NCBI RefSeq assembly: GCF_007115105.1
Contig: NZ_SULJ01000007.1
Location: 69,729 to 133,728 of the forward strand
Direction: 5' to 3'
Length of the DNA stretch: 64,000 nucleotides
From: Clostridium sp. HBUAS56010
Lineage (GTDB): Bacteria; Bacillota; Clostridia; Lachnospirales; Lachnospiraceae
Below are positions 1 to 64,000 of this stretch, one piece after another (position 1 is the first letter of the stretch; every line of letters starts with the position of its first letter). The position numbers were made by a program, and so were the translations under genes. Below the pieces are notes generated by a model. It made no database searches, had not been told where the DNA came from, and saw nothing but the letters and a program-made list of their open reading frames with translations.

Positions 1-1091
<1,091 letters not shown>

Positions 1092-1103
<12 letters not shown>

Positions 1104-1135
1104 CAGACAGATAGCTGTTTTGCTGCACTTTTTTT
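1092..1135 (+). terminator. hairpin plus T-run, probable terminator
   Basis: An imperfect stem (arms around 1092-1104 and 1114-1128, with bulges) is followed by seven T. It points on the plus strand although no confident plus-strand gene precedes it. It may serve the small ORF at 969-1103. Confidence 0.4.
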
Positions 1136-1441
1136 ATTATACTAGAGGCGGTAAACACTCTTGTAAGATAAAAGTACTCTGTGCAGGAGGAATATGACAC
1201 TTAAAAGAAAATGCCGCAAAAGTGATCCTACATCAACCTCGAAGACTGGTCGGTTAACTCTTTTTTATGAATTTTATGCCTGTTTTCAGGTGTCATAATT
1301 ATTATGAATGCCATTTTCTGCATCTTCCCCTGCCAGTCAGATTCTGACACTTAAAATAGATACTGTCAATTTACAATAAGCAGGTCTCATGATAGGTTTA
1401 ATGTATCGCAGCGGTGAAGAAAAAGTAAAGGTCGTAGTTCA
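1136..1441. other. intergenic stretch without a clear gene
   Basis: No conserved protein is recognisable. Two exact copies of TGACACTTAAAA occur 150 bases apart (1195-1206 and 1345-1356). A 34-codon frame at 1194-1298 has AGGAGG only 3 bases before its ATG and is probably not a gene. The promoter of the downstream catabolic cluster should lie here, but I could not place a convincing -35/-10 pair. Confidence 0.4.
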
Positions 1442-2620
1442 ATGAAAGATTGTGATACAGTTAAGATTTTGCTAATAGGAATTGGCGGTTATGGAGTGAA
1501 TTACATCCATGAATTAACACAAAATTCTATTCCGCAGGTATCCATAGAAGGCGTATGTGAAGTAATGCCTGATGTTTATAAGCAGTTTCCTGTATTGGAA
1601 GAGAGAAAAATTTCGGTATACCAGTCTGTAGAGGAATTTTATGAAAATCATAAAGCAGATCTGGCGATTATATCTTCTCCCATTCACCTTCATTACAGCC
1701 AGACGGAATTTTGTCTGAAAGCGGGCAGTCATGTGCTTTGTGAAAAACCGGTCTGTACCAGCGTAAAAGGTGCCAGGGCTTTGATGGAACTGGAAGAGAA
1801 GGCAGGACATTTTGTAGGGGTGGGGTATCAGCTTAATTATTCGGAACCGGTCCTTTCCCTCAAAAGAGATATATTAAAAGGGAAATTTGGAAAACCTCTT
1901 TTTATGAAAGCCCTCCATGCAATGAGTCGGGGCAGCGCTTATTACAGGCGAAATTCCTGGGCAGGAAAGATTCAGGTCAATGATTGTGCGGTCAATGACA
2001 GTCCTTTTAATAATGCCTGTGCCCATCAATTTCAGGTTATGACGTTTTTATTAGGAGGAAAGATAGATCAGGCGTCAGAACTTTCAGACATATCAGCAGA
2101 ACTTTATAGAGCCAATCCGGAAGTGGAAAATTTTGATACGGCAGCGGTTCATGCAAGGACAGAAAAAGGGATTCCCCTCTATTATTATACCGGTCATAGT
2201 CTGGCAGAGAAGCATTTGGGACCGGTCAGTGAATACCATTTCGAACATGGAATTGTTTATTATGGCAGAGATTTTGGAGAAGGACCTGTAACCGAATATG
2301 TTGCAGAGATGGATGATGGAACAACCATTCTTTATAAAAAACCAAAAGAGGAACATCGGTTGAAGAAGCTGTATGATGCAATCGAAAGTGTGAGAAATAA
2401 TACTCATCCAGTATGCACCATACAATGTGCAATTCCTCATTTAGAGGCGGTGGAACATTTAAAAACATTACCAATTCTTCCGGTGAGAGAAGACCAGATT
2501 CAGTGGTCAGGGGAAGAATCTGATCGTTATTGCTGTATAAAACAGGCTGGAGAAGTTTTAAAATCTTGTTATTTCAATCAGCAAATGCCTTCTGAGGCAG
2601 GAGCTGACTGGATTAAATAA
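1442..2620 (+). CDS. Gfo/Idh/MocA family oxidoreductase
   Basis: A 392-residue NAD(P)-dependent sugar or inositol dehydrogenase-like protein. The N terminus is a Rossmann fold (GIGGYGVNY, residues about 13-21); the family EKP motif (CEKPV) is near residue 101; the rest is the alpha/beta substrate domain. It is first in a catabolic cluster and is one of three members of this family there (also 7131 and 10637), which are clearly diverged from each other. The ribosome site is weak (AAAGG about 12 bases upstream), so the start is uncertain. Such enzymes oxidise a ring hydroxyl of a sugar, sugar acid or glycoside; the substrate is not evident. Confidence 0.85.
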   Translation: MKDCDTVKILLIGIGGYGVNYIHELTQNSIPQVSIEGVCEVMPDVYKQFPVLEERKISVYQSVEEFYENHKADLAIISSPIHLHYSQTEFCLKAGSHVLCEKPVCTSVKGARALMELEEKAGHFVGVGYQLNYSEPVLSLKRDILKGKFGKPLFMKALHAMSRGSAYYRRNSWAGKIQVNDCAVNDSPFNNACAHQFQVMTFLLGGKIDQASELSDISAELYRANPEVENFDTAAVHARTEKGIPLYYYTGHSLAEKHLGPVSEYHFEHGIVYYGRDFGEGPVTEYVAEMDDGTTILYKKPKEEHRLKKLYDAIESVRNNTHPVCTIQCAIPHLEAVEHLKTLPILPVREDQIQWSGEESDRYCCIKQAGEVLKSCYFNQQMPSEAGADWIK

Positions 2621-2656
2621 ATGTATTGAGGGAAAACAAAAAAAGGAGAAGAAAGT

Positions 2657-4309
2657 ATGAAAAAAAGGAATGTGGCATGGATCATGGCAATGGTTATGGC
2701 AGCAACTGCATTAGCGGGCTGTAACGGTTCTTCCAAAACAACCGATGCAGGAGGAACATCGGCTGCAGCGTCAGACAGTGCAGGAGGGGCAAAACAAGGA
2801 AGCGATGATAAAAAAAATGCCGAAAAGCCTTATGAGGGAGTTACGCTGACTTACTGGGTTAAGTTAAATGGAAGTGTGTCTGCTTCCGTAGCCAATTTAG
2901 GGGAAACAAAATGGGCGAAAACAGTAGAAGAAAAGACAGGAATAAAATTGAAGTTTATTCACCCTACTTCTGGATCAGAAGATGAAGAATTCAGTGTTCT
3001 GGTGGCTTCCGGGGAGTATCCGGATATTATTGAGCATACATGGGTCAAATATTCAGGGGGTGCCTCTGCTGCCATTACCGATGGGGTTATTATGAATCTG
3101 AATGATATTATGGAAACAAAAGCACCAAACTTAAAAGGGATATTAGAGAAACACCCGGATGTGGATAAGATGATCCGTACCCAGGAAGGGGATTATTACT
3201 GTTTTCCATTCCTTAGGGGACTGGTAACACCCAATAAGACCCAGTTCTCCAGCGGAATGGTGGTGAGAAAGGATATTCTTAATAGACTGGGACTTGATAT
3301 TCCAGAAACCATTGAAGAGTGGGAGACTGTGCTTCGTGCTTTTAAGGCAGAAGGGATTGAAGTTCCATTTACGGCAAGACAGGAATGGATGAGAGATGTG
3401 TGGAGTCCTGGATTTGATAACTGGGGTGATTTCTATGTAGAAAATGGTGTTGTGAAAAATGGTCTGACAGAGGACAGCAGAAAAGAATTTCTTTTAAAGC
3501 TGAATCAGTGGTATGAAGAGGGACTGATTGACCGGGATTATCTGGTTGCGGATAAGAATTCCTGCCAGACTTATTTCACCACAGGAAAAAGTGCTGCAAC
3601 TTATGCTCCGGGAGGTCAGGGTCTTGGAACCTACACCCAGGTCATGCACGAAGCAGATCCCAATATTACGGAAAAGGATATTGTTTCTACGGTTCCACTG
3701 ACAGGAGAAAAAGGGAAAAATGCCAAGTTTTCCAAGATGAATCAGATCTTTGATGGTTCTGGTGCCAGTGCAACAATTACCACACAGTGTAAAAACGTGG
3801 ACGCAGCAGCATGGCTTTTAGACTGGATGTACGGACCAGAAGGCTCTATGGTTAACTGCTTTGGAATTGAAGGAGAATCTTTTAATATGGAAAATGGATA
3901 TCCCCTTTATACAGATCTGATTACAAAGAATCCGGAAGGTCTGACCATGGAACGGGCACTTGCTTTGTATACCCGTGTCGGTCAGTCAGGTCCTCTGGTT
4001 CAGGATGAGTTATACATTGAGCAGTATTATTCCCAGGACAATCAAAAAGAAGCCCTTGATTTGTGGATGAAAACAGATATGGGAAAATACGTTTATCCTC
4101 CTGCAACGATTTCCAACGAAGACAGCGATAAGTTTTCTAATATTATGAGCAATGTTAAGACCTTTTCCGATGAAATGGAATCCAAATTCATTGCCGGTAC
4201 CGCTTCTCTTGATGAATGGGACAATTATGTAAAACAGTTGAAAACCTTTGGTATCGAGGATGCCGTTGCCATGAAACAGGCAGCTTATGACAAGTATATG
4301 AAAAATTAG
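2657..4309 (+). CDS. extracellular solute-binding lipoprotein (sugar ABC importer, LplA-like)
   Basis: A 550-residue lipoprotein with a lipobox (ALAGC, Cys22) and then a Ser/Ala/Lys-rich linker to about residue 55, typical of Gram-positive binding proteins. The length and motifs fit the large LplA/YtcQ-type oligosaccharide binders. AAAAGGAG precedes the ATG. It should be anchored outside the membrane and deliver an oligosaccharide to the permease pair at 11670-13506, which is separated from it by the enzyme and regulator genes. The substrate is probably an acidic oligosaccharide, given the lyase next door. Confidence 0.88.
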   Translation: MKKRNVAWIMAMVMAATALAGCNGSSKTTDAGGTSAAASDSAGGAKQGSDDKKNAEKPYEGVTLTYWVKLNGSVSASVANLGETKWAKTVEEKTGIKLKFIHPTSGSEDEEFSVLVASGEYPDIIEHTWVKYSGGASAAITDGVIMNLNDIMETKAPNLKGILEKHPDVDKMIRTQEGDYYCFPFLRGLVTPNKTQFSSGMVVRKDILNRLGLDIPETIEEWETVLRAFKAEGIEVPFTARQEWMRDVWSPGFDNWGDFYVENGVVKNGLTEDSRKEFLLKLNQWYEEGLIDRDYLVADKNSCQTYFTTGKSAATYAPGGQGLGTYTQVMHEADPNITEKDIVSTVPLTGEKGKNAKFSKMNQIFDGSGASATITTQCKNVDAAAWLLDWMYGPEGSMVNCFGIEGESFNMENGYPLYTDLITKNPEGLTMERALALYTRVGQSGPLVQDELYIEQYYSQDNQKEALDLWMKTDMGKYVYPPATISNEDSDKFSNIMSNVKTFSDEMESKFIAGTASLDEWDNYVKQLKTFGIEDAVAMKQAAYDKYMKN

Positions 4310-4330
4310 TATAAGGAAAGGAATCCAACA

Positions 4331-6349
4331 ATGGAACGAATGCAAAGACTCCTGGAACGAATAAATTTTGATATACCGGAATTAAAGACAGCAAAAAAGC
4401 TGTATAAGGATAAAGATTTTTGCGGCTGTATGGATGCAGTTGTGGATCATTTTCGAAAACGGACTTCTCCCCATTATTTGTTTCAGGCAGAAGAGATGGA
4501 AAAATCAGAAGACCTGGATGTGTTAAAGGAAGCCGGGGAAGTCATGAAACATAAGATTTACGGTCATGAATTCCAGGGAGAAATTGACTGGTTTTTTAAT
4601 CCAACAAAAGACACTTCCAGAGATAATGAATGGAGCTGGTCTTTATTCCGGCATATTTACTGGCAGCCTCTTGCCAGGGCGTATGCGATGACAAAAAATG
4701 AGGCATATACCATAGAGTTTCTGGATCAGATGAAAAGTTTTGCAAAATCCTGGCCGGTAAAACCCTTTATGGAGGATGACACCTTTGAGAAGAAGTTTCA
4801 ATTTCCTGGTCATGCGTGGAGAACCATTGAAACAGCCATGCGGATCTACACATCCTGGCTTCCTGCCATGGAGGCCTTTCGGACTTCTCTGGAGTGGAAG
4901 CGGGAGGACTGGGTGCTGTTTCTCTCCCTGATCTGTGATCACGGAGATTATCTGATGGATCGTTACAGCAACCACAACCGGTCCAGCAACTGGCTGACCA
5001 TGGAATCCAGTGCCCTGTTCCAGTGCGGAGTGATGTTTCCTGAAATTAAATCTGACTGGCTTGCAACAGGTTATAAACGGGTTATGCACGAACTGAAATA
5101 TTCCTTTGATAACGATGGAATTCATATGGAACGGACCCCTATTTATCATCTGGTTGCAGCAGGAGCTTACTTACAGGCATGGCGCCTGTGTGTAAAAAAT
5201 AAAATTCCTGTTCCTCCATATGGACTGCCTACACTGGAAAAAGCGGCAGAATTTTTAATGAAGCTTGTAAAACCGGATTTTTCAACCCCTATGATCGGGG
5301 ATGCGGACCGGGATGATCTTCTTGCCAGAACCAGCGATACCTCTCTTTATGAGGGAATGAATCTGACCTTTGACCCCATTGATTTAAATGAAATCAGAGC
5401 TTATTTCCGTACAATGTATGAGATTACAGGAAGACAGGATTTCCTTTATTTTGCAACAGGAAGAAAGGAAGGCAGTCCTCCGAATAACCGGAACTTTGCA
5501 TTCCGGGATGCAGGAATTTATGTGATGCGTACGGGGTGGGAGGCTGAGGACAGCTACTTCCATGTTCATGGCGTGCAGTTGGAACGGGGAGAAAAAAGCA
5601 GTCATTCCCACAATGACACGGGCCATCTGGAGCTTCACATCAAAGGGGAGGATATTTTAACGGACAGCGGCCGTTATATCTATAACAGTTCCTGTCTGAA
5701 AGACTGGCGTCATTATTTTTTATCCGCCAAGGCACACAATACCCTTTATGTGGATGACCATGAGATGGGAACGGTTCCCGGAGTGAGCAGAGTCAGAGGA
5801 GTGAGAACCTATTGTCACCGCTTTGAGGAAACAGAGGATTACCAGGTAATAGACATATCCCATAATGGCTATGTCTATACGGAAGATCCCATCTATCACA
5901 GAAGAAGAGTGATTCATCTGCGAGATGATATTTATGTAATTGACGATCAGGTGACAGGACTGGGATTGAAAAAACATGACCTCCGGCTGTATTTTAACTT
6001 TGCTTTTGGTTCTCTTTCCGAAAAAGAAGACTGGTTTCTTTATCAATCCCAAAAGGGAAGAACTTACGGGGTGAGAAATACCACCACCACCTCTGCTGCC
6101 TGTCAAATACTCTGCGGAAGTGAAAACCCCATCGGGGGCTGGATTTCCCATGGATATGCCTGGAAAAAACCAATTCCGCAGTTAAGCATACATACAGAAG
6201 GACCGGTACCGTTTCGCTCTGTTACCGTCATTTCTCCGGAGAAGATTGGGGTCGTTATTACGGCAGACATGGAACAGGCAGAGCTGAAAATAGCTGGAAG
6301 CAGCATAAACGGACTGCTCCTTAAAGGAGAAGAAATTCTTATAAAATAA
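4331..6349 (+). CDS. heparinase II/III family polysaccharide lyase (cytosolic)
   Basis: A 672-residue protein with the two-part heparinase II/III layout: an all-helical N-terminal half (to about residue 340) and a C-terminal beta-sandwich half with the hallmark HSHNDTGHLELH stretch near residues 424-435 and DSGRYIYN just after. The family cleaves uronic-acid-containing polysaccharides by beta-elimination, leaving a 4,5-unsaturated uronate. There is no signal peptide, so it should act inside the cell on imported oligosaccharides, like exo-type oligoalginate or glycosaminoglycan lyases. It lies 21 bases after the binding protein, in the same operon. The exact polysaccharide cannot be told from sequence. 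Confidence 0.85.
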   Translation: MERMQRLLERINFDIPELKTAKKLYKDKDFCGCMDAVVDHFRKRTSPHYLFQAEEMEKSEDLDVLKEAGEVMKHKIYGHEFQGEIDWFFNPTKDTSRDNEWSWSLFRHIYWQPLARAYAMTKNEAYTIEFLDQMKSFAKSWPVKPFMEDDTFEKKFQFPGHAWRTIETAMRIYTSWLPAMEAFRTSLEWKREDWVLFLSLICDHGDYLMDRYSNHNRSSNWLTMESSALFQCGVMFPEIKSDWLATGYKRVMHELKYSFDNDGIHMERTPIYHLVAAGAYLQAWRLCVKNKIPVPPYGLPTLEKAAEFLMKLVKPDFSTPMIGDADRDDLLARTSDTSLYEGMNLTFDPIDLNEIRAYFRTMYEITGRQDFLYFATGRKEGSPPNNRNFAFRDAGIYVMRTGWEAEDSYFHVHGVQLERGEKSSHSHNDTGHLELHIKGEDILTDSGRYIYNSSCLKDWRHYFLSAKAHNTLYVDDHEMGTVPGVSRVRGVRTYCHRFEETEDYQVIDISHNGYVYTEDPIYHRRRVIHLRDDIYVIDDQVTGLGLKKHDLRLYFNFAFGSLSEKEDWFLYQSQKGRTYGVRNTTTTSAACQILCGSENPIGGWISHGYAWKKPIPQLSIHTEGPVPFRSVTVISPEKIGVVITADMEQAELKIAGSSINGLLLKGEEILIK

Positions 6350-6363
6350 AGGTGGAATGACTT

Positions 6364-7143
6364 ATGAGATATGGAATTTGCACCGGGCTTGAGAACCTGG
6401 AGGTGTTAGAGGAACTGGGATACGATTATCTGGAAGCTTCTGTAACAGCCGTACTTCAATTAACCCAGGAGGAACGAAGTATGTATGTGGATAAACTGAA
6501 CCGCTCTCCGGTTAAATGTGAGGCATTTAATATTTTATTTCCCAAAACAATGGCTCTGATCGGACCATGTGCAGACCGGGGACAGCTGCTGGATTATCTT
6601 CACAAGGCATTTACTGTAATCAAAGAGCTTGGGGGAGAGGTTGTTGTCTTTGGAAGCGGAAAGTGCAGGACCTGTTCCAATGGATATGATTACCGCCAGG
6701 CTTACAAAGAACTGGTGGAGGTGTGCCGGACAACAGGAGAAGTGGCTGAGAAATATGGCGTGAAAGTGGTAATAGAACCGTTAAGCAGAAAAGAGACCAA
6801 CTTAATCTGCACTCTGGCGGAAGGCGCCATGCTGCAGGCAGATGTGAACCATAAAAATGTAGAATTGCTGGCAGATTATTATCATGTGGCAGCCAATCAT
6901 GACAGCATTGCCCAGATGGAGTCTATCGGAGGACTTTCCCATATTCACATTGCGTCAGGAAATGGGCGGAGATTTCCCACTAATCAGGAAGGAGAGCAGT
7001 ACGGCGAATTCATGGAGGCTTTAAAAGCATTGGGATATGATGGAAGAATCAGCATTGAGGGGAAGACGGAAGACTTAAAAGAGGATGGTGCGGCGGCACT
7101 GAAACTTTTAAAGGAGCTGGAGGCAGAAGCATGGAGAAAGTAA
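6364..7143 (+). CDS. sugar phosphate isomerase/epimerase family protein
   Basis: A 259-residue xylose-isomerase-like TIM barrel. Recognisable metal-site regions include VVIEPLSRKE (strand 5 Glu), DYYHVAANHD (strand 6-7 region), HIHIASGNGR and a final SIEGK. The family includes hydroxypyruvate isomerase, tagatose and allulose epimerases, 3-keto-sugar-processing enzymes and IolE/IolI-type proteins. GGTGG precedes the ATG, 14 bases after the lyase stop. The 3' end overlaps the next oxidoreductase by 13 bases, so the two are probably translated together and may act in sequence on one substrate. Confidence 0.82.
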   Translation: MRYGICTGLENLEVLEELGYDYLEASVTAVLQLTQEERSMYVDKLNRSPVKCEAFNILFPKTMALIGPCADRGQLLDYLHKAFTVIKELGGEVVVFGSGKCRTCSNGYDYRQAYKELVEVCRTTGEVAEKYGVKVVIEPLSRKETNLICTLAEGAMLQADVNHKNVELLADYYHVAANHDSIAQMESIGGLSHIHIASGNGRRFPTNQEGEQYGEFMEALKALGYDGRISIEGKTEDLKEDGAAALKLLKELEAEAWRK

Positions 7144-8252
7144 AAATCGGAATTATTGGGTTTGGTAAGATGGGAAGCCAGCATGGGGGAAGCATTAGAA
7201 AGGGGCAGGTACCGGAAGCAGAGCTGGCGGCGGTTGCGGACATTGACCCTCAGCGGTTAAAAAAGGCAAAGGAGATGTTTGGAGAAGATTTTCCGGTATA
7301 TGATACCATGGAAGCACTCCTGGAGTCGAAAACCTGTGAGGCTGTGATTATTGCAACTCCCCATTACCATCACCCCTCCATGGCAATAAAGGCGATGGAG
7401 GCAGGACTTCATGTTCTGGTGGAAAAACCGGCAGGTGTTTATACCAGACAGGTAGAAGCCATGGATCAGGTGGCGAAAGCTCATCCGGAGCTGGTCTATT
7501 GTGTGGATTTTAATCAGAGAACCAACCCCATGTATCAGAAGTTAAAGGAATTGATTGAAAGCGGAGAACTGGGCAAGATCAAACGGGTCATCTGGATTAT
7601 TACGGACTGGTACCGTTCCCAAAGCTATTATGACCAGGGAGGCTGGAGAGCTACCTGGGATGGCGAAGGAGGTGGTGTTCTGCTCAATCAGAATCCCCAC
7701 AACCTGGATCTGTGGCAGTGGATGTGCGGCATGCCAAAACGGGTAAAAGCCAATGTATATTACGGGAAACACCGTAACATTGAGGTAGAAGATGATGTAA
7801 CAGTACTGACAGAATATGAAAATGGTGCAACGGGCTGTTATATTACCACGGTTGGAGATGCACCTGGGACAAATCGCTTGGAAGTTGACGGGGAACAAGG
7901 TAAAATAGTATTAGAAGGGGATAAGATGATTTTCTCCCGCCTGAGAGTTGCGGAACCGGAATTTAATGCCGGTTATCAGGGGGGACTTGGAAAACCGGAA
8001 GTGTGGGAATGTGAGATTCCGATCAAAGGGAAATACACGTCTCACCCAGGGATTTTGACGAATTTCTGTAATGCAATCCGCAAAGGGGAAAGGCGGATCG
8101 CACCAGGAGAGGAGGGCATTCTTGGACTTTCCATATCCAATGCAATTCATTTATCCTCATGGCTGGGAGGGGCATGGGTAGACCTGCCTGTAGATGGAGA
8201 CCTGTTCCTTGAAAAATTAAAGGAACGGTGTAAGAACGAAATCTCTTTGTAA
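7131..8252 (+). CDS. Gfo/Idh/MocA family oxidoreductase
   Basis: A 373-residue NAD(P)-dependent oxidoreductase: Rossmann GFGKMGSQH near the start, VEKPAG near residue 97, and in the substrate domain the GGWRATW and GGGVLLNQNPHNLDLWQW stretches that carry the family's substrate-site residues (the His in NPHNLD is the usual catalytic position). It overlaps the upstream isomerase gene. Of the three paralogs here it resembles the one at 10637 most closely (both have GGGVL-NQ). Probably oxidises or reduces a carbohydrate ring carbon; substrate unknown. Confidence 0.86.
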   Translation: MEKVKIGIIGFGKMGSQHGGSIRKGQVPEAELAAVADIDPQRLKKAKEMFGEDFPVYDTMEALLESKTCEAVIIATPHYHHPSMAIKAMEAGLHVLVEKPAGVYTRQVEAMDQVAKAHPELVYCVDFNQRTNPMYQKLKELIESGELGKIKRVIWIITDWYRSQSYYDQGGWRATWDGEGGGVLLNQNPHNLDLWQWMCGMPKRVKANVYYGKHRNIEVEDDVTVLTEYENGATGCYITTVGDAPGTNRLEVDGEQGKIVLEGDKMIFSRLRVAEPEFNAGYQGGLGKPEVWECEIPIKGKYTSHPGILTNFCNAIRKGERRIAPGEEGILGLSISNAIHLSSWLGGAWVDLPVDGDLFLEKLKERCKNEISL

Positions 8253-8288
8253 TCCCGGTTAAAAAACCGAATAAGAGGAGTCTGGGTC

Positions 8289-10640
8289 ATGAAGAAAACG
8301 AAGAAAACGCTGTCAGATGTGTTACTAAAGTGGGGGCTGTCTTATGTACTCATATCAGCGATCGCCATTGCTACATTTGCTTTTTGTACAAAAAAGTATT
8401 CCAGTGCTCTCCGTACAGAAGTGGAGTATTCCAATTCCATTTTAATTGAAAGCATGCAGATGAATCTGGATAAAGCGGTGGGAGAGCTGCGCGTGTTTGG
8501 AAGTAAGGCAAGTTTAAATTCCAGGGTAAAAAAACTCAGACAGCGTACTTCGTTTGATGAAGTATCAAGATATGAACTTTATGAACTGGTCCGGGATCTT
8601 GGAAAGGATATTCTGACGTCGGGGGATACTACAGAAAATCCAATGTTTCTCTATTTTCCTCAGATGGATTTCATGATTTCCGGCAGTTATTACAATAACA
8701 GTTATGATTTTTTCCAGATTGTACTAAGCGGGTATGGGTTTGATTATGCTTACTGGAATGAAATTACTGCAAAAACATACCGCGTTCCTCAGATTTTTTT
8801 ACTTCCATGCAGTGACGGAACGCTTCTCACCATATTGGTTCGACCGGTTGACAGCCGGATTACCCATTCTTATCCTGTCAATGCGGTGATGATTATGAAT
8901 ACTAAAAAGGTAATGTCGTCTTTTGAAAAAAGCGGGCGGACTCATGATTATATGTGTATTTATGATGAAGCCAATGAAAAAATAATATCAGAAAAGGAAG
9001 TGCCAGGGGAGCTGGAGACTTTGCTGAAAGAAAAAGACATGGAAGGCAGGTATGGAAGTTTTTTAGCCGATATCAATGGAAAAAGGGCAGTGGTTTCCTA
9101 CATTCCTTCCCGTTATGAGGAGTGGAAATATGTTGTTGTCTCATCGGAGCAGAATTATTTAAAAACAATCTCAGAGCTTCAGCACATGATGGCAGCAGCA
9201 GGTTTCTTTTATCTGGCGGCAAGTATTATCCTGGCTTACAGCAGTATAAGGAAACACTACCAGCCAATTCGGAATATGGCGGATACTCTTGGTGTATATG
9301 AAGCGGCTGCACAATCCCGGAAAGATACCTATGCCTGCTTAAATGATTCCGTCAATCAGCTTGTACTTAAGAATAAGGAAAACAGCACCAAGATTCATAA
9401 ACAGTACCAGGCAATCCGCAATGAACTGTTCCGGCGGCTTTTAATGGCAGAGAACAGTTTTGATATTCCTGCAGATGAGATGTTAAAGCAATATCATCTT
9501 TCTGTGGGAGAAGGAAGTTATTTGATTTTAGCCTATCACCTGGAAGGAACCATGGAACAGGGAGAATGGGGAGAGTGGTCAAAAGAGATACCGGCAGGTC
9601 TTTTGGAACTGACCTGGTTTATATTACAAAATGTTACAGAAGAGAATATGAGGATTGAGTCACTTGGGGTTTCTTCCATACAGGAAAAGGAATTCATGGT
9701 GTTTCTGGTTACGGCACAGGAAGAAACGGATTTCATGGAGCGGGCAAAGAATGCGGTTTCCATGTCCAGGGAATTCATTGGTGCCAGATATGGAATCCGC
9801 TATTGTGCGGCAGTCAGTGAGATCCATAAAGGTTCCGAATCGGTGTCTGCGGCATTTGGTGAGGCACAAAGAGTGTTGGAATATCAGAAAAATTCCGCTT
9901 ATTCTGATTTTATCAGTTATGGGGACATTAATATTTTTCCAAAAGATACCATGCTTAAATATCCCCTTGATGTGGAAAACCGGTTGTTCCATTCCATACA
10001 GGTGGGAAATGATAAGCTGGCATTTGAAGCATTGGATGAATTGATTCGGGAAAATCAGTACAACTGTCTGACACCGGAAGCCATGCAGTTTTTAACAAGC
10101 AGCATTGCGGGCACCATTATCCGGTCGGTTAGTCAGATTATCAGCCCGGACCAGTTGCTGCCGCTGCAAAAACAGATGGTAAAGGCATGTGCAGGAAGAA
10201 ATATTGAGGCAGTTTTAACAGAATTAAAAGAAGCAGTGACAGAGATCTGCTCCCAGGTAAAAGCCCAGATCAGCGAAGAAAGGGCTGCGAGGAAAAGTTC
10301 TCTTTACCAGGAAGTAAAGGATTACGTTGAGATTAATTATGTGGACAGTTCCTTAAGCGTCAATGAGATTGCAGGGAGATTCAAGATACAGCCTGCGGCA
10401 CTTTCAAAGATTTTTAAAGAATCAGAGGGGGAAAATCTGTCCCAGTATATCAACCGGATCAGGCTGTTCCATGCCAGAGAGCTGATTTTGGAAAACAGAA
10501 AGCTGGAAGAGGTGGCGGTGTTATGCGGTTACGGAAGCCAGCGGACATTTTTAAGAATATTTAAGCAGTATGAAGGGGTAACGCCCACTCAGTTTAAGGA
10601 TATGGAAGAAAAAAAGAAAAGGGAGGATATAAAATCATGA
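8289..10640 (+). CDS. membrane-bound AraC family transcriptional regulator
   Basis: A 783-residue one-component sensor. A transmembrane helix at about residues 13-33, an extracellular sensing region and a second helix at about 295-315 are followed by a long cytoplasmic linker and a C-terminal AraC-type pair of helix-turn-helices (about residues 675-775, with SVNEIAGRF and VAVLCGYGSQRTFLRIFKQY). This layout is common among regulators of LplABC-type sugar loci in Firmicutes. It probably senses the sugar or its binding protein outside and controls this cluster. Start: GAGGAG before ATG 8289. The stop overlaps the next ATG (ATGA). Confidence 0.85.
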   Translation: MKKTKKTLSDVLLKWGLSYVLISAIAIATFAFCTKKYSSALRTEVEYSNSILIESMQMNLDKAVGELRVFGSKASLNSRVKKLRQRTSFDEVSRYELYELVRDLGKDILTSGDTTENPMFLYFPQMDFMISGSYYNNSYDFFQIVLSGYGFDYAYWNEITAKTYRVPQIFLLPCSDGTLLTILVRPVDSRITHSYPVNAVMIMNTKKVMSSFEKSGRTHDYMCIYDEANEKIISEKEVPGELETLLKEKDMEGRYGSFLADINGKRAVVSYIPSRYEEWKYVVVSSEQNYLKTISELQHMMAAAGFFYLAASIILAYSSIRKHYQPIRNMADTLGVYEAAAQSRKDTYACLNDSVNQLVLKNKENSTKIHKQYQAIRNELFRRLLMAENSFDIPADEMLKQYHLSVGEGSYLILAYHLEGTMEQGEWGEWSKEIPAGLLELTWFILQNVTEENMRIESLGVSSIQEKEFMVFLVTAQEETDFMERAKNAVSMSREFIGARYGIRYCAAVSEIHKGSESVSAAFGEAQRVLEYQKNSAYSDFISYGDINIFPKDTMLKYPLDVENRLFHSIQVGNDKLAFEALDELIRENQYNCLTPEAMQFLTSSIAGTIIRSVSQIISPDQLLPLQKQMVKACAGRNIEAVLTELKEAVTEICSQVKAQISEERAARKSSLYQEVKDYVEINYVDSSLSVNEIAGRFKIQPAALSKIFKESEGENLSQYINRIRLFHARELILENRKLEEVAVLCGYGSQRTFLRIFKQYEGVTPTQFKDMEEKKKREDIKS

Positions 10641-11653
10641 GGAAACCCGTGGGGGTCGCTGTGATTGGCTGCGGAATGATATCCCAAAACCACATAAAAG
10701 CATTACAAAATTTAGAAGGAATAGAAATTTACGCATTTTGTGACATTGACCGGTCAAAGGCAGAAGCCATGGCGGCGAGATACGGAGTGTCAAACATTTT
10801 TGATGATTACAAAAAGCTGCTTCTTGATGATGGGGTTGATGTGGTACATATCTGCACGCCGCATTATCTGCACCCCCAGATGACTGTGGAAGCATTTGAG
10901 GCAGGAAAGCATGTTTTGTGCGAGAAGCCCATGTCTTTTACGGTGGAAGAGGGGAAGCGGATGATCCGGGCAAGAGATGAAGCAGGAAAACAGCTTGCTA
11001 TCTGTTTTCAGAACAGATATAACGAATCTTCTATCTATATGAAACAGGTAATGGAATCCGGTGTTCTTGGACGCTTAATGGGGGCAAGGGCACAGGTTAC
11101 ATGGAACCGGAGACCAGAGTATTATGAGAATTCCCCATGGCGGGGCAGTTGGGAAAAGGAGGGCGGTGGAGTTTTAATCAATCAGGCGATCCATACCTTT
11201 GATCTTCTTTGCTGGCTCACCGGAAATATCCGTACGGTAGAGGCAAGTCTTTCCACAAAACGTCTGAAACAGACTATAGAAGTGGAAGATACGGTAGATG
11301 TGTTTATGACAGGAGAACAGGGGGAACGTTTTCTGTTCTACGCAAGCAATTGTTATGTAAGCAATGCACCGGTTGAACTGGAGATCATCTGTGACAGAGG
11401 AAGCCTGAAACTTGTGGGCAATGAAGTTGTGACAAACCGGGATGGAATCGTTACAAAACAGGATTATACTTCCGGTACGGTTCATGGAAAAGACTACTGG
11501 GGAAGCGGTCACGGATTGTTTATACAGGATTTTTATCACTGCATTAAAACGGGAGATAGGTTCCCTGTCAGTGGGGAAGAGGCGCTCTTTACAACAAGTC
11601 TTCTGGATGCAGTATACCGGTCAGGAAAAAGCGGAGAAGTAATTAAGATATAG
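10637..11653 (+). CDS. Gfo/Idh/MocA family oxidoreductase
   Basis: A 338-residue NAD(P)-dependent dehydrogenase-like protein: GCGMISQNH nucleotide-binding loop near residue 13, CEKPMS near 95, and GGGVLINQAIHTFDLLCW in the substrate domain, with the His at the family's usual catalytic position. It starts inside the stop of the AraC gene (ATGA overlap) behind GGGAGG, so its translation is coupled to the regulator. Third paralog in the cluster; substrate unknown, probably an imported sugar acid or glycoside. Confidence 0.86.
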   Translation: MRKPVGVAVIGCGMISQNHIKALQNLEGIEIYAFCDIDRSKAEAMAARYGVSNIFDDYKKLLLDDGVDVVHICTPHYLHPQMTVEAFEAGKHVLCEKPMSFTVEEGKRMIRARDEAGKQLAICFQNRYNESSIYMKQVMESGVLGRLMGARAQVTWNRRPEYYENSPWRGSWEKEGGGVLINQAIHTFDLLCWLTGNIRTVEASLSTKRLKQTIEVEDTVDVFMTGEQGERFLFYASNCYVSNAPVELEIICDRGSLKLVGNEVVTNRDGIVTKQDYTSGTVHGKDYWGSGHGLFIQDFYHCIKTGDRFPVSGEEALFTTSLLDAVYRSGKSGEVIKI

Positions 11654-11669
11654 AAAAGAGGAAGAATAT

Positions 11670-12599
11670 ATGGTTCGTTGCAAAGGGGTTACATGGAAAG
11701 AGCGGGTTAAGAAAGACTTTAAGCGGAACTGGATGCTTTATCTGATGATCCTGCCGATTATTTTGTATTATCTCATATTTAAATTCGGTCCCATGTTTGG
11801 ATTATCCATTGCTTTTATGGATTACAAACCGGCAAGAGGATTTTTAGCAAGTAAATTCATAGGGCTTAAGCATTTTAAGGCATTTTTCTCAGATTATTAT
11901 TTTGGCAGGCTTTTGATTAATACCATAAGGATCAGTCTATTTGATTTAATGACATTTCCCATACCAGTTATTCTAGCGTTGCTTATTAACGAGTTAAAGA
12001 ATAAACAGTATTCCAAAGTGGTTCAGACCGTAACCTACATTCCCCATTTCATTTCCACCGTAGTAATCTGCGGTATGGTATTAAAGCTTACAAGTTCAAG
12101 CGGCGGAATTACCATGATTTTAAGCAGGCTCTTTGGAATAAAGCAGGAGGCAATGCTTAACAATGTGAATAATTTCCTTCCGGTTTATATTACAACAGAA
12201 CTGTGGCAGAGTGTGGGCTGGAATTCCATTATCTATCTGTCTGCTCTATCCGGTATTGACCAGGAACTCTATGATGCGGCAAGAGTGGATGGAGCCGGAC
12301 GCTTTAAACAGATTATTTATATCACCATTCCATGTCTGTTGCCGACCATTACCATTATGCTGATTTTGAAAATGGGAAAAATCTTTAACGTGGGATATGA
12401 AAAAATCATGCTTTTGTATAACCCGATGATTTATGAGAAGGCAGACGTAATCAATACATATGTGTACAGAAAAGGCTTAATTGATGCCCAGTACAGTTAT
12501 AGTGCAGCGGTGGGACTGTTTAACTGCGTAGTCAGCTTCCTGCTGGTGACAATTACCAACCGGGTAAGTAAAAAAGTCAATGGAAACGGACTATGGTAA
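11670..12599 (+). CDS. sugar ABC transporter permease (LplB-like)
   Basis: A 309-residue inner-membrane permease with six predicted helices and the EAA-loop region (ELYDAARVDGAGRFKQIIYITIP residues, split here as ELYDAARVDGAG and RFKQIIYITIP) that docks with the ATPase. Similar to the LplB/YtcP-type permeases that pair with large lipoprotein binders. It follows the oxidoreductase by 16 bases with GAGGAAG before the ATG. No ATPase gene is in the cluster, so a shared MsmX-like ATPase elsewhere is expected. Confidence 0.88.
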   Translation: MVRCKGVTWKERVKKDFKRNWMLYLMILPIILYYLIFKFGPMFGLSIAFMDYKPARGFLASKFIGLKHFKAFFSDYYFGRLLINTIRISLFDLMTFPIPVILALLINELKNKQYSKVVQTVTYIPHFISTVVICGMVLKLTSSSGGITMILSRLFGIKQEAMLNNVNNFLPVYITTELWQSVGWNSIIYLSALSGIDQELYDAARVDGAGRFKQIIYITIPCLLPTITIMLILKMGKIFNVGYEKIMLLYNPMIYEKADVINTYVYRKGLIDAQYSYSAAVGLFNCVVSFLLVTITNRVSKKVNGNGLW

Positions 12600-12609
12600 G
12601 GAGGGCAGT

Positions 12610-13506
12610 ATGAAGCGATATAGAGAGGGTAGAAAAGTCCGGGGAAGCCGGGGCGAAAAGTTTTTTGATATATTTAATGTATTATTGATGTTTGGGCTGA
12701 TGGTGATGGTCTTAATTCCTCTGATTCATGTGGTGGCAGCTTCTTTTAGCAATCCCTCCTCTTATGTGAGACATCAGGGACTGCTTCTCTATCCGGTGGA
12801 TTTTTGTCTGGATGCCTATCAGGCAGTAGTCAAGAATAAAAATATTCTCACCGGATATATGAATACGATTTTCGTGGTGGTGGTGGGAACCTCATTTAAT
12901 CTCTTGACAACCATCATAGCGGCATATGTTCTTTCCAGAAAAAATGTACTTTGGAATAATACCATTATGATGGCACTGGTGTTCAGCATGTATTTCAGCG
13001 GCGGAATGATTCCTTTTTATCTGGTGGTAAAAGGGGTGGGCTTAAATAACAGTATCTGGGCGCTGATTATTCCGTCCCTGGTAAGCACTTATAACCTGAT
13101 TATTATGAGAACCGCAATGGCATCAGTTCCGGAGAGTATGGAGGAGTCTGCAAAGCTTGACGGAGCCAATCACTGGACGATTTTGTGGAGAATCATGTTT
13201 CCCTTAGTAAAACCTACGGTTGCGGTTATCTGTCTTTATTATGCGGTGACCCACTGGAATGCATGGTTTGATTCCATGTTGTTTATCAGAGACAGGGAGA
13301 GATATCCTTTACAGCTTATTCTCCGTGAGATTCTGATTCAGAATGATACCACAGCCATGACAGCAGGGGGCGGAGAAGATTATCTGATCAGTGAAACCAT
13401 TCAGTTTGCCACCATTGTTGTAGCAACGTTACCGATTCTTGCATTTTATCCCTATATTCAGAAATATTTCGTGAAAGGAGTTATGATCGGTGCTGTAAAA
13501 GGATAG
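12610..13506 (+). CDS. sugar ABC transporter permease (LplC-like)
   Basis: A 298-residue second permease with six predicted helices and the EAA-loop (MEESAKLDGANHWTI). I place the start at ATG 12610 behind AAGGAGG; an in-frame ATG at 12580 lies inside the previous gene and lacks a ribosome site. It forms the membrane heterodimer with the 11670 product and works with the lipoprotein at 2657. Confidence 0.88.
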   Translation: MKRYREGRKVRGSRGEKFFDIFNVLLMFGLMVMVLIPLIHVVAASFSNPSSYVRHQGLLLYPVDFCLDAYQAVVKNKNILTGYMNTIFVVVVGTSFNLLTTIIAAYVLSRKNVLWNNTIMMALVFSMYFSGGMIPFYLVVKGVGLNNSIWALIIPSLVSTYNLIIMRTAMASVPESMEESAKLDGANHWTILWRIMFPLVKPTVAVICLYYAVTHWNAWFDSMLFIRDRERYPLQLILREILIQNDTTAMTAGGGEDYLISETIQFATIVVATLPILAFYPYIQKYFVKGVMIGAVKG

Positions 13507-13525
13507 CCGGTCTGCGGTGAAAAAT

Positions 13526-14524
13526 ATGAGAGTATTATATGAAACCATGTATCAGGAGTTTTATCGGGTACTTGTAAAAAAAGGTTTTTTAAAGGAACGG
13601 GCGGATCTGTCTGCAAAGCTGTTTGCAGATGCCAGCAGGGATGGGGTATATACTCATGGATTGAACCGGTTTGTAAAATTTATTGCCAGCCTGGATACGG
13701 GCTGTGTGGATATTCATGGAGTACCTGTATTAAAGGATTCTCTTGGAGTGCTGGAACGATATGACGGAAAAAAGGGACCAGGCAACTTAAATGCCCATTT
13801 CTGCATGAAGCGTGCCATTGAACTTGCCAAAAGACAGACCATTGGCTGTGTGGCGCTTTCCAACACCAACCACTGGATGCGCCCCGGCAATTACGGTTTA
13901 ATGGCTGTAGAGGAAAACTGCATCGGAATTTTATGGACCAATACCATTCCCAATATGCCTCCCTGGGGAGGAAAAGAAGCAAAGCTTGGCAACAACCCGG
14001 TGGTACTTGCCATTCCAAACGGGGAGACTCCTGTACTGGTGGATGTGGCGATGTCCATGTTCTCTTATGGGAAACTGGAATCTTATAAAAGATCGGGAAA
14101 AGACCTTCCTGTTGAGGGCGGTTACGACATGGATCAGAATCTTACAAAGGATGCGGCAAAAATTCTTGAAACCCGGCAGTGTCTGCCAATTGGCTACTGG
14201 AAAGGTTCCGGTCTTTCCCTTGCCCTGGATTTAATTGCGTCTGTTTTGGCAGGAGGAAGTACGTCACGGATGGTAGGAACCCTTCCCTGTGAAACAAACC
14301 TTTCCCAGGTGTTTTTAGCGGTCAGTCTGGATGCACTTCCTGATCAGGAAACCTTAGTTCGTGAGATTCATGCCACTTTGGAAGATATGAAACAATCAGC
14401 TCCCATATCAGAATCACGCCCGGTTTATTATCCAGGTGAAAATATGAAGAATGTGAGAAATGAAAATATGGAACTGGGGATTCCGGTTGATGAAGGAATC
14501 TGGCAGAAGGTATTGGAGATGTAG
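13526..14524 (+). CDS. malate/L-lactate dehydrogenase family; 2,3-diketo-L-gulonate reductase-like
   Basis: A 332-residue NAD(P)-dependent oxidoreductase of the Ldh_2 (YlbC/YiaK/ComC) family. The DGVYTHGLNRF stretch near residue 37 and SNTNHWMRPGNYGL near 115 match the YiaK/DlgD branch, which reduces 2,3-diketo-L-gulonate to 3-dehydro-L-gulonate. ATG 13526 fits the family N terminus better than the GTG at 13517; neither has a strong ribosome site. A reductase for a keto sugar acid fits downstream of a uronate lyase. Exact substrate inferred only. Confidence 0.82.
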   Translation: MRVLYETMYQEFYRVLVKKGFLKERADLSAKLFADASRDGVYTHGLNRFVKFIASLDTGCVDIHGVPVLKDSLGVLERYDGKKGPGNLNAHFCMKRAIELAKRQTIGCVALSNTNHWMRPGNYGLMAVEENCIGILWTNTIPNMPPWGGKEAKLGNNPVVLAIPNGETPVLVDVAMSMFSYGKLESYKRSGKDLPVEGGYDMDQNLTKDAAKILETRQCLPIGYWKGSGLSLALDLIASVLAGGSTSRMVGTLPCETNLSQVFLAVSLDALPDQETLVREIHATLEDMKQSAPISESRPVYYPGENMKNVRNENMELGIPVDEGIWQKVLEM

Positions 14525-14534
14525 GAGGAAGATT

Positions 14535-15314
14535 ATGATTATACCGGGTATGGTATCAGCCACGTTTCGGGATCAGTCCGCAGATGAGGTTCTGCGTCTG
14601 TGCCGGCTGGCGGATTTAAAGGGAATAGAGTGGTCGGAACATGCCCATGTATTTCCCGAAGATTTAGAAGGAGCCAGGAAACTGGGAGAACAAACCAGAA
14701 AAGAAGGACTGATGGTTGCGGCATACGGCTCCTACTTTCGTCTGGGAAATGAAAAGGAACCGGAAGAAGCATTTTTAAAGTCTGTAAAGGCAGCGGCTGC
14801 CCTTGGAGCACCAATTATCCGGATATGGGCTGGAACAAAGCCTTCGGCACAGGTGGGAAAAGAAGAATTTTCCAATCTCTGCAAAGAAGCGAAGGCAGTG
14901 GCTGAAATTGCGGCTTCCCATGGGATAAAAACGGCATTTGAATGGCATAAAGACACGCTTACAGACACCAATGATTCTGCCATGGAGCTGTTAAAGAAAG
15001 CGGATCATGACAATCTGTACTGTCTGTGGCAGCCCACCGCCGCTTTATCTATGGAAGAAAGGGTCCGTGGAATTGATCTGTTGGGAAGCAGGCTTTTAAA
15101 CCTTCATATCTATTACTGGGCAGATGGAAAAAAATTTCCGCTGGAAGAAGGAAAAGCCCTGTGGCAGCAGTATTTTGACCATGTGGATCAGACCGTATGC
15201 CGGTATGGACTGCTGGAATTTGTAAAGGATGGGAAAAAAGAGCAATTTTTAGAAGATGCAAAGGTTCTTCATGACATGTTAAACAATCAAGAGAGGGAAA
15301 AGAGAAAGGAATAA
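14535..15314 (+). CDS. sugar phosphate isomerase/epimerase family protein
   Basis: A 259-residue TIM-barrel protein of the xylose isomerase-like family, the second in this cluster and distinct from the one at 6364. Candidate metal ligands are in TAFEWHKDTLTDT (strand 5), LYCLWQPT and LNLHIYYW. The start at ATG 14535 has AGGAGGAAG just before it; the frame is open further upstream but that part overlaps the previous gene and has no family similarity. It may convert the keto-sugar acid produced by the neighbouring dehydrogenases. Function beyond the family is not evident. Confidence 0.8.
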   Translation: MIIPGMVSATFRDQSADEVLRLCRLADLKGIEWSEHAHVFPEDLEGARKLGEQTRKEGLMVAAYGSYFRLGNEKEPEEAFLKSVKAAAALGAPIIRIWAGTKPSAQVGKEEFSNLCKEAKAVAEIAASHGIKTAFEWHKDTLTDTNDSAMELLKKADHDNLYCLWQPTAALSMEERVRGIDLLGSRLLNLHIYYWADGKKFPLEEGKALWQQYFDHVDQTVCRYGLLEFVKDGKKEQFLEDAKVLHDMLNNQEREKRKE

Positions 15315-15318
15315 GACA

Positions 15319-16575
15319 ATGGCAGATTTATATGTAAAAGAGTTTGATATGATCAATCCATTTGTAGTAGCTTCCAGTCCTGCTACCCAGGGAGCAAGAA
15401 ATGTACTGAAAACTTCCGCCATGCGGCCCGGAGCTATTGTGCTCCGTAATTTTGGCCACGGAGCAGGAGGCGGCAGTTACATAGGACCGGACAGCCGTGC
15501 CATGTATTCCGGAGAGATGTGTATGCACAGTCACGGAGTAGGCAGACAGATTAAGGACCGGATATCCACTCTGGAACAGTACTGTGAGGAAGTGGAAACC
15601 ATTAAGCGGTCCATGGATCAGGATATCCGTCTGTGGGTATCGGTAGGTCATTACAGTGATATTGTCAAAGGCGGAAACTGGGAAAAGAGCTGGGTGGAGC
15701 AGGCAAAAGAATTGAAACGGGCAGGAGCGGATGCGGTGGAGCTTCATTTTAATACACCTGGAGTTGCGGTTGCAAAGGACCGGATCTTTGATTACCATCA
15801 GCTTCTTCGTCACAGCATTTCTATCATAAAAAAAGAAATCCCCGATCTTCCCATTATGGCAAAGCTTGCCATGGAATCCTGTGATGTACTTACTTCCATC
15901 CGGGTTGCAGAGGCAGCCGGCGCATCGGCTGCAGGTCCAACAGCAAGATGGAAAGGTTTTTACTTTGATCTGGACTGGAGAACCACCCAGGCAAGACCCG
16001 GGTCCGGTTATGGGGGAACCCAGGCAACTCCTCTTGTCTGCTATGCCATTGCAGAAGCCAGAACCAATGGATTAAAGATTCCTATGTACGGCGGAGGCGG
16101 TGTCTTCAATTATCAGCAGGCAGCGAGGATTCTCATGGCTGGAAGCCAGGCGGTACAGCTTGGGGCACTGGCATGCTCCGGCGGCGTTTCTGCAGGAAAG
16201 AAAGCCATCAAAGATCTGAATCATTTCATGGATCAGAATGGCTATAAAAATATGAATGATCTATGCGGTGATGCCTTAAAGCTGTTTTCCATGCCAAAAG
16301 GGGTTTTGGAAGAGAGACAGGAACGGCTTGGCAGAGCATACCAGGAGGCACAGGTTTCGGATCAATGCATCCGGTGCGGACGGTGTGTGGATGTGTGCTG
16401 GCATGAAGGCATTAAGATGGAGGAAGGACCGGCAATGAAGACCGATCAGTGTATTGGATGCGGTTACTGCTTCCAGGTTTGTCCAACTGGTGCCTTACAT
16501 GTGGAAAAGGAAGAAATACTTGCCTCTGTATTTGAGGAAAATAACATCAAAAGAGGAAGCGAAAGCTATAATTAG
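15319..16575 (+). CDS. PreA/dihydroorotate dehydrogenase-like FMN protein with C-terminal 2[4Fe-4S] ferredoxin
   Basis: A 418-residue protein. The first ~320 residues form a DHODH/PreA-type FMN TIM barrel (PIMAKLAMES, GGGGVFNYQQAARILMAGSQ phosphate-binding region). The C terminus has two cysteine sets, CIRCGRCVDVC (~350) and CIGCGYCFQVC (~377), for two [4Fe-4S] clusters. In dihydropyrimidine dehydrogenase this module set reduces a C=C bond next to a carbonyl. The region that holds the catalytic Cys in DHODH and DPD (NxxCPN-like) reads HFNTPG here, so the usual base seems absent and the substrate is probably not a pyrimidine. It sits 4 bases after a sugar isomerase and is cotranscribed with the sugar genes. 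It could reduce an unsaturated sugar acid (inference). Confidence 0.78.
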   Translation: MADLYVKEFDMINPFVVASSPATQGARNVLKTSAMRPGAIVLRNFGHGAGGGSYIGPDSRAMYSGEMCMHSHGVGRQIKDRISTLEQYCEEVETIKRSMDQDIRLWVSVGHYSDIVKGGNWEKSWVEQAKELKRAGADAVELHFNTPGVAVAKDRIFDYHQLLRHSISIIKKEIPDLPIMAKLAMESCDVLTSIRVAEAAGASAAGPTARWKGFYFDLDWRTTQARPGSGYGGTQATPLVCYAIAEARTNGLKIPMYGGGGVFNYQQAARILMAGSQAVQLGALACSGGVSAGKKAIKDLNHFMDQNGYKNMNDLCGDALKLFSMPKGVLEERQERLGRAYQEAQVSDQCIRCGRCVDVCWHEGIKMEEGPAMKTDQCIGCGYCFQVCPTGALHVEKEEILASVFEENNIKRGSESYN

Positions 16576-16603
16576 TTTTGCAGGAAAATGGGGAGGGGAT
16601 CAG

Positions 16604-17134
16604 GTGACACTGGTTGAAGCGGTAAAATCAAAGAATCAGGAACAGGTAAGAACCGTAATCTATGAAGACCCGCAGGCAATTAAGCGGGAGGGAAAGGAAG
16701 CCGTTTTTTTGGCAGCCAGAGAAGGAGATCTTGCCGTATTAAAATATCTTGTGGAATATTCAGCAGTCAATATGGGAGAAAGAGATGAATCCGGACGCTC
16801 CCCTCTTTTTTCCGGTGTTCTCTCCGGAAATCTGGAGGTGGTTGCGTATCTGGTGGAACGGGTGGGGCTTTCTCCTTTGGAAGGGGATTTAAAGAGCAGG
16901 ACTCCCTATGATCTGGCTCATGAGACAGCCCAGACTGCCATTGAGGATTATTTTTCCCGTATAACCGGTGCTGCATATGAAGATACATACCATAATCCGG
17001 TTATAAAGGGGTTCTCTTCGGATCCTTCTATTCTGCGGGTGGGAGAAGATTACTATATGGTGCATTCTTCCTTCTGCTATTTTCCCTGTATTCCATTGGA
17101 GAATCACAAGCAGTCTTTGATTCCTTTCATGTAA
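16604..17134 (+). pseudogene. ankyrin-repeat/GH43 fusion gene, internally deleted
   Basis: From GTG 16604 (GGGGAGGGG upstream) the frame encodes about 125 residues with ankyrin-type repeats (AVFLAAREGDLAVLKYLVEY, GRSPLFSGVLSGNLEVVAYL), then the first strand of a family 43 glycoside hydrolase: NPVIKGFSSDPSILRVG followed by EDYYMVHSSFCYFP, including the GH43 catalytic-base Asp (SSDPS). After that the GH43 pattern breaks off and the frame stops after 12 more residues. In another frame, 17092-17151 encodes a tail (AVFDSFHVKDKSGT, stop 17152) that looks like the last strand of the GH43 C-terminal sandwich. Most of the catalytic domain seems deleted with a frameshift, so this is a remnant. Confidence 0.7.
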
Positions 17135-17190
17135 AAGATAAAAGCGGGACGTGAAAATTAAAATAAGCAGTTTTCAGATATGACCTGATA

Positions 17191-17234
17191 AAAAGAAAGC
17201 AGACTGGAAGAAATTCCGGCCTGCTTTCTTTTTG
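17191..17234. terminator. bidirectional terminator
   Basis: GAAAGCAG and CTGCTTTC arms enclose a shorter TGGAA/TTCCG stem, with A-run before and T-run after. It closes both the sugar cluster (plus strand) and the superoxide dismutase gene (minus strand). Confidence 0.85.
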
Positions 17235-17255
17235 TCCGGGACATCAAGCTGCGCT

Positions 17256-17888
17256 CTAGCAGCCGGAAATACAGGACTGGTAAAGCTGGCTGGCCCGGTA
17301 CCAGTCAATCACCTGAAACCAGTCTTCAATATAGGCAGCACGCTGGTTATAATGTTTTAAAAAGTAAGCGTGCTCCCACACATCAATGGCAAGGATGGGG
17401 GAAAGATTTTTGCTGATGGGTGTATCCTGATTGGCGGAAGTCACAAACATCAGTTTAAAATTCTCATCCAGTACCAGCCAGGCGTAGCCAGATCCAAATA
17501 CAGACAGTGCCTTTTCTTTAAATTCCTCAAAGAACTGGTCCATGGAATGGAACGTATCGAGAATTGCAGGGTAGAGCATACCAGCGTTGCATCGTGAATC
17601 CAGATCAGACATTCCATTGAAGTAAAAGATATGGTTATAGACCCCTCCTGCATTATTTTTAATGGGTTGGCAGATATTTTTGGGCAGACAGTCCGCATAG
17701 CAGATCAGCTTTTGCAAAGACCAGTCCTGGAGTTCACAGTAATCTTTTAAGATACCGTTTAGGTTATTGACATAAGCCTGCAAAAGACGGTCATGATGGA
17801 TGTACATGGTCTTTGTATCAATATAAGGTTCCAGTCCGTCATAGTCATAGGGGAGAGGAGGATTTACAAAAGGATAATGTTCATTCAT
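17256..17888 (-). CDS. superoxide dismutase, Fe/Mn family (Mn-type signature)
   Basis: A 210-residue cytosolic enzyme that dismutates superoxide. The metal ligands are present: His31 (MYIHH), His in AGGVYNH, and Asp and His in DVWEHAYFLKHYNQR. Gly-Gly in NNAGG and Gln in ANQDTP are the Mn-type outer-sphere pattern. Odd point: the gateway His (His30 in E. coli SodA) is Leu35 here (HHDRLLQAY), while the partner Tyr39 is kept. The C terminus extends by about a dozen residues with two Cys. Single gene, divergent from the sulfate operon; AAAGGAA lies 9 bases before the ATG. Confidence 0.88.
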   Translation of the reverse strand: MNEHYPFVNPPLPYDYDGLEPYIDTKTMYIHHDRLLQAYVNNLNGILKDYCELQDWSLQKLICYADCLPKNICQPIKNNAGGVYNHIFYFNGMSDLDSRCNAGMLYPAILDTFHSMDQFFEEFKEKALSVFGSGYAWLVLDENFKLMFVTSANQDTPISKNLSPILAIDVWEHAYFLKHYNQRAAYIEDWFQVIDWYRASQLYQSCISGC

Positions 17889-17990
17889 GGAGCAATTCCT
17901 TTTTATTTTTGCTATATCATATTCTGAGAAGAGAAGTATGTGTTGAAAAAAATAATTTTATTTTCCCTTAGGAAAAAAATAATTTCTCAC

Positions 17991-18019
17991 TTGAATTAAA
18001 CCTGTTTAACATATATAAT
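17991..18019 (+). promoter_or_regulatory. promoter of the sulfate operon
   Basis: TTGAAT (17991-17996), a 17-base spacer and TATAAT (18014-18019). The -10 box lies within the left arm of a perfect inverted repeat. The transcript would start near 18026, about 90 bases before the binding-protein start. Confidence 0.7.
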
Positions 18020-18039
18020 CAATATGTATATATGTTAAA
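18005..18039. promoter_or_regulatory. perfect inverted repeat, probable operator
   Basis: TTTAACATATATA (18005-18017) is repeated exactly in inverted form at 18027-18039 with a 9-base spacer. It covers the -10 and start site of the sulfate operon promoter, the position expected for a repressor. Which regulator binds is unknown; CymR- or LysR-type sulfur regulators are candidates. Confidence 0.65.
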
Positions 18040-18116
18040 TATTGGAAATATAAATGGAGAAAACATATTTTATCCGGATTTACATGATGTATGAAAAGGC
18101 AAACAGGAGGTCAATG

Positions 18117-19148
18117 ATGAGGAGATTAAAAAAGCTAGCTACGGTGTTTCTGTTACCAGTTCTTGCACTTTCTTTAGGAGCATGTGCCAGAGAGACGGGA
18201 AAAGACCAGTCTCAGTCCCAGTCTGTTACCATTACCAATGTTTCGTATGATCCCACCAGAGAGTTTTATCTTGCCTATAATAAGTTGTTTGAGGCTTATT
18301 ATTCCGAAACGTATGGAAAGCAGGTGGATGTGATCCAGTCCCATGGTGGTTCAGGAGGTCAGGCAAGATCTGTGATTGAAGGTGCCGGTGCAGATGTGGT
18401 AACTCTGGCACTTGCCCATGACATTACCCTGATCCAAAAAGCAGGTCTCATGAAACCCGACTGGATCAATGCGTTTAAGGAGAATTCTTCGCCCTATACT
18501 TCTACCATTGTTTTTCTGGTTAGAAAGGGGAATGAAAAGGGAATCAAAGATTGGGACGATCTGGTTACAGATGGGGTTAAGATTATTAATCCGGATCCAA
18601 AAAGCAGCGGGGGAGCATGCTGGAATTTTCTTGCGGCATGGAATTATGCGGATGAGAAATTTTCCGGGGATGAAACCAGGATGAAAGATTTCCTATCCAG
18701 ACTTTATTCCAATGTAACAGTTATGGATTCAGGAGCACGGGGAGCAACCACCACTTTTGTGGAGAATGGGCAGGGGGATGTGCTGATTGCCTGGGAGAAT
18801 GAAGCGATTATGGCAGTCAGCGAATATCCTGACCAATACGAGATTGTATCACCCAGTGTCAGTATTTTAGCACAGCCAAGCGTAGCCATTGTGGATGAGA
18901 ATGCGGATAAAAATCATACAAGAGAAGTGTCCAAAGAATATCTGGAACATTTATATACCCCAGAGGCACAGCATCTCATTGGGGAATATGGTTACAGACC
19001 ATCGGATCAGGGGATATTGAAGGAATTTTCTGATAAATTTGATTTGAATATGAAATTATGTACTATTGATGATTTTGGCGGTTGGGATGCCGTATACGAA
19101 AGATTCTTTGTTGACGGAGGAATATTCGATGAAATCTATGAGAACTAA
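18117..19148 (+). CDS. sulfate ABC transporter substrate-binding lipoprotein
   Basis: A 343-residue sulfate/thiosulfate-binding protein (Sbp/CysP family). The N terminus is a lipoprotein signal with Cys23 in LGAC. Family stretches include SHGGSGGQARSVIEGAGADVVTL (as SHGGSGGQARSV and GAGADVVTL), INPDPKSSGGACWNFLAAW and GQGDVLIAWENEA. ATG 18117 is 6 bases after AGGAGG; the ATG at 18114 is also possible but too close, and the upstream open frame has no ribosome site. First gene of the sulfate operon, with the inverted-repeat operator upstream. Confidence 0.9.
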   Translation: MRRLKKLATVFLLPVLALSLGACARETGKDQSQSQSVTITNVSYDPTREFYLAYNKLFEAYYSETYGKQVDVIQSHGGSGGQARSVIEGAGADVVTLALAHDITLIQKAGLMKPDWINAFKENSSPYTSTIVFLVRKGNEKGIKDWDDLVTDGVKIINPDPKSSGGACWNFLAAWNYADEKFSGDETRMKDFLSRLYSNVTVMDSGARGATTTFVENGQGDVLIAWENEAIMAVSEYPDQYEIVSPSVSILAQPSVAIVDENADKNHTREVSKEYLEHLYTPEAQHLIGEYGYRPSDQGILKEFSDKFDLNMKLCTIDDFGGWDAVYERFFVDGGIFDEIYEN

Positions 19149-19965
19149 GAGGGTAATTCCAGGGTTTGGGATGACCATGGGAATCTCCATGCTGATGCTT
19201 TCCCTTCTTATTCTATTGCCCCTGTTATCGGTTCTGCTTTTCTCCCTGAAACTGTCACCACAGGAATTTTTCCAGTTGATCACCAGGGATAACGTGTTAA
19301 ATGCCTTTCAGACCAGTGTGGTAAGTGCTTTGATTGCCGCCGGTGTTAACTGTCTGTTTGGTGTAATTCTTGCATGGGTGCTGGTGCGGTATGAATTTCC
19401 TGGCAAACGGATTCTTGACGGGCTGATTGAACTGCCTTTCGCACTTCCCACAGCAGTTGCAGGAATTACTTTGTCAAAACTATATTCCGATACAGGCTTA
19501 ATAGGAAAGCCTCTGGCAGCCCTTGGCATTAAAGTTTCCTACACAAAGACCGGTCTTGTCATTGCCCTTATTTTTATTGGGATTCCCTTTGTAGTCAGAG
19601 CTATTCAGCCGGTTTTGGAAAAGCTGGATGCCCAGTACGAAGAGGCTGCATACATACTTGGAGCAAGTAAGACAAAGACCTTTTTTAAAGTGATTCTGCC
19701 GGAACTAAGACCTGCACTGCTGACTGGATTTGGGCTGGCATTTGCCAGAGGAATCGGGGAATATGGAAGTGTCATCTATATATCCGGCAACAGTGCAAAG
19801 GAAAAGACTCAGGTGATTTCTTATGTCATCATGCAGAAACTGAACTATGTGGATTATGCCAGTGCCACAGCCATTGCATTGGTTATGCTGATTATCTCCT
19901 TTGTAATCTTACTTTTGATTAATATGATCCAGATCGCACAGTCACGTCGTACGGCTTGTGTTTAG
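19129..19965 (+). CDS. cysT: sulfate ABC transporter permease CysT
   Basis: A 278-residue permease with six predicted helices. The CysT pattern is clear in ELPFALPTAVAGITL, the EAA-loop YEEAAYILGASKTKTFFKV and FARGIGEYGSVIYISGN. Start at ATG 19129 behind CGGAGG; it overlaps the end of the binding-protein gene by 20 bases, so translation is coupled. Pairs with CysW to form the membrane channel. Confidence 0.92.
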   Translation: MKSMRTKRVIPGFGMTMGISMLMLSLLILLPLLSVLLFSLKLSPQEFFQLITRDNVLNAFQTSVVSALIAAGVNCLFGVILAWVLVRYEFPGKRILDGLIELPFALPTAVAGITLSKLYSDTGLIGKPLAALGIKVSYTKTGLVIALIFIGIPFVVRAIQPVLEKLDAQYEEAAYILGASKTKTFFKVILPELRPALLTGFGLAFARGIGEYGSVIYISGNSAKEKTQVISYVIMQKLNYVDYASATAIALVMLIISFVILLLINMIQIAQSRRTACV

Positions 19966-19975
19966 GAGGAAAGTT

Positions 19976-20854
19976 ATGCAGGAATATAGAAAAAAAGAAA
20001 AAAAAGGAATCCGGATTTTTCTGATTGCCGTCAGTGTGCTGTTTATCGGTTTTATGCTTTTGCTTCCTTTGGTATCGGTTGTGGTCAATTCTTTAAGCGA
20101 AGGGATTGAATTTTATCTCCGTTCCCTTCATACGGAATACGCCCTGTCTGCCTTAAAGGTAACTTTAATTACAACGGTGATTACCGTAATTGTTAATACC
20201 TTTTTTGGCATTATGGCGGCCTGGCTGGTGACCAAGTTTTCCTTTAAAGGAAAGCAGATTCTTTCCACGTTAATCGACATTCCATTTTCCATATCGCCAG
20301 TTATTGCAGGCCTTGCTTATTTAATGACATTTGGAAGGTTAGGGTGGGCAGGACCGTTGATTCAAAAGATCAACGAAACCTTTGGAACCAATATCCAGAT
20401 TGTATTTGCCTTGCCAGGGGTAATACTGGCAACCATATTTGTTACATTTCCCTTTGTTTCCAGAGAGATCATTCCGGTTCTTCATGCCCAGGGGACCGAT
20501 GAAGAGGAAGCGGCAGCTCTAATGGGAGCAAGTGGATTTACCATTTTTCGCAAGATCACATTTCCCCATATGAAATGGGCACTTTTATACGGTATTATTT
20601 TGTGTACTGCAAGGGCGCTGGGGGAATTCGGCGCTGTCAATGCCTTGTCAAAAACACGAGGAAAGACGTTTACAGTGCCTCTTGAGATTGATGCGCTTTA
20701 TCTGGCTGGTTCCAGTGATTCCATAACAGCAGCATTTGCTGTGTCTTCCATTCTTGTAATGATTGCTGTTCTTGTAATTATTGCAAGAAATATTGTGGAA
20801 TACAAAGCGGAAATGAAATCAAGAAAGACAGAATATGATGAGGCGGGGAGGTAG
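19976..20854 (+). CDS. cysW: sulfate ABC transporter permease CysW
   Basis: A 292-residue permease with six predicted helices and CysW motifs (DIPFSISPVIAGLAYLM, EEEAAALMGASGFTIFRKI, CTARALGEFGAVNALS). AGGAGGAAAG precedes ATG 19976, 10 bases after cysT. The N terminus is short and lysine-rich on the cytoplasmic side. Confidence 0.92.
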   Translation: MQEYRKKEKKGIRIFLIAVSVLFIGFMLLLPLVSVVVNSLSEGIEFYLRSLHTEYALSALKVTLITTVITVIVNTFFGIMAAWLVTKFSFKGKQILSTLIDIPFSISPVIAGLAYLMTFGRLGWAGPLIQKINETFGTNIQIVFALPGVILATIFVTFPFVSREIIPVLHAQGTDEEEAAALMGASGFTIFRKITFPHMKWALLYGIILCTARALGEFGAVNALSKTRGKTFTVPLEIDALYLAGSSDSITAAFAVSSILVMIAVLVIIARNIVEYKAEMKSRKTEYDEAGR

Positions 20855-20856
20855 GT

Positions 20857-21921
20857 ATGTACGTTGAATTAAAACAGATTGAAAAAAGCTATGGAAGCTA
20901 TAAGGCATCGGAAAATATTAATGTTGGAATTGAAAAAGGAAAACTGGCGGCACTTCTGGGACCAAGCGGCAGCGGAAAAACAACCATTCTCCGCATGATT
21001 GCAGGGCTGGAAACTCCTGAATCCGGAGATATCATGATCAATGGAGTCCGGGTAAATGATATTCCACCGGCACAGCGGGGAATCGGATTTGTATTTCAAA
21101 ATTATGCTCTGTTCCGCTATATGACAGTCTATGAAAATCTTGCATTTGGTCTGGAGATTCAGAAAATGCCAAAGAAGCAGATCCGGGAACGGATTGGGGA
21201 ATTGATGGAACTGACCAGCTTAAAAGGTCTGGAAAAAAGATATCCAAACCAGCTCTCCGGCGGTCAGCGCCAGCGTGTGGCATTTGCCAGAGCATTAGCC
21301 CCAAGTCCCAGCCTTCTGCTTCTTGACGAACCTTTTGCAGCCATTGATGCAAAAGTAAGGTCTGAACTGCGCATCTGGCTGCGTGATATGATCCATAAGG
21401 TAGGGATTACCAGTATTTTTGTGACCCACGATCAGGACGAAGCGGTGGAAGTGGCGGATGAGATTATCATTACCAATAAAGGAAGAATTGAGCAGACCGC
21501 TTCTCCTCTTGAAATCTATAAGAAACCTGAGACACCTTTTGTGGCAGAATTTATTGGGCAGTCGTCGAAAATTCAGGAGTATCATCAGTTAAAAGGCTTT
21601 GAAAAAGGCAATTACAAAGGCGCAATCATCAGACCGGAATTTGTAGAATGTTTTAAAGGGGACAATTTAAAGTTTCAGGATGTGATGGACTATTCCGAAG
21701 AAGGAATCATCGAAGATATTTCATTCAGAGGCAATTATCTGGAAGTGAAACTGAGAGTGGGAAATATGGTTTTAACGACCCATCGTTCTCTGGAAAGGAG
21801 GCCTGTGGAGATCGGAGAAACGATGCACGTCATTGTGTACCGGATGTATGTGTACGATGAAAAACGTGCATATCTTCTGGAAAACAAACAATTAATGGGA
21901 AAAGAAATCGTAACTTTTTAA
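20857..21921 (+). CDS. cysA: sulfate ABC transporter ATP-binding protein CysA
   Basis: A 354-residue ATPase: Walker A GPSGSGKTT near residue 34, signature LSGGQRQR, Walker B LLLLDEPF and the switch His in FVTHD, followed by a C-terminal TOBE-like regulatory domain (from about residue 235). It energises the CysTW channel. Starts 2 bases after cysW behind GGGGAGG. Confidence 0.93.
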   Translation: MYVELKQIEKSYGSYKASENINVGIEKGKLAALLGPSGSGKTTILRMIAGLETPESGDIMINGVRVNDIPPAQRGIGFVFQNYALFRYMTVYENLAFGLEIQKMPKKQIRERIGELMELTSLKGLEKRYPNQLSGGQRQRVAFARALAPSPSLLLLDEPFAAIDAKVRSELRIWLRDMIHKVGITSIFVTHDQDEAVEVADEIIITNKGRIEQTASPLEIYKKPETPFVAEFIGQSSKIQEYHQLKGFEKGNYKGAIIRPEFVECFKGDNLKFQDVMDYSEEGIIEDISFRGNYLEVKLRVGNMVLTTHRSLERRPVEIGETMHVIVYRMYVYDEKRAYLLENKQLMGKEIVTF

Positions 21922-21952
21922 TGAAAGAATATTCAGACGCATAGGAGAGGAC

Positions 21953-23638
21953 ATGAACAAAAAACTGGAGCATAAAATCATTGCTGCTGACGTTCTTATT
22001 ATAGGAGGCGGAACGGCTGGCTGCTTTGCAGCACTTACATTAAGTCAGAATTCCAGTCTCTCTGTTGTAATTGCAGAAAAGGCAAATATAAAAAGAAGCG
22101 GCTGTCTTGCAGCAGGGGTCAATGCGATTAACGCATACATTGTAAAAGGCAGAAAACCAGAAGATTATGTGGCATATGCACAAAAAGACGCCAACGGGAT
22201 TGTGCGGAAGGATTTGCTTCTAACTGCGGCACAGCGGTTTAATTCCGTTACAAAAGCCATGGAGGAACTGGGGCTTGTTATTTTAAAAGATGAAGAAGGT
22301 AACTATGTAACAAGAGGAAACAGAAATATTAAGATCAACGGGGAGAATTTCAAGCCATTGCTTGCCAGGGCTGTGGAGGAAGCTGATCGGGTAACGGTTT
22401 TGAATCAGGTCAATGTAACGGACTTACTGGTGGAGGAAAACAGAGTAAAAGGAGCCATTGGTTTTCATATTTCAGATGAGATTGTATATGAGATGCGGGC
22501 AAAGGCAGTACTTGTGGCAACCGGAGGAGCGGCAGGGCTGTATAAACCCAATAATCCCGGTTTTTCCCGCCATAAGATGTGGTATCCCCCCTTTAATACA
22601 GGTGCCGGATATGCTATGGGAATCCGGGCAGGTGCGGAGATGACCACCTTTGAGATGCGTTTTATTGCACTGAGATGCAAAGACACCATTGCCCCAACCG
22701 GAACCATTGCCCAGGGCGTAGGTGCGAAACAGGTGAATTCCAAAGGCGAAATATATGAAGAAAAGTATGGCATTACCACCAGCGAACGTGTTTATGGCAC
22801 AGTGAAAGAAAACCAGTCAGGCAATGGTCCCTGTTACTTAAGAACCAGTACCATGGGCGAAGAAAAGGATGAAGAACTGTTAAAAGCTTATTTAAACATG
22901 GCGCCCAGTCAGACCCTTAAATGGCTGGAATCAGGTAAAAACCCCAGTGAACAGGATGTGGAGATATCAGGAACAGAGCCTTATATTGTAGGAGGTCATA
23001 CTGCCAGTGGTTATTGGGTTAATACAAACAGAGAGACTACCATTCATGGTCTGTATGCAGCAGGAGATGTTGCCGGAGGCTGCCCCCAGAAGTATGTTAC
23101 CGGAGCTTTGGCAGAAGGGGAGATTGCCGCCTTTGATATCATCAGCAAAGGAATAAAAGACAATGAAGTGGAACATGATTTCGCCTTTGTCCATGAAAAA
23201 ATCAGGGAATATGAAACCTGCCTGCAAGAAAAAAATCCTGTGTTTTCTACAGAAGAACTGGAAGAGGCCATGCAGAAAGTCATGGATGAATATGCGGGCG
23301 GAATTTCTGTCCACTATCAGTTTAATGAAACACAGCTTTCCCTGGCAGAGGAAAAGATATCTCAGATTGCAGCTCTGTCGGAAAAGCTTGGAGCCTCAGA
23401 CATGCACGAACTGATGTTTATCTATGAGTTAAAGGAGAGGCTGACTGTCTGCAAGTCGGTGATTGCCCATTTAAGAAACCGGAGAGAGACCAGATGGCAT
23501 TCCTTTAATGAAAATCTGGATTATCCCGGTCTTGATAAGAAGTATGAAACGTATGTGAATTCCAGACTGGCAGAAGGTTCGATTCAGATCATATACAGAG
23601 ATCTTGTAAAGGAGGACTTCTATGAGCATAAGAATTGA
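21953..23638 (+). CDS. aprA: adenylylsulfate (APS) reductase, alpha subunit-like flavoprotein
   Basis: A 561-residue FAD protein of the fumarate reductase/AprA superfamily with the dinucleotide-binding GGGTAGCFAAL near residue 17, and the FAD-binding ATGGAAGLY and AAGDVAGGCPQKYVTGALAEG segments. The gene is followed by a ferredoxin-like AprB partner, cysD and cysN, so it most likely reduces APS to sulfite plus AMP. It is shorter than dissimilatory AprA (which is usually above 600 residues), as expected for the clostridial assimilatory-type enzymes. Third-party oxidoreductases of the same superfamily cannot be excluded, but the context is strong. Confidence 0.83.
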   Translation: MNKKLEHKIIAADVLIIGGGTAGCFAALTLSQNSSLSVVIAEKANIKRSGCLAAGVNAINAYIVKGRKPEDYVAYAQKDANGIVRKDLLLTAAQRFNSVTKAMEELGLVILKDEEGNYVTRGNRNIKINGENFKPLLARAVEEADRVTVLNQVNVTDLLVEENRVKGAIGFHISDEIVYEMRAKAVLVATGGAAGLYKPNNPGFSRHKMWYPPFNTGAGYAMGIRAGAEMTTFEMRFIALRCKDTIAPTGTIAQGVGAKQVNSKGEIYEEKYGITTSERVYGTVKENQSGNGPCYLRTSTMGEEKDEELLKAYLNMAPSQTLKWLESGKNPSEQDVEISGTEPYIVGGHTASGYWVNTNRETTIHGLYAAGDVAGGCPQKYVTGALAEGEIAAFDIISKGIKDNEVEHDFAFVHEKIREYETCLQEKNPVFSTEELEEAMQKVMDEYAGGISVHYQFNETQLSLAEEKISQIAALSEKLGASDMHELMFIYELKERLTVCKSVIAHLRNRRETRWHSFNENLDYPGLDKKYETYVNSRLAEGSIQIIYRDLVKEDFYEHKN

Positions 23639-23933
23639 TCCGGATATATGTGTGGGCTGTATGAAATGTACAAAAGTCTGCCCTGGAAGTCTGATTGCTG
23701 AGAGAGAGAATAAGGCTTTTATCAAATATCCAAAGGACTGCTGGGGGTGCGTCTCCTGTGTCAAAGAGTGCAGGTTTGGCGCCATTGACTTTTATCTGGG
23801 GGCAGATATCGGAGGCAATGGAAGCACGATGAATGTATCGTATGAGGGAGATATTTTGAACTGGAACGTAAAAAAAAGTGACGGAACCGTGAGAACAATT
23901 GCGGTAAACAGCAAAGATTCGAACAAATATTAG
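23622..23933 (+). CDS. aprB: APS reductase beta subunit-like 4Fe-4S ferredoxin
   Basis: A 103-residue protein with two [4Fe-4S] motifs, [11 protein letters not shown] and [11 protein letters not shown], matching the AprB arrangement, and a short C-terminal extension. Dissimilatory AprB has a longer tail that wraps around AprA; here it is shortened. It overlaps aprA by 17 bases and has AAAGGAGG before its ATG, so equal expression with aprA is likely. It passes electrons to the AprA flavin. Confidence 0.85.
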
Positions 23934-23944
23934 GAGAGAAGACT

Positions 23945-24847
23945 ATGAGTGGATTATCACATCTGGATGAGTTGGAAGCAGAAGCAATTTATATTATACG
24001 GGAGGTGGCGGCAGAATGTGAACATCCGGTCATGCTTTATTCCATTGGCAAAGACAGTTCCGTGATGCTGCATCTTGCAATGAAGGCATTTTACCCGGAG
24101 AAGCCGCCGTTTCCCTTTCTTCATGTCAATACCACATGGAAGTTTAAGGAAATGATTGAATTCAGAGACAAAACGGCAAAAGAGCTTGGAATCGAAATGA
24201 TTGAGTACATCAATGAAGATGGGGTTAAAAGGGGAATCAATCCATTTGATCACGGTTCCTCCTATACGGATATTATGAAAACCCAGGCTTTAAAACAGGC
24301 ACTGAATCAATATGGATTTACAGCCGCCTTTGGCGGGGGACGGCGTGATGAAGAAAAAAGCCGTGCCAAAGAGAGAATATTTTCGTTCCGGAATGAGTCT
24401 CACGCATGGGACCCGAAAAACCAGAGACCAGAGATGTGGAAATTATATAATACGGTGATTAACAAAGGGGAAAGTATTCGGGTATTTCCTATCTCAAACT
24501 GGACAGAAAAGGACATCTGGCAGTACATACAGCGGGAGAATATTCCCATTGTTCCCCTGTACTTTGCAGCGGAAAGACCAGTGGTATACCGGGATGGAAA
24601 TATCATCATGGTGGACGATGAGCGGATGCGCTTAGAGCCAGGAGAAGTTCCCCAGATGAAAAAGGTACGGTTCCGTACGCTTGGCTGTTACCCCCTTTCG
24701 GGAGGTGTGTTGTCAGAAGCGGACACCTTAGATGGAATTATAGAAGAAACCTTAAGTTCCGTGGAGTCAGAGAGAACCAGCCGTGTCATTGATAAAGACG
24801 GCGGTGCAGCAAGTATGGAAAAGAGAAAGAGAGAAGGGTATTTCTAA
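23945..24847 (+). CDS. cysD: sulfate adenylyltransferase subunit 2
   Basis: A 300-residue N-type ATP pyrophosphatase; the PP-loop is [11 protein letters not shown] near residues 33-43. [21 protein letters not shown] and the C-terminal [11 protein letters not shown] are family hallmarks. Together with CysN it makes APS from sulfate and ATP. AGGAGAG precedes the ATG; the stop overlaps the cysN start by one base. Confidence 0.94.
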
Positions 24848-26538
24848 TGAATGGATTGCTTAAATTTATAACCTGCGGAAGCGTAGACGATGGAAAATCA
24901 ACACTGATCGGACATATTCTTTATGATTCCAAATTGTTATATGCCGATCAGGAAAAAGCATTGCTTCTTGACAGTAAGGTAGGCTCAAGGGGAGGGGAGA
25001 TTGATTATTCCCTTCTTTTAGATGGACTGATGGCAGAACGGGAACAGGGAATTACCATTGATGTTGCATACCGGTACTTCACCACAGACAAGAGAAGTTT
25101 TATTGTTGCTGATACACCAGGACATGAAGAATATACAAGGAATATGGCGGTTGGTGCCTCTTTTGCACAACTGGCTATCATATTGGTGGATGCAGGGCAG
25201 GGGGTGCTGGTGCAGACCAGACGTCACTCCAGAATCTGCTCCTTAATGGGAATCAATCACTTTGTTTTTGCCGTCAATAAGATGGATCTGGTCAATTACA
25301 GCGAAGAGCGGTTCCGTGAAATAGAACAGGACATCAAAACTCTGGCAGAAGAATTGTCTTTAAAGAATGTGAAGATCATTCCGGTCAGTGCCACAGAAGG
25401 GGACAATGTGACAAAGCGGTCAGAGAACATGAACTGGTATGCGGATGAGATTTTAATGACTCATCTGGAACAGGTCGATGTATCGGAACAGGAACAAAGC
25501 CCGGATTTTTATATGCCGGTACAGAGAGTATGCCGGCCCAGTCATGATTTCAGAGGATTTCAGGGACAGATTGAATCCGGAACTGTTCACACAGGACAGA
25601 AGATTTTTTCCATGCCGGGGAAAGAAAGTGCTTCTGTGGAGCGGATTCTTATTGGTGACAAAGAGGTATCCCAGGCATTTCCGGGTCAGGCGGTAACCAT
25701 ACAGCTTGATAAAGAGGTGGATGTAAGCCGTGGCTGCGTTTTAACGGACAATGAATCCCTGCCGGTTACGAAGAATATAAAAGCAACGATTCTCTGGATG
25801 GATGACGAACCTTTAAGCATTGGCAAGGATTATCTGGTGAAACTGGGAACAAAGATGATTCCTGGCATTATTACCTCCATTGTTTATAAAATTGATGTAA
25901 ATTCAGGAGAGCACTGTCAGGCAGACCAGGTTATAAAAAATGAGATTGTTCTTTGTGAGATTGAATTGACAGATAAAATCGTGGCAGATGAGTTTAAAAA
26001 GAATAAAACCCTTGGGGAACTTATTATGATTGACCGGATCAGCCACATGACTTCTGCCTGCGGCGTTGTGGAACAGGTGGAGACAAAGGGAGAAAAACCA
26101 TATTTTGAAAACAATTCCCTAAAGGCTGGCGGTTATATCTTTGAAGAGTTTTATTTTAATCTGGATAACGGTTTTTTATCCCGTTTAAAAACAAATGTTC
26201 AGACGTATCATGTGGGAGATACAGTACCGACAAAGGGAGACAGTTTCAATTATCCTGAATTTTTTGACATTGTAGATGTGGAAAATGAAGTGGCAGTTAA
26301 GATACGCAATGCCCGGATTGAGGATATGATCCGTCTGAAAGACTTTGAATATGCAGGTCTTCCCATTCTTGATGAGAGAGGATTCGCTCTGGAGGTAAAA
26401 TCAAAATCAGACTTTGATCAGTTCATAGAGGAGTACCATCACCTGGAACCGGATTGTAAAGTTTCTTTTGTAAATAAGTGGGCTAAATTTGAAACTTATC
26501 GAAATATTGTATGCAATGATAATTTTTGGATGATATAA
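24847..26538 (+). CDS. cysN: sulfate adenylyltransferase subunit 1 (GTPase) with unusual C-terminal extension
   Basis: A 563-residue translation-factor-like GTPase: G1 GSVDDGKST, G3 DTPGHEEYTRN, G4 NKMD. GTP hydrolysis drives sulfate activation by CysD. Domains 2 and 3 end near residue 410 (MTSACGVVEQ). About 150 further residues follow, where CysNC fusions carry APS kinase, but there is no kinase P-loop (no GxxGxGKS), so this is a different domain of unknown role. APS kinase would not be needed, since APS goes straight to the AprAB reductase. Last gene of the operon, followed by a terminator. Confidence 0.9.
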   Translation: MNGLLKFITCGSVDDGKSTLIGHILYDSKLLYADQEKALLLDSKVGSRGGEIDYSLLLDGLMAEREQGITIDVAYRYFTTDKRSFIVADTPGHEEYTRNMAVGASFAQLAIILVDAGQGVLVQTRRHSRICSLMGINHFVFAVNKMDLVNYSEERFREIEQDIKTLAEELSLKNVKIIPVSATEGDNVTKRSENMNWYADEILMTHLEQVDVSEQEQSPDFYMPVQRVCRPSHDFRGFQGQIESGTVHTGQKIFSMPGKESASVERILIGDKEVSQAFPGQAVTIQLDKEVDVSRGCVLTDNESLPVTKNIKATILWMDDEPLSIGKDYLVKLGTKMIPGIITSIVYKIDVNSGEHCQADQVIKNEIVLCEIELTDKIVADEFKKNKTLGELIMIDRISHMTSACGVVEQVETKGEKPYFENNSLKAGGYIFEEFYFNLDNGFLSRLKTNVQTYHVGDTVPTKGDSFNYPEFFDIVDVENEVAVKIRNARIEDMIRLKDFEYAGLPILDERGFALEVKSKSDFDQFIEEYHHLEPDCKVSFVNKWAKFETYRNIVCNDNFWMI

Positions 26539-26560
26539 CTTAAGAAATGTTTGAAGAAAT

Positions 26561-26614
26561 GGCTTCCTATATCTATTATGAAACAGTATAATAGATGTTG
26601 GAAGCCTGTTTTTT
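26561..26614 (+). terminator. terminator of the sulfate operon
   Basis: GGCTTCC (26561-26567) pairs with GGAAGCC (26600-26606), with a further ATCTATTAT/AATAGAT stem inside, followed by TGTTTTTT. It ends just before the next gene's ribosome site. Confidence 0.88.
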
Positions 26615-26630
26615 CATTTTGAGGTAGCAT

Positions 26631-27164
26631 ATGCACAAAAATATACCAAATGTGTTGTCAGTTTTGCGGATACTCCTGTCTTTTCTTTTTTTAATGGTAA
26701 AACCATTTACAGCCGCTTTTTATTTTATTTATCTGTTCTGTGGATTAAGTGATGTACTGGATGGTTTGATTGCAAGACGATTTAAGCTTCAAAGTGAACT
26801 GGGTGCAGCGTTAGACAGCGTTGGGGATTTTGCTATGATTATGATTGTCATGTTCCGGGTGTGTCCATATATGGACTTGAAATTCCATGTCTATCTATGG
26901 ATTCTGATAATTCTGGTTTTGCGGTTTCTTGCACTTGTTACCGGTTATATCAGATTCCGGGTTTTCGCATTTTTACATACTTATGCAAATAAGATTACGG
27001 GGCTGCTTCTTTTCTGTTTTCCGGTTATTTTGCCTTTTACCGGAATTGATGTGGCATCCCATCTGTTGTGTATGGCTGCCACCATATCTGCATGTGAAGA
27101 ACTGACAATTCAATTAAAATCAAAAGCGCTGGACCGAAATGTGATTTCCATATTTAAAATGTGA
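26631..27164 (+). CDS. CDP-alcohol phosphatidyltransferase family membrane protein
   Basis: A 177-residue integral membrane enzyme. The family signature D-x2-D-G-x2-A-R-x8-G-x3-D-x3-D is complete (DVLDGLIARR ... GAALDSVGD, about residues 40-66). Members join a CDP-activated lipid to an alcohol such as glycerol phosphate, inositol or serine. Several further hydrophobic helices follow. The closest role cannot be named; a PgsA-like phospholipid synthase is possible but it may be an accessory paralog. TGAGGTAGC precedes the ATG; stands alone between two operons. Confidence 0.82.
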   Translation: MHKNIPNVLSVLRILLSFLFLMVKPFTAAFYFIYLFCGLSDVLDGLIARRFKLQSELGAALDSVGDFAMIMIVMFRVCPYMDLKFHVYLWILIILVLRFLALVTGYIRFRVFAFLHTYANKITGLLLFCFPVILPFTGIDVASHLLCMAATISACEELTIQLKSKALDRNVISIFKM

Positions 27165-27196
27165 ATAAGGAAGTTATTTTTTCGCTTTATTCAAAA

Positions 27197-27235
27197 AAGT
27201 ATAAAAATTTAGAAAATTATAAGAAATTTATACTT
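27197..27235. promoter_or_regulatory. inverted repeat upstream of the MacAB-type operon
   Basis: AAGTATAAAAATTT (27197-27210) and AAATTTATACTT (27224-27235) form a near-perfect inverted repeat that ends on the probable -35 region of the following operon. It may be an operator for a regulator of the exporter. The region is very AT-rich, so chance is possible. Confidence 0.35.
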
Positions 27236-27262
27236 AAAATACTTGTGTTAACCCGTTATAAT
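27234..27262 (+). promoter_or_regulatory. probable promoter of the MacAB-type operon
   Basis: TTAAAA (27234-27239), 17-base spacer, TATAAT (27257-27262), followed 38 bases later by the first gene. The -10 is perfect, the -35 weak. Confidence 0.4.
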
Positions 27263-27300
27263 TAAAAAAAGTAGCTGTATCAAACAGGAGGGATAAAAGA

Positions 27301-28689
27301 ATGGATTTATTTAAGCGAAAAGGCAATGGAGTGGATGAACTGGCAGAGGCAGAGACGCTGGCGGAACCTATGCCTGATGAAGTATTTGATAAAGAACTGC
27401 AGACTCTGTTGACAGAAGACAGCGGTGACGATAAGAAAAAGAAACGGGTCAGAAAAAAGTGGAGCAAAAAAAGGAAGATCATTACCTTTGGTGCAGGTGC
27501 CATTGTGGTTCTTTTTCTTGCCAGTCGGATTCTGGGCGGAGGCAATCAGGCAATGATGGTCAGTGTTTCTCCTCTTAACAAGGGAGAAGTGGTGGAAGAA
27601 TTATCTGTCAGCGGTCCGGTTCAGGGAACAGACAGCGTAGAAGTGGTGTCAAGTCTTCACGCAGAGATATTGGAAATTCCAGTAAAGGAAGGTGACCGGA
27701 TAGAGAAAGACCAGGTCCTTGCAATTCTGGATGATAAAGACGCAAAGAAAGAATTGGATATAGCACAGAATGCTTATGATTCTGCAGTCAGCGCATTCCA
27801 GGATAAACAGTTGGAAGCAGAAAACGGGTATTCAAAGGCAAGACAGGATTATCAGACTGCAAAAGCAAACTATGACAGGACTCTTGCCCTGTTCCAGGCA
27901 GGAAGTGCTTCCCAGGTGGAGTTGGAGACAGCGACCAATACCATGGAAGATGCCAAAAGACAGATGGGTACATATACTCTGAAAAACGGAAAACCCGTTG
28001 CCAATGAATCCTATGCACTTCAGATTGAAAAAGAAGCTTTTGAAGTGGAACAGAAAAAGGAGGCACTGAACAACACCAGAGTTACCAGCCCTATTTCAGG
28101 AACTGTTGTCCGGGTAAACTGTAAAGTCGGACGTTTTGCCGATAAAACAGACGATGATAAACCGATGTTCATCATTAATAACTTAGATGTTCTGCAGATG
28201 AAGATCAATGTCAGCGAATATTCCATTGGAAAGGTAGCAATCGGTCAGCCGGTAGAGATCAGCGCAGACATTTTAAATGGGGAAGTTGTAAAAGGTGAAG
28301 TGACTACCATTTCTCCTACTGGAGAAGAAAAGGGAAGCGGTTCCACCGAGCGGATCATCCCGACTACCATTCGGATCATTGACCAGAATACCCGCCTCAT
28401 TGCAGGGATTACAGCAAAGGCAAAGATTGAGTTAAATAAAGCGGAAGATGTGTGGGTCGTGCCATTTACATCAGTTCTCCAGAATCCTGACGGTACCATG
28501 TCAATTGCAGTAGCAGACCAGAATAAGGTAAAGATGATTCCGGTAAAGACTGGTGTGGAAAGTGATATCAAAACAGAGATTATTCCTTTAGAAGAAGGTG
28601 CCCTGACAGAAGGGCTGCAGGTGATTGATACTCCTTCTGATCTGTTAAAGGATGGAATGACGGTGGTGATTGCTCCGTCCGCTCAGTAA
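27301..28689 (+). CDS. membrane fusion protein (HlyD/MacA-like) of an ABC export system
   Basis: A 462-residue adaptor. An acidic cytoplasmic N terminus of about 45 residues and a basic stretch (KKKKRVRKKWSKKRK) precede one membrane helix (residues about 60-78). The extracellular part has a lipoyl-like half (EILEIPVKEGDRIEKDQVLA), a coiled-coil hairpin rich in Gln/Ala/Glu (about 150-250), the second lipoyl half (TSPISGTVVRV) and beta-barrel domains. In Gram-positives such proteins work with MacB-like permeases to export peptides or drugs. CAGGAGGG precedes the ATG; operon with the next three genes. Confidence 0.87.
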   Translation: MDLFKRKGNGVDELAEAETLAEPMPDEVFDKELQTLLTEDSGDDKKKKRVRKKWSKKRKIITFGAGAIVVLFLASRILGGGNQAMMVSVSPLNKGEVVEELSVSGPVQGTDSVEVVSSLHAEILEIPVKEGDRIEKDQVLAILDDKDAKKELDIAQNAYDSAVSAFQDKQLEAENGYSKARQDYQTAKANYDRTLALFQAGSASQVELETATNTMEDAKRQMGTYTLKNGKPVANESYALQIEKEAFEVEQKKEALNNTRVTSPISGTVVRVNCKVGRFADKTDDDKPMFIINNLDVLQMKINVSEYSIGKVAIGQPVEISADILNGEVVKGEVTTISPTGEEKGSGSTERIIPTTIRIIDQNTRLIAGITAKAKIELNKAEDVWVVPFTSVLQNPDGTMSIAVADQNKVKMIPVKTGVESDIKTEIIPLEEGALTEGLQVIDTPSDLLKDGMTVVIAPSAQ

Positions 28690-28702
28690 AGGGGGAGGCA
28701 GC

Positions 28703-29497
28703 ATGTGGAAAAAGAAAGAAAAGCTTCCGTCCTATATAACGGAAAATGTCAGGGAAGATCTGATTAAACTTGTGGATATGGTGAAGGTTTATGACACCGG
28801 TTCTATCAAGGTTTTAGGTTTGAAAAGAATTAATTTAACTATAAAACGAGGGGAATTTGTTGCCATTATGGGGCAATCCGGGTCAGGAAAGTCCACGCTG
28901 ATGAATATTCTTGGCTGTCTGGACCGTCCTACCATGGGACATTATTATCTGGATGGAATTGATACAGCGGCATTGCCTCCTGATGATCTGTCCGCAATCC
29001 GGAACAGAAAGATCGGATTCGTATTCCAGTCCTTTAACCTGATTTCCCGTACCTCGGCTCTTAAGAATGTGGAACTTCCAATGACTTATGCCCATGTTTC
29101 CAAAAAGGCAAGACAGGAGCGGGCTTTGGAACTTCTTGACAGGGTAGGGCTTGGAACCAGATATGAGCATATGCCAAATGAGCTTTCCGGAGGGCAGAGA
29201 CAAAGGGTTGCGATTGCCAGGGCACTTGCTAATGAGCCCCCTTTAATTCTTGCCGATGAGCCTACCGGTAACCTGGACACAGCTTCTTCCATTGAGATCA
29301 TGGAGCTGTTTTCCAAGCTGCACAAAGAAGGTGCAACGGTAGTTCTGGTTACCCATGAGGAAGATATTGCAGCATTTACCGAACGGATCATACGGTTTCG
29401 GGATGGGGATATGGTAAGTGATACACCGAACGTTCCCCAGATCTTAACCGCGGCGGAAGCCGTTAAGATGCAGAAAGAGGGGTACCATGCTGATTGA
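28703..29497 (+). CDS. ABC transporter ATP-binding protein (MacB/LolD type)
   Basis: A 264-residue ATPase: Walker [10 protein letters not shown] near residue 58, signature LSGGQRQR, Walker [13 protein letters not shown], the switch His in LVTHE. The DEPTGNLD form is characteristic of the MacB/FtsE/LolD group. ATG 28703 follows GGGGGAGG; the frame extends upstream into the previous gene without a ribosome site. Energises the two permeases downstream. Confidence 0.9.
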
Positions 29498-30695
29498 AAA
29501 CATGAGTATGGCTCTCCAGGCAATCAAAGCCAATAAAATGAGATCCTTCTTAACCATGCTTGGTATTATTATAGGAATTGGTGCTGTCATTGCGATTGCC
29601 GCTGTTGGAGACAGTATGCGGAATTTGTTTACCGATGCGTATAAAGATGTAGGATTTAACCGTGCTGCTGTTTCGGTTTCCTGGGATCTGGATGATCTAA
29701 GGGAGTCGGATAATTTTACCAGAAGTGAGATGGAACGGGTGAAGGAGGTTTACAGTGACCGGATACAATATGTAGACAGCGATACATCGCTGGGTGTGGA
29801 TGCCATCAATGGCAGAAGAAAAGTGATGTTTGGATTCCAGGGAGTGAATGAAGGATATTCTGATGTTCAGACTGTTAATATCACCCGGGGGAGATTCTTA
29901 AATGAATCCGACGTAAAAGGAGCGGCCAATCATGTGGTTCTGGAAGACAAAGGAGCGATTCAGCTTTTTGGAACCGATGATTGTGTGGGAAAGACCTTTC
30001 GGATGACAGTGAATAAGGTAACCCAGGAATTTCGGGTGGTAGGAGTGTACCACAAAGACCTGTCTCCCATGGTGGCTTTACTGCTTGGAAGTGGACAGAG
30101 ACAGGCTGGATTTATTCCGGAGACGGTTCTTATAAAATCCAATGATTCCTTTGAACAGCTTCATTTCTACGCAAAGGATGGAGTGAATATGAAGCAGCTT
30201 GTGGCAGATATGAAACGATATGCGGCAAAGTTAAAGAACCGTTCCGAATCAGAGATCACGGCGGTTTCCGTTGTTGACCAGATGGGAAGTGCTGATGCAC
30301 AGTTAGGCGCCATGTCGGCAGCGGTTGGTGGAATTGCCGCCATTTCCCTGTTGGTTGGCGGGATTGGAATCATGAATATTATGATGGTTTCTGTCACAGA
30401 AAGAACCCGTGAGATTGGAATCAGAAAAGCTCTTGGTGCAAGAACCAGAGACATTTTGATCCAGTTTTTAACAGAATCGGCACTGATGTCGGCAAGCGGC
30501 GGAATCATCGGTATTATTCTCGGCATTTCCCTTGTGAAAGTGGGAGGAGTCCTTTTGAATATGACGGTTGTTGTGAATCCGGCTGTTGTTATATTAGCGG
30601 TAGGATTTTCCGCACTGGTTGGTATTTTCTTTGGACTTTATCCTGCATCAAAGGCTGCCAAGTCAGATCCCATTGATGCACTGCGATACGAATAG
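29487..30695 (+). CDS. MacB-type ABC transporter permease, copy 1
   Basis: A 402-residue permease: N-terminal helix ([18 protein letters not shown]), a large extracellular MacB periplasmic-core-like domain (about residues 45-265), then three helices including [14 protein letters not shown], the FtsX/MacB hallmark. It overlaps the ATPase gene by 11 bases. The adjacent gene is a paralog, so the exporter is probably a heterodimer. Confidence 0.88.
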
Positions 30696-30706
30696 AAGGA
30701 GGCAGC

Positions 30707-31918
30707 ATGTTATTTGAAAATATGAGTATGGCTGTTCAGTCCATCAGAGCCAACAAGATGCGCTCCTTTCTGACCATGCTTGGAATTATTATCGGTATCG
30801 GCGCTGTTATTGCGATTGTTTCCATCGGTGATACCATGCGTTTTATGGTGTCCGACCTATATAAGAACGTAGGAACCACCCTGGCATATGTTTATATATG
30901 GCCAGAGGATGGAGAAGAGATGCGCCAGGGAGATTATTTTAATCTTGATGAAATTGACCGGATTAAAGAAGTCTTTCCCGATGACATCGTTTATGTAGAC
31001 AGCAATGCGAGTGTTGCTTCCGATGCTATATATGGGCATAAGAAAGAAAAGTATAACTTCGAAGGCATTGATTATAACTACCCCGATGTAAAGAACATTA
31101 ACATTATTTACGGAAGAAATCTAAATGAAAGCGATATCAAAGCCAGAAAGAAAAATGTGGTACTGGAAGCAAAAGGAGCAAAAGAATTATTCGGAATGGA
31201 GAATGCAGTAGGGAAAACCTTCCGGACTACGGTTTATGGAGAGACCAGTTATTTTAATGTAGTAGGTATCTATAAGCTTGATCTGACTCCCATTGAAGAG
31301 ATGATGATGGGAACAAGCAAGACAAAGAGCGGATTTATTCCTTATACGCTTCTGACCTGGCCAAACGATGCAGTTTACAACATACGTCTCTATGCCAGAG
31401 AAGGAACGGATATGGATCAGTTAGAGATAAAGGTTCAGAGTTATGTGGCAAAAGCAAAGAACCGGAACAAGAATGAAATCACCTTCCGTTCGGCAGCAAG
31501 TGAGATGAAAAGCCTGGATGGCGTGATGGGAGGACTTTCTCTGGCTGTGGGAGGAATTGCAGCAATTTCTCTTTTAGTAGGAGGAATCGGCATTATGAAT
31601 ATTATGCTGGTGTCTGTAACGGAGAGGACAAGAGAGATTGGAATCCGTAAAGCACTGGGAGCCAAGACTGCAGATGTTTTAGTCCAGTTTTTAACGGAGT
31701 CAGCCATTCTTTCTGCTTTTGGAGGAATCCTTGGAATCGCAGCAGGCGCGGGTCTGGTTATGTTAGGAGGAACTCTTCTTGGTCTGCAGGTTGTCATTAA
31801 GGCAGAGGTGATTTTGGTAGCAGTAGGATTTTCCGCTTTGGTTGGAGTGTTTTTCGGAATTTATCCGGCCTCCAAAGCAGCCAGCGCAGATCCCATTGAT
31901 GCCTTGAGATATGAATAG
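30707..31918 (+). CDS. MacB-type ABC transporter permease, copy 2
   Basis: A 403-residue paralog of the preceding permease, with the same order of parts. The membrane segments are nearly the same ([33 protein letters not shown]) while the extracellular domain has diverged clearly, which argues for an old duplication kept as a heterodimer. AGAAGGAGG precedes the ATG; a strong terminator follows 7 bases after the stop. Confidence 0.88.
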   Translation: MLFENMSMAVQSIRANKMRSFLTMLGIIIGIGAVIAIVSIGDTMRFMVSDLYKNVGTTLAYVYIWPEDGEEMRQGDYFNLDEIDRIKEVFPDDIVYVDSNASVASDAIYGHKKEKYNFEGIDYNYPDVKNINIIYGRNLNESDIKARKKNVVLEAKGAKELFGMENAVGKTFRTTVYGETSYFNVVGIYKLDLTPIEEMMMGTSKTKSGFIPYTLLTWPNDAVYNIRLYAREGTDMDQLEIKVQSYVAKAKNRNKNEITFRSAASEMKSLDGVMGGLSLAVGGIAAISLLVGGIGIMNIMLVSVTERTREIGIRKALGAKTADVLVQFLTESAILSAFGGILGIAAGAGLVMLGGTLLGLQVVIKAEVILVAVGFSALVGVFFGIYPASKAASADPIDALRYE

Positions 31919-31925
31919 AGCAGGA

Positions 31926-31972
31926 GCGGAAGTTCCCGTAGATGAATAATCTGTGGGAACTTCCGCTTTTTT
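31926..31972 (+). terminator. terminator of the MacAB-type operon
   Basis: Perfect 12-bp stem GCGGAAGTTCCC/GGGAACTTCCGC followed by six T. Confidence 0.95.
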
Positions 31973-32036
31973 GATTGTATCGGAAAGAAGTTTTGTGTAC
32001 TATAAAATTATCATTACAAAGGAGGAAAAGGGGAAA

Positions 32037-32063
32037 ATGGGGGATTTTTATGAGGTGTTATAG
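32037..32063 (+). other. eight-codon leader ORF overlapping the sensor kinase start
   Basis: A perfect AAAGGAGG (and a second AGGGG) precedes ATG 32037, which opens an eight-residue frame (MGDFYEVL) that stops at 32061-32063. The kinase start at 32050 lies inside it in another frame and has only a weak site of its own. This could couple kinase translation to the leader. Confidence 0.35.
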
Positions 32064-33903
32064 GAGAGTAGTCAGCAGTTCCATAACCAGAAAGATCTTG
32101 GCGCTGATTGTATTTTCCATGGGGATTTCCTTTCTGGTAAGCATCCTGATTATGAGAAAGGTGCAGGAATCATATTTTCATTATGTATATGAGACAAAGA
32201 CAGATATGTTAAATCATTCCATGTCCGGGATAGAGGAGAAGCTATCAGGATATGAGACTGCGACCTATCAGTTTGTCACAGGAAGCAGGACACAGCAGTT
32301 TGTCTCCCGGTTTCTTGCTGCATGTGACCAGTTTGATAATGCAAAAGAGGAGGACGGTTTAAACTGGATTAATGAGAGGAGAAGTGCCAGAGGGATAAAG
32401 GCTGTAAATATTATAAAGATCATAAGGGAACTGGATACCTGTCTTTCCAGAACTGATAAAGCGGATACCGGTTATTTCATTGACAGGGAAAACAATCAGT
32501 ACAGCGGATATGGAAGTTCCCGAATTTCTGTATCAGAGGAAGATTTATTAAAGATTGCTGATGAGGCAAAGAAAAGAAAAGGGGGGGCGGTTTACCAGGT
32601 TGTTAATGTCCGTTATGGTTCTGGCGGAGAATCGAGAAAAGAAGTTGCAATTGCCAGGTCCATTCTGGAAAAGCAGAATATGACCATGCGTTATTGCGGT
32701 ACTGTAATTTTTCTGGTAAATCCGGAGATGCTCGCCTCTTCGTATCTGACAGAAACCAATGGACTTCTTATCCTCGAGGGGGATAATCCCGGCGTTGTTT
32801 TTTCTACTGTCAATCCAGAGGAAGAGGAAGTATTTCGAACAAAAATAAAAAATGATGGAAACGAAAAGTATGAGATTGTCCGGCTGGAGGGAAAACGGTA
32901 TTTTGTTACCTCCATTAAATCAGAAAATTTAGACTGGCGGTATTATAACATTTCGGATTATGACCAGATGTTTTCAAGCATTGAAAATATGGCGCTCCTT
33001 TATTCCGGTGTCCTTCTTTTTATTCTGCTTGTAATTGGAGGTCTGGCGGCTGTTGTTTCTGTAACAATTGTAAAGCCGGTGGTTACTCTCTCTGAAAAGA
33101 TTGCCTCCATACGAATGAATGAAGATCCGGTGAAGGCATTAGAAACTCTTGAAATAAAAAAGAAGAAACGGCAAGATGAGATCGGGCAGTTGGAGGTGGA
33201 GTTTTCTGAAATGATCTGTCAGCTCAGTGAACTGATTCACGAAAATTATGAACAGAAGATCTATTTGCAGAATGCCCAGTTGTCCGCACTCCGCGCAAAA
33301 CTCAATCCGCATTTTCTTTACAATACCCTTGATACCATACGCTGGCTGGCGGGAGAGGAGACTTACAAGAAGATTCCATCTATTGTAAAAGCGTTGGGAG
33401 ATATTTTACGCATTTCCATAAACAGCAGGGAAGATCTGATTCCTCTGGAACAGGAACTGGAATATATGAGAGGGTATCTGACCATACAAAGGGCAAGATT
33501 TGGAGAACGCCTTCATGTACAGATTCATGCGGAGGAACGGTGCATGAAGAGAAAAATTCCTGCTTTTAGTTTACAGCCAATTGTTGAAAATTCTGTGATT
33601 TATGCCCTGGAAAGAATGACTGGGGTCTGTTTTATCCAGGTAACTGTGGAAGAAAACCAAGAAGAACTTATTTTTCATGTATCTGATAATGGAGCCGGAG
33701 TGGACCCGGATATTTTAGATAAGTTAAAGTTAGGAACCATAAAAGCGGAAGGCAATGGGATTGGGCTGACGAATCTCAATGAGCGTTTGATGAATTTATA
33801 TGGCAAAGAATACGGAATTTCAGTAAAAAACGGGGTGAATGGGGGAACTGTAATCAGTTTCCGTATTAAGAAAAAGGGGGAGGACGAATATGAAACTGAT
33901 TAA
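32050..33903 (+). CDS. sensor histidine kinase, YesM family
   Basis: A 617-residue membrane kinase. Helix at about residues 14-33, extracellular Cache-like sensing domain, second helix near 310-330, HAMP linker, coiled coil, then the LytS/YesM kinase core: LNPHFLYNTLDTIRW holds the phosphorylated His; the ATP site is in DNGAGVDPDILDKL and GNGIGLTNLNERL. The chosen ATG 32050 places a basic stretch before the first helix; the longer frame upstream has no ribosome site. Overlaps the response regulator by 14 bases. The pair probably senses pectin-derived sugar and drives the importer at 34752. Confidence 0.88.
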   Translation: MRCYRRVVSSSITRKILALIVFSMGISFLVSILIMRKVQESYFHYVYETKTDMLNHSMSGIEEKLSGYETATYQFVTGSRTQQFVSRFLAACDQFDNAKEEDGLNWINERRSARGIKAVNIIKIIRELDTCLSRTDKADTGYFIDRENNQYSGYGSSRISVSEEDLLKIADEAKKRKGGAVYQVVNVRYGSGGESRKEVAIARSILEKQNMTMRYCGTVIFLVNPEMLASSYLTETNGLLILEGDNPGVVFSTVNPEEEEVFRTKIKNDGNEKYEIVRLEGKRYFVTSIKSENLDWRYYNISDYDQMFSSIENMALLYSGVLLFILLVIGGLAAVVSVTIVKPVVTLSEKIASIRMNEDPVKALETLEIKKKKRQDEIGQLEVEFSEMICQLSELIHENYEQKIYLQNAQLSALRAKLNPHFLYNTLDTIRWLAGEETYKKIPSIVKALGDILRISINSREDLIPLEQELEYMRGYLTIQRARFGERLHVQIHAEERCMKRKIPAFSLQPIVENSVIYALERMTGVCFIQVTVEENQEELIFHVSDNGAGVDPDILDKLKLGTIKAEGNGIGLTNLNERLMNLYGKEYGISVKNGVNGGTVISFRIKKKGEDEYETD

Positions 33904-34630
33904 GGTGATGATTGTTGATGATGAGATGATTGTAAGAAGAGGATTAAAGTGCTGTATTGACTGGTCCTCCAATTGTTTTGAGATTGTGGCGGAAAAAGCG
34001 GATGGAACCAGTGCATTAAATTATATGGAACATAATCAGACAGATCTGATTGTAACGGATATAAAAATGCCGGAGATGGATGGGCTGGAGCTGATGAGAA
34101 GAGCCAGACAGGGAGGCAGTGGGGCGAAGTTTCTTATTCTTTCCGGCTATGATGATTTTGCTTATGCACAGAAGGCACTTCGTTATGGAGCCGCAGATTA
34201 TATCTTGAAACCCATAAAAGAAGAAGAACTGCTAAATTCTCTGTTTCGGATCAGATCGGAATTCTTTCCTGAGATTAAGACCAGCCTTCTCCTTTACCCG
34301 GAGCGGTATTCCAATACCATAAAGCAGGTTCTTTCCTATGTGGATATAAATCTGGATCAGCCTGAATTGTCTTTAAAGATGATTGCAGATAATGTGCTGT
34401 TTATGAGCGGAAGCTATTTGTCCAAGCTTTTTCTAAAGGAAACCGGATATAAATTTTCCACCTTCCTGACAATAAAAAGAATGGAAAAGGCATGGCTTTT
34501 GCTTCATACAAGCAGAGATATTACTGTTTATGAAATCGCTGATCAGACAGGATTTGGAAACAATCCCCAGTATTTTAGTACGGTGTTTAAAAAGTTTTAT
34601 GGGAAATCTCCCACTGAGTTTAAGGGGTAA
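33890..34630 (+). CDS. response regulator with AraC-type DNA-binding domain (YesN-like)
   Basis: A 246-residue regulator: receiver domain with acidic pair VDDE, phospho-acceptor Asp in VTDIKMPEMDG and Lys in LKPIKEEE, directly joined to an AraC-type double helix-turn-helix (from about 145; VLFMSGSYLSKLF and IADQTGFGNNPQYFSTVFKK). It is shorter than typical YesN proteins because the middle linker is missing. GGGGAGGAC precedes the ATG. Partner of the kinase upstream. Confidence 0.9.
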   Translation: MKLIKVMIVDDEMIVRRGLKCCIDWSSNCFEIVAEKADGTSALNYMEHNQTDLIVTDIKMPEMDGLELMRRARQGGSGAKFLILSGYDDFAYAQKALRYGAADYILKPIKEEELLNSLFRIRSEFFPEIKTSLLLYPERYSNTIKQVLSYVDINLDQPELSLKMIADNVLFMSGSYLSKLFLKETGYKFSTFLTIKRMEKAWLLLHTSRDITVYEIADQTGFGNNPQYFSTVFKKFYGKSPTEFKG

Positions 34631-34751
34631 ATCCACATATTTAATGACTATTTTTTATACAATCTGACCTTTTTTTTGAATTAAAATCCAGAAGATTCCC
34701 TGTATAATTAAATTGTACTCAAAAAAACTCATGAAGAAAGGGAGAAGGAAC

Positions 34752-36092
34752 ATGAAGAAGAAACTGGGAATCTTATTAGGAGCAGCTATTTTAGCTTCAC
34801 TGGCAGGCTGTGGCAAAACAAAAGAAGCAGACTTACCACAGTCATCAGAAAAAGCAGCAGAAAGCAGTATGGCAGGGAAAGAAAAAAAGCAGGAAGATAA
34901 TGAGATCCGTGTGGCATGGTGGGGAAACCAGAAACGGACCGACGCAACCATTGATGCGTTTGAGACCTTTGCACAGGAGCATGGGGCGAAATTTAATTAT
35001 GAATATAATAGCTACGATGCGTACTGGGAAACACTTGCAACCCAGTCCGTAGGAAGAAATCTTCCAGGAATTATCCAGCAGGTAACAGATCAGTTTGCTG
35101 GTTACATAAACAATGGGCTTTTAATGGACTTAACGCCGTTTGTAGAAAGCGGAGCACTGGATTTATCTGATTGTGATGATGTATATATATCAGGAGGCAA
35201 TTATAAAGATGGTTTTTACGGAGTTTCTCTTGGAACCAATGTAATGACCATGATGTATAACAAAGATCTGTTTCAGGCGGCAGGGGTAGAAGAGCCGTCT
35301 ATGGACTGGAAATGGTCTGATTTTGTACAGACAGCCAGAGCAATTCATCAGAAAACAGGAATGAAAACGGAAAACGTTGCCCTTGGAATGCCAAGATATT
35401 TAATTGAACCAATGATCCGGTCTAAAGGGCAGTCTCTTTATTCAGAAGACGGAAAAGAATTTGGTTTTGATGATGAAACAAAAGCGGAAATCGTAGCTGT
35501 AATTCAGGACTGTTATGATCTGGCTCAGGAAGGGGTATTTGTAGAGGCAGGAGATCAGCTTTTGTGGAAGGATAATTCAGAACGGGGAATTTGTACGGGA
35601 GATGCAGCAATGGGAATGAACTGGAGTTCACAATTTTCCAATTTTTCCGGATATTATGATCAGAATCTTGAGATGACAACGCTTCCTATGTTTGATGATG
35701 GGACCGAAAAAGGAATGTATTTAAGACCGGCTCAGTTCTTTTCCATCACCAGCGACTGTCCTGATCCGGAGATGGCTGCAAAGGCAATCAGTTATTTTAT
35801 TAATGATAAGTCAGCCAATGAAAAATTAAATGGAGAAAGAGGGATTCCGGCTTCCAAACGTGTCAGAGAGGCACTGAAAGAAAAAGCGAGTGATACGGAT
35901 AAAAAGGTTTATGATTTTATGGATTCGGTCGTGGAATTTTGCCGGGATTCTGATGCGGCAGAACCTTCTGCTTCCAGGCAATGTGTTGAAGTACTCAATA
36001 ACAATGTAAATGAAGTCATGTATGGTCAGATGACGGCGCAGGAGTGTGTGGATAGCTGGATGGCACAATCACTTGATATTTTGTCCAAGTAA
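34752..36092 (+). CDS. extracellular sugar-binding lipoprotein
   Basis: A 446-residue ABC importer binding protein of the maltose-binding (cluster B) type. Lipobox LAGC with Cys20, then a Lys/Glu/Ser-rich linker; RVAWWGNQKR begins the mature fold. ATG 34752 follows GGGAGAAGG; TATAAT at 34703-34708 may be the promoter -10. A small hairpin follows the gene (36097-36112). Probably binds oligogalacturonides or rhamnogalacturonan fragments, judged from the enzymes downstream. Confidence 0.88.
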   Translation: MKKKLGILLGAAILASLAGCGKTKEADLPQSSEKAAESSMAGKEKKQEDNEIRVAWWGNQKRTDATIDAFETFAQEHGAKFNYEYNSYDAYWETLATQSVGRNLPGIIQQVTDQFAGYINNGLLMDLTPFVESGALDLSDCDDVYISGGNYKDGFYGVSLGTNVMTMMYNKDLFQAAGVEEPSMDWKWSDFVQTARAIHQKTGMKTENVALGMPRYLIEPMIRSKGQSLYSEDGKEFGFDDETKAEIVAVIQDCYDLAQEGVFVEAGDQLLWKDNSERGICTGDAAMGMNWSSQFSNFSGYYDQNLEMTTLPMFDDGTEKGMYLRPAQFFSITSDCPDPEMAAKAISYFINDKSANEKLNGERGIPASKRVREALKEKASDTDKKVYDFMDSVVEFCRDSDAAEPSASRQCVEVLNNNVNEVMYGQMTAQECVDSWMAQSLDILSK

Positions 36093-36096
36093 AATA

Positions 36097-36112
36097 ATCT
36101 TGACGCCAAGAT
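36097..36112 (+). other. small hairpin between binding protein and permease genes
   Basis: ATCTTG-ACGC-CAAGAT begins 4 bases after the stop, with no T-run. Such hairpins commonly stabilise the binding-protein part of the message; this one is short. Confidence 0.35.
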
Positions 36113-36135
36113 AAAATACAGTTAGGAGTGAACGT

Positions 36136-37086
36136 ATGAAACATACCAGGCGGAGAATCTCTATTTACAATCAGAACGTGGTGGGATATGCTTTTATCAT
36201 GCCATGGCTCATCGGCTTTTTATGCTTTACCCTGGTGCCCTTTCTCATGTCATTTGTGCTGTCTTTTACAGATTTTAATATACTGTCCAAAAGTACAAAA
36301 TTTGTGGGAATTGACAATTACATCAGGTTATTTACCCAGGATCATTTATTTATAAAATCTTTGCAGGTTACCTTTAAATTTGCATTCATATCAATTCCGT
36401 TAAGACTTATATTCGCTCTTTTCGTGGCGTTGGTTTTAAACCGGAAAAGCAAGGCAGTTCCTGTTTACCGGGTGGTGTATTATCTTCCCTCCATTATTGG
36501 AGGTTCTGTGGCTGTTTCGGTTATGTGGAGAAATCTCTTTACAAAGGCGGGTGTCATTAACAGCCTTCTCCAGACCATGGGAATAGACTGCCAGATTAAC
36601 TGGCTTTCCAACACGAAGACAGCCCTGTTTACTTTAATTCTGTTATATGTGTGGCAGTTTGGGTCTTCCATGCTCATCTTCCTATCCGGTTTAAAACAGA
36701 TTCCTCTTTCTTACTATGAGGCGGCTGAGGTGGATGGTGCAGGAAGGATAAGGCAGTTTTTCTCCATCACCATGCCTCTTTTAAGCCCCATTATATTGTT
36801 TAACTTAATTATGCAGATTATCAACGGATTTATGGTATTTACCCAGGCGCAGATCATTACAAACGGAGGTCCGGTTAATGAGACACTGGTTTATATTCTG
36901 TATCTGTACCAGAACAGTTTTAAATATTATGAGATGGGATATGGTTCTGCCATGGCATGGGTTTTACTTATGATTGTTGGATTTTTCACTGCAATTGTGT
37001 TTCGTTCTTCCAGGCAATGGGTGTTCTATGAAAATAATTCTGCTGCTGGAAGGATGAAGAAACAGAAAGGAGGAAAAGCCAACTGA
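36136..37086 (+). CDS. sugar ABC transporter permease (MalF/UgpA-like)
   Basis: A 316-residue permease with six predicted helices and the EAA-loop (YYEAAEVDGAGRIRQFFSI). TAGGAGTG precedes the ATG. It forms the channel with the next gene's product and works with the binding protein at 34752. No ATPase gene is nearby. Confidence 0.9.
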   Translation: MKHTRRRISIYNQNVVGYAFIMPWLIGFLCFTLVPFLMSFVLSFTDFNILSKSTKFVGIDNYIRLFTQDHLFIKSLQVTFKFAFISIPLRLIFALFVALVLNRKSKAVPVYRVVYYLPSIIGGSVAVSVMWRNLFTKAGVINSLLQTMGIDCQINWLSNTKTALFTLILLYVWQFGSSMLIFLSGLKQIPLSYYEAAEVDGAGRIRQFFSITMPLLSPIILFNLIMQIINGFMVFTQAQIITNGGPVNETLVYILYLYQNSFKYYEMGYGSAMAWVLLMIVGFFTAIVFRSSRQWVFYENNSAAGRMKKQKGGKAN

Positions 37087-37087
37087 T

Positions 37088-37936
37088 ATGGGAATGAAAG
37101 CAAAAAAAAGACGGAATATAATTATTTTTCATGTTATTGTAGGAAGTATTGCAGTTTTCATGTTTTATCCAATTATTTGGATGCTGTTTAGTTCTTTTAA
37201 ACCCTCCGACCAGGTTATGACAACCGTTGCCAGTCTGTTTCCAAAACAGTGGACCATCTTAAATTATATAACCGGCTGGAAAGGATTTGGCGGGGTTACG
37301 TTTGCTACATTTTTTAAGAACTCGGCAATCATTACCATACTTTCTACCATTGGTGCAGTAATTTCTTCCACATTGGTTGCCTATGGATTTGCCAGAATAC
37401 AGTTTAAAGGAAAAAACATCCTGTTTTTATGTATGCTTACAACCATGATGCTGCCCCATCAGGTTATTATGATTCCTCAGTATATTATCTTTAATCTGTT
37501 TGGCTGGGTGAACTCGCCTCTGCCCATTGTTGTACCGGCATGGTGTGCAAAACCTCTTTTTATCTTTATGATTATACAGTTTATTGAGGGAATTCCAAAG
37601 GATCTTGATGAGGCGGCAAAAATGGATGGGTGCAGTCCTTATACCATTTTTTCAAGAATTATCTGTCCCCTTGTCAGGCCGGCTATGGTAACCTGTGCAA
37701 TTTTTGAGTTCTACTGGAAGTGGGATGATTATATGGGGGCCCTCCTATATCTTAATTCACCGGATAAATATACGGTTTCCATTGCACTGAAGAATTTTAC
37801 GGATCCTATGAGTTCTTCTGATTACGGTGCTATGTTTGCGATGTGTGTGCTATCATTACTTCCAATCATTATTATTTTTTTATTATTGCAAAAGTACATT
37901 GTGGAGGGGGTAGCTTCCACAGGAATTAAAGGTTAA
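37088..37936 (+). CDS. sugar ABC transporter permease (MalG/UgpE-like)
   Basis: A 282-residue permease, six predicted helices, EAA-loop LDEAAKMDGCSPYTIFSRI. AAAGGAGG is at the end of the previous gene, about 15 bases before this ATG, so translation is probably coupled. Second half of the channel. Confidence 0.9.
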   Translation: MGMKAKKRRNIIIFHVIVGSIAVFMFYPIIWMLFSSFKPSDQVMTTVASLFPKQWTILNYITGWKGFGGVTFATFFKNSAIITILSTIGAVISSTLVAYGFARIQFKGKNILFLCMLTTMMLPHQVIMIPQYIIFNLFGWVNSPLPIVVPAWCAKPLFIFMIIQFIEGIPKDLDEAAKMDGCSPYTIFSRIICPLVRPAMVTCAIFEFYWKWDDYMGALLYLNSPDKYTVSIALKNFTDPMSSSDYGAMFAMCVLSLLPIIIIFLLLQKYIVEGVASTGIKG

Positions 37937-37950
37937 AGAAAGGGGTAGAA

Positions 37951-39999
37951 ATGAAAGATCAGATACTGTTTAAGGACGATTTTACGGGATTCCCTATCGG
38001 CGAATTTCCTTATGACAAAGACCATTCAGCGGCAGGCGAGTATCATTATGTCATACCGGAAGGGATTCGCGGAGCCTGGAAGGATCAGGTCTGTAATTTC
38101 CGTTATAACGGTCATGGACCATCCTGGATTATTACAGGAGATAAGAAGAAGCATTATATGGAGCAGTGCCGGATTGAAAAAGGTCTGCCGCACCGTATTT
38201 TTCCAACCCTCCAGACGGGAAGTCTCTTCTGGAAGAATTATGATTATTCTGTTACCGTACGGAGACTTTCCACAAAAGGAATGGCAGGGATTGCATTTTG
38301 TATGAATGACAGCATAGACACTCTGGTTCTGTCCATGGAGAACCGGGACAAGGTCCAACTGGCTTACCGGCACAAGGAAGAAATCCAGGTCCTTCGTTCT
38401 GTTTCTTATGCTTCTGATGCGGATACTCTTTATACACTTAAGGTTTCTTTGAATGGAGGTATGGCAGAATGCACGATTAATGGACAGGTTCTGTTCCAAT
38501 ATAGCGGAGAACTGTTGCAGCGGGGAGGAAAAGTGGCATTGACGGCTGACTGCCCGACCCAGTTTTCCCATGTGCTGGTAACCGCGGACAAGGATACAAT
38601 TCTGGAAATAAAAGAAGCAGAGATGAAAGAAAAAAAACGGTCAGAAGTACGAAAAGCCGGTTATCCTGCCATGAAGCTCTGGAAGAAAATTGATCTTAAG
38701 AACTTTGGAACCAGCCGCCAGATTCGATTTGGACATCTGACTGGAACAAAGGAGTGGTACATGGTTATTCCCCAGGCTCAAAAGCGGGTGGACCGGGATG
38801 CCTATTCCCACATAAGCTGTCTGACTGCAGTGGATTTAGACGGCAACATTCTCTGGCAAAAGGGCGAACCTTCTGAACTCTCCCATGTGATAGGAAAGAT
38901 CAGCGCAGATCTGCCCTGCCAGGTATATGACATAGACGGCGATGGAATTGATGAGGTAATTACTGCCCATAATTTCGAATTACAGATTTTAGATGGAAGA
39001 ACAGGGGAAATAAAAAAATCCATAAGAACGCCCCTATCAGATGAGGCGGATGAGACATTAATTGGAGTTCCCTATGGAATCTATGCTTTTGACCGGATTA
39101 ATCCGGATGGAATCAGAATTGCCAATTTCAGCGGAAAGAAACGTCCGTCAGATATTTTAATCAAAGACCGTTACTGCCGGATCTATGCCTTTGATTCAGA
39201 TTTGAATCTGCTCTGGAAGTACCAGAGTCCGAAAAATACAGGCCATTATCCATTGGCACTGGATGTAAATGGTGATGGAAGAGATGAAGTTTTAGTGGGT
39301 TATACCCTTTTGGATGCAGATGGGGTTCCTGTCTGGTCTTATCCTATTGACACAGATCATACGGATGAAATTGTTGCTGGAAAATTTATGAGCGGAAGCG
39401 AAAAAGGTTATTTTGCATGTGTATCAGGAACCCAGGGATTTTTTATCGGAGATTTTCAGGGAAATATCGTGACAAGGGATTATATCGGACATGCACAAAG
39501 AATCAGTGTGGGTAATTACATACCGGAAAGACCTGGATTTGAAATTGCAGTAACGAATTTCTGGGGACATCAGGGCGTGATTTATCTCTATGATGACAAG
39601 GGAAACCAATTATGGGAAAAGGAAAATGAGAGAAATGGGAACATTTTAACACCAGTCAACTGGCTGGGAAATGGAGTGGATTTCTTTCTTACCAATCCAG
39701 ATCCAAAGCGGGGAGGACTTATGGATGGGCATGGAAATATTGCTGTTTCTTTCCCCGATGACGGTCACCCTCTGCTGTGCTGCGAGGCAATGGACTTGTG
39801 CGGAGATGACCGGGAGGAGCTGATTGTATGGGATTATCACAGTCTTTACATTTATACCCAGTCAGATGGAGAGAAGGAAACCTCTTACCATCCAGTTAAA
39901 TATCCTGGATACAATGCTTCAAACTACAGGGGAGAATATTCCTTCCCAGACCAGTCCTATCTTACATTTTGTGAAGATCCAAAGGAGGATAAGAGATGA
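37951..39999 (+). CDS. cytosolic beta-propeller protein, rhamnogalacturonan-lyase-like repeats
   Basis: A 682-residue protein without signal peptide. The first ~215 residues look like a concanavalin/laminin-G-type sandwich (LYTLKVSLNGGMAECTINGQ). The rest is a repeated beta-sheet (propeller-like) region with calcium-type loops: DIDGDGIDEV, DVNGDGRDEV, and weaker copies. These resemble the loops of PL11 rhamnogalacturonan lyases and FG-GAP/VCBS proteins, but the full PL11 pattern is not evident. It sits between a sugar importer and an alpha-galacturonidase and overlaps the latter by 4 bases, so a role in processing imported pectin fragments is inferred. It might equally be a non-catalytic binding protein. 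Confidence 0.6.
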   Translation: MKDQILFKDDFTGFPIGEFPYDKDHSAAGEYHYVIPEGIRGAWKDQVCNFRYNGHGPSWIITGDKKKHYMEQCRIEKGLPHRIFPTLQTGSLFWKNYDYSVTVRRLSTKGMAGIAFCMNDSIDTLVLSMENRDKVQLAYRHKEEIQVLRSVSYASDADTLYTLKVSLNGGMAECTINGQVLFQYSGELLQRGGKVALTADCPTQFSHVLVTADKDTILEIKEAEMKEKKRSEVRKAGYPAMKLWKKIDLKNFGTSRQIRFGHLTGTKEWYMVIPQAQKRVDRDAYSHISCLTAVDLDGNILWQKGEPSELSHVIGKISADLPCQVYDIDGDGIDEVITAHNFELQILDGRTGEIKKSIRTPLSDEADETLIGVPYGIYAFDRINPDGIRIANFSGKKRPSDILIKDRYCRIYAFDSDLNLLWKYQSPKNTGHYPLALDVNGDGRDEVLVGYTLLDADGVPVWSYPIDTDHTDEIVAGKFMSGSEKGYFACVSGTQGFFIGDFQGNIVTRDYIGHAQRISVGNYIPERPGFEIAVTNFWGHQGVIYLYDDKGNQLWEKENERNGNILTPVNWLGNGVDFFLTNPDPKRGGLMDGHGNIAVSFPDDGHPLLCCEAMDLCGDDREELIVWDYHSLYIYTQSDGEKETSYHPVKYPGYNASNYRGEYSFPDQSYLTFCEDPKEDKR

Positions 40000-41405
40000 T
40001 CTATCAAGAAAACCGCTGTTCAGATGTAAATATTGCCTATATCGGAGGCGGAAGTCATGCCTGGGCATGGGTATTTATGACCGATCTTGCAAAAGAGACA
40101 GAACTCTCCGGAACGGTACGTCTCTACGATATTGATGAGGAAGCGGCAAAACGAAACCAGGAGATCGGCACAAAGCTGTTTCAAAGAGAAGAAACACGGG
40201 GCGAATGGACGTTTGAAACAAAATCTTCCTTAAAAGAAGCCCTGTCAGATGCAGACTTTGTAATAATCTCCATATTGCCCGGAACTTTTGATGAAATGGA
40301 GTCGGATGTCCATCTTCCTGAGCGGGCCGGCATCTATCAGTCTGTAGGGGACACCACTGGTCCGGGAGGTCTTGTAAGGGCATTAAGGACGATCCCAATG
40401 TATGTAGAGATTGGAAGTGCAGTCAAAGAGTACTGTCCTGATGCATGGGTTATTAATTACACCAATCCCATGTCTTTGTGTGTGCAGACCCTGTACCATG
40501 TATTCCCTCAGATTAAAGCATTTGGCTGCTGTCATGAGGTATTTGGAACACAGAAGGTCCTGCGGGATATTTACAGACTGGAAACCGGAGAAACAGGAAT
40601 CGGAAGAGAAGAGGTCCATGTAAATGTAGTTGGAATCAATCATTTTACATGGTTTACCAAAGCGACCTGCAAAGCCACAGACTTATTTCCCATGTACCGG
40701 AAATTTATAGAAGAACATTTTGAAGAAGGATATCACGACCCGGACAGGAACTGGATGAACGGAACTTTTAATTGTGCCCACAGAGTCAAATTTGATTTAT
40801 TTCAGCGTTATGGTGCAATTGCAGCAGCAGGTGACAGGCATCTGGCTGAATTCCTTCCAGGAGATCAGTATTTAAAAAATAAAGAAACGGTAGAGATGTG
40901 GAAATTTGCTCTTACCCCTGTTTCATGGAGAAAAGAAAGACAGGCAGAAAAAAACAAACAGGCACTTAAGCTTGCAAAAGGGGAAGAAGATCTGGAATTA
41001 AAAGATACGGGAGAAGAAGGAATACGTCTGATTAAGGCTTTATGCGGGCTTGGGAGGTTTGTCAGCAATGTAAATATTCCAAACTTCGGCAGGCAGATTA
41101 AAAACCTGCCTGAGGATGCAATTGTTGAAACCAATGCGGTCTTTTCCAAGGACGGCATTAACCCGGTCTTTTCCGGGGAATGCCCCAAACAGATCAAAGA
41201 CCTTACCATGCCTCATATCATCAATCATAAACGAATTCTTTATGGGGCAATAGATGTGAATTTCGACCTGGTATATCAGGCATTTATGTCAGATCCACTG
41301 GTAAAAGGACGGATCAGCTATGGCGACGGAGAAGCACTGTTAAAAGAAATGCTGAGAAATACAGCTTCTTATCTGCCGGAGGGCTGGAAAAAGTATATGG
41401 AATAA
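39996..41405 (+). CDS. GH4 family alpha-galacturonidase-like glycosidase (LplD-like)
   Basis: A 469-residue family 4 glycoside hydrolase: NAD-binding IAYIGGGSHAW near the N terminus, INYTNPM, and the active-site CHEV (Cys179-Val182), the form reported for GH4 alpha-galacturonidases such as B. subtilis LplD (other GH4 groups have CNxP, CHSV or CHGx). The enzyme class uses NAD+ and Mn2+ and an oxidation-elimination route. It would release galacturonic acid from imported, probably reduced or unsaturated, oligogalacturonides. AAAGGAGG precedes the ATG; a terminator follows. Confidence 0.87.
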   Translation: MIYQENRCSDVNIAYIGGGSHAWAWVFMTDLAKETELSGTVRLYDIDEEAAKRNQEIGTKLFQREETRGEWTFETKSSLKEALSDADFVIISILPGTFDEMESDVHLPERAGIYQSVGDTTGPGGLVRALRTIPMYVEIGSAVKEYCPDAWVINYTNPMSLCVQTLYHVFPQIKAFGCCHEVFGTQKVLRDIYRLETGETGIGREEVHVNVVGINHFTWFTKATCKATDLFPMYRKFIEEHFEEGYHDPDRNWMNGTFNCAHRVKFDLFQRYGAIAAAGDRHLAEFLPGDQYLKNKETVEMWKFALTPVSWRKERQAEKNKQALKLAKGEEDLELKDTGEEGIRLIKALCGLGRFVSNVNIPNFGRQIKNLPEDAIVETNAVFSKDGINPVFSGECPKQIKDLTMPHIINHKRILYGAIDVNFDLVYQAFMSDPLVKGRISYGDGEALLKEMLRNTASYLPEGWKKYME

Positions 41406-41412
41406 GAATGAA

Positions 41413-41457
41413 GGAACAGAACGTCTGGGAGAAACAGATATTCTGTTCCTGTTTTTT
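41413..41457 (+). terminator. terminator of the pectin-fragment operon
   Basis: GGAACAGAA (41413-41421) pairs with TTCTGTTCC (41441-41449), with TCTG/CAGA inside, followed by TGTTTTTT. Confidence 0.93.
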
Positions 41458-41564
41458 GGTATGGATTATCATTACAAAATAATAAAAATTCTGTATTGGT
41501 ATCGCAAAGTCCCAATTTCTGTGCTATAATAAAGCGATAACTTATGGTATAGTGAGGAAACCAT

Positions 41565-41993
41565 ATGCTAAGTGAAGAGAAAATAAAAATTATGACCAGC
41601 CTTGCCATGTTTGAGAAGCATGAAGGAAAAAGGATATTTCCTGTCAACCGGTATTTTAAAAGCGACTATATCTGGAATAAGCTGTTTCAGTCTTTTTTTA
41701 GTTATACGTTCAGCTTTATTCTGTGTGTATTGTTATGGGGGCTGTATTATATGGAACGGTGGCTGAATACGATGGATGTAAAGATTTTAACTGCCGCTGG
41801 AATAAAGATTGGTATTTTTTATATCATTGGGCTGGCGATTTATCTTTCGATCAGTTTTTCTGTATATCGGAAGAGGTATGAATATGCAGCAAGAGGGGAA
41901 AAGGTTTATTTATCCCGGTTAAAGAGGCTGGACAAGCGCTACGAAGGCAATGCCAGACCGGTAAAAAGAACAAAAGGAGGGCGGACATCATGA
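41565..41993 (+). CDS. membrane protein of unknown function, cdaA operon
   Basis: A 142-residue protein with two predicted helices (about residues 45-65 and 82-103) and a basic C terminus. No family recognised. GTGAGGAAA precedes the ATG; TATAAT at 41525-41530 may be its promoter -10. It overlaps the next membrane protein by 4 bases, and the pair precedes cdaA and cdaR, so a role in cell-envelope or c-di-AMP control is possible by context only. Confidence 0.6.
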   Translation: MLSEEKIKIMTSLAMFEKHEGKRIFPVNRYFKSDYIWNKLFQSFFSYTFSFILCVLLWGLYYMERWLNTMDVKILTAAGIKIGIFYIIGLAIYLSISFSVYRKRYEYAARGEKVYLSRLKRLDKRYEGNARPVKRTKGGRTS

Positions 41994-42937
41994 TGGGCCT
42001 TCTTGTATTAAAAGAACGATTAAAAGGCTTTTATGCCAGATTTGATATCTATGTGACTCCTGTCATCAAATTTCTGTTCAGTTGTATAACATTTTTTATG
42101 ATGAATGGCAGTATTGGATTTTCATCAAAGCTTACGGGACCGTTTGTTCCGCTTGTGCTGGCTTTGATCTGTTCCTTTTTGCCGTATGGAGCCATTTCAT
42201 TTATGGCTGCAGGCTTTATGCTGATTCACCTGTCTGGGATTTCCATTGAGATTACTCTGGTTATGGCAGTATTTATTGTGGTTGTGGGTCTTTTGTATTA
42301 TGGCTTCCAGCCTGGAGACAGTTATCTGCTGATTCTGACACCCATGTGTTTTCTGTTAAAGATCCCTTATGCCATCCCGCTGATCGTTGGACTTTCCGGA
42401 AGTATGCTGTCTGTGATTCCGGTAAGCTGCGGAGTTTTTATCTACTATACGCTCCTGTATGTGAAACAGAATGCAGGTGTTCTGACCAACGATATGTCTG
42501 TGGACCAGGTACAGAAATTTATGCAGTTGATGAACAGTCTGTTTGGGAATAAGCAGATGCTTCTTATGGTTGCAGCATTTGCACTTGCCATGATTGTTGT
42601 GATGATTGTGCGGAATTTATCCATTGATTATTCCTGGGTCATTGCCATTATTGCAGGTACCATTACCCAGCTTGGAGCCATATTTATTGGAGATATTGTG
42701 CTGGATGTGTCTGTATCAGTGATTGCCTTGCTTGCTGGAATGCTTTTTTCCATTCTGGCTGCGGGAATTTATACGTTTTTTGTATTCGCCGTGGATTACT
42801 CCAGGACGGAATATGTACAATTTGAAGATGATGATTATTACTATTACGTCAAGGCGGTTCCAAAGCTTACGGTGAGCACCCCTGATGTAAAAGTACAGAA
42901 AATCAATGCCACAAAACTCCAGAGACCGCAAAGGTAG
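41990..42937 (+). CDS. polytopic membrane protein of unknown function, cdaA operon
   Basis: A 315-residue protein with about eight hydrophobic helices between residues 25 and 270, broken by a short soluble stretch (SVDQVQKFMQLMN, about 165-180). The tail is acidic, then Tyr-rich (DDDYYYYV), then basic. AAAGGAGG is 9 bases upstream. No characterised relative is recognised. It sits 27 bases before cdaA and is likely cotranscribed. Confidence 0.6.
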   Translation: MMGLLVLKERLKGFYARFDIYVTPVIKFLFSCITFFMMNGSIGFSSKLTGPFVPLVLALICSFLPYGAISFMAAGFMLIHLSGISIEITLVMAVFIVVVGLLYYGFQPGDSYLLILTPMCFLLKIPYAIPLIVGLSGSMLSVIPVSCGVFIYYTLLYVKQNAGVLTNDMSVDQVQKFMQLMNSLFGNKQMLLMVAAFALAMIVVMIVRNLSIDYSWVIAIIAGTITQLGAIFIGDIVLDVSVSVIALLAGMLFSILAAGIYTFFVFAVDYSRTEYVQFEDDDYYYYVKAVPKLTVSTPDVKVQKINATKLQRPQR

Positions 42938-42964
42938 GGAAGAAATAAAAAGGAGGTGGATTGG

Positions 42965-43837
42965 ATGGCGAATGTTTTAAACGGAATGTACTCCTGGGTG
43001 TCATTTCTTCCCAGGATTTCAAAGACAAATCTGGTCGAGATTATTATTATTGCATTTTTGCTGTATGAACTTCTGACCTGGATTATGAATACCAGAGCCT
43101 GGACCCTTCTAAAAGGAATTGTAGTGATCCTTTTATTCTATGTGTTTGCCTATGTGTTCCGGCTGGATAATCTGTTATGGATTTTGAATAAGATTGCAAC
43201 TCCTGCTGTAACCATGGCAATTGTGATCTTTCAGCCAGAACTTAGAAAAGCACTGGAGCAGCTTGGAAGCAAGAATCCTTTTACCGGAATCCTTTCATTT
43301 GATGACGGAAGGGACAGCTCTGATTTCACGGATAAGACGATCAACGAGGTGGTAAAGGCTACGTTTGAGATGGCGAAAGTCAAGACGGGCGCGCTTATGG
43401 TGATTGAGCGGGGAGATTCTTTAAAAGAGATTGAGAGAACGGGAATTGAAGTAGGAGCCATTGTCAGCAGCCAGCTTCTGATTAATATTTTTGAGCATAA
43501 TACGCCGCTTCACGATGGTGCCATTGTGATACGGGGCAACCGTGTGACTGCGGCAACCTGTTATCTGCCTCTGTCTGATAATATGACCATCAGTAAGGAG
43601 CTGGGAACCAGACACAGGGCAGCTCTTGGTGTCAGTGAAGTCAGCGACAGCATTACCATTGTTGTGTCAGAGGAGACCGGGCGTGTTACGGTAGCTTCTG
43701 AGGGCGGTTTAAAGAGAATTACAGATGCTGACGGGCTTCGGTCTGTTCTTTCTGAGGTAAAGCATTCCGATGAGGAAGGAAGCAGATTCAGGATATTGAA
43801 GGGAAGGCGTAAGAATGAAGGAAAAGCTACTAAATAA
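42965..43837 (+). CDS. cdaA: diadenylate cyclase CdaA
   Basis: A 290-residue membrane-anchored enzyme that makes c-di-AMP from two ATP. Three N-terminal helices (to about residue 95) lead into the DAC domain with the two signatures DGA (LHDGAIVI) and RHR (GTRHRAALG). ATG 42965 is 8 bases after AGGAGG; the GTG at 42956 overlaps the ribosome site and is unlikely. Overlaps cdaR by 23 bases. c-di-AMP controls potassium and osmolyte uptake and wall stress. Confidence 0.95.
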   Translation: MANVLNGMYSWVSFLPRISKTNLVEIIIIAFLLYELLTWIMNTRAWTLLKGIVVILLFYVFAYVFRLDNLLWILNKIATPAVTMAIVIFQPELRKALEQLGSKNPFTGILSFDDGRDSSDFTDKTINEVVKATFEMAKVKTGALMVIERGDSLKEIERTGIEVGAIVSSQLLINIFEHNTPLHDGAIVIRGNRVTAATCYLPLSDNMTISKELGTRHRAALGVSEVSDSITIVVSEETGRVTVASEGGLKRITDADGLRSVLSEVKHSDEEGSRFRILKGRRKNEGKATK

Positions 43838-45119
43838 TCTTGGTTTGAAGGTTGCGTCCCTGGTACTTGCCTTTGCTGTATGGATGGCAATTGTCAATAT
43901 CTCTAATCCGATCATTGAAGATTCACAGCCGGTTTCGGTAGAAGTTCGCAATGCAAAGGTTTTGGATGCCAGTAATCTGACGTATGAGATCATAGGCAAA
44001 GATGTGGTAACGGTAAGCTATCAGGTAAGAACAAGGGAACGTTCCCTTGTAAAAGCGTCAGACTTTCATGCCTACATTGACTTAAAGGATTATAATGTAA
44101 CCGGTGCGCTGCCGGTAAATGTAGAGATTAATAAAGACAAAGAAAACCTGGTGAAGAATGATACCATTACGGCAAAGCCTATGGTAATCCGGATTAATAC
44201 GGAAGCGCTTCAACGGAAGAAATTTGATCTGCAGGTAAAAACTGTGGGTGAAGTGGAGGACGGATATGCGCTGGGTCCCATCAGTCTTTCCGCAGACAGT
44301 GTGACGGTGGAAGGACCGGAATCACTAATTGGCCAGATCAGCCGAATGGGAATTGAAGTTGATGTGGATAATAAGAATGCAGATCTTAATGAAACCGCAG
44401 TTCCGTTCTTTTATGATGCCAATGACAATAAGCTTAATTTAGGGGATAAGGTAACGGTGAATCCTCACGAGGTCGAATGTCATGTGATGATATTAAAAGC
44501 CAAGAATCTGGCACTGAATTTTGAAGTGTCCGGTCAGGTGGCAGGCGGATATCGGTATACAGGAGTGGAAAGCAAAGTAAAGACTGTGCCCGTTGTTGGA
44601 ACCAAGTCGGTTCTTGCATCGTTATCGACCCTGTCCATTGTTTCAGATAAATTAAATATTGATGGTGCCACCGGGGATAAAGTGGTGGAGCTGGATTTAA
44701 GCCAGTACCTGCCGCCTAATACTTCGGTTGTGGGGAATGAATATAAGAATGTGACGGTTAAGCTCAAAGTAGAACCCTTAACAACCAGGGTGTTCACACT
44801 GGAACTTAACACTTTAGATAAAATTGGCACACAGGCCGATTATGATTATGAATTTGATCAGGAAACTACAGATGTTACCGTCCGGGGGCTCAAAGAGGAT
44901 CTTGATGCTCTGGATAAAGAAAAGCTAAATGCCATTCTTAATGTAACAAACCTCCATCCAGGACAGAACCCGGGTGCCTTGAAATTTGAACTTTCAGGCG
45001 GATTTGAAGTGGTTGGCTACACACCGTTTCATGTCATGCTGGCTCGAAAAGAACCTGTATCCAGTACGGTTGAGAGCACGACAGCATCCACAACAGAAGC
45101 GGCAGAGCCGCAATCGTAG
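43815..45119 (+). CDS. cdaR: CdaR, YbbR-domain regulator of CdaA
   Basis: A 434-residue protein with one N-terminal helix (NLGLKVASLVLAFAVWMAIV) and an extracytoplasmic part of four YbbR-type repeats (first PVSVEV, LTYEIIGKDVVTVSYQV), ending in a Ser/Thr-rich tail. In Bacillus and Listeria CdaR binds CdaA and tunes its activity. GGGAAGGCG precedes the ATG inside cdaA. Confidence 0.9.
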   Translation: MKEKLLNNLGLKVASLVLAFAVWMAIVNISNPIIEDSQPVSVEVRNAKVLDASNLTYEIIGKDVVTVSYQVRTRERSLVKASDFHAYIDLKDYNVTGALPVNVEINKDKENLVKNDTITAKPMVIRINTEALQRKKFDLQVKTVGEVEDGYALGPISLSADSVTVEGPESLIGQISRMGIEVDVDNKNADLNETAVPFFYDANDNKLNLGDKVTVNPHEVECHVMILKAKNLALNFEVSGQVAGGYRYTGVESKVKTVPVVGTKSVLASLSTLSIVSDKLNIDGATGDKVVELDLSQYLPPNTSVVGNEYKNVTVKLKVEPLTTRVFTLELNTLDKIGTQADYDYEFDQETTDVTVRGLKEDLDALDKEKLNAILNVTNLHPGQNPGALKFELSGGFEVVGYTPFHVMLARKEPVSSTVESTTASTTEAAEPQS

Positions 45120-45159
45120 ACTGTTTTTGCAGTCAGATCATAAAGGGAGGAAATTCAGT

Positions 45160-45423
45160 ATGGTTAGCGCTAAAGTTGCTATAAAGAATCCTACCGGTCT
45201 TCATCTGAGACCGGCAGGAATTCTTTGTAAGGAAGCCATGAACTTTAAATCTTCAGTGAGTTTTCGTTTTAAGAATACCACTGCCAATGCCAAAAGCGTG
45301 CTTAGCGTGTTGGGCGCCTGTGTAAAAAGCGGCGATGAGATTACCTTTGTCTGCGAGGGGGCAGATGAAGAGGAAGCTCTGGCGGCCATGGTCAAAGCTG
45401 TTGAGGAGGGCCTTGGCGAATAG
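45160..45423 (+). CDS. ptsH: HPr, phosphocarrier of the sugar phosphotransferase system
   Basis: An 87-residue protein with His15 in GLHLRPAG, the site phosphorylated by enzyme I, and Ser46 in NAKSVLSV, the site for HPr kinase. The Ser46 form acts with CcpA in carbon catabolite repression. GGGAGGAAA precedes ATG 45160, 40 bases after cdaR; ptsI follows 30 bases later. Leu replaces the more common Ala in GLHARPA. Confidence 0.95.
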   Translation: MVSAKVAIKNPTGLHLRPAGILCKEAMNFKSSVSFRFKNTTANAKSVLSVLGACVKSGDEITFVCEGADEEEALAAMVKAVEEGLGE

Positions 45424-45453
45424 ATAATTTATAATTAATAAGGAGGAAATGCA

Positions 45454-47169
45454 ATGTTTAAAGGTACAAGTGCATCTGCGGGAATCGGCATTGGGAAAGC
45501 CGTCCTCGTAGAAGAAACAGAATTAGTTATTAACAAAGAACCGATGGGAGATCCAGAGACGGAAAAAGCCCGTTTCCAGGCTGCGGTAAAGCAGGCAATG
45601 GAACAGACGGATGCGCTCGCTAAAGATCTTGCGAAAAGAGTAGGAGAGAAGGAAGCTGAGATTTTAAATGGCCATATTCTTCTCCTTTCCGACCCGATGC
45701 TGATTGGTGAAATTGAGAATACAATTTCAGGGGAGAAAGTCAGCGGAGAGTACGCAGTAGAAACCGTGTGCAATACCTATGCAGATATGTTTACTTCCAT
45801 GGGGGATGAACTGATGCAGCAGCGGGCAACTGATATGCGTGATATAAAAACAAGAATTCAAAAGATTCTTCTTGGCGTGAGTTCGGTTGATATTGCCGCA
45901 CTTCCAGAAGGAAGTGTTATTGTTGCAAAGGATTTAACCCCTTCTATGACGGCAGGAATTAATCCAGCCAATGTAACTGGTATTGTAACAGAGTTGGGTG
46001 GTAAGACTTCTCACAGCGCAATTCTGGCAAGAGCTTTGGAGATTCCGGCTGTTGTTGCTTTGGATGGCTTTTTAGACAAGGTAACAGATGGGGCAGAGCT
46101 GGTGTTGGATGGTTCTGATGGAAGCGTTTTTGTAAATCCAGAAGAGTCTGTAAGAGCTGAATATGCTGCAAAAAGGGAAGCTTTCTTAAAAGAAAAGAAA
46201 GAACTGGAGCAGTATATTGGAAAACCAACCATTACAAAAGATGGAGTGGAAGTAGAACTGGTTGCCAACATTGGAAAACCAGAAGATGTTGAAAAAGTTC
46301 TTCAGTATGATGGAGAAGGTGTTGGTCTTTTCCGGACTGAATTTTTATTTATGGATCGTACATCCATGCCAACCGAAGAAGAGCAGTTTGATGCTTATAA
46401 AAAAGCCGCTTCGGCGATGAATGGAAAACCAGTCATTATCCGTACCTTAGATATTGGCGGTGATAAAGAGATTCCTTATATGGGACTTAGCAAAGATGAG
46501 AATCCGTTCTTAGGATACCGGGCGATCCGTTTCTGTCTGGACCGGAAGGACGATGTGTATAAACCCCAGCTTCGTGCTCTTTTAAGAGCAAGTGCTTTTG
46601 GAAACATTCGCATTATGGTTCCTATGGTAACTTCACTGGAGGAGATTCGGGAAGCCAAAGCGCTTGTGGAAGAAGTGAAGAAGGAACTGGATGAAAAGGG
46701 AATTGCTTATAAGAAGGATATTGAGGTTGGTATCATGGTGGAGACAGCCGCCGCTTCTCTGATGGCAGATGTCTTTGCGAAAGAAGTCGATTTCTTTAGC
46801 ATAGGAACCAATGACTTAACTCAGTATACCATGTCTGTGGATCGTGGTAATGATAAGGTTTCATACCTTTATTCCCCACTCAATCCGGCTGTATTACGAA
46901 GCATCCGCCATATCATTGAATGTGGACGTAAAGAAGGCATTATGGTCGGAATGTGCGGAGAAGCGGCAAGTGACCCTATGATGATTCCTCTGCTTCTTGC
47001 CTTTGGCTTAAATGAATTCAGCATGAGCGCATCCGCAATATTAAATGCCAGAAAGCTGATTACTGGTTATAGCACAAAGGAATTGCAGGCAACTGCTGAT
47101 AAGGCAATGTCTTTTGTTACGGCAAAGGAAGTTGAAGAATATATGAGAGAGTTCGCCAGCCGTTCTTAA
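45454..47169 (+). CDS. ptsI: PTS enzyme I
   Basis: A 571-residue phosphoenolpyruvate-protein phosphotransferase: N-terminal HPr-binding and phospho-His domain (His187 in GGKTSHSAILAR), then the PEP-binding TIM barrel (GVGLFRTEFLFMDR, IRTLDIGGDKEI, GTNDLTQYTMSVDR and the Cys-containing MVGMCGEAASD). It passes phosphate from PEP to HPr. AAGGAGG precedes the ATG; a terminator follows. Confidence 0.96.
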   Translation: MFKGTSASAGIGIGKAVLVEETELVINKEPMGDPETEKARFQAAVKQAMEQTDALAKDLAKRVGEKEAEILNGHILLLSDPMLIGEIENTISGEKVSGEYAVETVCNTYADMFTSMGDELMQQRATDMRDIKTRIQKILLGVSSVDIAALPEGSVIVAKDLTPSMTAGINPANVTGIVTELGGKTSHSAILARALEIPAVVALDGFLDKVTDGAELVLDGSDGSVFVNPEESVRAEYAAKREAFLKEKKELEQYIGKPTITKDGVEVELVANIGKPEDVEKVLQYDGEGVGLFRTEFLFMDRTSMPTEEEQFDAYKKAASAMNGKPVIIRTLDIGGDKEIPYMGLSKDENPFLGYRAIRFCLDRKDDVYKPQLRALLRASAFGNIRIMVPMVTSLEEIREAKALVEEVKKELDEKGIAYKKDIEVGIMVETAAASLMADVFAKEVDFFSIGTNDLTQYTMSVDRGNDKVSYLYSPLNPAVLRSIRHIIECGRKEGIMVGMCGEAASDPMMIPLLLAFGLNEFSMSASAILNARKLITGYSTKELQATADKAMSFVTAKEVEEYMREFASRS

Positions 47170-47187
47170 TGATTGAAAGAAACAATG

Positions 47188-47219
47188 GACAGCCGTCACC
47201 TGGTGGTGGCTGTCTTTTT
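47188..47219 (+). terminator. terminator after ptsI
   Basis: GACAGCC-GT-CACC / GGTG-GCTGTC stem followed by TTTTT. Confidence 0.92.
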
Positions 47220-47266
47220 CTATAGATGAAATGTACTGTGATTTTTTACCAAAGGGGAATGTGACA

Positions 47267-48559
47267 ATGAGTGTTTATCTGATCAGTTATGCAGCATCTT
47301 TTTTGTTTGCAAGGGCAGGAGTTTACTGGCTGTCAGGCGTGGTATTAATATTGACCGCTCTTTTTTTATACTGGCGGGATTACAGAAGGACAGAGAATAT
47401 CATCCATTTAAGAGGCTTGTTTTCTTTGTTCTGGGTAGGAGGAGAAGGAATTGCCTGTTTTAAGCTTTCCAAGCTCTCCAGTGATTGGAATATTATTACA
47501 TGGCTCTGCTTTTTTGTAGCTTTTCTTGGATTTTATGTATCATTTGAATTTTTTGCAAAGATGCAGGGAGAAGTGGGAAGGCACCGTTCCAGTTGGTTCA
47601 GTTTTAAAGGATATGAAAAACCACTGTTTTTCTCAATCGTTTTGGTAACAGTTCTCTCTGTTGCTGCCTTTGTTGCAGAAGCGGTCATACTGGGATTTAT
47701 TCCGTTTTTTGTAAGAGGAGTGCCTCATGCTTATTCCTCTTTTCACATTAGCGGGCTGCATTATTTTACGGTTTCCAGTGTTCTGGTTCCTGCCCTTTCC
47801 GTGTTGTATTTCAGCATCGAACAGGGACGTAATAGTGCCCGTCTTGTGTTGGCTGTGATTTTTAATATAATTGCATGTGCCATTCCCCTTTTATGTGTAT
47901 CCCGTTTTCAGCTTATCTTTGCAGTTGGACTTGCGGTTCTTACTTATATTGCCATGGAACATCGGTTAAAGATTGCTTATGCCATTGGACTTGCGGTTGG
48001 AATGGTTCCTATCTATGTAATTCTGACTGTTTTGCGAGGACATGATGTAGCCTATTTAAACGGAATCTTTCAGATGAAAAACAGCAGTATGCCAATTTTT
48101 ATTACACAGCCTTATATGTATATTGCCAATAATTTTGATAATTTTAACTGTATGGTAGAGTGGCTTCCTTCCCATACCTTTGGTCTTCGCATGCTGTTTC
48201 CCCTATGGGCGCTGACAGGGCTTAAATTCCTGGTTCCGGCTCTGGTGGATTTTCCAATTTATGTCACAAAAGAAGAACTGACAACAGTCACGCTGTTCTA
48301 TGATTCTTTTTATGACTTCGGGATTGTGGGAGTCCTGCTGCTTGGCTGTATTCTTGGTGCCGCTGCATTCTTTTTAATGAGCATGATTAAAAGAATCCGT
48401 AACCCCATTGGTTATCTGTTTTATGCCCAGTTTGCCATGTACATGATTCTGTCTTTCTTCACCACATGGTTCAGTAATCCGGCTACCTGGTTTTACCTTG
48501 CAGTCACCGGTGCTTTGTATGTGTTCTGCTCCTGGAAAAGCAACGGAAGATCCTGGTAA
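47267..48559 (+). CDS. O-antigen polymerase-like membrane protein
   Basis: A 430-residue protein with about ten to twelve hydrophobic helices and one long extracytoplasmic loop before the last helices (ITQPYMYIANNFDNFNCMVE, containing the NFDNF stretch seen in oligosaccharide repeat unit polymerases). Such Wzy-like proteins link saccharide repeat units at the outer membrane face. AAAGGGG precedes ATG 47267; the frame opens at 47231 without a ribosome site. No other polysaccharide genes are close, which is unusual. The stop abuts the stop of the convergent AraC gene with no base between. Confidence 0.68.
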   Translation: MSVYLISYAASFLFARAGVYWLSGVVLILTALFLYWRDYRRTENIIHLRGLFSLFWVGGEGIACFKLSKLSSDWNIITWLCFFVAFLGFYVSFEFFAKMQGEVGRHRSSWFSFKGYEKPLFFSIVLVTVLSVAAFVAEAVILGFIPFFVRGVPHAYSSFHISGLHYFTVSSVLVPALSVLYFSIEQGRNSARLVLAVIFNIIACAIPLLCVSRFQLIFAVGLAVLTYIAMEHRLKIAYAIGLAVGMVPIYVILTVLRGHDVAYLNGIFQMKNSSMPIFITQPYMYIANNFDNFNCMVEWLPSHTFGLRMLFPLWALTGLKFLVPALVDFPIYVTKEELTTVTLFYDSFYDFGIVGVLLLGCILGAAAFFLMSMIKRIRNPIGYLFYAQFAMYMILSFFTTWFSNPATWFYLAVTGALYVFCSWKSNGRSW

Positions 48560-49405
48560 TCAGGACATGGACTTTAAGGTTACAGAAGGAGATACATGAA
48601 ACTGCTTTTTATATGCTCTGGAGAATGTGGAATAATTTTTAAACCCGCTTTGAAAGCATACTTCTGTAATGGACGTTCCTTTTTTTAAAAGATCCCTTGC
48701 CAGAAGAAGTCGTTTTTCCGTAACATAATCAAACAGTGTATATCCGGTTTCCTCCTTAAAGACGTGCATCAGATGGTATCTGCTTATATAACAGTCTTCT
48801 GCAATGGAATCCACAGACATATCATCTAGTAGATGGGTGTTGATGTAATCCATCACGGTAAGAATCCTCTTGTCCCCGGTTACAGGAGGTAAATAAGTAA
48901 CCAGATTGGTGAAGGAAGCCTGATTTAACTGGATCATGAATTTTATAAATACCACCTGGCAGTATAAATCCTTGGCATACCCATCGTGTGTAGAGGCATA
49001 TTCCAGATCAGTCAGGGTGTGGTATAGACTGCTTTTTTCCATGGAATGAAGCCGGAGCACATGGGAATGAAGCGTTTTGGATTTCTTGAAACAGTCACTT
49101 AAATCATAATCCTCTGCCTGATAAGTCTGTAAAAAACCAGGGGATAGATATACGATAATTCTCTCATAAGGAACAGAAGAATCAATGTCCGGTTTGTGGA
49201 TGTCGTTATGACTTACGAATAGGATATCATAAGGCTCCAGTTTATAGGAACAGCCTTCGATCCGGTAGGTGACGTTTCCCTGAATGAAGATAATGATTTT
49301 ATCGAAATCATGATAATGGTATTCAAAATCCTGCCTTTTTGTATCGAGAAGATGAAACAGCTTAAAGTCACTGTTTAAATATCCCCGTTTCTCATAGTTA
49401 TCCAT
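48560..49405 (-). CDS. AraC family transcriptional regulator
   Basis: A 281-residue regulator: N-terminal cupin ligand-binding domain (YHYHDFDKIIIFIQGNVTYR) and C-terminal AraC double helix-turn-helix (from about 180; SVDSIAEDCYISRYHLMHVF and ITEVCFQSGFKNYSTFSRAY). The start at 49405 has GGAAGGAG about 9 bases upstream; a longer frame to 49456 has none. It is divergent from the DapF-like gene (166 bases between the starts) and may control it. The ligand is unknown. Confidence 0.88.
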   Translation of the reverse strand: MDNYEKRGYLNSDFKLFHLLDTKRQDFEYHYHDFDKIIIFIQGNVTYRIEGCSYKLEPYDILFVSHNDIHKPDIDSSVPYERIIVYLSPGFLQTYQAEDYDLSDCFKKSKTLHSHVLRLHSMEKSSLYHTLTDLEYASTHDGYAKDLYCQVVFIKFMIQLNQASFTNLVTYLPPVTGDKRILTVMDYINTHLLDDMSVDSIAEDCYISRYHLMHVFKEETGYTLFDYVTEKRLLLARDLLKKGTSITEVCFQSGFKNYSTFSRAYKKQFHVSPSVTLKSMS

Positions 49406-49570
49406 AAGTGAATGCTCCTTCCTTTCTTTTTGTTTAGAATACAACACTTTTTGCAATATTTAAAGCATTATATTAATAGAAAAGATAAAAAGTGCGGTAT
49501 ATAATGAAGATAGAAGCGTATGGAAACCGGTGAGAACAGGTTTTGTCGTGCATTGGAAAGGAGTTTTATG

Positions 49571-50431
49571 ATGAATATTACTTTGGAAAAATATCATGGG
49601 CTGGGGAATGATTATCTGATTTTTGATCCCAATAAAAATGAACTGGAACTGACAGATGAAAATGTACGTCTGATCTGCGACCGTAACTTTGGAGTTGGAT
49701 CAGATGGACTTTTAGTTGGTCCCATTCTTGGCAGAGATAAACTGGAATTAAGAATCTATAATCCGGATGGAAGTGAAGCGCAAAACAGTGGAAACGGAGT
49801 CCGCATTTTCGGTAAATACTTAAAAGACGGGGGATATGTTCAGAAAAACCGTTTTATTATTAATACATTAAGCGGGCAGCAGACTCTTCAGTACCTGAAT
49901 GAAGAAGGAACAAAAATCAAAGTATCCATGGGGAAATTAAACTTTTTCAGTGATCAGATTCCTGTAACAGGACCAAGGAGAGAAGTTTTAAATGAAACCA
50001 TGCTGTTTGGAAGTATACCTTACCGTGTTACCTGTGTTAACATTGGGAATCCTCACTGCGTGATCTGGTTAAATGATATATCCAAAGATCTGGTGTGCAG
50101 GATTGGAAAATACTCAGAAGCTTCCGAATATTTTCCTGAGAAGATTAATACCCAGCTTCTCAAAGTACTGGACCGTACCAACATTGAGATTGAGATATAT
50201 GAGAGGGGAGCCGGATATACGCTGGCTTCCGGAACCAGTGGCTGTGCTGCCGCCGGAGCTGCTTACCGGATGGGACTGACTGATTCCAAGATGTATGTAC
50301 ACATGCCCGGCGGAATTCTGGAAGTTGAGATTGAAGAGGATGGGAATGTGCTCATGACTGGAGAAGTGGGATACGTTGGAAGATTTACTCTTTCCCATGA
50401 AATGGCAGAACAGTTAAAATCTCTCCAGTAA
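49571..50431 (+). CDS. diaminopimelate epimerase-like protein with both catalytic cysteines changed to serine
   Basis: A 286-residue DapF-fold protein. Conserved binding elements remain: GNDY (13), GSDGLL (43), NPDGS, IGNPH (159), INTQ and ERGAG (211). The two catalytic Cys of DapF are Ser: Ser73 in NSGNG (canonical MCGNG; codon AGT at 49787) and Ser220 in ASGTSG (canonical ACGTG; codon TCC at 50228). The canonical dapF of this genome is at 62479, so this is a second, altered copy. ATG 49571 is 7 bases after GGAG; ATG 49568 is possible. An aminotransferase and a HisC-like gene follow. It could act on another amino acid, as a lyase/dehydratase, or be a binding protein. Confidence 0.85.
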   Translation: MNITLEKYHGLGNDYLIFDPNKNELELTDENVRLICDRNFGVGSDGLLVGPILGRDKLELRIYNPDGSEAQNSGNGVRIFGKYLKDGGYVQKNRFIINTLSGQQTLQYLNEEGTKIKVSMGKLNFFSDQIPVTGPRREVLNETMLFGSIPYRVTCVNIGNPHCVIWLNDISKDLVCRIGKYSEASEYFPEKINTQLLKVLDRTNIEIEIYERGAGYTLASGTSGCAAAGAAYRMGLTDSKMYVHMPGGILEVEIEEDGNVLMTGEVGYVGRFTLSHEMAEQLKSLQ

Positions 50432-50466
50432 AACAAAAAATAAAGTAATTCATTCATAAGCCGGTC

Positions 50467-50505
50467 GTCTGTAAAGAAAATGTTTTTCTTTTTCAGGCGG
50501 CAGGC
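50467..50505 (+). other. long hairpin between the DapF-like and aminotransferase genes
   Basis: CGTCTG...CAGGCG plus AAAGAAAA/TTTTCTTT arms make a long hairpin with few loop bases. There is no T-run after it, so termination would be weak; it may separate the DapF-like message from the next promoter. Confidence 0.4.
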
Positions 50506-50543
50506 TTAAATGCGTTAAACCTCCAAAACAGAGCGTGATTGTA

Positions 50544-50573
50544 TTGACGGAATTACCAGTTTCATACTATAAT
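50544..50573 (+). promoter_or_regulatory. promoter of the aminotransferase/hisC operon
   Basis: TTGACG (50544-50549), 18-base spacer, TATAAT (50568-50573), about 50 bases before the aminotransferase ATG. It gives these genes their own start beside any read-through from the DapF-like gene. Confidence 0.75.
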
Positions 50574-50624
50574 ATTACAATGATTATGATTCTCACAAAA
50601 CTATTATGGGATAAAGGAAGGAAT

Positions 50625-51839
50625 ATGAAGATGATAGCAGACAAGATGAGACCACTTGTAGAAAACAATTCCGCAATCCGTGCCATGTTTGAGGAAGGAA
50701 AGAAGCTGGCTGCACGATACGGCAGAGAGAATGTATACGATTTCAGCCTGGGCAATCCCAACGTACCTGCTCCCGAAGCGGTGAATCAGGCAATTATAGA
50801 TATTGTAAAAAGAGAAGAGACGACTTTAGTCCATGGGTACATGAGCAATGCAGGATATGAAGATGTGCGTCAGGCTGTTGCAGAATCTTTAAACAGGCGG
50901 TTTGGAACCCGGTTTCATCTGGAAAACATCCTCATGACAGTAGGAGCCGCAAGTGGTATCAATGTGATATTGAAAACCATCCTGGATCCTCAGGATGAGG
51001 TGATTGTATTTGCTCCTTACTTTATGGAATATGGTTCCTATGTGAGAAATTATGATGGTGTACTGGTGGTTGTCCCCCCTGATACAGAGACCTTTTATCC
51101 GGATCTTAAGGCATTTGAAGAGAGGATTACAAAAAAAACAAAGGCAGTGATCATTAATACTCCGAATAATCCGACTGGTGTGATTTATTCTTCTGAGACA
51201 TTGCAGGAGATTGCAGATATATTAAAAAAGAAAGAAAAAGAATTCGGCAAATCCATAGTTCTGATTTCGGACGAGCCATACCGGGAACTTGCTTATGATG
51301 GAGCAGAAGTTCCTTATGTAACGCCTTTTTATCATAATACTGTCATTTGCTATTCCTATAGTAAGTCCCTGTCACTTCCTGGAGAAAGAATTGGATATCT
51401 GGTCATTCCTGATGAGTTAGATGATTCTGAACGGGCTATTGCAGCAGCAGTTATTGCCAACCGTGTACTTGGCTGTGTGAATGCCCCGTCTCTTATGCAG
51501 CGGGTGATCCTGCGTTGTGTGGATGAAAAAGTGAATGTGGAGGCTTACGATAAAAACAGGGAATTGCTGTATAACCGGTTAAGTGAGTATGGGTTTGAAT
51601 GCATTAAGCCACAAGGTGCATTTTACTTATTTGTCAAGTCTCCGGTGGATGACAAAGAGTTCTGCAGAGTTTGTAAGGAACACCGGGTTTTACTGGTTCC
51701 GGGAAGCTCTTTTGCCTGTCCTGGTTATGTGAGAATTGCATATTGTGTATCTTATGATCAGATTGTCCGTTCCCTTCCTGCATTTTTGGAGATAGCACAA
51801 TCTTATGGGTTAAGGGAAAAAAAGGAGGAACGCAATTGA
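50625..51839 (+). CDS. PLP-dependent aminotransferase, class I/II
   Basis: A 404-residue fold-type I aminotransferase of the aspartate aminotransferase group. FSLGNPNVPAP near residue 39, NTPNNPTGVIY, the Asp in ISDEPYRELAYDG, and the PLP lysine in YSYSKSLSLPGERIGY. AAAGGAAGG precedes ATG 50625. It shares a TTGA overlap with the next gene. The substrate is unknown; the neighbours (DapF-like, HisC-like) suggest an amino-acid conversion. Confidence 0.86.
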   Translation: MKMIADKMRPLVENNSAIRAMFEEGKKLAARYGRENVYDFSLGNPNVPAPEAVNQAIIDIVKREETTLVHGYMSNAGYEDVRQAVAESLNRRFGTRFHLENILMTVGAASGINVILKTILDPQDEVIVFAPYFMEYGSYVRNYDGVLVVVPPDTETFYPDLKAFEERITKKTKAVIINTPNNPTGVIYSSETLQEIADILKKKEKEFGKSIVLISDEPYRELAYDGAEVPYVTPFYHNTVICYSYSKSLSLPGERIGYLVIPDELDDSERAIAAAVIANRVLGCVNAPSLMQRVILRCVDEKVNVEAYDKNRELLYNRLSEYGFECIKPQGAFYLFVKSPVDDKEFCRVCKEHRVLLVPGSSFACPGYVRIAYCVSYDQIVRSLPAFLEIAQSYGLREKKEERN

Positions 51840-52894
51840 GATCCTGGGAAAGAAATATACGGAAAGTCGCTCCTTATGTACCGGGAGAACAGCCAAAAGA
51901 GAAAAATCTGATTAAATTAAATACCAATGAGAATCCATATCCACCGGCGCCAGGTGTGAAAAAGGCACTGGAGGAGCTGGGGTTTGATGAGTTTCGCAAA
52001 TATCCCGATCCAGCGTCTTCGGATCTTGTTCATGCAATTTCCAGGTATCATAATGTGACAGAAGAGGAAGTATTTGTTGGTGTAGGATCAGATGATGTAA
52101 TTGCCATGGCATTTCTTACATTTTTTAATTCTGATCTGCCAGTGCTTTTTCCTTCTATCAGCTATTCGTTTTATAAGGTCTGGGCTGATTTATTCAGGGT
52201 TTCTTATGAAACACCTGCATTGGATGATAATTTTTGCATTCATAAGCAAGATTATTATAAGGCAAATGGGGGTATTATATTCCCGAATCCTAATGCACCC
52301 ACTGGATTGCTTCTGCCGCTTTCGGAAGTGGAGGATATTATTTCCCATAATCAGAATTCTGTAGTTATTGTTGATGAAGCCTACATTGATTTTGGCGGGG
52401 AAAGTGCTGTCTCTCTTACACGGAAATATGAGAATCTTCTGGTTGTGCAAACATTCAGCAAATCACGTTCTCTTGCAGGAATGAGAATTGGATATGCCAT
52501 TGGTCATCCTGACTTAATTCATGCCCTTCATGATGTAAAATACTCCTATAATTCCTATACCATAAATCTTCCTTCCCAGAAGCTGGGGGTGGAAGCAGTC
52601 AATGATGACGGATATTTTAAGGAATGCATCAGAAAGATTATAAGAACCAGAGAGAATGCCAAAAAACGACTTACAGAACTTGGCTTTACTTTCCCGGACT
52701 CCATGACTAATTTTATATTTGCGGCACACAGGGAAAAAAGAGCAGTAGATATCTATAAGGCGTTAAAAGAAAACCGTATTTTTGTCCGTTATTTTAATCA
52801 GCCAGGACTTGACAATTATCTACGGATTTCCATTGGCACTGACGAAGAGATGGAGCAGTTATTTGACTTTTTAGAGGTTTTTCTTTCGAATTAA
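51836..52894 (+). CDS. hisC: histidinol-phosphate aminotransferase family
   Basis: A 352-residue PLP enzyme of the HisC family: LNTNENPYPPAP near residue 24, PNAPTG (for NPNNPTG), VDEAYIDFGGES and the PLP Lys in FSKSRSLAGMRIGY. The start is TTG 51836, 8 bases after AAGGAGG, overlapping the previous stop. No other his genes are nearby, so it may serve histidine synthesis or act on another phosphorylated or aromatic substrate in this small cluster. Confidence 0.85.
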   Translation: MRSWERNIRKVAPYVPGEQPKEKNLIKLNTNENPYPPAPGVKKALEELGFDEFRKYPDPASSDLVHAISRYHNVTEEEVFVGVGSDDVIAMAFLTFFNSDLPVLFPSISYSFYKVWADLFRVSYETPALDDNFCIHKQDYYKANGGIIFPNPNAPTGLLLPLSEVEDIISHNQNSVVIVDEAYIDFGGESAVSLTRKYENLLVVQTFSKSRSLAGMRIGYAIGHPDLIHALHDVKYSYNSYTINLPSQKLGVEAVNDDGYFKECIRKIIRTRENAKKRLTELGFTFPDSMTNFIFAAHREKRAVDIYKALKENRIFVRYFNQPGLDNYLRISIGTDEEMEQLFDFLEVFLSN

Positions 52895-52899
52895 TTCAT

Positions 52900-52928
52900 T
52901 TGCCAGAGAGCATCAGGGATAGTATAAT
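52900..52928 (+). promoter_or_regulatory. promoter of the AI-2E family gene
   Basis: TTGCCA (52900-52905), 17-base spacer, TATAAT (52923-52928). Transcription would begin near 52935, leaving an unusually short leader before the start codon. Confidence 0.65.
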
Positions 52929-52945
52929 GAATACAGGTGATGGAA

Positions 52946-54073
52946 ATGGAAGATGTGAAGAAATATTTAAGATTGATACTTAATATTATAATTCCCATTC
53001 TGTTCTTGTACCTCATTTGTGTATGGGGACCAAGACTGGTAAGGTTCTTTCTGCCTTTTGTAATAGGCTGGATGATTGCGATGATTGCCAATCCTTTGGT
53101 CCGTTTTCTGGAGAAACGTTTAAAAATTGTAAGAAAACACAGTTCGGTGTTGATTGTAGTTACGGTTCTCTTTTTAATTATAGCAGCATTTTATTTTCTT
53201 ATTTCCAAACTGATAACAGAGATGATCGGTTTTGCAGGAGATGTTCCTCAGTATTATGAAAGTGCATGGGTGGAGATTCAGAAAATGCTTTTGAGGGTGC
53301 AGGGAATTATACAGTTTTTACCTTTGGGAGTGCAGAATTCCATTAATCAGTTTTTTACACACATGGAGCAATATTTAAATGTGGCAGTGCAGAAGATTGC
53401 ATCTCCCACGGTTATGGCTGCAGGCAGTGTGGTAAAAAGTATTCCGGCAGCACTTGTGTACACCATTGTCACCATCTTTTCCTCCTATTTATTCATTGTG
53501 GACAGGGATAAGATTATGTCGGTGGTTCACCGCTATATTCCGGAAGGCGGAACCAGATATTACAGTTACTTGAGAAAGGATGTTAAGCATCTGGTGGGTG
53601 GTTATTTCCTTGCTCAGTTCAAGATTATGTTTGTCATAGGAGCAGTACTTGCAGTTGGATTTCTGATTCTGGGGGTGGATTATGCCCTGTTACTGGCAGT
53701 ATTGATCGCTATTCTTGATTTTTTGCCAATTTTGGGAACAGGAACATTTTTAATTCCCTGGGCGGTGATACGGATGCTTTCTGGTGAATATGCCTTTGGT
53801 TTAGGACTGATTGCAATTTATGTACTGACTATGGTCCTCAGGCAGATTATACAGCCAAAGATTGTAGGAGATACCATGGGGCTTGACCCTTTAATGACGT
53901 TGCTGTTTTTATACCTTGGATTTAAAATTAGTGGAATTGCAGGAATGATTTTAGCAGTGCCTGTTGGCATGCTGATTCTTAATTTATATGAATTTGGCGC
54001 TTTTGACCTGTTTTTTGGCAGTATAAGGACTTTGGTCCATGATATCAATGTCTTTCGGAAGAAGCCGGATTAA
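52946..54073 (+). CDS. AI-2E family (DUF20) membrane protein
   Basis: A 375-residue integral membrane protein with about eight helices: a hydrophobic N-terminal half, a soluble stretch (about residues 95-145), and the conserved C-terminal helices with LLAVLIAILDFLPILGTG, RQIIQPKIVGDTMGLDP and GMILAVPVGMLI. The family includes YtvI and PerM, with transport or sodium/proton exchange roles that differ by member; the substrate here is unknown. The first plausible start is ATG 52946, 4 bases after AGGTGAT, an exact anti-Shine-Dalgarno match; GTG 52937 and ATG 52940 are alternatives. Confidence 0.82.
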   Translation: MEDVKKYLRLILNIIIPILFLYLICVWGPRLVRFFLPFVIGWMIAMIANPLVRFLEKRLKIVRKHSSVLIVVTVLFLIIAAFYFLISKLITEMIGFAGDVPQYYESAWVEIQKMLLRVQGIIQFLPLGVQNSINQFFTHMEQYLNVAVQKIASPTVMAAGSVVKSIPAALVYTIVTIFSSYLFIVDRDKIMSVVHRYIPEGGTRYYSYLRKDVKHLVGGYFLAQFKIMFVIGAVLAVGFLILGVDYALLLAVLIAILDFLPILGTGTFLIPWAVIRMLSGEYAFGLGLIAIYVLTMVLRQIIQPKIVGDTMGLDPLMTLLFLYLGFKISGIAGMILAVPVGMLILNLYEFGAFDLFFGSIRTLVHDINVFRKKPD

Positions 54074-54111
54074 GTTATATTGCAAAAGTTTGATTTGGAG
54101 GATATCATAAC

Positions 54112-55056
54112 ATGAACATAAGATTGAAAATCGCCGCAGGTATCATAGCGGGTCTTATGACCTCCGCAATGGTTTCAACCCCTATGAGTGGTTTTTCCGG
54201 AGAAGCATGGCACCTGGAAAACGGGCAGTATGTAGATGCCTCTGGTCAGCCGATAGCCGGTGCACTGGAAAAAGGAATCACTGTCTCAAAATATCAGAAC
54301 CGTCAGAATGAAACAGGGGGTGGAATTGATTGGGACAAAGTGAAAGAGTCAGGTGTCTCTTTTGCTATGGTGCGTGTTGGTTATTTGAACGACATGGACC
54401 CGTATTATTCCATGAATATGAAAAATGCCGCAAAGAGCGGAATAAAAACCGGCGTATTTTTCTATACACAGGCATTGGATACAGAGACTGCTGTAAAAGA
54501 AGCGGAATATGTGCTCCAGGCAGTAAAAGATTACCCGATCTCTTATCCGATTGCCTATGATGTTGAGTCCCGGTATCTGCTGGATAATCGTCTTTCTAAA
54601 CGGCAGATCACGGATAATATTAATGCTTTTTGTAAAGTTATATCGGATGCCGGATATCAGCCAATTGTATATGCCAATAATAAATGGCTGACCTATCATA
54701 TTGATCTGAGCCAGATTCCTTATGATATCTGGTATGCCAGATACGGAAGTGTCAACGATTGTAAAAACAGGACCATATGGCAATGTACGGATCAGGGAAG
54801 AGTCGATGGAATTGACGGAGATGTAACCATTGAATTTTCTTTTAAGGATTACAGCAGCATTATCCCCTCAGAAGGCTGGAAGACCATTGGAGGCAAACGT
54901 TACTATACAAAGAATTATGAAAAGCAGACTGGTTGGCTCCAGATAGGAGACCAGTGGTATTATCTGGATCAGGATGGAGCTATGATACAGGATACTTCCA
55001 GAGTTATAGATGGAACTGTCTATAACTTTGGAACAGATGGAGGATTGCTCCAATAA
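54112..55056 (+). CDS. GH25 lysozyme with C-terminal cell-wall-binding repeats
   Basis: A 314-residue secreted muramidase. Signal peptide to about residue 23-30; GH25 domain (about 53-250) with AMVRVGYLND, the catalytic DxE pair in IAYDVESR and the closing DGIDGDVTIEF. Two or three tryptophan/tyrosine-rich choline-binding-type repeats end the protein (GWKTIGGKRYYTKN, GWLQIGDQWYYLDQDG). Odd: the first family motif GIDVS reads GITVS, so its Asp is Thr57. TTGGAGG precedes the ATG. Cuts peptidoglycan in wall turnover or spore processes (inferred). Confidence 0.85.
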   Translation: MNIRLKIAAGIIAGLMTSAMVSTPMSGFSGEAWHLENGQYVDASGQPIAGALEKGITVSKYQNRQNETGGGIDWDKVKESGVSFAMVRVGYLNDMDPYYSMNMKNAAKSGIKTGVFFYTQALDTETAVKEAEYVLQAVKDYPISYPIAYDVESRYLLDNRLSKRQITDNINAFCKVISDAGYQPIVYANNKWLTYHIDLSQIPYDIWYARYGSVNDCKNRTIWQCTDQGRVDGIDGDVTIEFSFKDYSSIIPSEGWKTIGGKRYYTKNYEKQTGWLQIGDQWYYLDQDGAMIQDTSRVIDGTVYNFGTDGGLLQ

Positions 55057-55057
55057 G

Positions 55058-55085
55058 AAAAGCCGCCTATAAAGCGGCTTTTTCT
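55058..55085. terminator. bidirectional terminator
   Basis: AAAGCCGC-CTATAA-AGCGGCTTT stem with A-run before and T-run after. Serves the GH25 gene (plus) and the ABC-2 exporter operon (minus). Confidence 0.92.
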
Positions 55086-55093
55086 GTGTCCTG

Positions 55094-55879
55094 TCAGGAA
55101 CCGGTGGACTGGTATCTGGAAAGACCAAATCGCCAGAACAGGGCGGCGGGCAGTAGAAAGAGACAACTGGCAATAGGAAAAAGTCCGTACCAGGGATTGT
55201 CCGTTTTGCCGGTTATATAAAGAAAAGGGTAGTACTGAAAAAGGGCAAAGGGAATCAGGTAAGTACAGATAGTAAGCACCGCCTTACCATATATTCCTAT
55301 GGGATATTTACCGTATTCTCTGGCGCCGTCGGTAACTATATTCATAAATTCCAATCCCTCCAGAGTGAAGAAACAGATGGAGGCAAAGATCAGATAAATG
55401 GCAGTAAACACAGCTACCCCTCCTGTAATCATAAAAAGCACAGTTCCTGCACGGGAGAGATTCCATTTAATGGAAGATGCGGATACTGCATAGATAAACA
55501 TAACGACAGCCTGAATAAGGCGTCCGATCCTGGTCAGCTCAATTTTGCTGCATATAACGGTGAACAGACAATTCCTGGGGCGCAGAAGCATCCGGTCAAA
55601 TTCCCCGTTTCCAATAATGGTCTCAAAAGTGTCCAGACTGCGAAAGACGGTTTCTGCTATGGTATATGCCATTAGGGTAATGGAGAAACACAATAGGATC
55701 TCCTTATAAGAAAAGCCTTTGACCTGATGAAACCGGTCCATCATGAAGTATATTCCCAAAAACATGTTAAAGGAAATTAAAAACTGCCCCAGTGTGGTAA
55801 GCAAAAAGGAAACCTTATGCTGCATCATGCTTTTTAAATGGATCAGAAAATAGCGCTGATATAATTGAATTGAATTCAT
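55094..55879 (-). CDS. ABC-2 type transporter permease (DUF990-like), second subunit
   Basis: A 261-residue membrane protein, six predicted helices, start ATG 55879, last gene of a three-gene minus-strand operon. It has the family layout of an N-terminal amphipathic stretch (LIHLKSMMQHKVSFLLTTLG) and a terminal GLFPIASCLFLLPAALFW. Partner of the permease at 55893. The exporter family is often found beside multidrug or viologen-type exporters; substrate unknown. Confidence 0.8.
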   Translation of the reverse strand: MNSIQLYQRYFLIHLKSMMQHKVSFLLTTLGQFLISFNMFLGIYFMMDRFHQVKGFSYKEILLCFSITLMAYTIAETVFRSLDTFETIIGNGEFDRMLLRPRNCLFTVICSKIELTRIGRLIQAVVMFIYAVSASSIKWNLSRAGTVLFMITGGVAVFTAIYLIFASICFFTLEGLEFMNIVTDGAREYGKYPIGIYGKAVLTICTYLIPFALFQYYPFLYITGKTDNPWYGLFPIASCLFLLPAALFWRFGLSRYQSTGS

Positions 55880-55892
55880 CTTGTATCTCCTT

Positions 55893-56696
55893 TCAGCCTC
55901 CCTGGATTACGATTCGTTTCAGGGCACGTTTTTCTAACATAAGTCCCAAAAGCAGGGCTGTAATAAGCCAGAAGATCTGCAGAGCCAGACTTATATATAA
56001 ATCCGATCCTGTCAAATCTCCTCCGAAGATCCGAAAAGGGACATTCTGGGCAGATGCAAAAGGCAGCAGGCTTACAAACTCACGAATTCCTCCAGGAAGA
56101 AAGGGCAGCGGGATTACCGAGCCGCTTAAAAATTCTGACAAAGAGGTGATCATGATCTTCGTCCCTTGTGAAGAAATGGTATAAAAGACAGACATATAAA
56201 CAATCATACCAAAAGCGACTACAAAGAGCAGTCCCAAAATCATGGAAATCAGAGTGAGAAACCAGATTTTCATATCGCCGGGCATGGAAAGTCCGTATGG
56301 TTCGGGCAGAAACCAGGCAAATATCAGAATGGGCATACACCGGAGGACTGCTTTGGACAAGCGGACGGCAAGTCCTCTTACAAACCACATATGATAAAGG
56401 CGGACAGGCCGGCAAAGCTCATAAGCGACATTTCCGCTGGTGATGAATTCAAATAACTGGGATTCCCAGAACCATGTCATAAAAAGAGCCAGAAATGCCT
56501 GCTGCAGCCATATGTAGGTGCTAAAAGCCTGAAAGTCCATGGGAAAACTGTCTGGGGAAGCTTCATAAAAGGCATGGAATAAAAGGATCTGCATGATTCC
56601 CCAAAAAAACTGGGTAACCATACCGGAAAGAGCGGCTGCCCGGTATTGAAGTCCATGAATAAAACGGATTCGAAAAAAAGACCAGTATTTTTTCAT
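55893..56696 (-). CDS. ABC-2 type transporter permease (DUF990-like), first subunit
   Basis: A 267-residue membrane protein with six predicted helices. It begins with a positive stretch (MKKYWSFFRIRFIHGLQYRA) and contains the conserved GNVAYELCRPVRLYHMWF loop. Lies 12 bases after the ATPase gene and 13 before the second permease gene in transcription order, so the three proteins form one exporter. Confidence 0.8.
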   Translation of the reverse strand: MKKYWSFFRIRFIHGLQYRAAALSGMVTQFFWGIMQILLFHAFYEASPDSFPMDFQAFSTYIWLQQAFLALFMTWFWESQLFEFITSGNVAYELCRPVRLYHMWFVRGLAVRLSKAVLRCMPILIFAWFLPEPYGLSMPGDMKIWFLTLISMILGLLFVVAFGMIVYMSVFYTISSQGTKIMITSLSEFLSGSVIPLPFLPGGIREFVSLLPFASAQNVPFRIFGGDLTGSDLYISLALQIFWLITALLLGLMLEKRALKRIVIQGG

Positions 56697-56708
56697 ATTC
56701 TTAGCCCC

Positions 56709-57509
56709 CTATATCTGGAAATCATGGTAAAGAGCTGCAATGATCTCATCTAAAGTGGCATCTGCTTTTGGACAGTGCTTTTTTAGATCATCCAGGGTTC
56801 CGTCAAGGAGAAGCCGCCCTTTTCCGATTAAAAGAACCCGGTCTGCCAGGGCTTCCATATCCTGCATATCATGGGTTGTTAATAGTACAGTTGTGTTATG
56901 CCGTTTGTTCTGTCTGCGGATAAAATCCCGGACTGCCAGTTTGGAAACTGCATCTAATCCGATGGTGGGTTCGTCAAGAAACAGAATCTTTGGATTGTGA
57001 AGGAGAGAAGCAGCGATTTCACAGCGCATCCGCTGTCCGAGAGATAATTGTCTGGCGGGAGTTCGCAGCAGGTCTGTCAGGGAGAGCAGTTCAGTCAGTT
57101 CGTTTAGTGTGTTCTTGTAAGTTGTATGGGGAATGTCGTAGATGTCACGGAGAAGTTCATAAGAGTCTATAATCGGCACGTCCCACCAAAGCTGGGTCCG
57201 CTGTCCGAATACAACACCGATCTCTTTTACATGTTCTTTCCGTTCTTTCCATGGAATGCGGCCATTTATGGTGCAGGTACCGTCATCCGGGGTAAGAATA
57301 CCGCTTAGAATTTTAATGGTAGAGCTTTTCCCTGCTCCGTTGGGACCAATGTAGCCTACCATCTCTCCATCTCCAATCGAAAAGGAGATATCTGAAAGAG
57401 CGTGGATTAGTTCCACCTCTTTGTGAAAAAGTGCTTTGACAGCTTCTGAAAAACCGGCACTTCTTCTTGTGACTTTAAAAGTCTTGTTCATGTGTTCCAC
57501 TTGAATCAT
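56709..57509 (-). CDS. ABC-2 exporter ATP-binding protein (NatA-like)
   Basis: A 266-residue ATPase: Walker A GPNGAGKSS near residue 54, the Q-loop region FGQRTQLWWD (its long WW form marks the DUF990-partner subgroup), signature LSLGQRMRCEIA, Walker B ILFLDEPTIGLD, switch His TTHDMQD. AGGAGG is 7 bases before the ATG. First gene of the operon. Confidence 0.9.
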   Translation of the reverse strand: MIQVEHMNKTFKVTRRSAGFSEAVKALFHKEVELIHALSDISFSIGDGEMVGYIGPNGAGKSSTIKILSGILTPDDGTCTINGRIPWKERKEHVKEIGVVFGQRTQLWWDVPIIDSYELLRDIYDIPHTTYKNTLNELTELLSLTDLLRTPARQLSLGQRMRCEIAASLLHNPKILFLDEPTIGLDAVSKLAVRDFIRRQNKRHNTTVLLTTHDMQDMEALADRVLLIGKGRLLLDGTLDDLKKHCPKADATLDEIIAALYHDFQI

Positions 57510-57783
57510 GTTAAATCCTCCTGGTAGTAATATTTGTGAACGTTGTCCTTCCGGCAGCGGACAGTAAAACCTGTCATAACTGGTTGGAGCGTTCTAATAT
57601 CTTGCCAAGCGGTCAGCATAGATGAAATTATATTTCCTATGCCGCTCTCCGGAAGTCATAGGGATTCCGGGGACTCTGCCGTGGTATAATATTCTCTTTT
57701 CCTCAATGAAGATCTCATATAGAATGGAAAAGGAATTATAGTTTACCACTGTCCAATTTTTATGTCAAGAGTTGGAAAAATGC

Positions 57784-57811
57784 TTGACAAAAATAAAAAA
57801 AATGATAATAT
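57784..57811 (+). promoter_or_regulatory. promoter of the metal-resistance operon
   Basis: TTGACA (57784-57789), 16-base spacer, TAATAT (57806-57811). The start site would fall in the operator that follows. Confidence 0.75.
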
Positions 57812-57815
57812 TAAC

Positions 57816-57835
57816 ATATGAACACATATTCATAT
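57816..57835. promoter_or_regulatory. ArsR/SmtB-type metal operator
   Basis: ATATGAA-CACATA-TTCATAT, a perfect 7-bp inverted repeat containing TGAACA-N2-TATTCA, the known SmtB/CzrA half-site pattern. It sits just downstream of the -10 box, so bound repressor would block the operon until metal releases it. Confidence 0.8.
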
Positions 57836-57862
57836 AATAATATATAACAAAGGAGGTGCCTT

Positions 57863-58246
57863 ATGGAACCAGACGTGAGAAATAATGTGGCGGATTCGGA
57901 ATTTGACCAGTGTGATTTTATTTGCATTCATGAAGGAATTGTTAATCAAGTGCTTAAAGCCATGCCAAAGGAACAGGAACTTCGTGATCTGGCTGATTTT
58001 TATAAAGTTTTTGGAGATCCAACCAGAGTTAAAATCCTTTATGTACTCAGTCAGTCGGAGATGTGTGTATGCGATATTGCAACTCTCTTACAGATGGGCC
58101 AGTCAGCTATTTCCCATCAGCTTCGGGTATTAAAACAGATGCGCCTGGTGAAGTTCAGGAGAGAAGGAAAGACTGTTTTTTATTCTTTGGCAGATGGTCA
58201 TATTGAAACCATTTTAGCTCAGGGAATGGAGCATATTAATGAATAA
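57863..58246 (+). CDS. ArsR/SmtB family metal-sensing repressor (CadC/CzrA-like)
   Basis: A 127-residue winged-helix repressor. It holds two known metal sites: Cys68 and Cys70 in EMCVCDIA with N-terminal Cys17 and Cys21 (the CadC alpha3N thiolate site for Cd/Pb/Zn), and Asp111-x-His113-x10-His124-x2-Glu127 (the alpha5 zinc site of SmtB/CzrA). Recognition helix MGQSAISHQLRVLKQ. AAAGGAGG precedes the ATG. It should repress its own operon through the operator at 57816 and let go on Zn or Cd. Confidence 0.93.
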   Translation: MEPDVRNNVADSEFDQCDFICIHEGIVNQVLKAMPKEQELRDLADFYKVFGDPTRVKILYVLSQSEMCVCDIATLLQMGQSAISHQLRVLKQMRLVKFRREGKTVFYSLADGHIETILAQGMEHINE

Positions 58247-58282
58247 TGAATGAAAAATATATCAGCAAGGAGAATGAAAATC

Positions 58283-58507
58283 ATGAAAAAGATCGTCAAA
58301 TTAGAAGGATTATGCTGTGCAAACTGTGCTGCGAAGATTGAAGACGGAGTAAAGAAACTGGCAGGAGTTGAGAGTGCTTCTTTAAGCTTTATGACCCAGA
58401 GACTTACACTGGAAGTGGAAGAAGGCAAGACCGACGAGATTATGGATGCTGCCAAAAAGATTGCCAATAAGATTGAGCCGGAAGCAGAATTCCGAATTCT
58501 CCGGTAA
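58283..58507 (+). CDS. stand-alone heavy-metal-associated (HMA) domain protein
   Basis: A 74-residue ferredoxin-like HMA fold with the metal-binding CxxC in GLCCANCAAKIE. AAGGAG is about 10 bases before ATG 58283; earlier ATGs at 58250 and 58274 are less well placed. In most Zn/Cd ATPases this domain is fused to the pump's N terminus; here it is a separate gene 16 bases ahead of a pump lacking it, so it probably delivers metal to that pump. Confidence 0.88.
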   Translation: MKKIVKLEGLCCANCAAKIEDGVKKLAGVESASLSFMTQRLTLEVEEGKTDEIMDAAKKIANKIEPEAEFRILR

Positions 58508-58523
58508 AGACAAAGGAGATATT

Positions 58524-60392
58524 ATGACAAAAAAACAAAAAAAGATGGTAATCCGTCTGATTGCCAGTGCCTTGTTTTTTGCGGTAGGAATGTTTTTTGA
58601 AGAAAAAAATTCCTGGTATCTGGTTCCCTTTATTATTTCATATCTTGCCGCTGGTTATGATGTTCCCCTGCGTGCATTAAGAGGGATGAGAAATGGTCAG
58701 TTTTTTGACGAGAATTTCCTTATGTCTATTGCTACATTTGGAGCCATCGGCATTGGAGCCATGGAAGAGGCCGTGGGAGTTATGCTTTTTTATCAGGTCG
58801 GTGAATTGTTTAATGATTATGCAGTGAACAAATCCAGGCGTTCCATTACAGAACTCATGGATATCAATCCGGAATATGCCAATCTGATTGTAGATGGCAA
58901 AGAAGAGCAGGTAGACCCTTACGAAGTCCAGGTTGGAGACATCATTGTTGTAAAACCAGGAGAAAAGGTTCCATTAGATGGAATTGTAGTAAAAGGGGCC
59001 GGCTCTCTTGATACAAAAGCCTTAACTGGAGAATCCATGCCTTTGGAAGTGAAGGAACAAGACGAGGTGGTCAGCGGTTCTATTAACCTAAACAGTGTGC
59101 TGGAGGTACGGGTTACCAGGTTGTTTGATGATTCCACCGTTGCAAAGATTTTAGAACTGGTGGAGAATGCCAGCTCCAGAAAAGCAAAAGCGGAGAATTT
59201 TATTACTCGTTTTGCAAGAATCTATACTCCTGTTGTTGTTTTTCTGGCTGTGATTCTTGCCATTGCTCCTCCTTTATTGTTTGGAGGAGACTGGGGAACC
59301 TGGATTTACCGGGCATGCAGTTTTTTGGTTGTATCCTGCCCCTGTGCTCTTGTTATTTCTGTTCCTTTAAGTTTCTTTGGAGGGCTGGGAGCTGCTTCCA
59401 GACAGGGAATCCTTTTAAAGGGAAGCAACTATCTGGAATCCATGGCCTCCCTTCATACCGTAGTCTTTGATAAGACAGGAACCCTTACTACAGGAAAGTT
59501 TAAGGTTACCGATATTGATGGAGTGACATGTTCAAAGGAAGAACTTCTGGAACTTGCGGCATATGGAGAATATCATTCCAACCACCCTATTGCTCTTTCT
59601 GTAAGAGAAGCTTACAAAAAGGCTATAGATCCGAAAAAAGTTGGAGTTGTTGAAGAGATACCAGGTCATGGTGTCCGTACTGAACTGTTATTTGATGGAG
59701 AAAGCAGAAAATTATCCATTGGAAATAAACGTCTCATGGAACAGCTTTCTGTATCAATATCTGGAAAAGAGCCAATGATGGGAACCACGCTTTATGTAGC
59801 GGAAGGGGAGAGATATCTTGGTTCCATTACCATCAGTGACACAGTCCGTGATGATGTACCTTCTGCATTAAAGGGTCTGAAAGCCGCTGGAATTAAAAAG
59901 CTGGTGATGCTGACTGGAGATAAACCAGAGGTAGGCAGGGCGGTGGGAGATGCTCTTGGGCTTGATGAAGTTCATGGTGGTTTGCTGCCGGGAGATAAGG
60001 TCTTAAAAGTAGAAGAACTTCTGAATCAGAAAGCGGAAGGAGCCATGCTGGCATTTGTGGGAGACGGAATTAACGATGCGCCTGTTCTTGCCCGGGCTGA
60101 TGTGGGAATCGCCATGGGCGGCATTGGATCTGATGCAGCCGTGGAAGCTGCTGATGTGGTAATTATGACAGATGAACCATCAAAGATTATTGACGTCATT
60201 TTAATCGCAAGAAAAACCATGGTGATTGTAAAGCAGAATATTGCCTTTGCCATTGGCATAAAGGTCCTGATTTTAGTTCTTTCCGCTATGGGGATTGCAA
60301 CCATGTGGGCGGCTGTATTTGGAGATGTAGGTGTGTCTGTTCTCGCCATTTTAAATGCAATCCGTGCACTGAAATATCAGAGCAAAGTTTAA
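58524..60392 (+). CDS. Zn/Cd-transporting P1B-type ATPase
   Basis: A 622-residue heavy-metal exporter: metal-binding SCPCALVIS in the membrane, phosphorylated Asp in FDKTGTLTTG, the TGES loop (ALTGESMP), HP pair in YHSNHPIALS and hinge GDGINDAPVLARADVGIAMG. ATG 58524 has AAAGGAG upstream; there is no N-terminal HMA domain because it is encoded by the preceding gene. With CPC and the metal sensor upstream, Zn2+/Cd2+/Pb2+ export is most likely. Confidence 0.92.
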   Translation: MTKKQKKMVIRLIASALFFAVGMFFEEKNSWYLVPFIISYLAAGYDVPLRALRGMRNGQFFDENFLMSIATFGAIGIGAMEEAVGVMLFYQVGELFNDYAVNKSRRSITELMDINPEYANLIVDGKEEQVDPYEVQVGDIIVVKPGEKVPLDGIVVKGAGSLDTKALTGESMPLEVKEQDEVVSGSINLNSVLEVRVTRLFDDSTVAKILELVENASSRKAKAENFITRFARIYTPVVVFLAVILAIAPPLLFGGDWGTWIYRACSFLVVSCPCALVISVPLSFFGGLGAASRQGILLKGSNYLESMASLHTVVFDKTGTLTTGKFKVTDIDGVTCSKEELLELAAYGEYHSNHPIALSVREAYKKAIDPKKVGVVEEIPGHGVRTELLFDGESRKLSIGNKRLMEQLSVSISGKEPMMGTTLYVAEGERYLGSITISDTVRDDVPSALKGLKAAGIKKLVMLTGDKPEVGRAVGDALGLDEVHGGLLPGDKVLKVEELLNQKAEGAMLAFVGDGINDAPVLARADVGIAMGGIGSDAAVEAADVVIMTDEPSKIIDVILIARKTMVIVKQNIAFAIGIKVLILVLSAMGIATMWAAVFGDVGVSVLAILNAIRALKYQSKV

Positions 60393-60399
60393 AAAAACG

Positions 60400-60428
60400 T
60401 TGACAAATTATTTTCCAACTGTTATATT
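60400..60428 (+). promoter_or_regulatory. promoter of glnA
   Basis: TTGACA (60400-60405), 17-base spacer, TATATT (60423-60428). Transcription would begin near 60435, immediately before a strong terminator-type hairpin. Confidence 0.75.
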
Positions 60429-60440
60429 TTACACATATTA

Positions 60441-60496
60441 CGGGTGGTGCGAAGACGGTCCATTGTTGTGAGACTGTGTTTGCACACCCGTTTTTT
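60441..60496 (+). promoter_or_regulatory. glnA leader attenuator (terminator hairpin between promoter and gene)
   Basis: CGGGTG (60441-60446) pairs with CACCCG (60485-60490), with TGC/GCA and a further ~10-bp stem (GAAGACGGTC against GACTGTGTTT with one G-G mismatch) above it, followed by six T. It lies 40 bases upstream of the glnA start, after the promoter, so expression needs read-through. An ANTAR-domain protein is encoded right after glnA. The usual tandem hexaloop ANTAR targets were not recognised by eye. It also could end read-through from the ATPase gene. Confidence 0.75.
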
Positions 60497-60536
60497 GGGT
60501 ATACTTGCGTTAGGATTAAGAAAGGGAGAGTGTATT

Positions 60537-61874
60537 ATGAGCAAATATAGCAAAGAAGACATATTCCGTATGGTGGAAGAAGAGGACGTGGAATTTATCC
60601 GTCTTCAGTTTACGGATATTTTTGGTATGATGAAGAATGTCGCAATTACAAAAACCATGCTTTCCAAAGCGCTGGATAACCGTTGTATGTTTGATGGATC
60701 TTCCATTGAGGGATTTATAAGAAGTGAAGAGTCTGACATGTACCTCTATCCGGACCTGGATACATTTGAGATTGTTCCCTGGCGTCCCCAGCAGGGAAAG
60801 GTTGCCAGACTTATGTGTGATGTATATTGCCCGGACCAGACTCCTTTTTTAGGGGACCCCAGGTATGTTCTTAAAAAAGTATTGAAGAAAGCCCGTGATA
60901 TGGGATTTGTATTCCAGGCGGGTCCCGAATGTGAATTTTTTCTTTTTCATACAGATGAAGAGGGACGTCCAACCACCCATACCCATGAGATCGCAAGCTA
61001 TTTTGATGTAGCTCCTATTGATCAGGCGGAGAATGTGCGGAGGGATATGGTTTTATCCCTGGAAGAGATGGGCTTTATGATTGAAGCTTCCCATCATGAG
61101 ATATCTCCAGGACAGCATGAGATTGATTTTCAGTATGCGGAAGGGATTGTAACCGCAGATAATATTATGACATTTAAGATGGCAGTAAAGGCAATTGCAA
61201 AACGTCACGGACTTCATGCTACCTTCATGCCAAAACCTAAGGCAGGAGTCAATGGATCTGGGATGCATATTAATATGTCCTTATCCGATCTGGACGGCAA
61301 CAATATGTTTGAAGATACCAGTGATGAACGTGGTTTAAGTAAGAATGCCTACCAGTTTATAGCCGGAATCCTTCATCATATGAAGGGAATGACAATTCTG
61401 ACCAATCCACTGGTCAATTCCTATAAACGTCTGGTACCAGGCTATGATGCACCCATATATATTGCATGGTCAGCCAAAGCAAACAGAACTTCCCTGATCC
61501 GGATTCCTTCCTCCAGAGGAACCAGTACAAGGATCGAACTTCGCTGTCCGGATTCGGCTGTTAATCCTTATCTGGCGCTGGCTGCGTGTCTGGCAGCAGG
61601 GCTTGATGGAATTGAGAAACAGATGACACCGCCGGAAAGCGTGGACAGCAATGTGTTTGCCATGCCGGAAGAAGAAATTCTCCGCAGAGGAATCGAGCAG
61701 CTTCCGGAGACTCTTGGGGAAGCGATTGATGCGTTCCGCAAAGACGAGTTTATGAAAAAAGTGCTGGGAGATCATATTTTCACCAAATATTTAGAAGCCA
61801 AGGAAGCCGAGTGGCGGATGTTCCGCGCCCAGGTAACAGACTGGGAAGTAGAAGAATACCTGTATAAGTATTAA
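60537..61874 (+). CDS. glnA: glutamine synthetase, type I
   Basis: A 445-residue enzyme that makes glutamine from glutamate, ammonia and ATP. Beta-grasp domain with FTDIFGMMKN and the Asp loop FDGSSIEGF; catalytic barrel with AGPECEFFLF, HHEISPGQHEIDF, the ATP motif KPKAGVNGSGMHIN and NRTSLIRIPSSR. The size and lack of the adenylylation Tyr region fit the Gram-positive GSI-alpha type. GGGAGAG precedes ATG 60537. The leader has a promoter and an attenuator. Confidence 0.96.
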   Translation: MSKYSKEDIFRMVEEEDVEFIRLQFTDIFGMMKNVAITKTMLSKALDNRCMFDGSSIEGFIRSEESDMYLYPDLDTFEIVPWRPQQGKVARLMCDVYCPDQTPFLGDPRYVLKKVLKKARDMGFVFQAGPECEFFLFHTDEEGRPTTHTHEIASYFDVAPIDQAENVRRDMVLSLEEMGFMIEASHHEISPGQHEIDFQYAEGIVTADNIMTFKMAVKAIAKRHGLHATFMPKPKAGVNGSGMHINMSLSDLDGNNMFEDTSDERGLSKNAYQFIAGILHHMKGMTILTNPLVNSYKRLVPGYDAPIYIAWSAKANRTSLIRIPSSRGTSTRIELRCPDSAVNPYLALAACLAAGLDGIEKQMTPPESVDSNVFAMPEEEILRRGIEQLPETLGEAIDAFRKDEFMKKVLGDHIFTKYLEAKEAEWRMFRAQVTDWEVEEYLYKY

Positions 61875-61913
61875 TCTTTTGTATCCGATACGGTTATCTG
61901 GAGGTGAGGGTGT

Positions 61914-62462
61914 TTGACCAATGTGATAGTGGCATTTTCCAAAGCAGAGGATGCGAAAAATATTAAAAATATTCTGGTAAAGCATGGATTTTCGGTCTAT
62001 GGGGTCTGCACCTCCGGTGCGCAGGCTGTCAACAGTGCGGATGAGCTGGGCAGCGGAGTTGTGGTATGCGGATGCAGATTTGCTGACATGGTATATCAGG
62101 AGATCTATGAGTGTCTTCCAAAAGGGATGCAGATGCTTCTAGTGGCCTCTCCCAGCCAGTGGTCTGGTTCAGCCCCAGAGGATGTGGTATGCCTGGGACT
62201 TCCTTTAAAAGTGCAGGATCTTGTAAGTACTCTGGGAATGATGCTGGAAACCATGGCGAGAAGAAGGAAGAAATTAAAAAGCCAGCCAAAGGAACGAAGC
62301 AAAGAAGAACTGGATATGATTAAGCAGGCAAAAGAACTCCTGATGGAGAGGAATCATATGACAGAGTCCGATGCACACCGCTATATTCAGAAGTGCAGCA
62401 TGGACAGCGGTAATAATATGGTTGAAACTGCCCAGATGATCATGAGTTTGATTAATCAATAA
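61914..62462 (+). CDS. ANTAR-domain antitermination regulator with degenerate receiver
   Basis: A 182-residue protein. Residues 1-115 have a response-receiver fold, but the acidic pocket (VAFSKAED) and phosphoacceptor position (VVVCGCRFADM) lack the usual Asp residues, so it is probably not phosphorylated. A Lys/Arg-rich linker leads to a C-terminal ANTAR RNA-binding domain (about 127-182; IKQAKELLMERNHMTESDAHRYIQKCSMD and AQMIMSL). ANTAR proteins bind hairpins in leaders to stop termination. Start TTG 61914 behind GGAGGTGAGGG. Placed 39 bases after glnA; the glnA leader is its likely target. Confidence 0.88.
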   Translation: MTNVIVAFSKAEDAKNIKNILVKHGFSVYGVCTSGAQAVNSADELGSGVVVCGCRFADMVYQEIYECLPKGMQMLLVASPSQWSGSAPEDVVCLGLPLKVQDLVSTLGMMLETMARRRKKLKSQPKERSKEELDMIKQAKELLMERNHMTESDAHRYIQKCSMDSGNNMVETAQMIMSLINQ

Positions 62463-62478
62463 AAGCAGAGGTATTAAA

Positions 62479-63288
62479 ATGAAATTTACAAAGATGCAGG
62501 GAATTGGTAATGACTATGTTTATATTAATTGTTTTGAAGAAAAGGTAGAGAATCCGGCAGAGCTTTCAAAGAAAGTCAGTGACCGGCACTTTGGAATCGG
62601 TTCTGACGGACTGATTCTGATCTGTCCTTCCGAGAAAGCAGACTGCCGGATGCGTATGTTCAATGCAGATGGGTCGGAGAGCTCCATGTGCGGCAATGGA
62701 ATCCGCTGTGTGGGAAAATATGTTTACGATCATCATCTTGTGGAGAAGACAGAATTTGATGTGGAGACAGAAGCGGGAATCAAGCATTTGAAGGTAATTG
62801 CAAAAGAGGGGAAAGCGGTGAAGATTACGGTGGATATGGGAATCCCGGAACTGACCAGCCAATTGCCTGAATCTATTTGCATTGACGGTAAAGACTATGA
62901 GTTCATTGGCATTTCCGTGGGCAATCCTCATGCTGTTTATTATATGGATGGAATTGATTCGCTGGATCTGGAAGCCATTGGTCCAGGCTTTGAAACTCAT
63001 GAGCGGTTTCCGGAGAGAACCAATTCTGAATTCATTGAAGTAATAAGTCCGGACTACATCCGTATGAGGGTGTGGGAGAGAGGCAGCGGGGAGACCTGGG
63101 CATGTGGAACAGGAGCAACTGCCAGTGCGGTGGCTTCTGCAATGAGCGGAAGAACTTCAGATACCGTTGAAGTGGAATTAAAGGGTGGAAATTTGACCAT
63201 ACACTGGGACAGGAATACAGGTCATGTATTCATGACAGGACCGGCAGTCGAAGTGTTTCAGGGAGAATTTGACATAAAGAATCTATAG
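62479..63288 (+). CDS. dapF: diaminopimelate epimerase
   Basis: A 269-residue enzyme that converts LL- to meso-diaminopimelate for lysine and peptidoglycan. Both catalytic cysteines are present: Cys71 in SMCGNGIRC and Cys209 in WACGTGATA; ERGSGET carries the substrate-binding Glu-Arg. It forms an operon with dapL 18 bases downstream and starts 16 bases after the ANTAR gene (AGAGG upstream). Reference for the altered paralog at 49571. Confidence 0.96.
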   Translation: MKFTKMQGIGNDYVYINCFEEKVENPAELSKKVSDRHFGIGSDGLILICPSEKADCRMRMFNADGSESSMCGNGIRCVGKYVYDHHLVEKTEFDVETEAGIKHLKVIAKEGKAVKITVDMGIPELTSQLPESICIDGKDYEFIGISVGNPHAVYYMDGIDSLDLEAIGPGFETHERFPERTNSEFIEVISPDYIRMRVWERGSGETWACGTGATASAVASAMSGRTSDTVEVELKGGNLTIHWDRNTGHVFMTGPAVEVFQGEFDIKNL

Positions 63289-63306
63289 ATAAAACAGGAG
63301 GAACCC

Positions 63307-64000
63307 ATGTTAAAAGTAAATGATAATTATTTAAAACTTCCGGGAAGCTATTTGTTTTCCACAATCGCAAAAAAAGTAAATGCTTACATAGAGGCAAATC
63401 CAGATAAAAAGGTGATAAGACTTGGTATTGGCGATGTGACACAGCCTTTGGCACCTGCCATTATTAAAGCACTTCATGATGCGGTGGAGGAGATGGGGAA
63501 CAGTGAGACTTTTCATGGCTATGCACCGGATCTTGGCTACAGCTTTTTAAGAGAGACGATTGCAAGAGAAGATTATTTAAGCAGGGGCTGCCAGATTGAA
63601 GCGGATGAAATCTTTGTTTCTGACGGAGCAAAAAGTGACTGCGGAAATATTCAGGAGATCTTTGATGAAGACTGCAAGATCGCAGTCTGTGATCCTGTAT
63701 ATCCTGTCTATGTGGATTCCAATGTAATGGCAGGAAGAACGGGAGAGTACGACCAGGTCACAGGCAAATGGAGCAATGTGATCTATATGCCCTGTACTGC
63801 AGAGAATCATTTTGTGCCGGAACTTCCAACGGAGACTCCGGATCTGATCTATCTTTGTGTGCCCAATAATCCGACAGGAACCACGCTTACAAAAGATCAG
63901 TTAAAGGTATGGGTGGACTATGCCAATAAAAATGGTGCGGTCATTCTTTACGATGCGGCTTATGAGGCTTATATCGCTGAGGAGGACGTTCCTCATTCCA
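63307..64000 (+). CDS. dapL: LL-diaminopimelate aminotransferase (partial)
   Basis: The 3' end is cut by the window edge; 231 residues are visible of a family of about 400. PLP enzyme that makes LL-diaminopimelate directly from tetrahydrodipicolinate, followed by DapF. Family features: [57 protein letters not shown] and YDAAYEAYI. The PLP lysine is beyond the edge. AGGAGGAAC precedes ATG 63307. The pair dapF-dapL indicates the aminotransferase variant of lysine synthesis. Confidence 0.95.

Follow-up and report, generated by a model that had tools for sequence, protein, structure and literature searches.

DapF-type cofactor-free epimerases work with two thiols. In the window, by which we mean the whole 64,000-nucleotide stretch of Clostridium sp. 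HBUAS56010 DNA that was analyzed, one gene encodes a DapF-like protein in which serine occupies both thiol positions. The question raised by this locus, and by the clade to which it belongs, is whether the DapF fold has been recruited to regulate cell-wall supply in a dedicated DAP-binding protein, or whether a Ser/Ser pair is capable of the chemistry. We refer to the protein and its relatives as DapF-S, because the name DapX is already used by GapMind for an acetyl-DAP aminotransferase (PMC7311316, excerpt). Among the matches listed from the open-licence part of PMC, we found no description of a Ser/Ser DapF clade, of a DapF/AraC pair, or of a CarB-DapF fusion, although a report elsewhere is possible; the available excerpts of PMC5764234 and PMC8142540 contain nothing on a Ser/Ser DapF.

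A DapF-Fold Protein with Serine at Both Catalytic Positions

The window encodes two DapF-type proteins, with the following features.

49571..50431, + strand: DapF-S, a DapF-fold protein of 286 amino acids with Ser73 and Ser220 (open reading frame, profile, alignment, and model)
49787..49789, + strand: AGT, codon 73, giving Ser73 in place of the first catalytic cysteine (sequence and alignment)
50228..50230, + strand: TCC, codon 220, giving Ser220 in place of the second catalytic cysteine (sequence and alignment)
62479..63288, + strand: normal Cys/Cys dapF with Cys71 and Cys209 (profile and sequence)

The reading frame of dapF-S, for which the ATG at 49568 is an alternative start codon, bears out the residues read in the preliminary description: the two codons give Ser73 and Ser220, and the GNDY, GSDG, IGNPH, and ERG motifs are all present. 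The protein scored 234.3 bits against the DapF equivalog model TIGR00652 (cut-off 114.65), and DAP_epimerase was its sole match in a Pfam search at E 0.01, a threshold at which the proline racemase family gave no match. The closest solved structures by sequence were those of Arabidopsis and Anabaena DapF, and in a Foldseek search with the AlphaFold2 model (mean pLDDT 93.0, pTM 0.86), DapF structures topped the list, with E. coli DapF (4ijz_B) at a TM of 0.89. Ser73 and Ser220 sit immediately before the starts of the model helices 74-87 and 221-233. In Anabaena DapF, Asn66, Glu215, Arg216, Asn164, and Asn197 hold the distal L-centre of DAP, and the proximal amine is held by Asn13 and others (PMC12039745, excerpt); by alignment, the DapF-S equivalents are N64, E211, R212, N160, N193, and N13.

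Thus, the TIGR00652 score, the fold, and the residues at both ends of DAP place DapF-S with DapF, whereas the two cysteines on opposite faces are replaced by Ser73 and Ser220, and a Cys/Cys pair occurs in none of 125 clade members, a count from which three rows with Cys at site 2, lying outside the clade, had been set aside. Because the catalytic pair was tested for and found to be absent, DapF-S is, as judged from its sequence, not classed as a DAP epimerase but as DapF-like in fold and ligand site. That TIGR00652 labels DapF-S proteins epimerases although this pair is absent should be taken as an annotation warning.

The window genome contains just one further DapF-type protein, the Cys/Cys copy at 62479, and this copy is followed by a dapL gene (615.7 bits) that runs off the window end, in agreement with the earlier claim that a normal DapF is encoded there with dapL. 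The genome also possesses ddh.

Residue Conservation in the DapF-S Clade

A scan of 299 genomes of the window's family yielded a DapF-S set with 47-83% identity (two partial matches at 52 and 63%), apart from the listed ordinary DapF proteins of these genomes, which reached at most 41%. At 49 family DapF-S loci, read together with the window, site 1 (position 73) was Ser in 46 and Gly in 3, and site 2 (position 220) was Ser in 43, Thr in 4, Asn in 1, and uncovered in 1. A genome-contig scan provided 80 named loci, which are the best 80 of 528 relatives, so that rates among them are biased toward close kin; the residue pair was S/S in 79 of these best 80 of 528 and S/N in the remaining one. They include Lacrimispora, Hungatella, Enterocloster, Dorea, Faecalicatena, Robinsoniella, and Extibacter, and the nearest named kin among them are [Clostridium] aerotolerans and Clostridium sp. 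12(A), both at 91%. Beyond the family, S/S members were found in two genomes of the same order (G302 and G539) and in three of the same class (G874, G655, and G854). With profile A1, the lowest-scoring S/S member of the order reached 339.5 bits, compared with 269.2 for the C/S form and 256.8 for the best ordinary DapF.

Residue pairs were counted over distinct sequences only (125 of 179), among fetched members of enough length; matches (including L053 and L054) that covered fewer than about 230 residues of the query were left out of the alignment, and 3 of 182 rows, those with Cys at site 2 (L196, L200, and L202), were set aside. The 125 distinct DapF-S proteins comprised 114 S/S, five G/S, four S/T, one S/N, and one C/S, with Ser kept at site 1 in 119 and at site 2 in 120. 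Five of the DAP contacts (N13, N64, N193, E211, and R212) were kept in all 125, the Gly73 forms included, and N160 in 122. In a quick tree of 68 of the 226 rows, from which columns 73, 216, and 220 were left out, the C/S row L187, which formed a long branch, grouped with 49 non-Cys rows on one side of a branch with an SH-aLRT of 100, and 17 Cys/Cys rows and one Ala/Cys CarB-fusion row lay on the opposite side. Gly73 appeared in two separate places on this tree and so arose at least twice. The three set-aside rows fell outside the DapF-S clade, and no Cys/Cys homolog was found in the same neighborhood by searches that began from the S/S protein and were, for that reason, biased against finding Cys forms.

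Among close relatives, the median dN/dS of dapF-S (0.034) was the lowest of seven genes, followed by AraC (0.050), ptsI (0.057), the polymerase gene (0.062), the aminotransferase (0.065), ytvI (0.103, one pair), and the HisC-like gene (0.128); these values give a rough ranking, as dS was near saturation (median 1.78 for dapF-S) and pairs with dS < 2 only were used. By this measure, dapF-S is under strong purifying constraint. Taken together, these alignments and the tree indicate that DapF-S is a clade of Lachnospiraceae and a few other Clostridia and is neither a strain quirk nor a product of decay; its double replacement goes beyond chance, because it is conserved through the clade, and the pair is far from confined to this strain.

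Two further residue patterns were considered and rejected. Tyr216 is invariant in DapF-S but does not serve as a mark of new chemistry, because a Cys/Cys group outside the clade (L196-L198, L200, L202, and L204) also has it; this group belongs to another family of the class, and the other canonical rows mostly carry Glu at this position. Four other cysteines, C36, C155, C163, and C225 (125, 123, 121, and 121 of the 125 DapF-S proteins), were rejected as stand-ins for the lost pair, because they occur in canonical rows too: C36, C155, and C163 in 6 of 33 distinct rows each, and C225 in 19 of 33.

A Divergent AraC-Type Regulator and Its Predicted Operator

The region upstream of dapF-S in the window has the following features.

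48560..49405, - strand: AraC-type regulator with a cupin-like N-terminal domain, divergent from dapF-S and its conserved partner (open reading frame list, profiles, and alignment)
49444..49473, + strand: predicted AraC operator with direct-repeat half-sites (conserved pattern)
49444-49456, + strand: first half-site of the operator, ACACTTTTTGCAA (conserved pattern)
49465-49473, + strand: second half-site of the operator, GCATTATAT, 21 bp apart from the first (conserved pattern)
49500..49505, + strand: predicted -10 element TATAAT of the dapF-S promoter (conserved pattern)

The AraC gene most likely starts with the ATG at 49405 and not with the listed TTG at 49456, because most aligned homologs begin near that methionine. 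The link between dapF-S and this divergent gene, which the preliminary description had pointed out in the window, extended to 69 of the 80 named loci (best 80 of 528) and to 69 of the 76 having at least 1.3 kb upstream. The pair stays together across different settings, being found between hflX-like and addB-like genes, before an argS-like gene, or before glnA, an ANTAR-type gene, and dapF; these neighbor names (hflX, addB/addA, argS, glnA, ANTAR, asd, dapA, and lysC) were read from the translations by eye. A canonical dapF lay at most 4 kb downstream of dapF-S in 18 of the best 80 of 528.

Between AraC and dapF-S lies a direct repeat in which RCAnnnTTTGCAATAT is followed by GCAT, with 21 bp from the start of the first element to GCAT; the predicted -10 element lies about 56 bp from the same start. 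When upstream regions of at least 600 bases were compared, one per distinct sequence (n = 129), the first half-site was present in 91 of the 98 with AraC versus 2 of the 31 without it. A looser operator pattern matched 83 of the 129 regions (last 450 bases), compared with 103 of 2580 shuffled regions. Within the window, the full pattern has a single occurrence, at 49444, with zero mismatches; at up to two mismatches, 0.05 matches would be expected in the window by chance, and 5 of 100 shuffles had one. At the sequence level, the locus thus has the makeup of an AraC module, namely an AraC gene divergent from its target and, ahead of the -10 element of that target, a predicted operator with direct repeats. 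Nevertheless, dapF-S is not merely an accessory of AraC, because in 31 of the 129 regions it is present without AraC nearby.

In 17 of the 80 named loci (best 80 of 528), a Ddl-type gene (D-Ala-D-Ala-ligase family) lies directly upstream of dapF-S. These 17 loci are Lacrimispora- or Hungatella-like; the gene stands between AraC and dapF-S, and the predicted operator precedes it where AraC is present. Two examples are:

L084:4982-6004, + strand: Ddl-type gene (family profile)
L056:4239-5315, + strand: Ddl-type gene (family profile)

The two Ddl-type genes that were scored reached 270.4 and 275.4 bits (TIGR01205 cut-off 245.65). The window locus is without such a gene, and the single Ddl above the cut-off in its genome lies elsewhere.

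Canonical DapF and Lysine Genes in the Carrier Genomes

The earlier suggestion that the dapF-S copy is free for another task agrees with the gene content of its own family, as 61 of the 63 own-family genomes carrying DapF-S (G000, G046, G293, and G625 among them) also proved to encode a Cys/Cys DapF. G205 has a partial second DapF copy with the first Cys, and in the fragmented genome G092 the second match is the other half of the S/S gene. Outside the family, genome searches found no other DapF-type protein in G302, G539, G874, and G854, and G655 showed a DapF-type match of 64 residues within a carB-like frame at the end of a contig. G874 needs no epimerase, because it has ddh, an enzyme gene that the genome searches did not detect in G302, G539, or G854. 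G302 (97% complete) contains dapB, dapL, and a lysA-type gene of 267 bits, below the 297.9 cut-off, and G539 (77%) does likewise; the lysA-type gene of the window genome, at 278 bits, is also below this cut-off. In G854 (99%, one contig), dapB is present, lysA exceeds the cut-off at 444 bits, and an Alr-like gene (148.5 bits, alr cut-off 168) lies upstream of dapF-S, two genes away. The genomes in which DapF-S stands alone sharpen the question of Ser/Ser chemistry.

Possible Function of DapF-S

For two-base epimerization, each face must be supplied with an acid/base, a role that neither Gly nor Asn can fill. The accepted residues (S/G at 73 and S/T/N at 220) presumably resemble helix-cap preferences and not an acid/base pair. 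Because the Gly73 and Asn220 forms, which are without an acid/base, keep the invariant DAP contacts, and because replacing Cys with Ser strongly lowers the turnover of the DapF-like HisR (PMC11602996, excerpt), the reading that we tentatively prefer, at somewhat less than an even chance, is that DapF-S is a DAP-binding, non-epimerising derivative of DapF under its own AraC switch. DapF-S would grip DAP or a close diamino-dicarboxylate such as lanthionine without exchange of the alpha proton, and the AraC protein would sense a signal through its cupin-like domain and control dapF-S from the predicted operator. DapF-S might then act by binding, buffering, or reporting DAP, or by pairing with DapF or another protein. 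In Lacrimispora- and Hungatella-like genomes, the AraC switch may also drive the Ddl-type gene, an arrangement that points to tuning of peptidoglycan precursors. Since the substrate-gripping parts are untouched and most copies have a switch of their own beside them, the gene probably encodes a substrate-binding regulator or an unusual enzyme and not a decayed protein. However, several points count against the preferred reading: the conservation of Ser at the two sites (119 and 120 of 125) seems tighter than a binding role by itself would require, and the CarB fusions tolerate Ala in addition to Ser at the first site; G302, G539, and G854, with dapB, a lysA-type gene, and no detected ddh, are without another DapF-type protein; proline racemase superfamily members that have no thiol or contain Ser show activity (PMC4113996, excerpt); and dapF-S persists without a nearby AraC gene in 31 of 129 upstream regions.

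Because these three genomes, of which G302 and G539 also carry dapL, show no other DapF-type protein, the main rival, unlikely though we consider it, is that DapF-S is a thiol-free DAP epimerase with Ser73 and Ser220 as its acid/base pair, serving as the sole epimerase in some Clostridia and as an AraC-controlled back-up in Lachnospiraceae. Such an enzyme would be immune to oxidation, electrophiles, and thiol-reactive inhibitors, and H2O2 does inactivate C. glutamicum DapF via a disulfide of the catalytic pair (PMC5296763, excerpt). The five DAP contacts kept in 125 of 125 distinct members are consistent with this alternative, as are the Ser/Cys 4-hydroxyproline epimerase and the Ser/Thr trans-3-hydroxyproline dehydratase of the proline racemase superfamily, the activity of which is proven (PMC4113996, excerpt). 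However, the Gly73, Thr220, and Asn220 forms and the lowered turnover of the HisR mutants argue against a Ser/Ser epimerase, and so does the window genome, which also has Cys/Cys dapF, dapL, and ddh. In the genomes where DapF-S stands alone, the gap could be filled by the PLP-type DapF2, a proposed DapF replacement in Staphylococcus, Gemella, and Peptostreptococcus lacking dapF (PMC9026213, excerpt), and G854 has the Alr-like gene near dapF-S; G302 and G539 are incomplete.

It is also rather doubtful that DapF-S uses a single base to catalyze some other reaction of a DAP-like amino acid, for example, dehydration or elimination of a beta-substituted diamino-dicarboxylate. Of the 125 distinct members, 118 carry Ser or Thr at each site (114 S/S and 4 S/T), the dehydratase with a Ser/Thr pair provides a precedent in a related fold (PMC4113996, excerpt), and a C/S relative (L187) in genome G317, together with a fusion of cysteine-synthase-type and DapF-S-type domains (L264), hints at lanthionine-type substrates. 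Against such a reaction, no metabolic partner gene is conserved, the contexts vary, and Gly73 forms exist.

Compared with DapF itself (TIGR00652; Anabaena 9mro, Arabidopsis 3ejx, and E. coli 4ijz), DapF-S is alike in fold, length, DAP contacts, and the helix starts at the catalytic positions, but differs in having neither catalytic Cys, in forming a separate clade (full SH-aLRT support on the quick tree), and in possessing its own AraC gene and predicted operator. E. coli provides an example of a DapF-fold protein whose action does not depend on the two cysteines, since DapF C73A/C217A still binds and stimulates RppH (PMC4227774, excerpt); however, this is the second job of an active enzyme, whereas DapF-S appears to be a dedicated thiol-less paralog. 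The proline racemase superfamily has a related fold in which one or both thiols are replaced by Ser or Thr (PMC4113996, excerpt), but its substrates differ, DapF-S has no Pfam match to it at E 0.01, and activity is proven there. The histidine racemases CntK and HisR share a DapF-like fold and are likewise paralogs with another substrate, but both catalytic Cys are found in CntK and HisR, and the HisR pocket is without a basic residue (PMC11602996, excerpt). DapF-S thus lacks the features of a histidine racemase, having no Cys pair and keeping the DAP-binding R212. A Cys-to-Thr aspartate/glutamate racemase is noted in the available part of PMC8142540.

Genes Downstream of dapF-S

Two aminotransferase genes follow dapF-S in the window, both as neighbors only.

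50535..51839, + strand: class I aminotransferase, PRK06836 family, 599.5 bits (open reading frame list and profile)
51836..52894, + strand: HisC-like aminotransferase, 292.8 bits, hisC cut-off 276.55 (open reading frame list and profile)

The preliminary description had correctly placed these two genes downstream of dapF-S and AraC divergent from it, but the tie to aminotransferases that it drew from this arrangement did not hold in relatives. A class I aminotransferase lay directly downstream in 1 of the 80 named loci (best 80 of 528) and within 8 kb in 21 of them; it adjoins dapF-S in the window and at L103/L057, which represent one genome. Thus, of the proposed combination of a clade-wide Ser/Ser pair with constant adjacency to the aminotransferases, the former stands (114 of 125) and the latter does not (1 of the best 80 of 528). 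Most Lacrimispora-like loci have a large GGDEF/EAL gene in between, which is absent from this position in the window. On gene order across the best 80 of 528, an aminotransferase partnership was therefore rejected, and it is very improbable that DapF-S opens an amino-acid pathway shared with these two enzymes, despite their adjacency in the window and at L103/L057 and the 21 loci with a gene within 8 kb.

A pseudogene or sequencing error is next to impossible. In favor of it, a single relative (L053) is broken in two frames and the G214 and G127 matches run over a stop, but the S/S pair in 114 of 125 distinct proteins, the dN/dS of 0.034, and the conserved predicted operator refute decay or error.

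At L084, the gene separating dapF-S from the aminotransferase (7188-11027, + strand) encodes a PAS/GGDEF/EAL protein of 1279 amino acids. On the other side of the window locus, between a ptsI-like gene and AraC, an oligosaccharide repeat-unit polymerase-like gene was observed at 47231-48559 (+ strand; TIGR04370, 212.7 bits vs. 40), and no other glycan genes near it were noticed among the open reading frames listed for 45000-56000.

Fusion Proteins Containing DapF-Type Domains

Genome G317, which holds the C/S form (L187 and L215), also encodes a protein in which a cysteine-synthase/SbnA-type PLP domain is fused to a DapF-S-type domain (L264:1689-3302, - strand). In the latter domain, site 1 is Ala or falls in a gap, and Ser occupies site 2. 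A search of this genome found none of dapB, dapL, and ddh. This gene set suggests a lanthionine-like substrate.

CarB-DapF fusion proteins, about 1312-1358 amino acids long where whole, were observed in relatives in the family, order, and class.

CarB-DapF loci: L254-L262, L265 (the same gene as L199), and L203; L263 is cut by a contig end

The first Cys of the DapF part is lost in 10 of 11 genomes (7 Ala and 3 Ser), and the second is kept in 10 of 11. Like DapF-S, these fusions keep the DAP contacts, as judged by eye, and have lost the first Cys; unlike DapF-S, they mostly keep the second Cys, have E and not Y before the second site, and are joined to carbamoyl-phosphate synthase. The three genomes without a stand-alone DapF are 58, 89, and 79% complete. 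The other 8 of the 11 genomes also have one, which is Cys/Cys in seven and has only its first Cys readable in the eighth, and such loss of a thiol beside a working copy would agree with the DapF fold having been put to new use in ligand binding.
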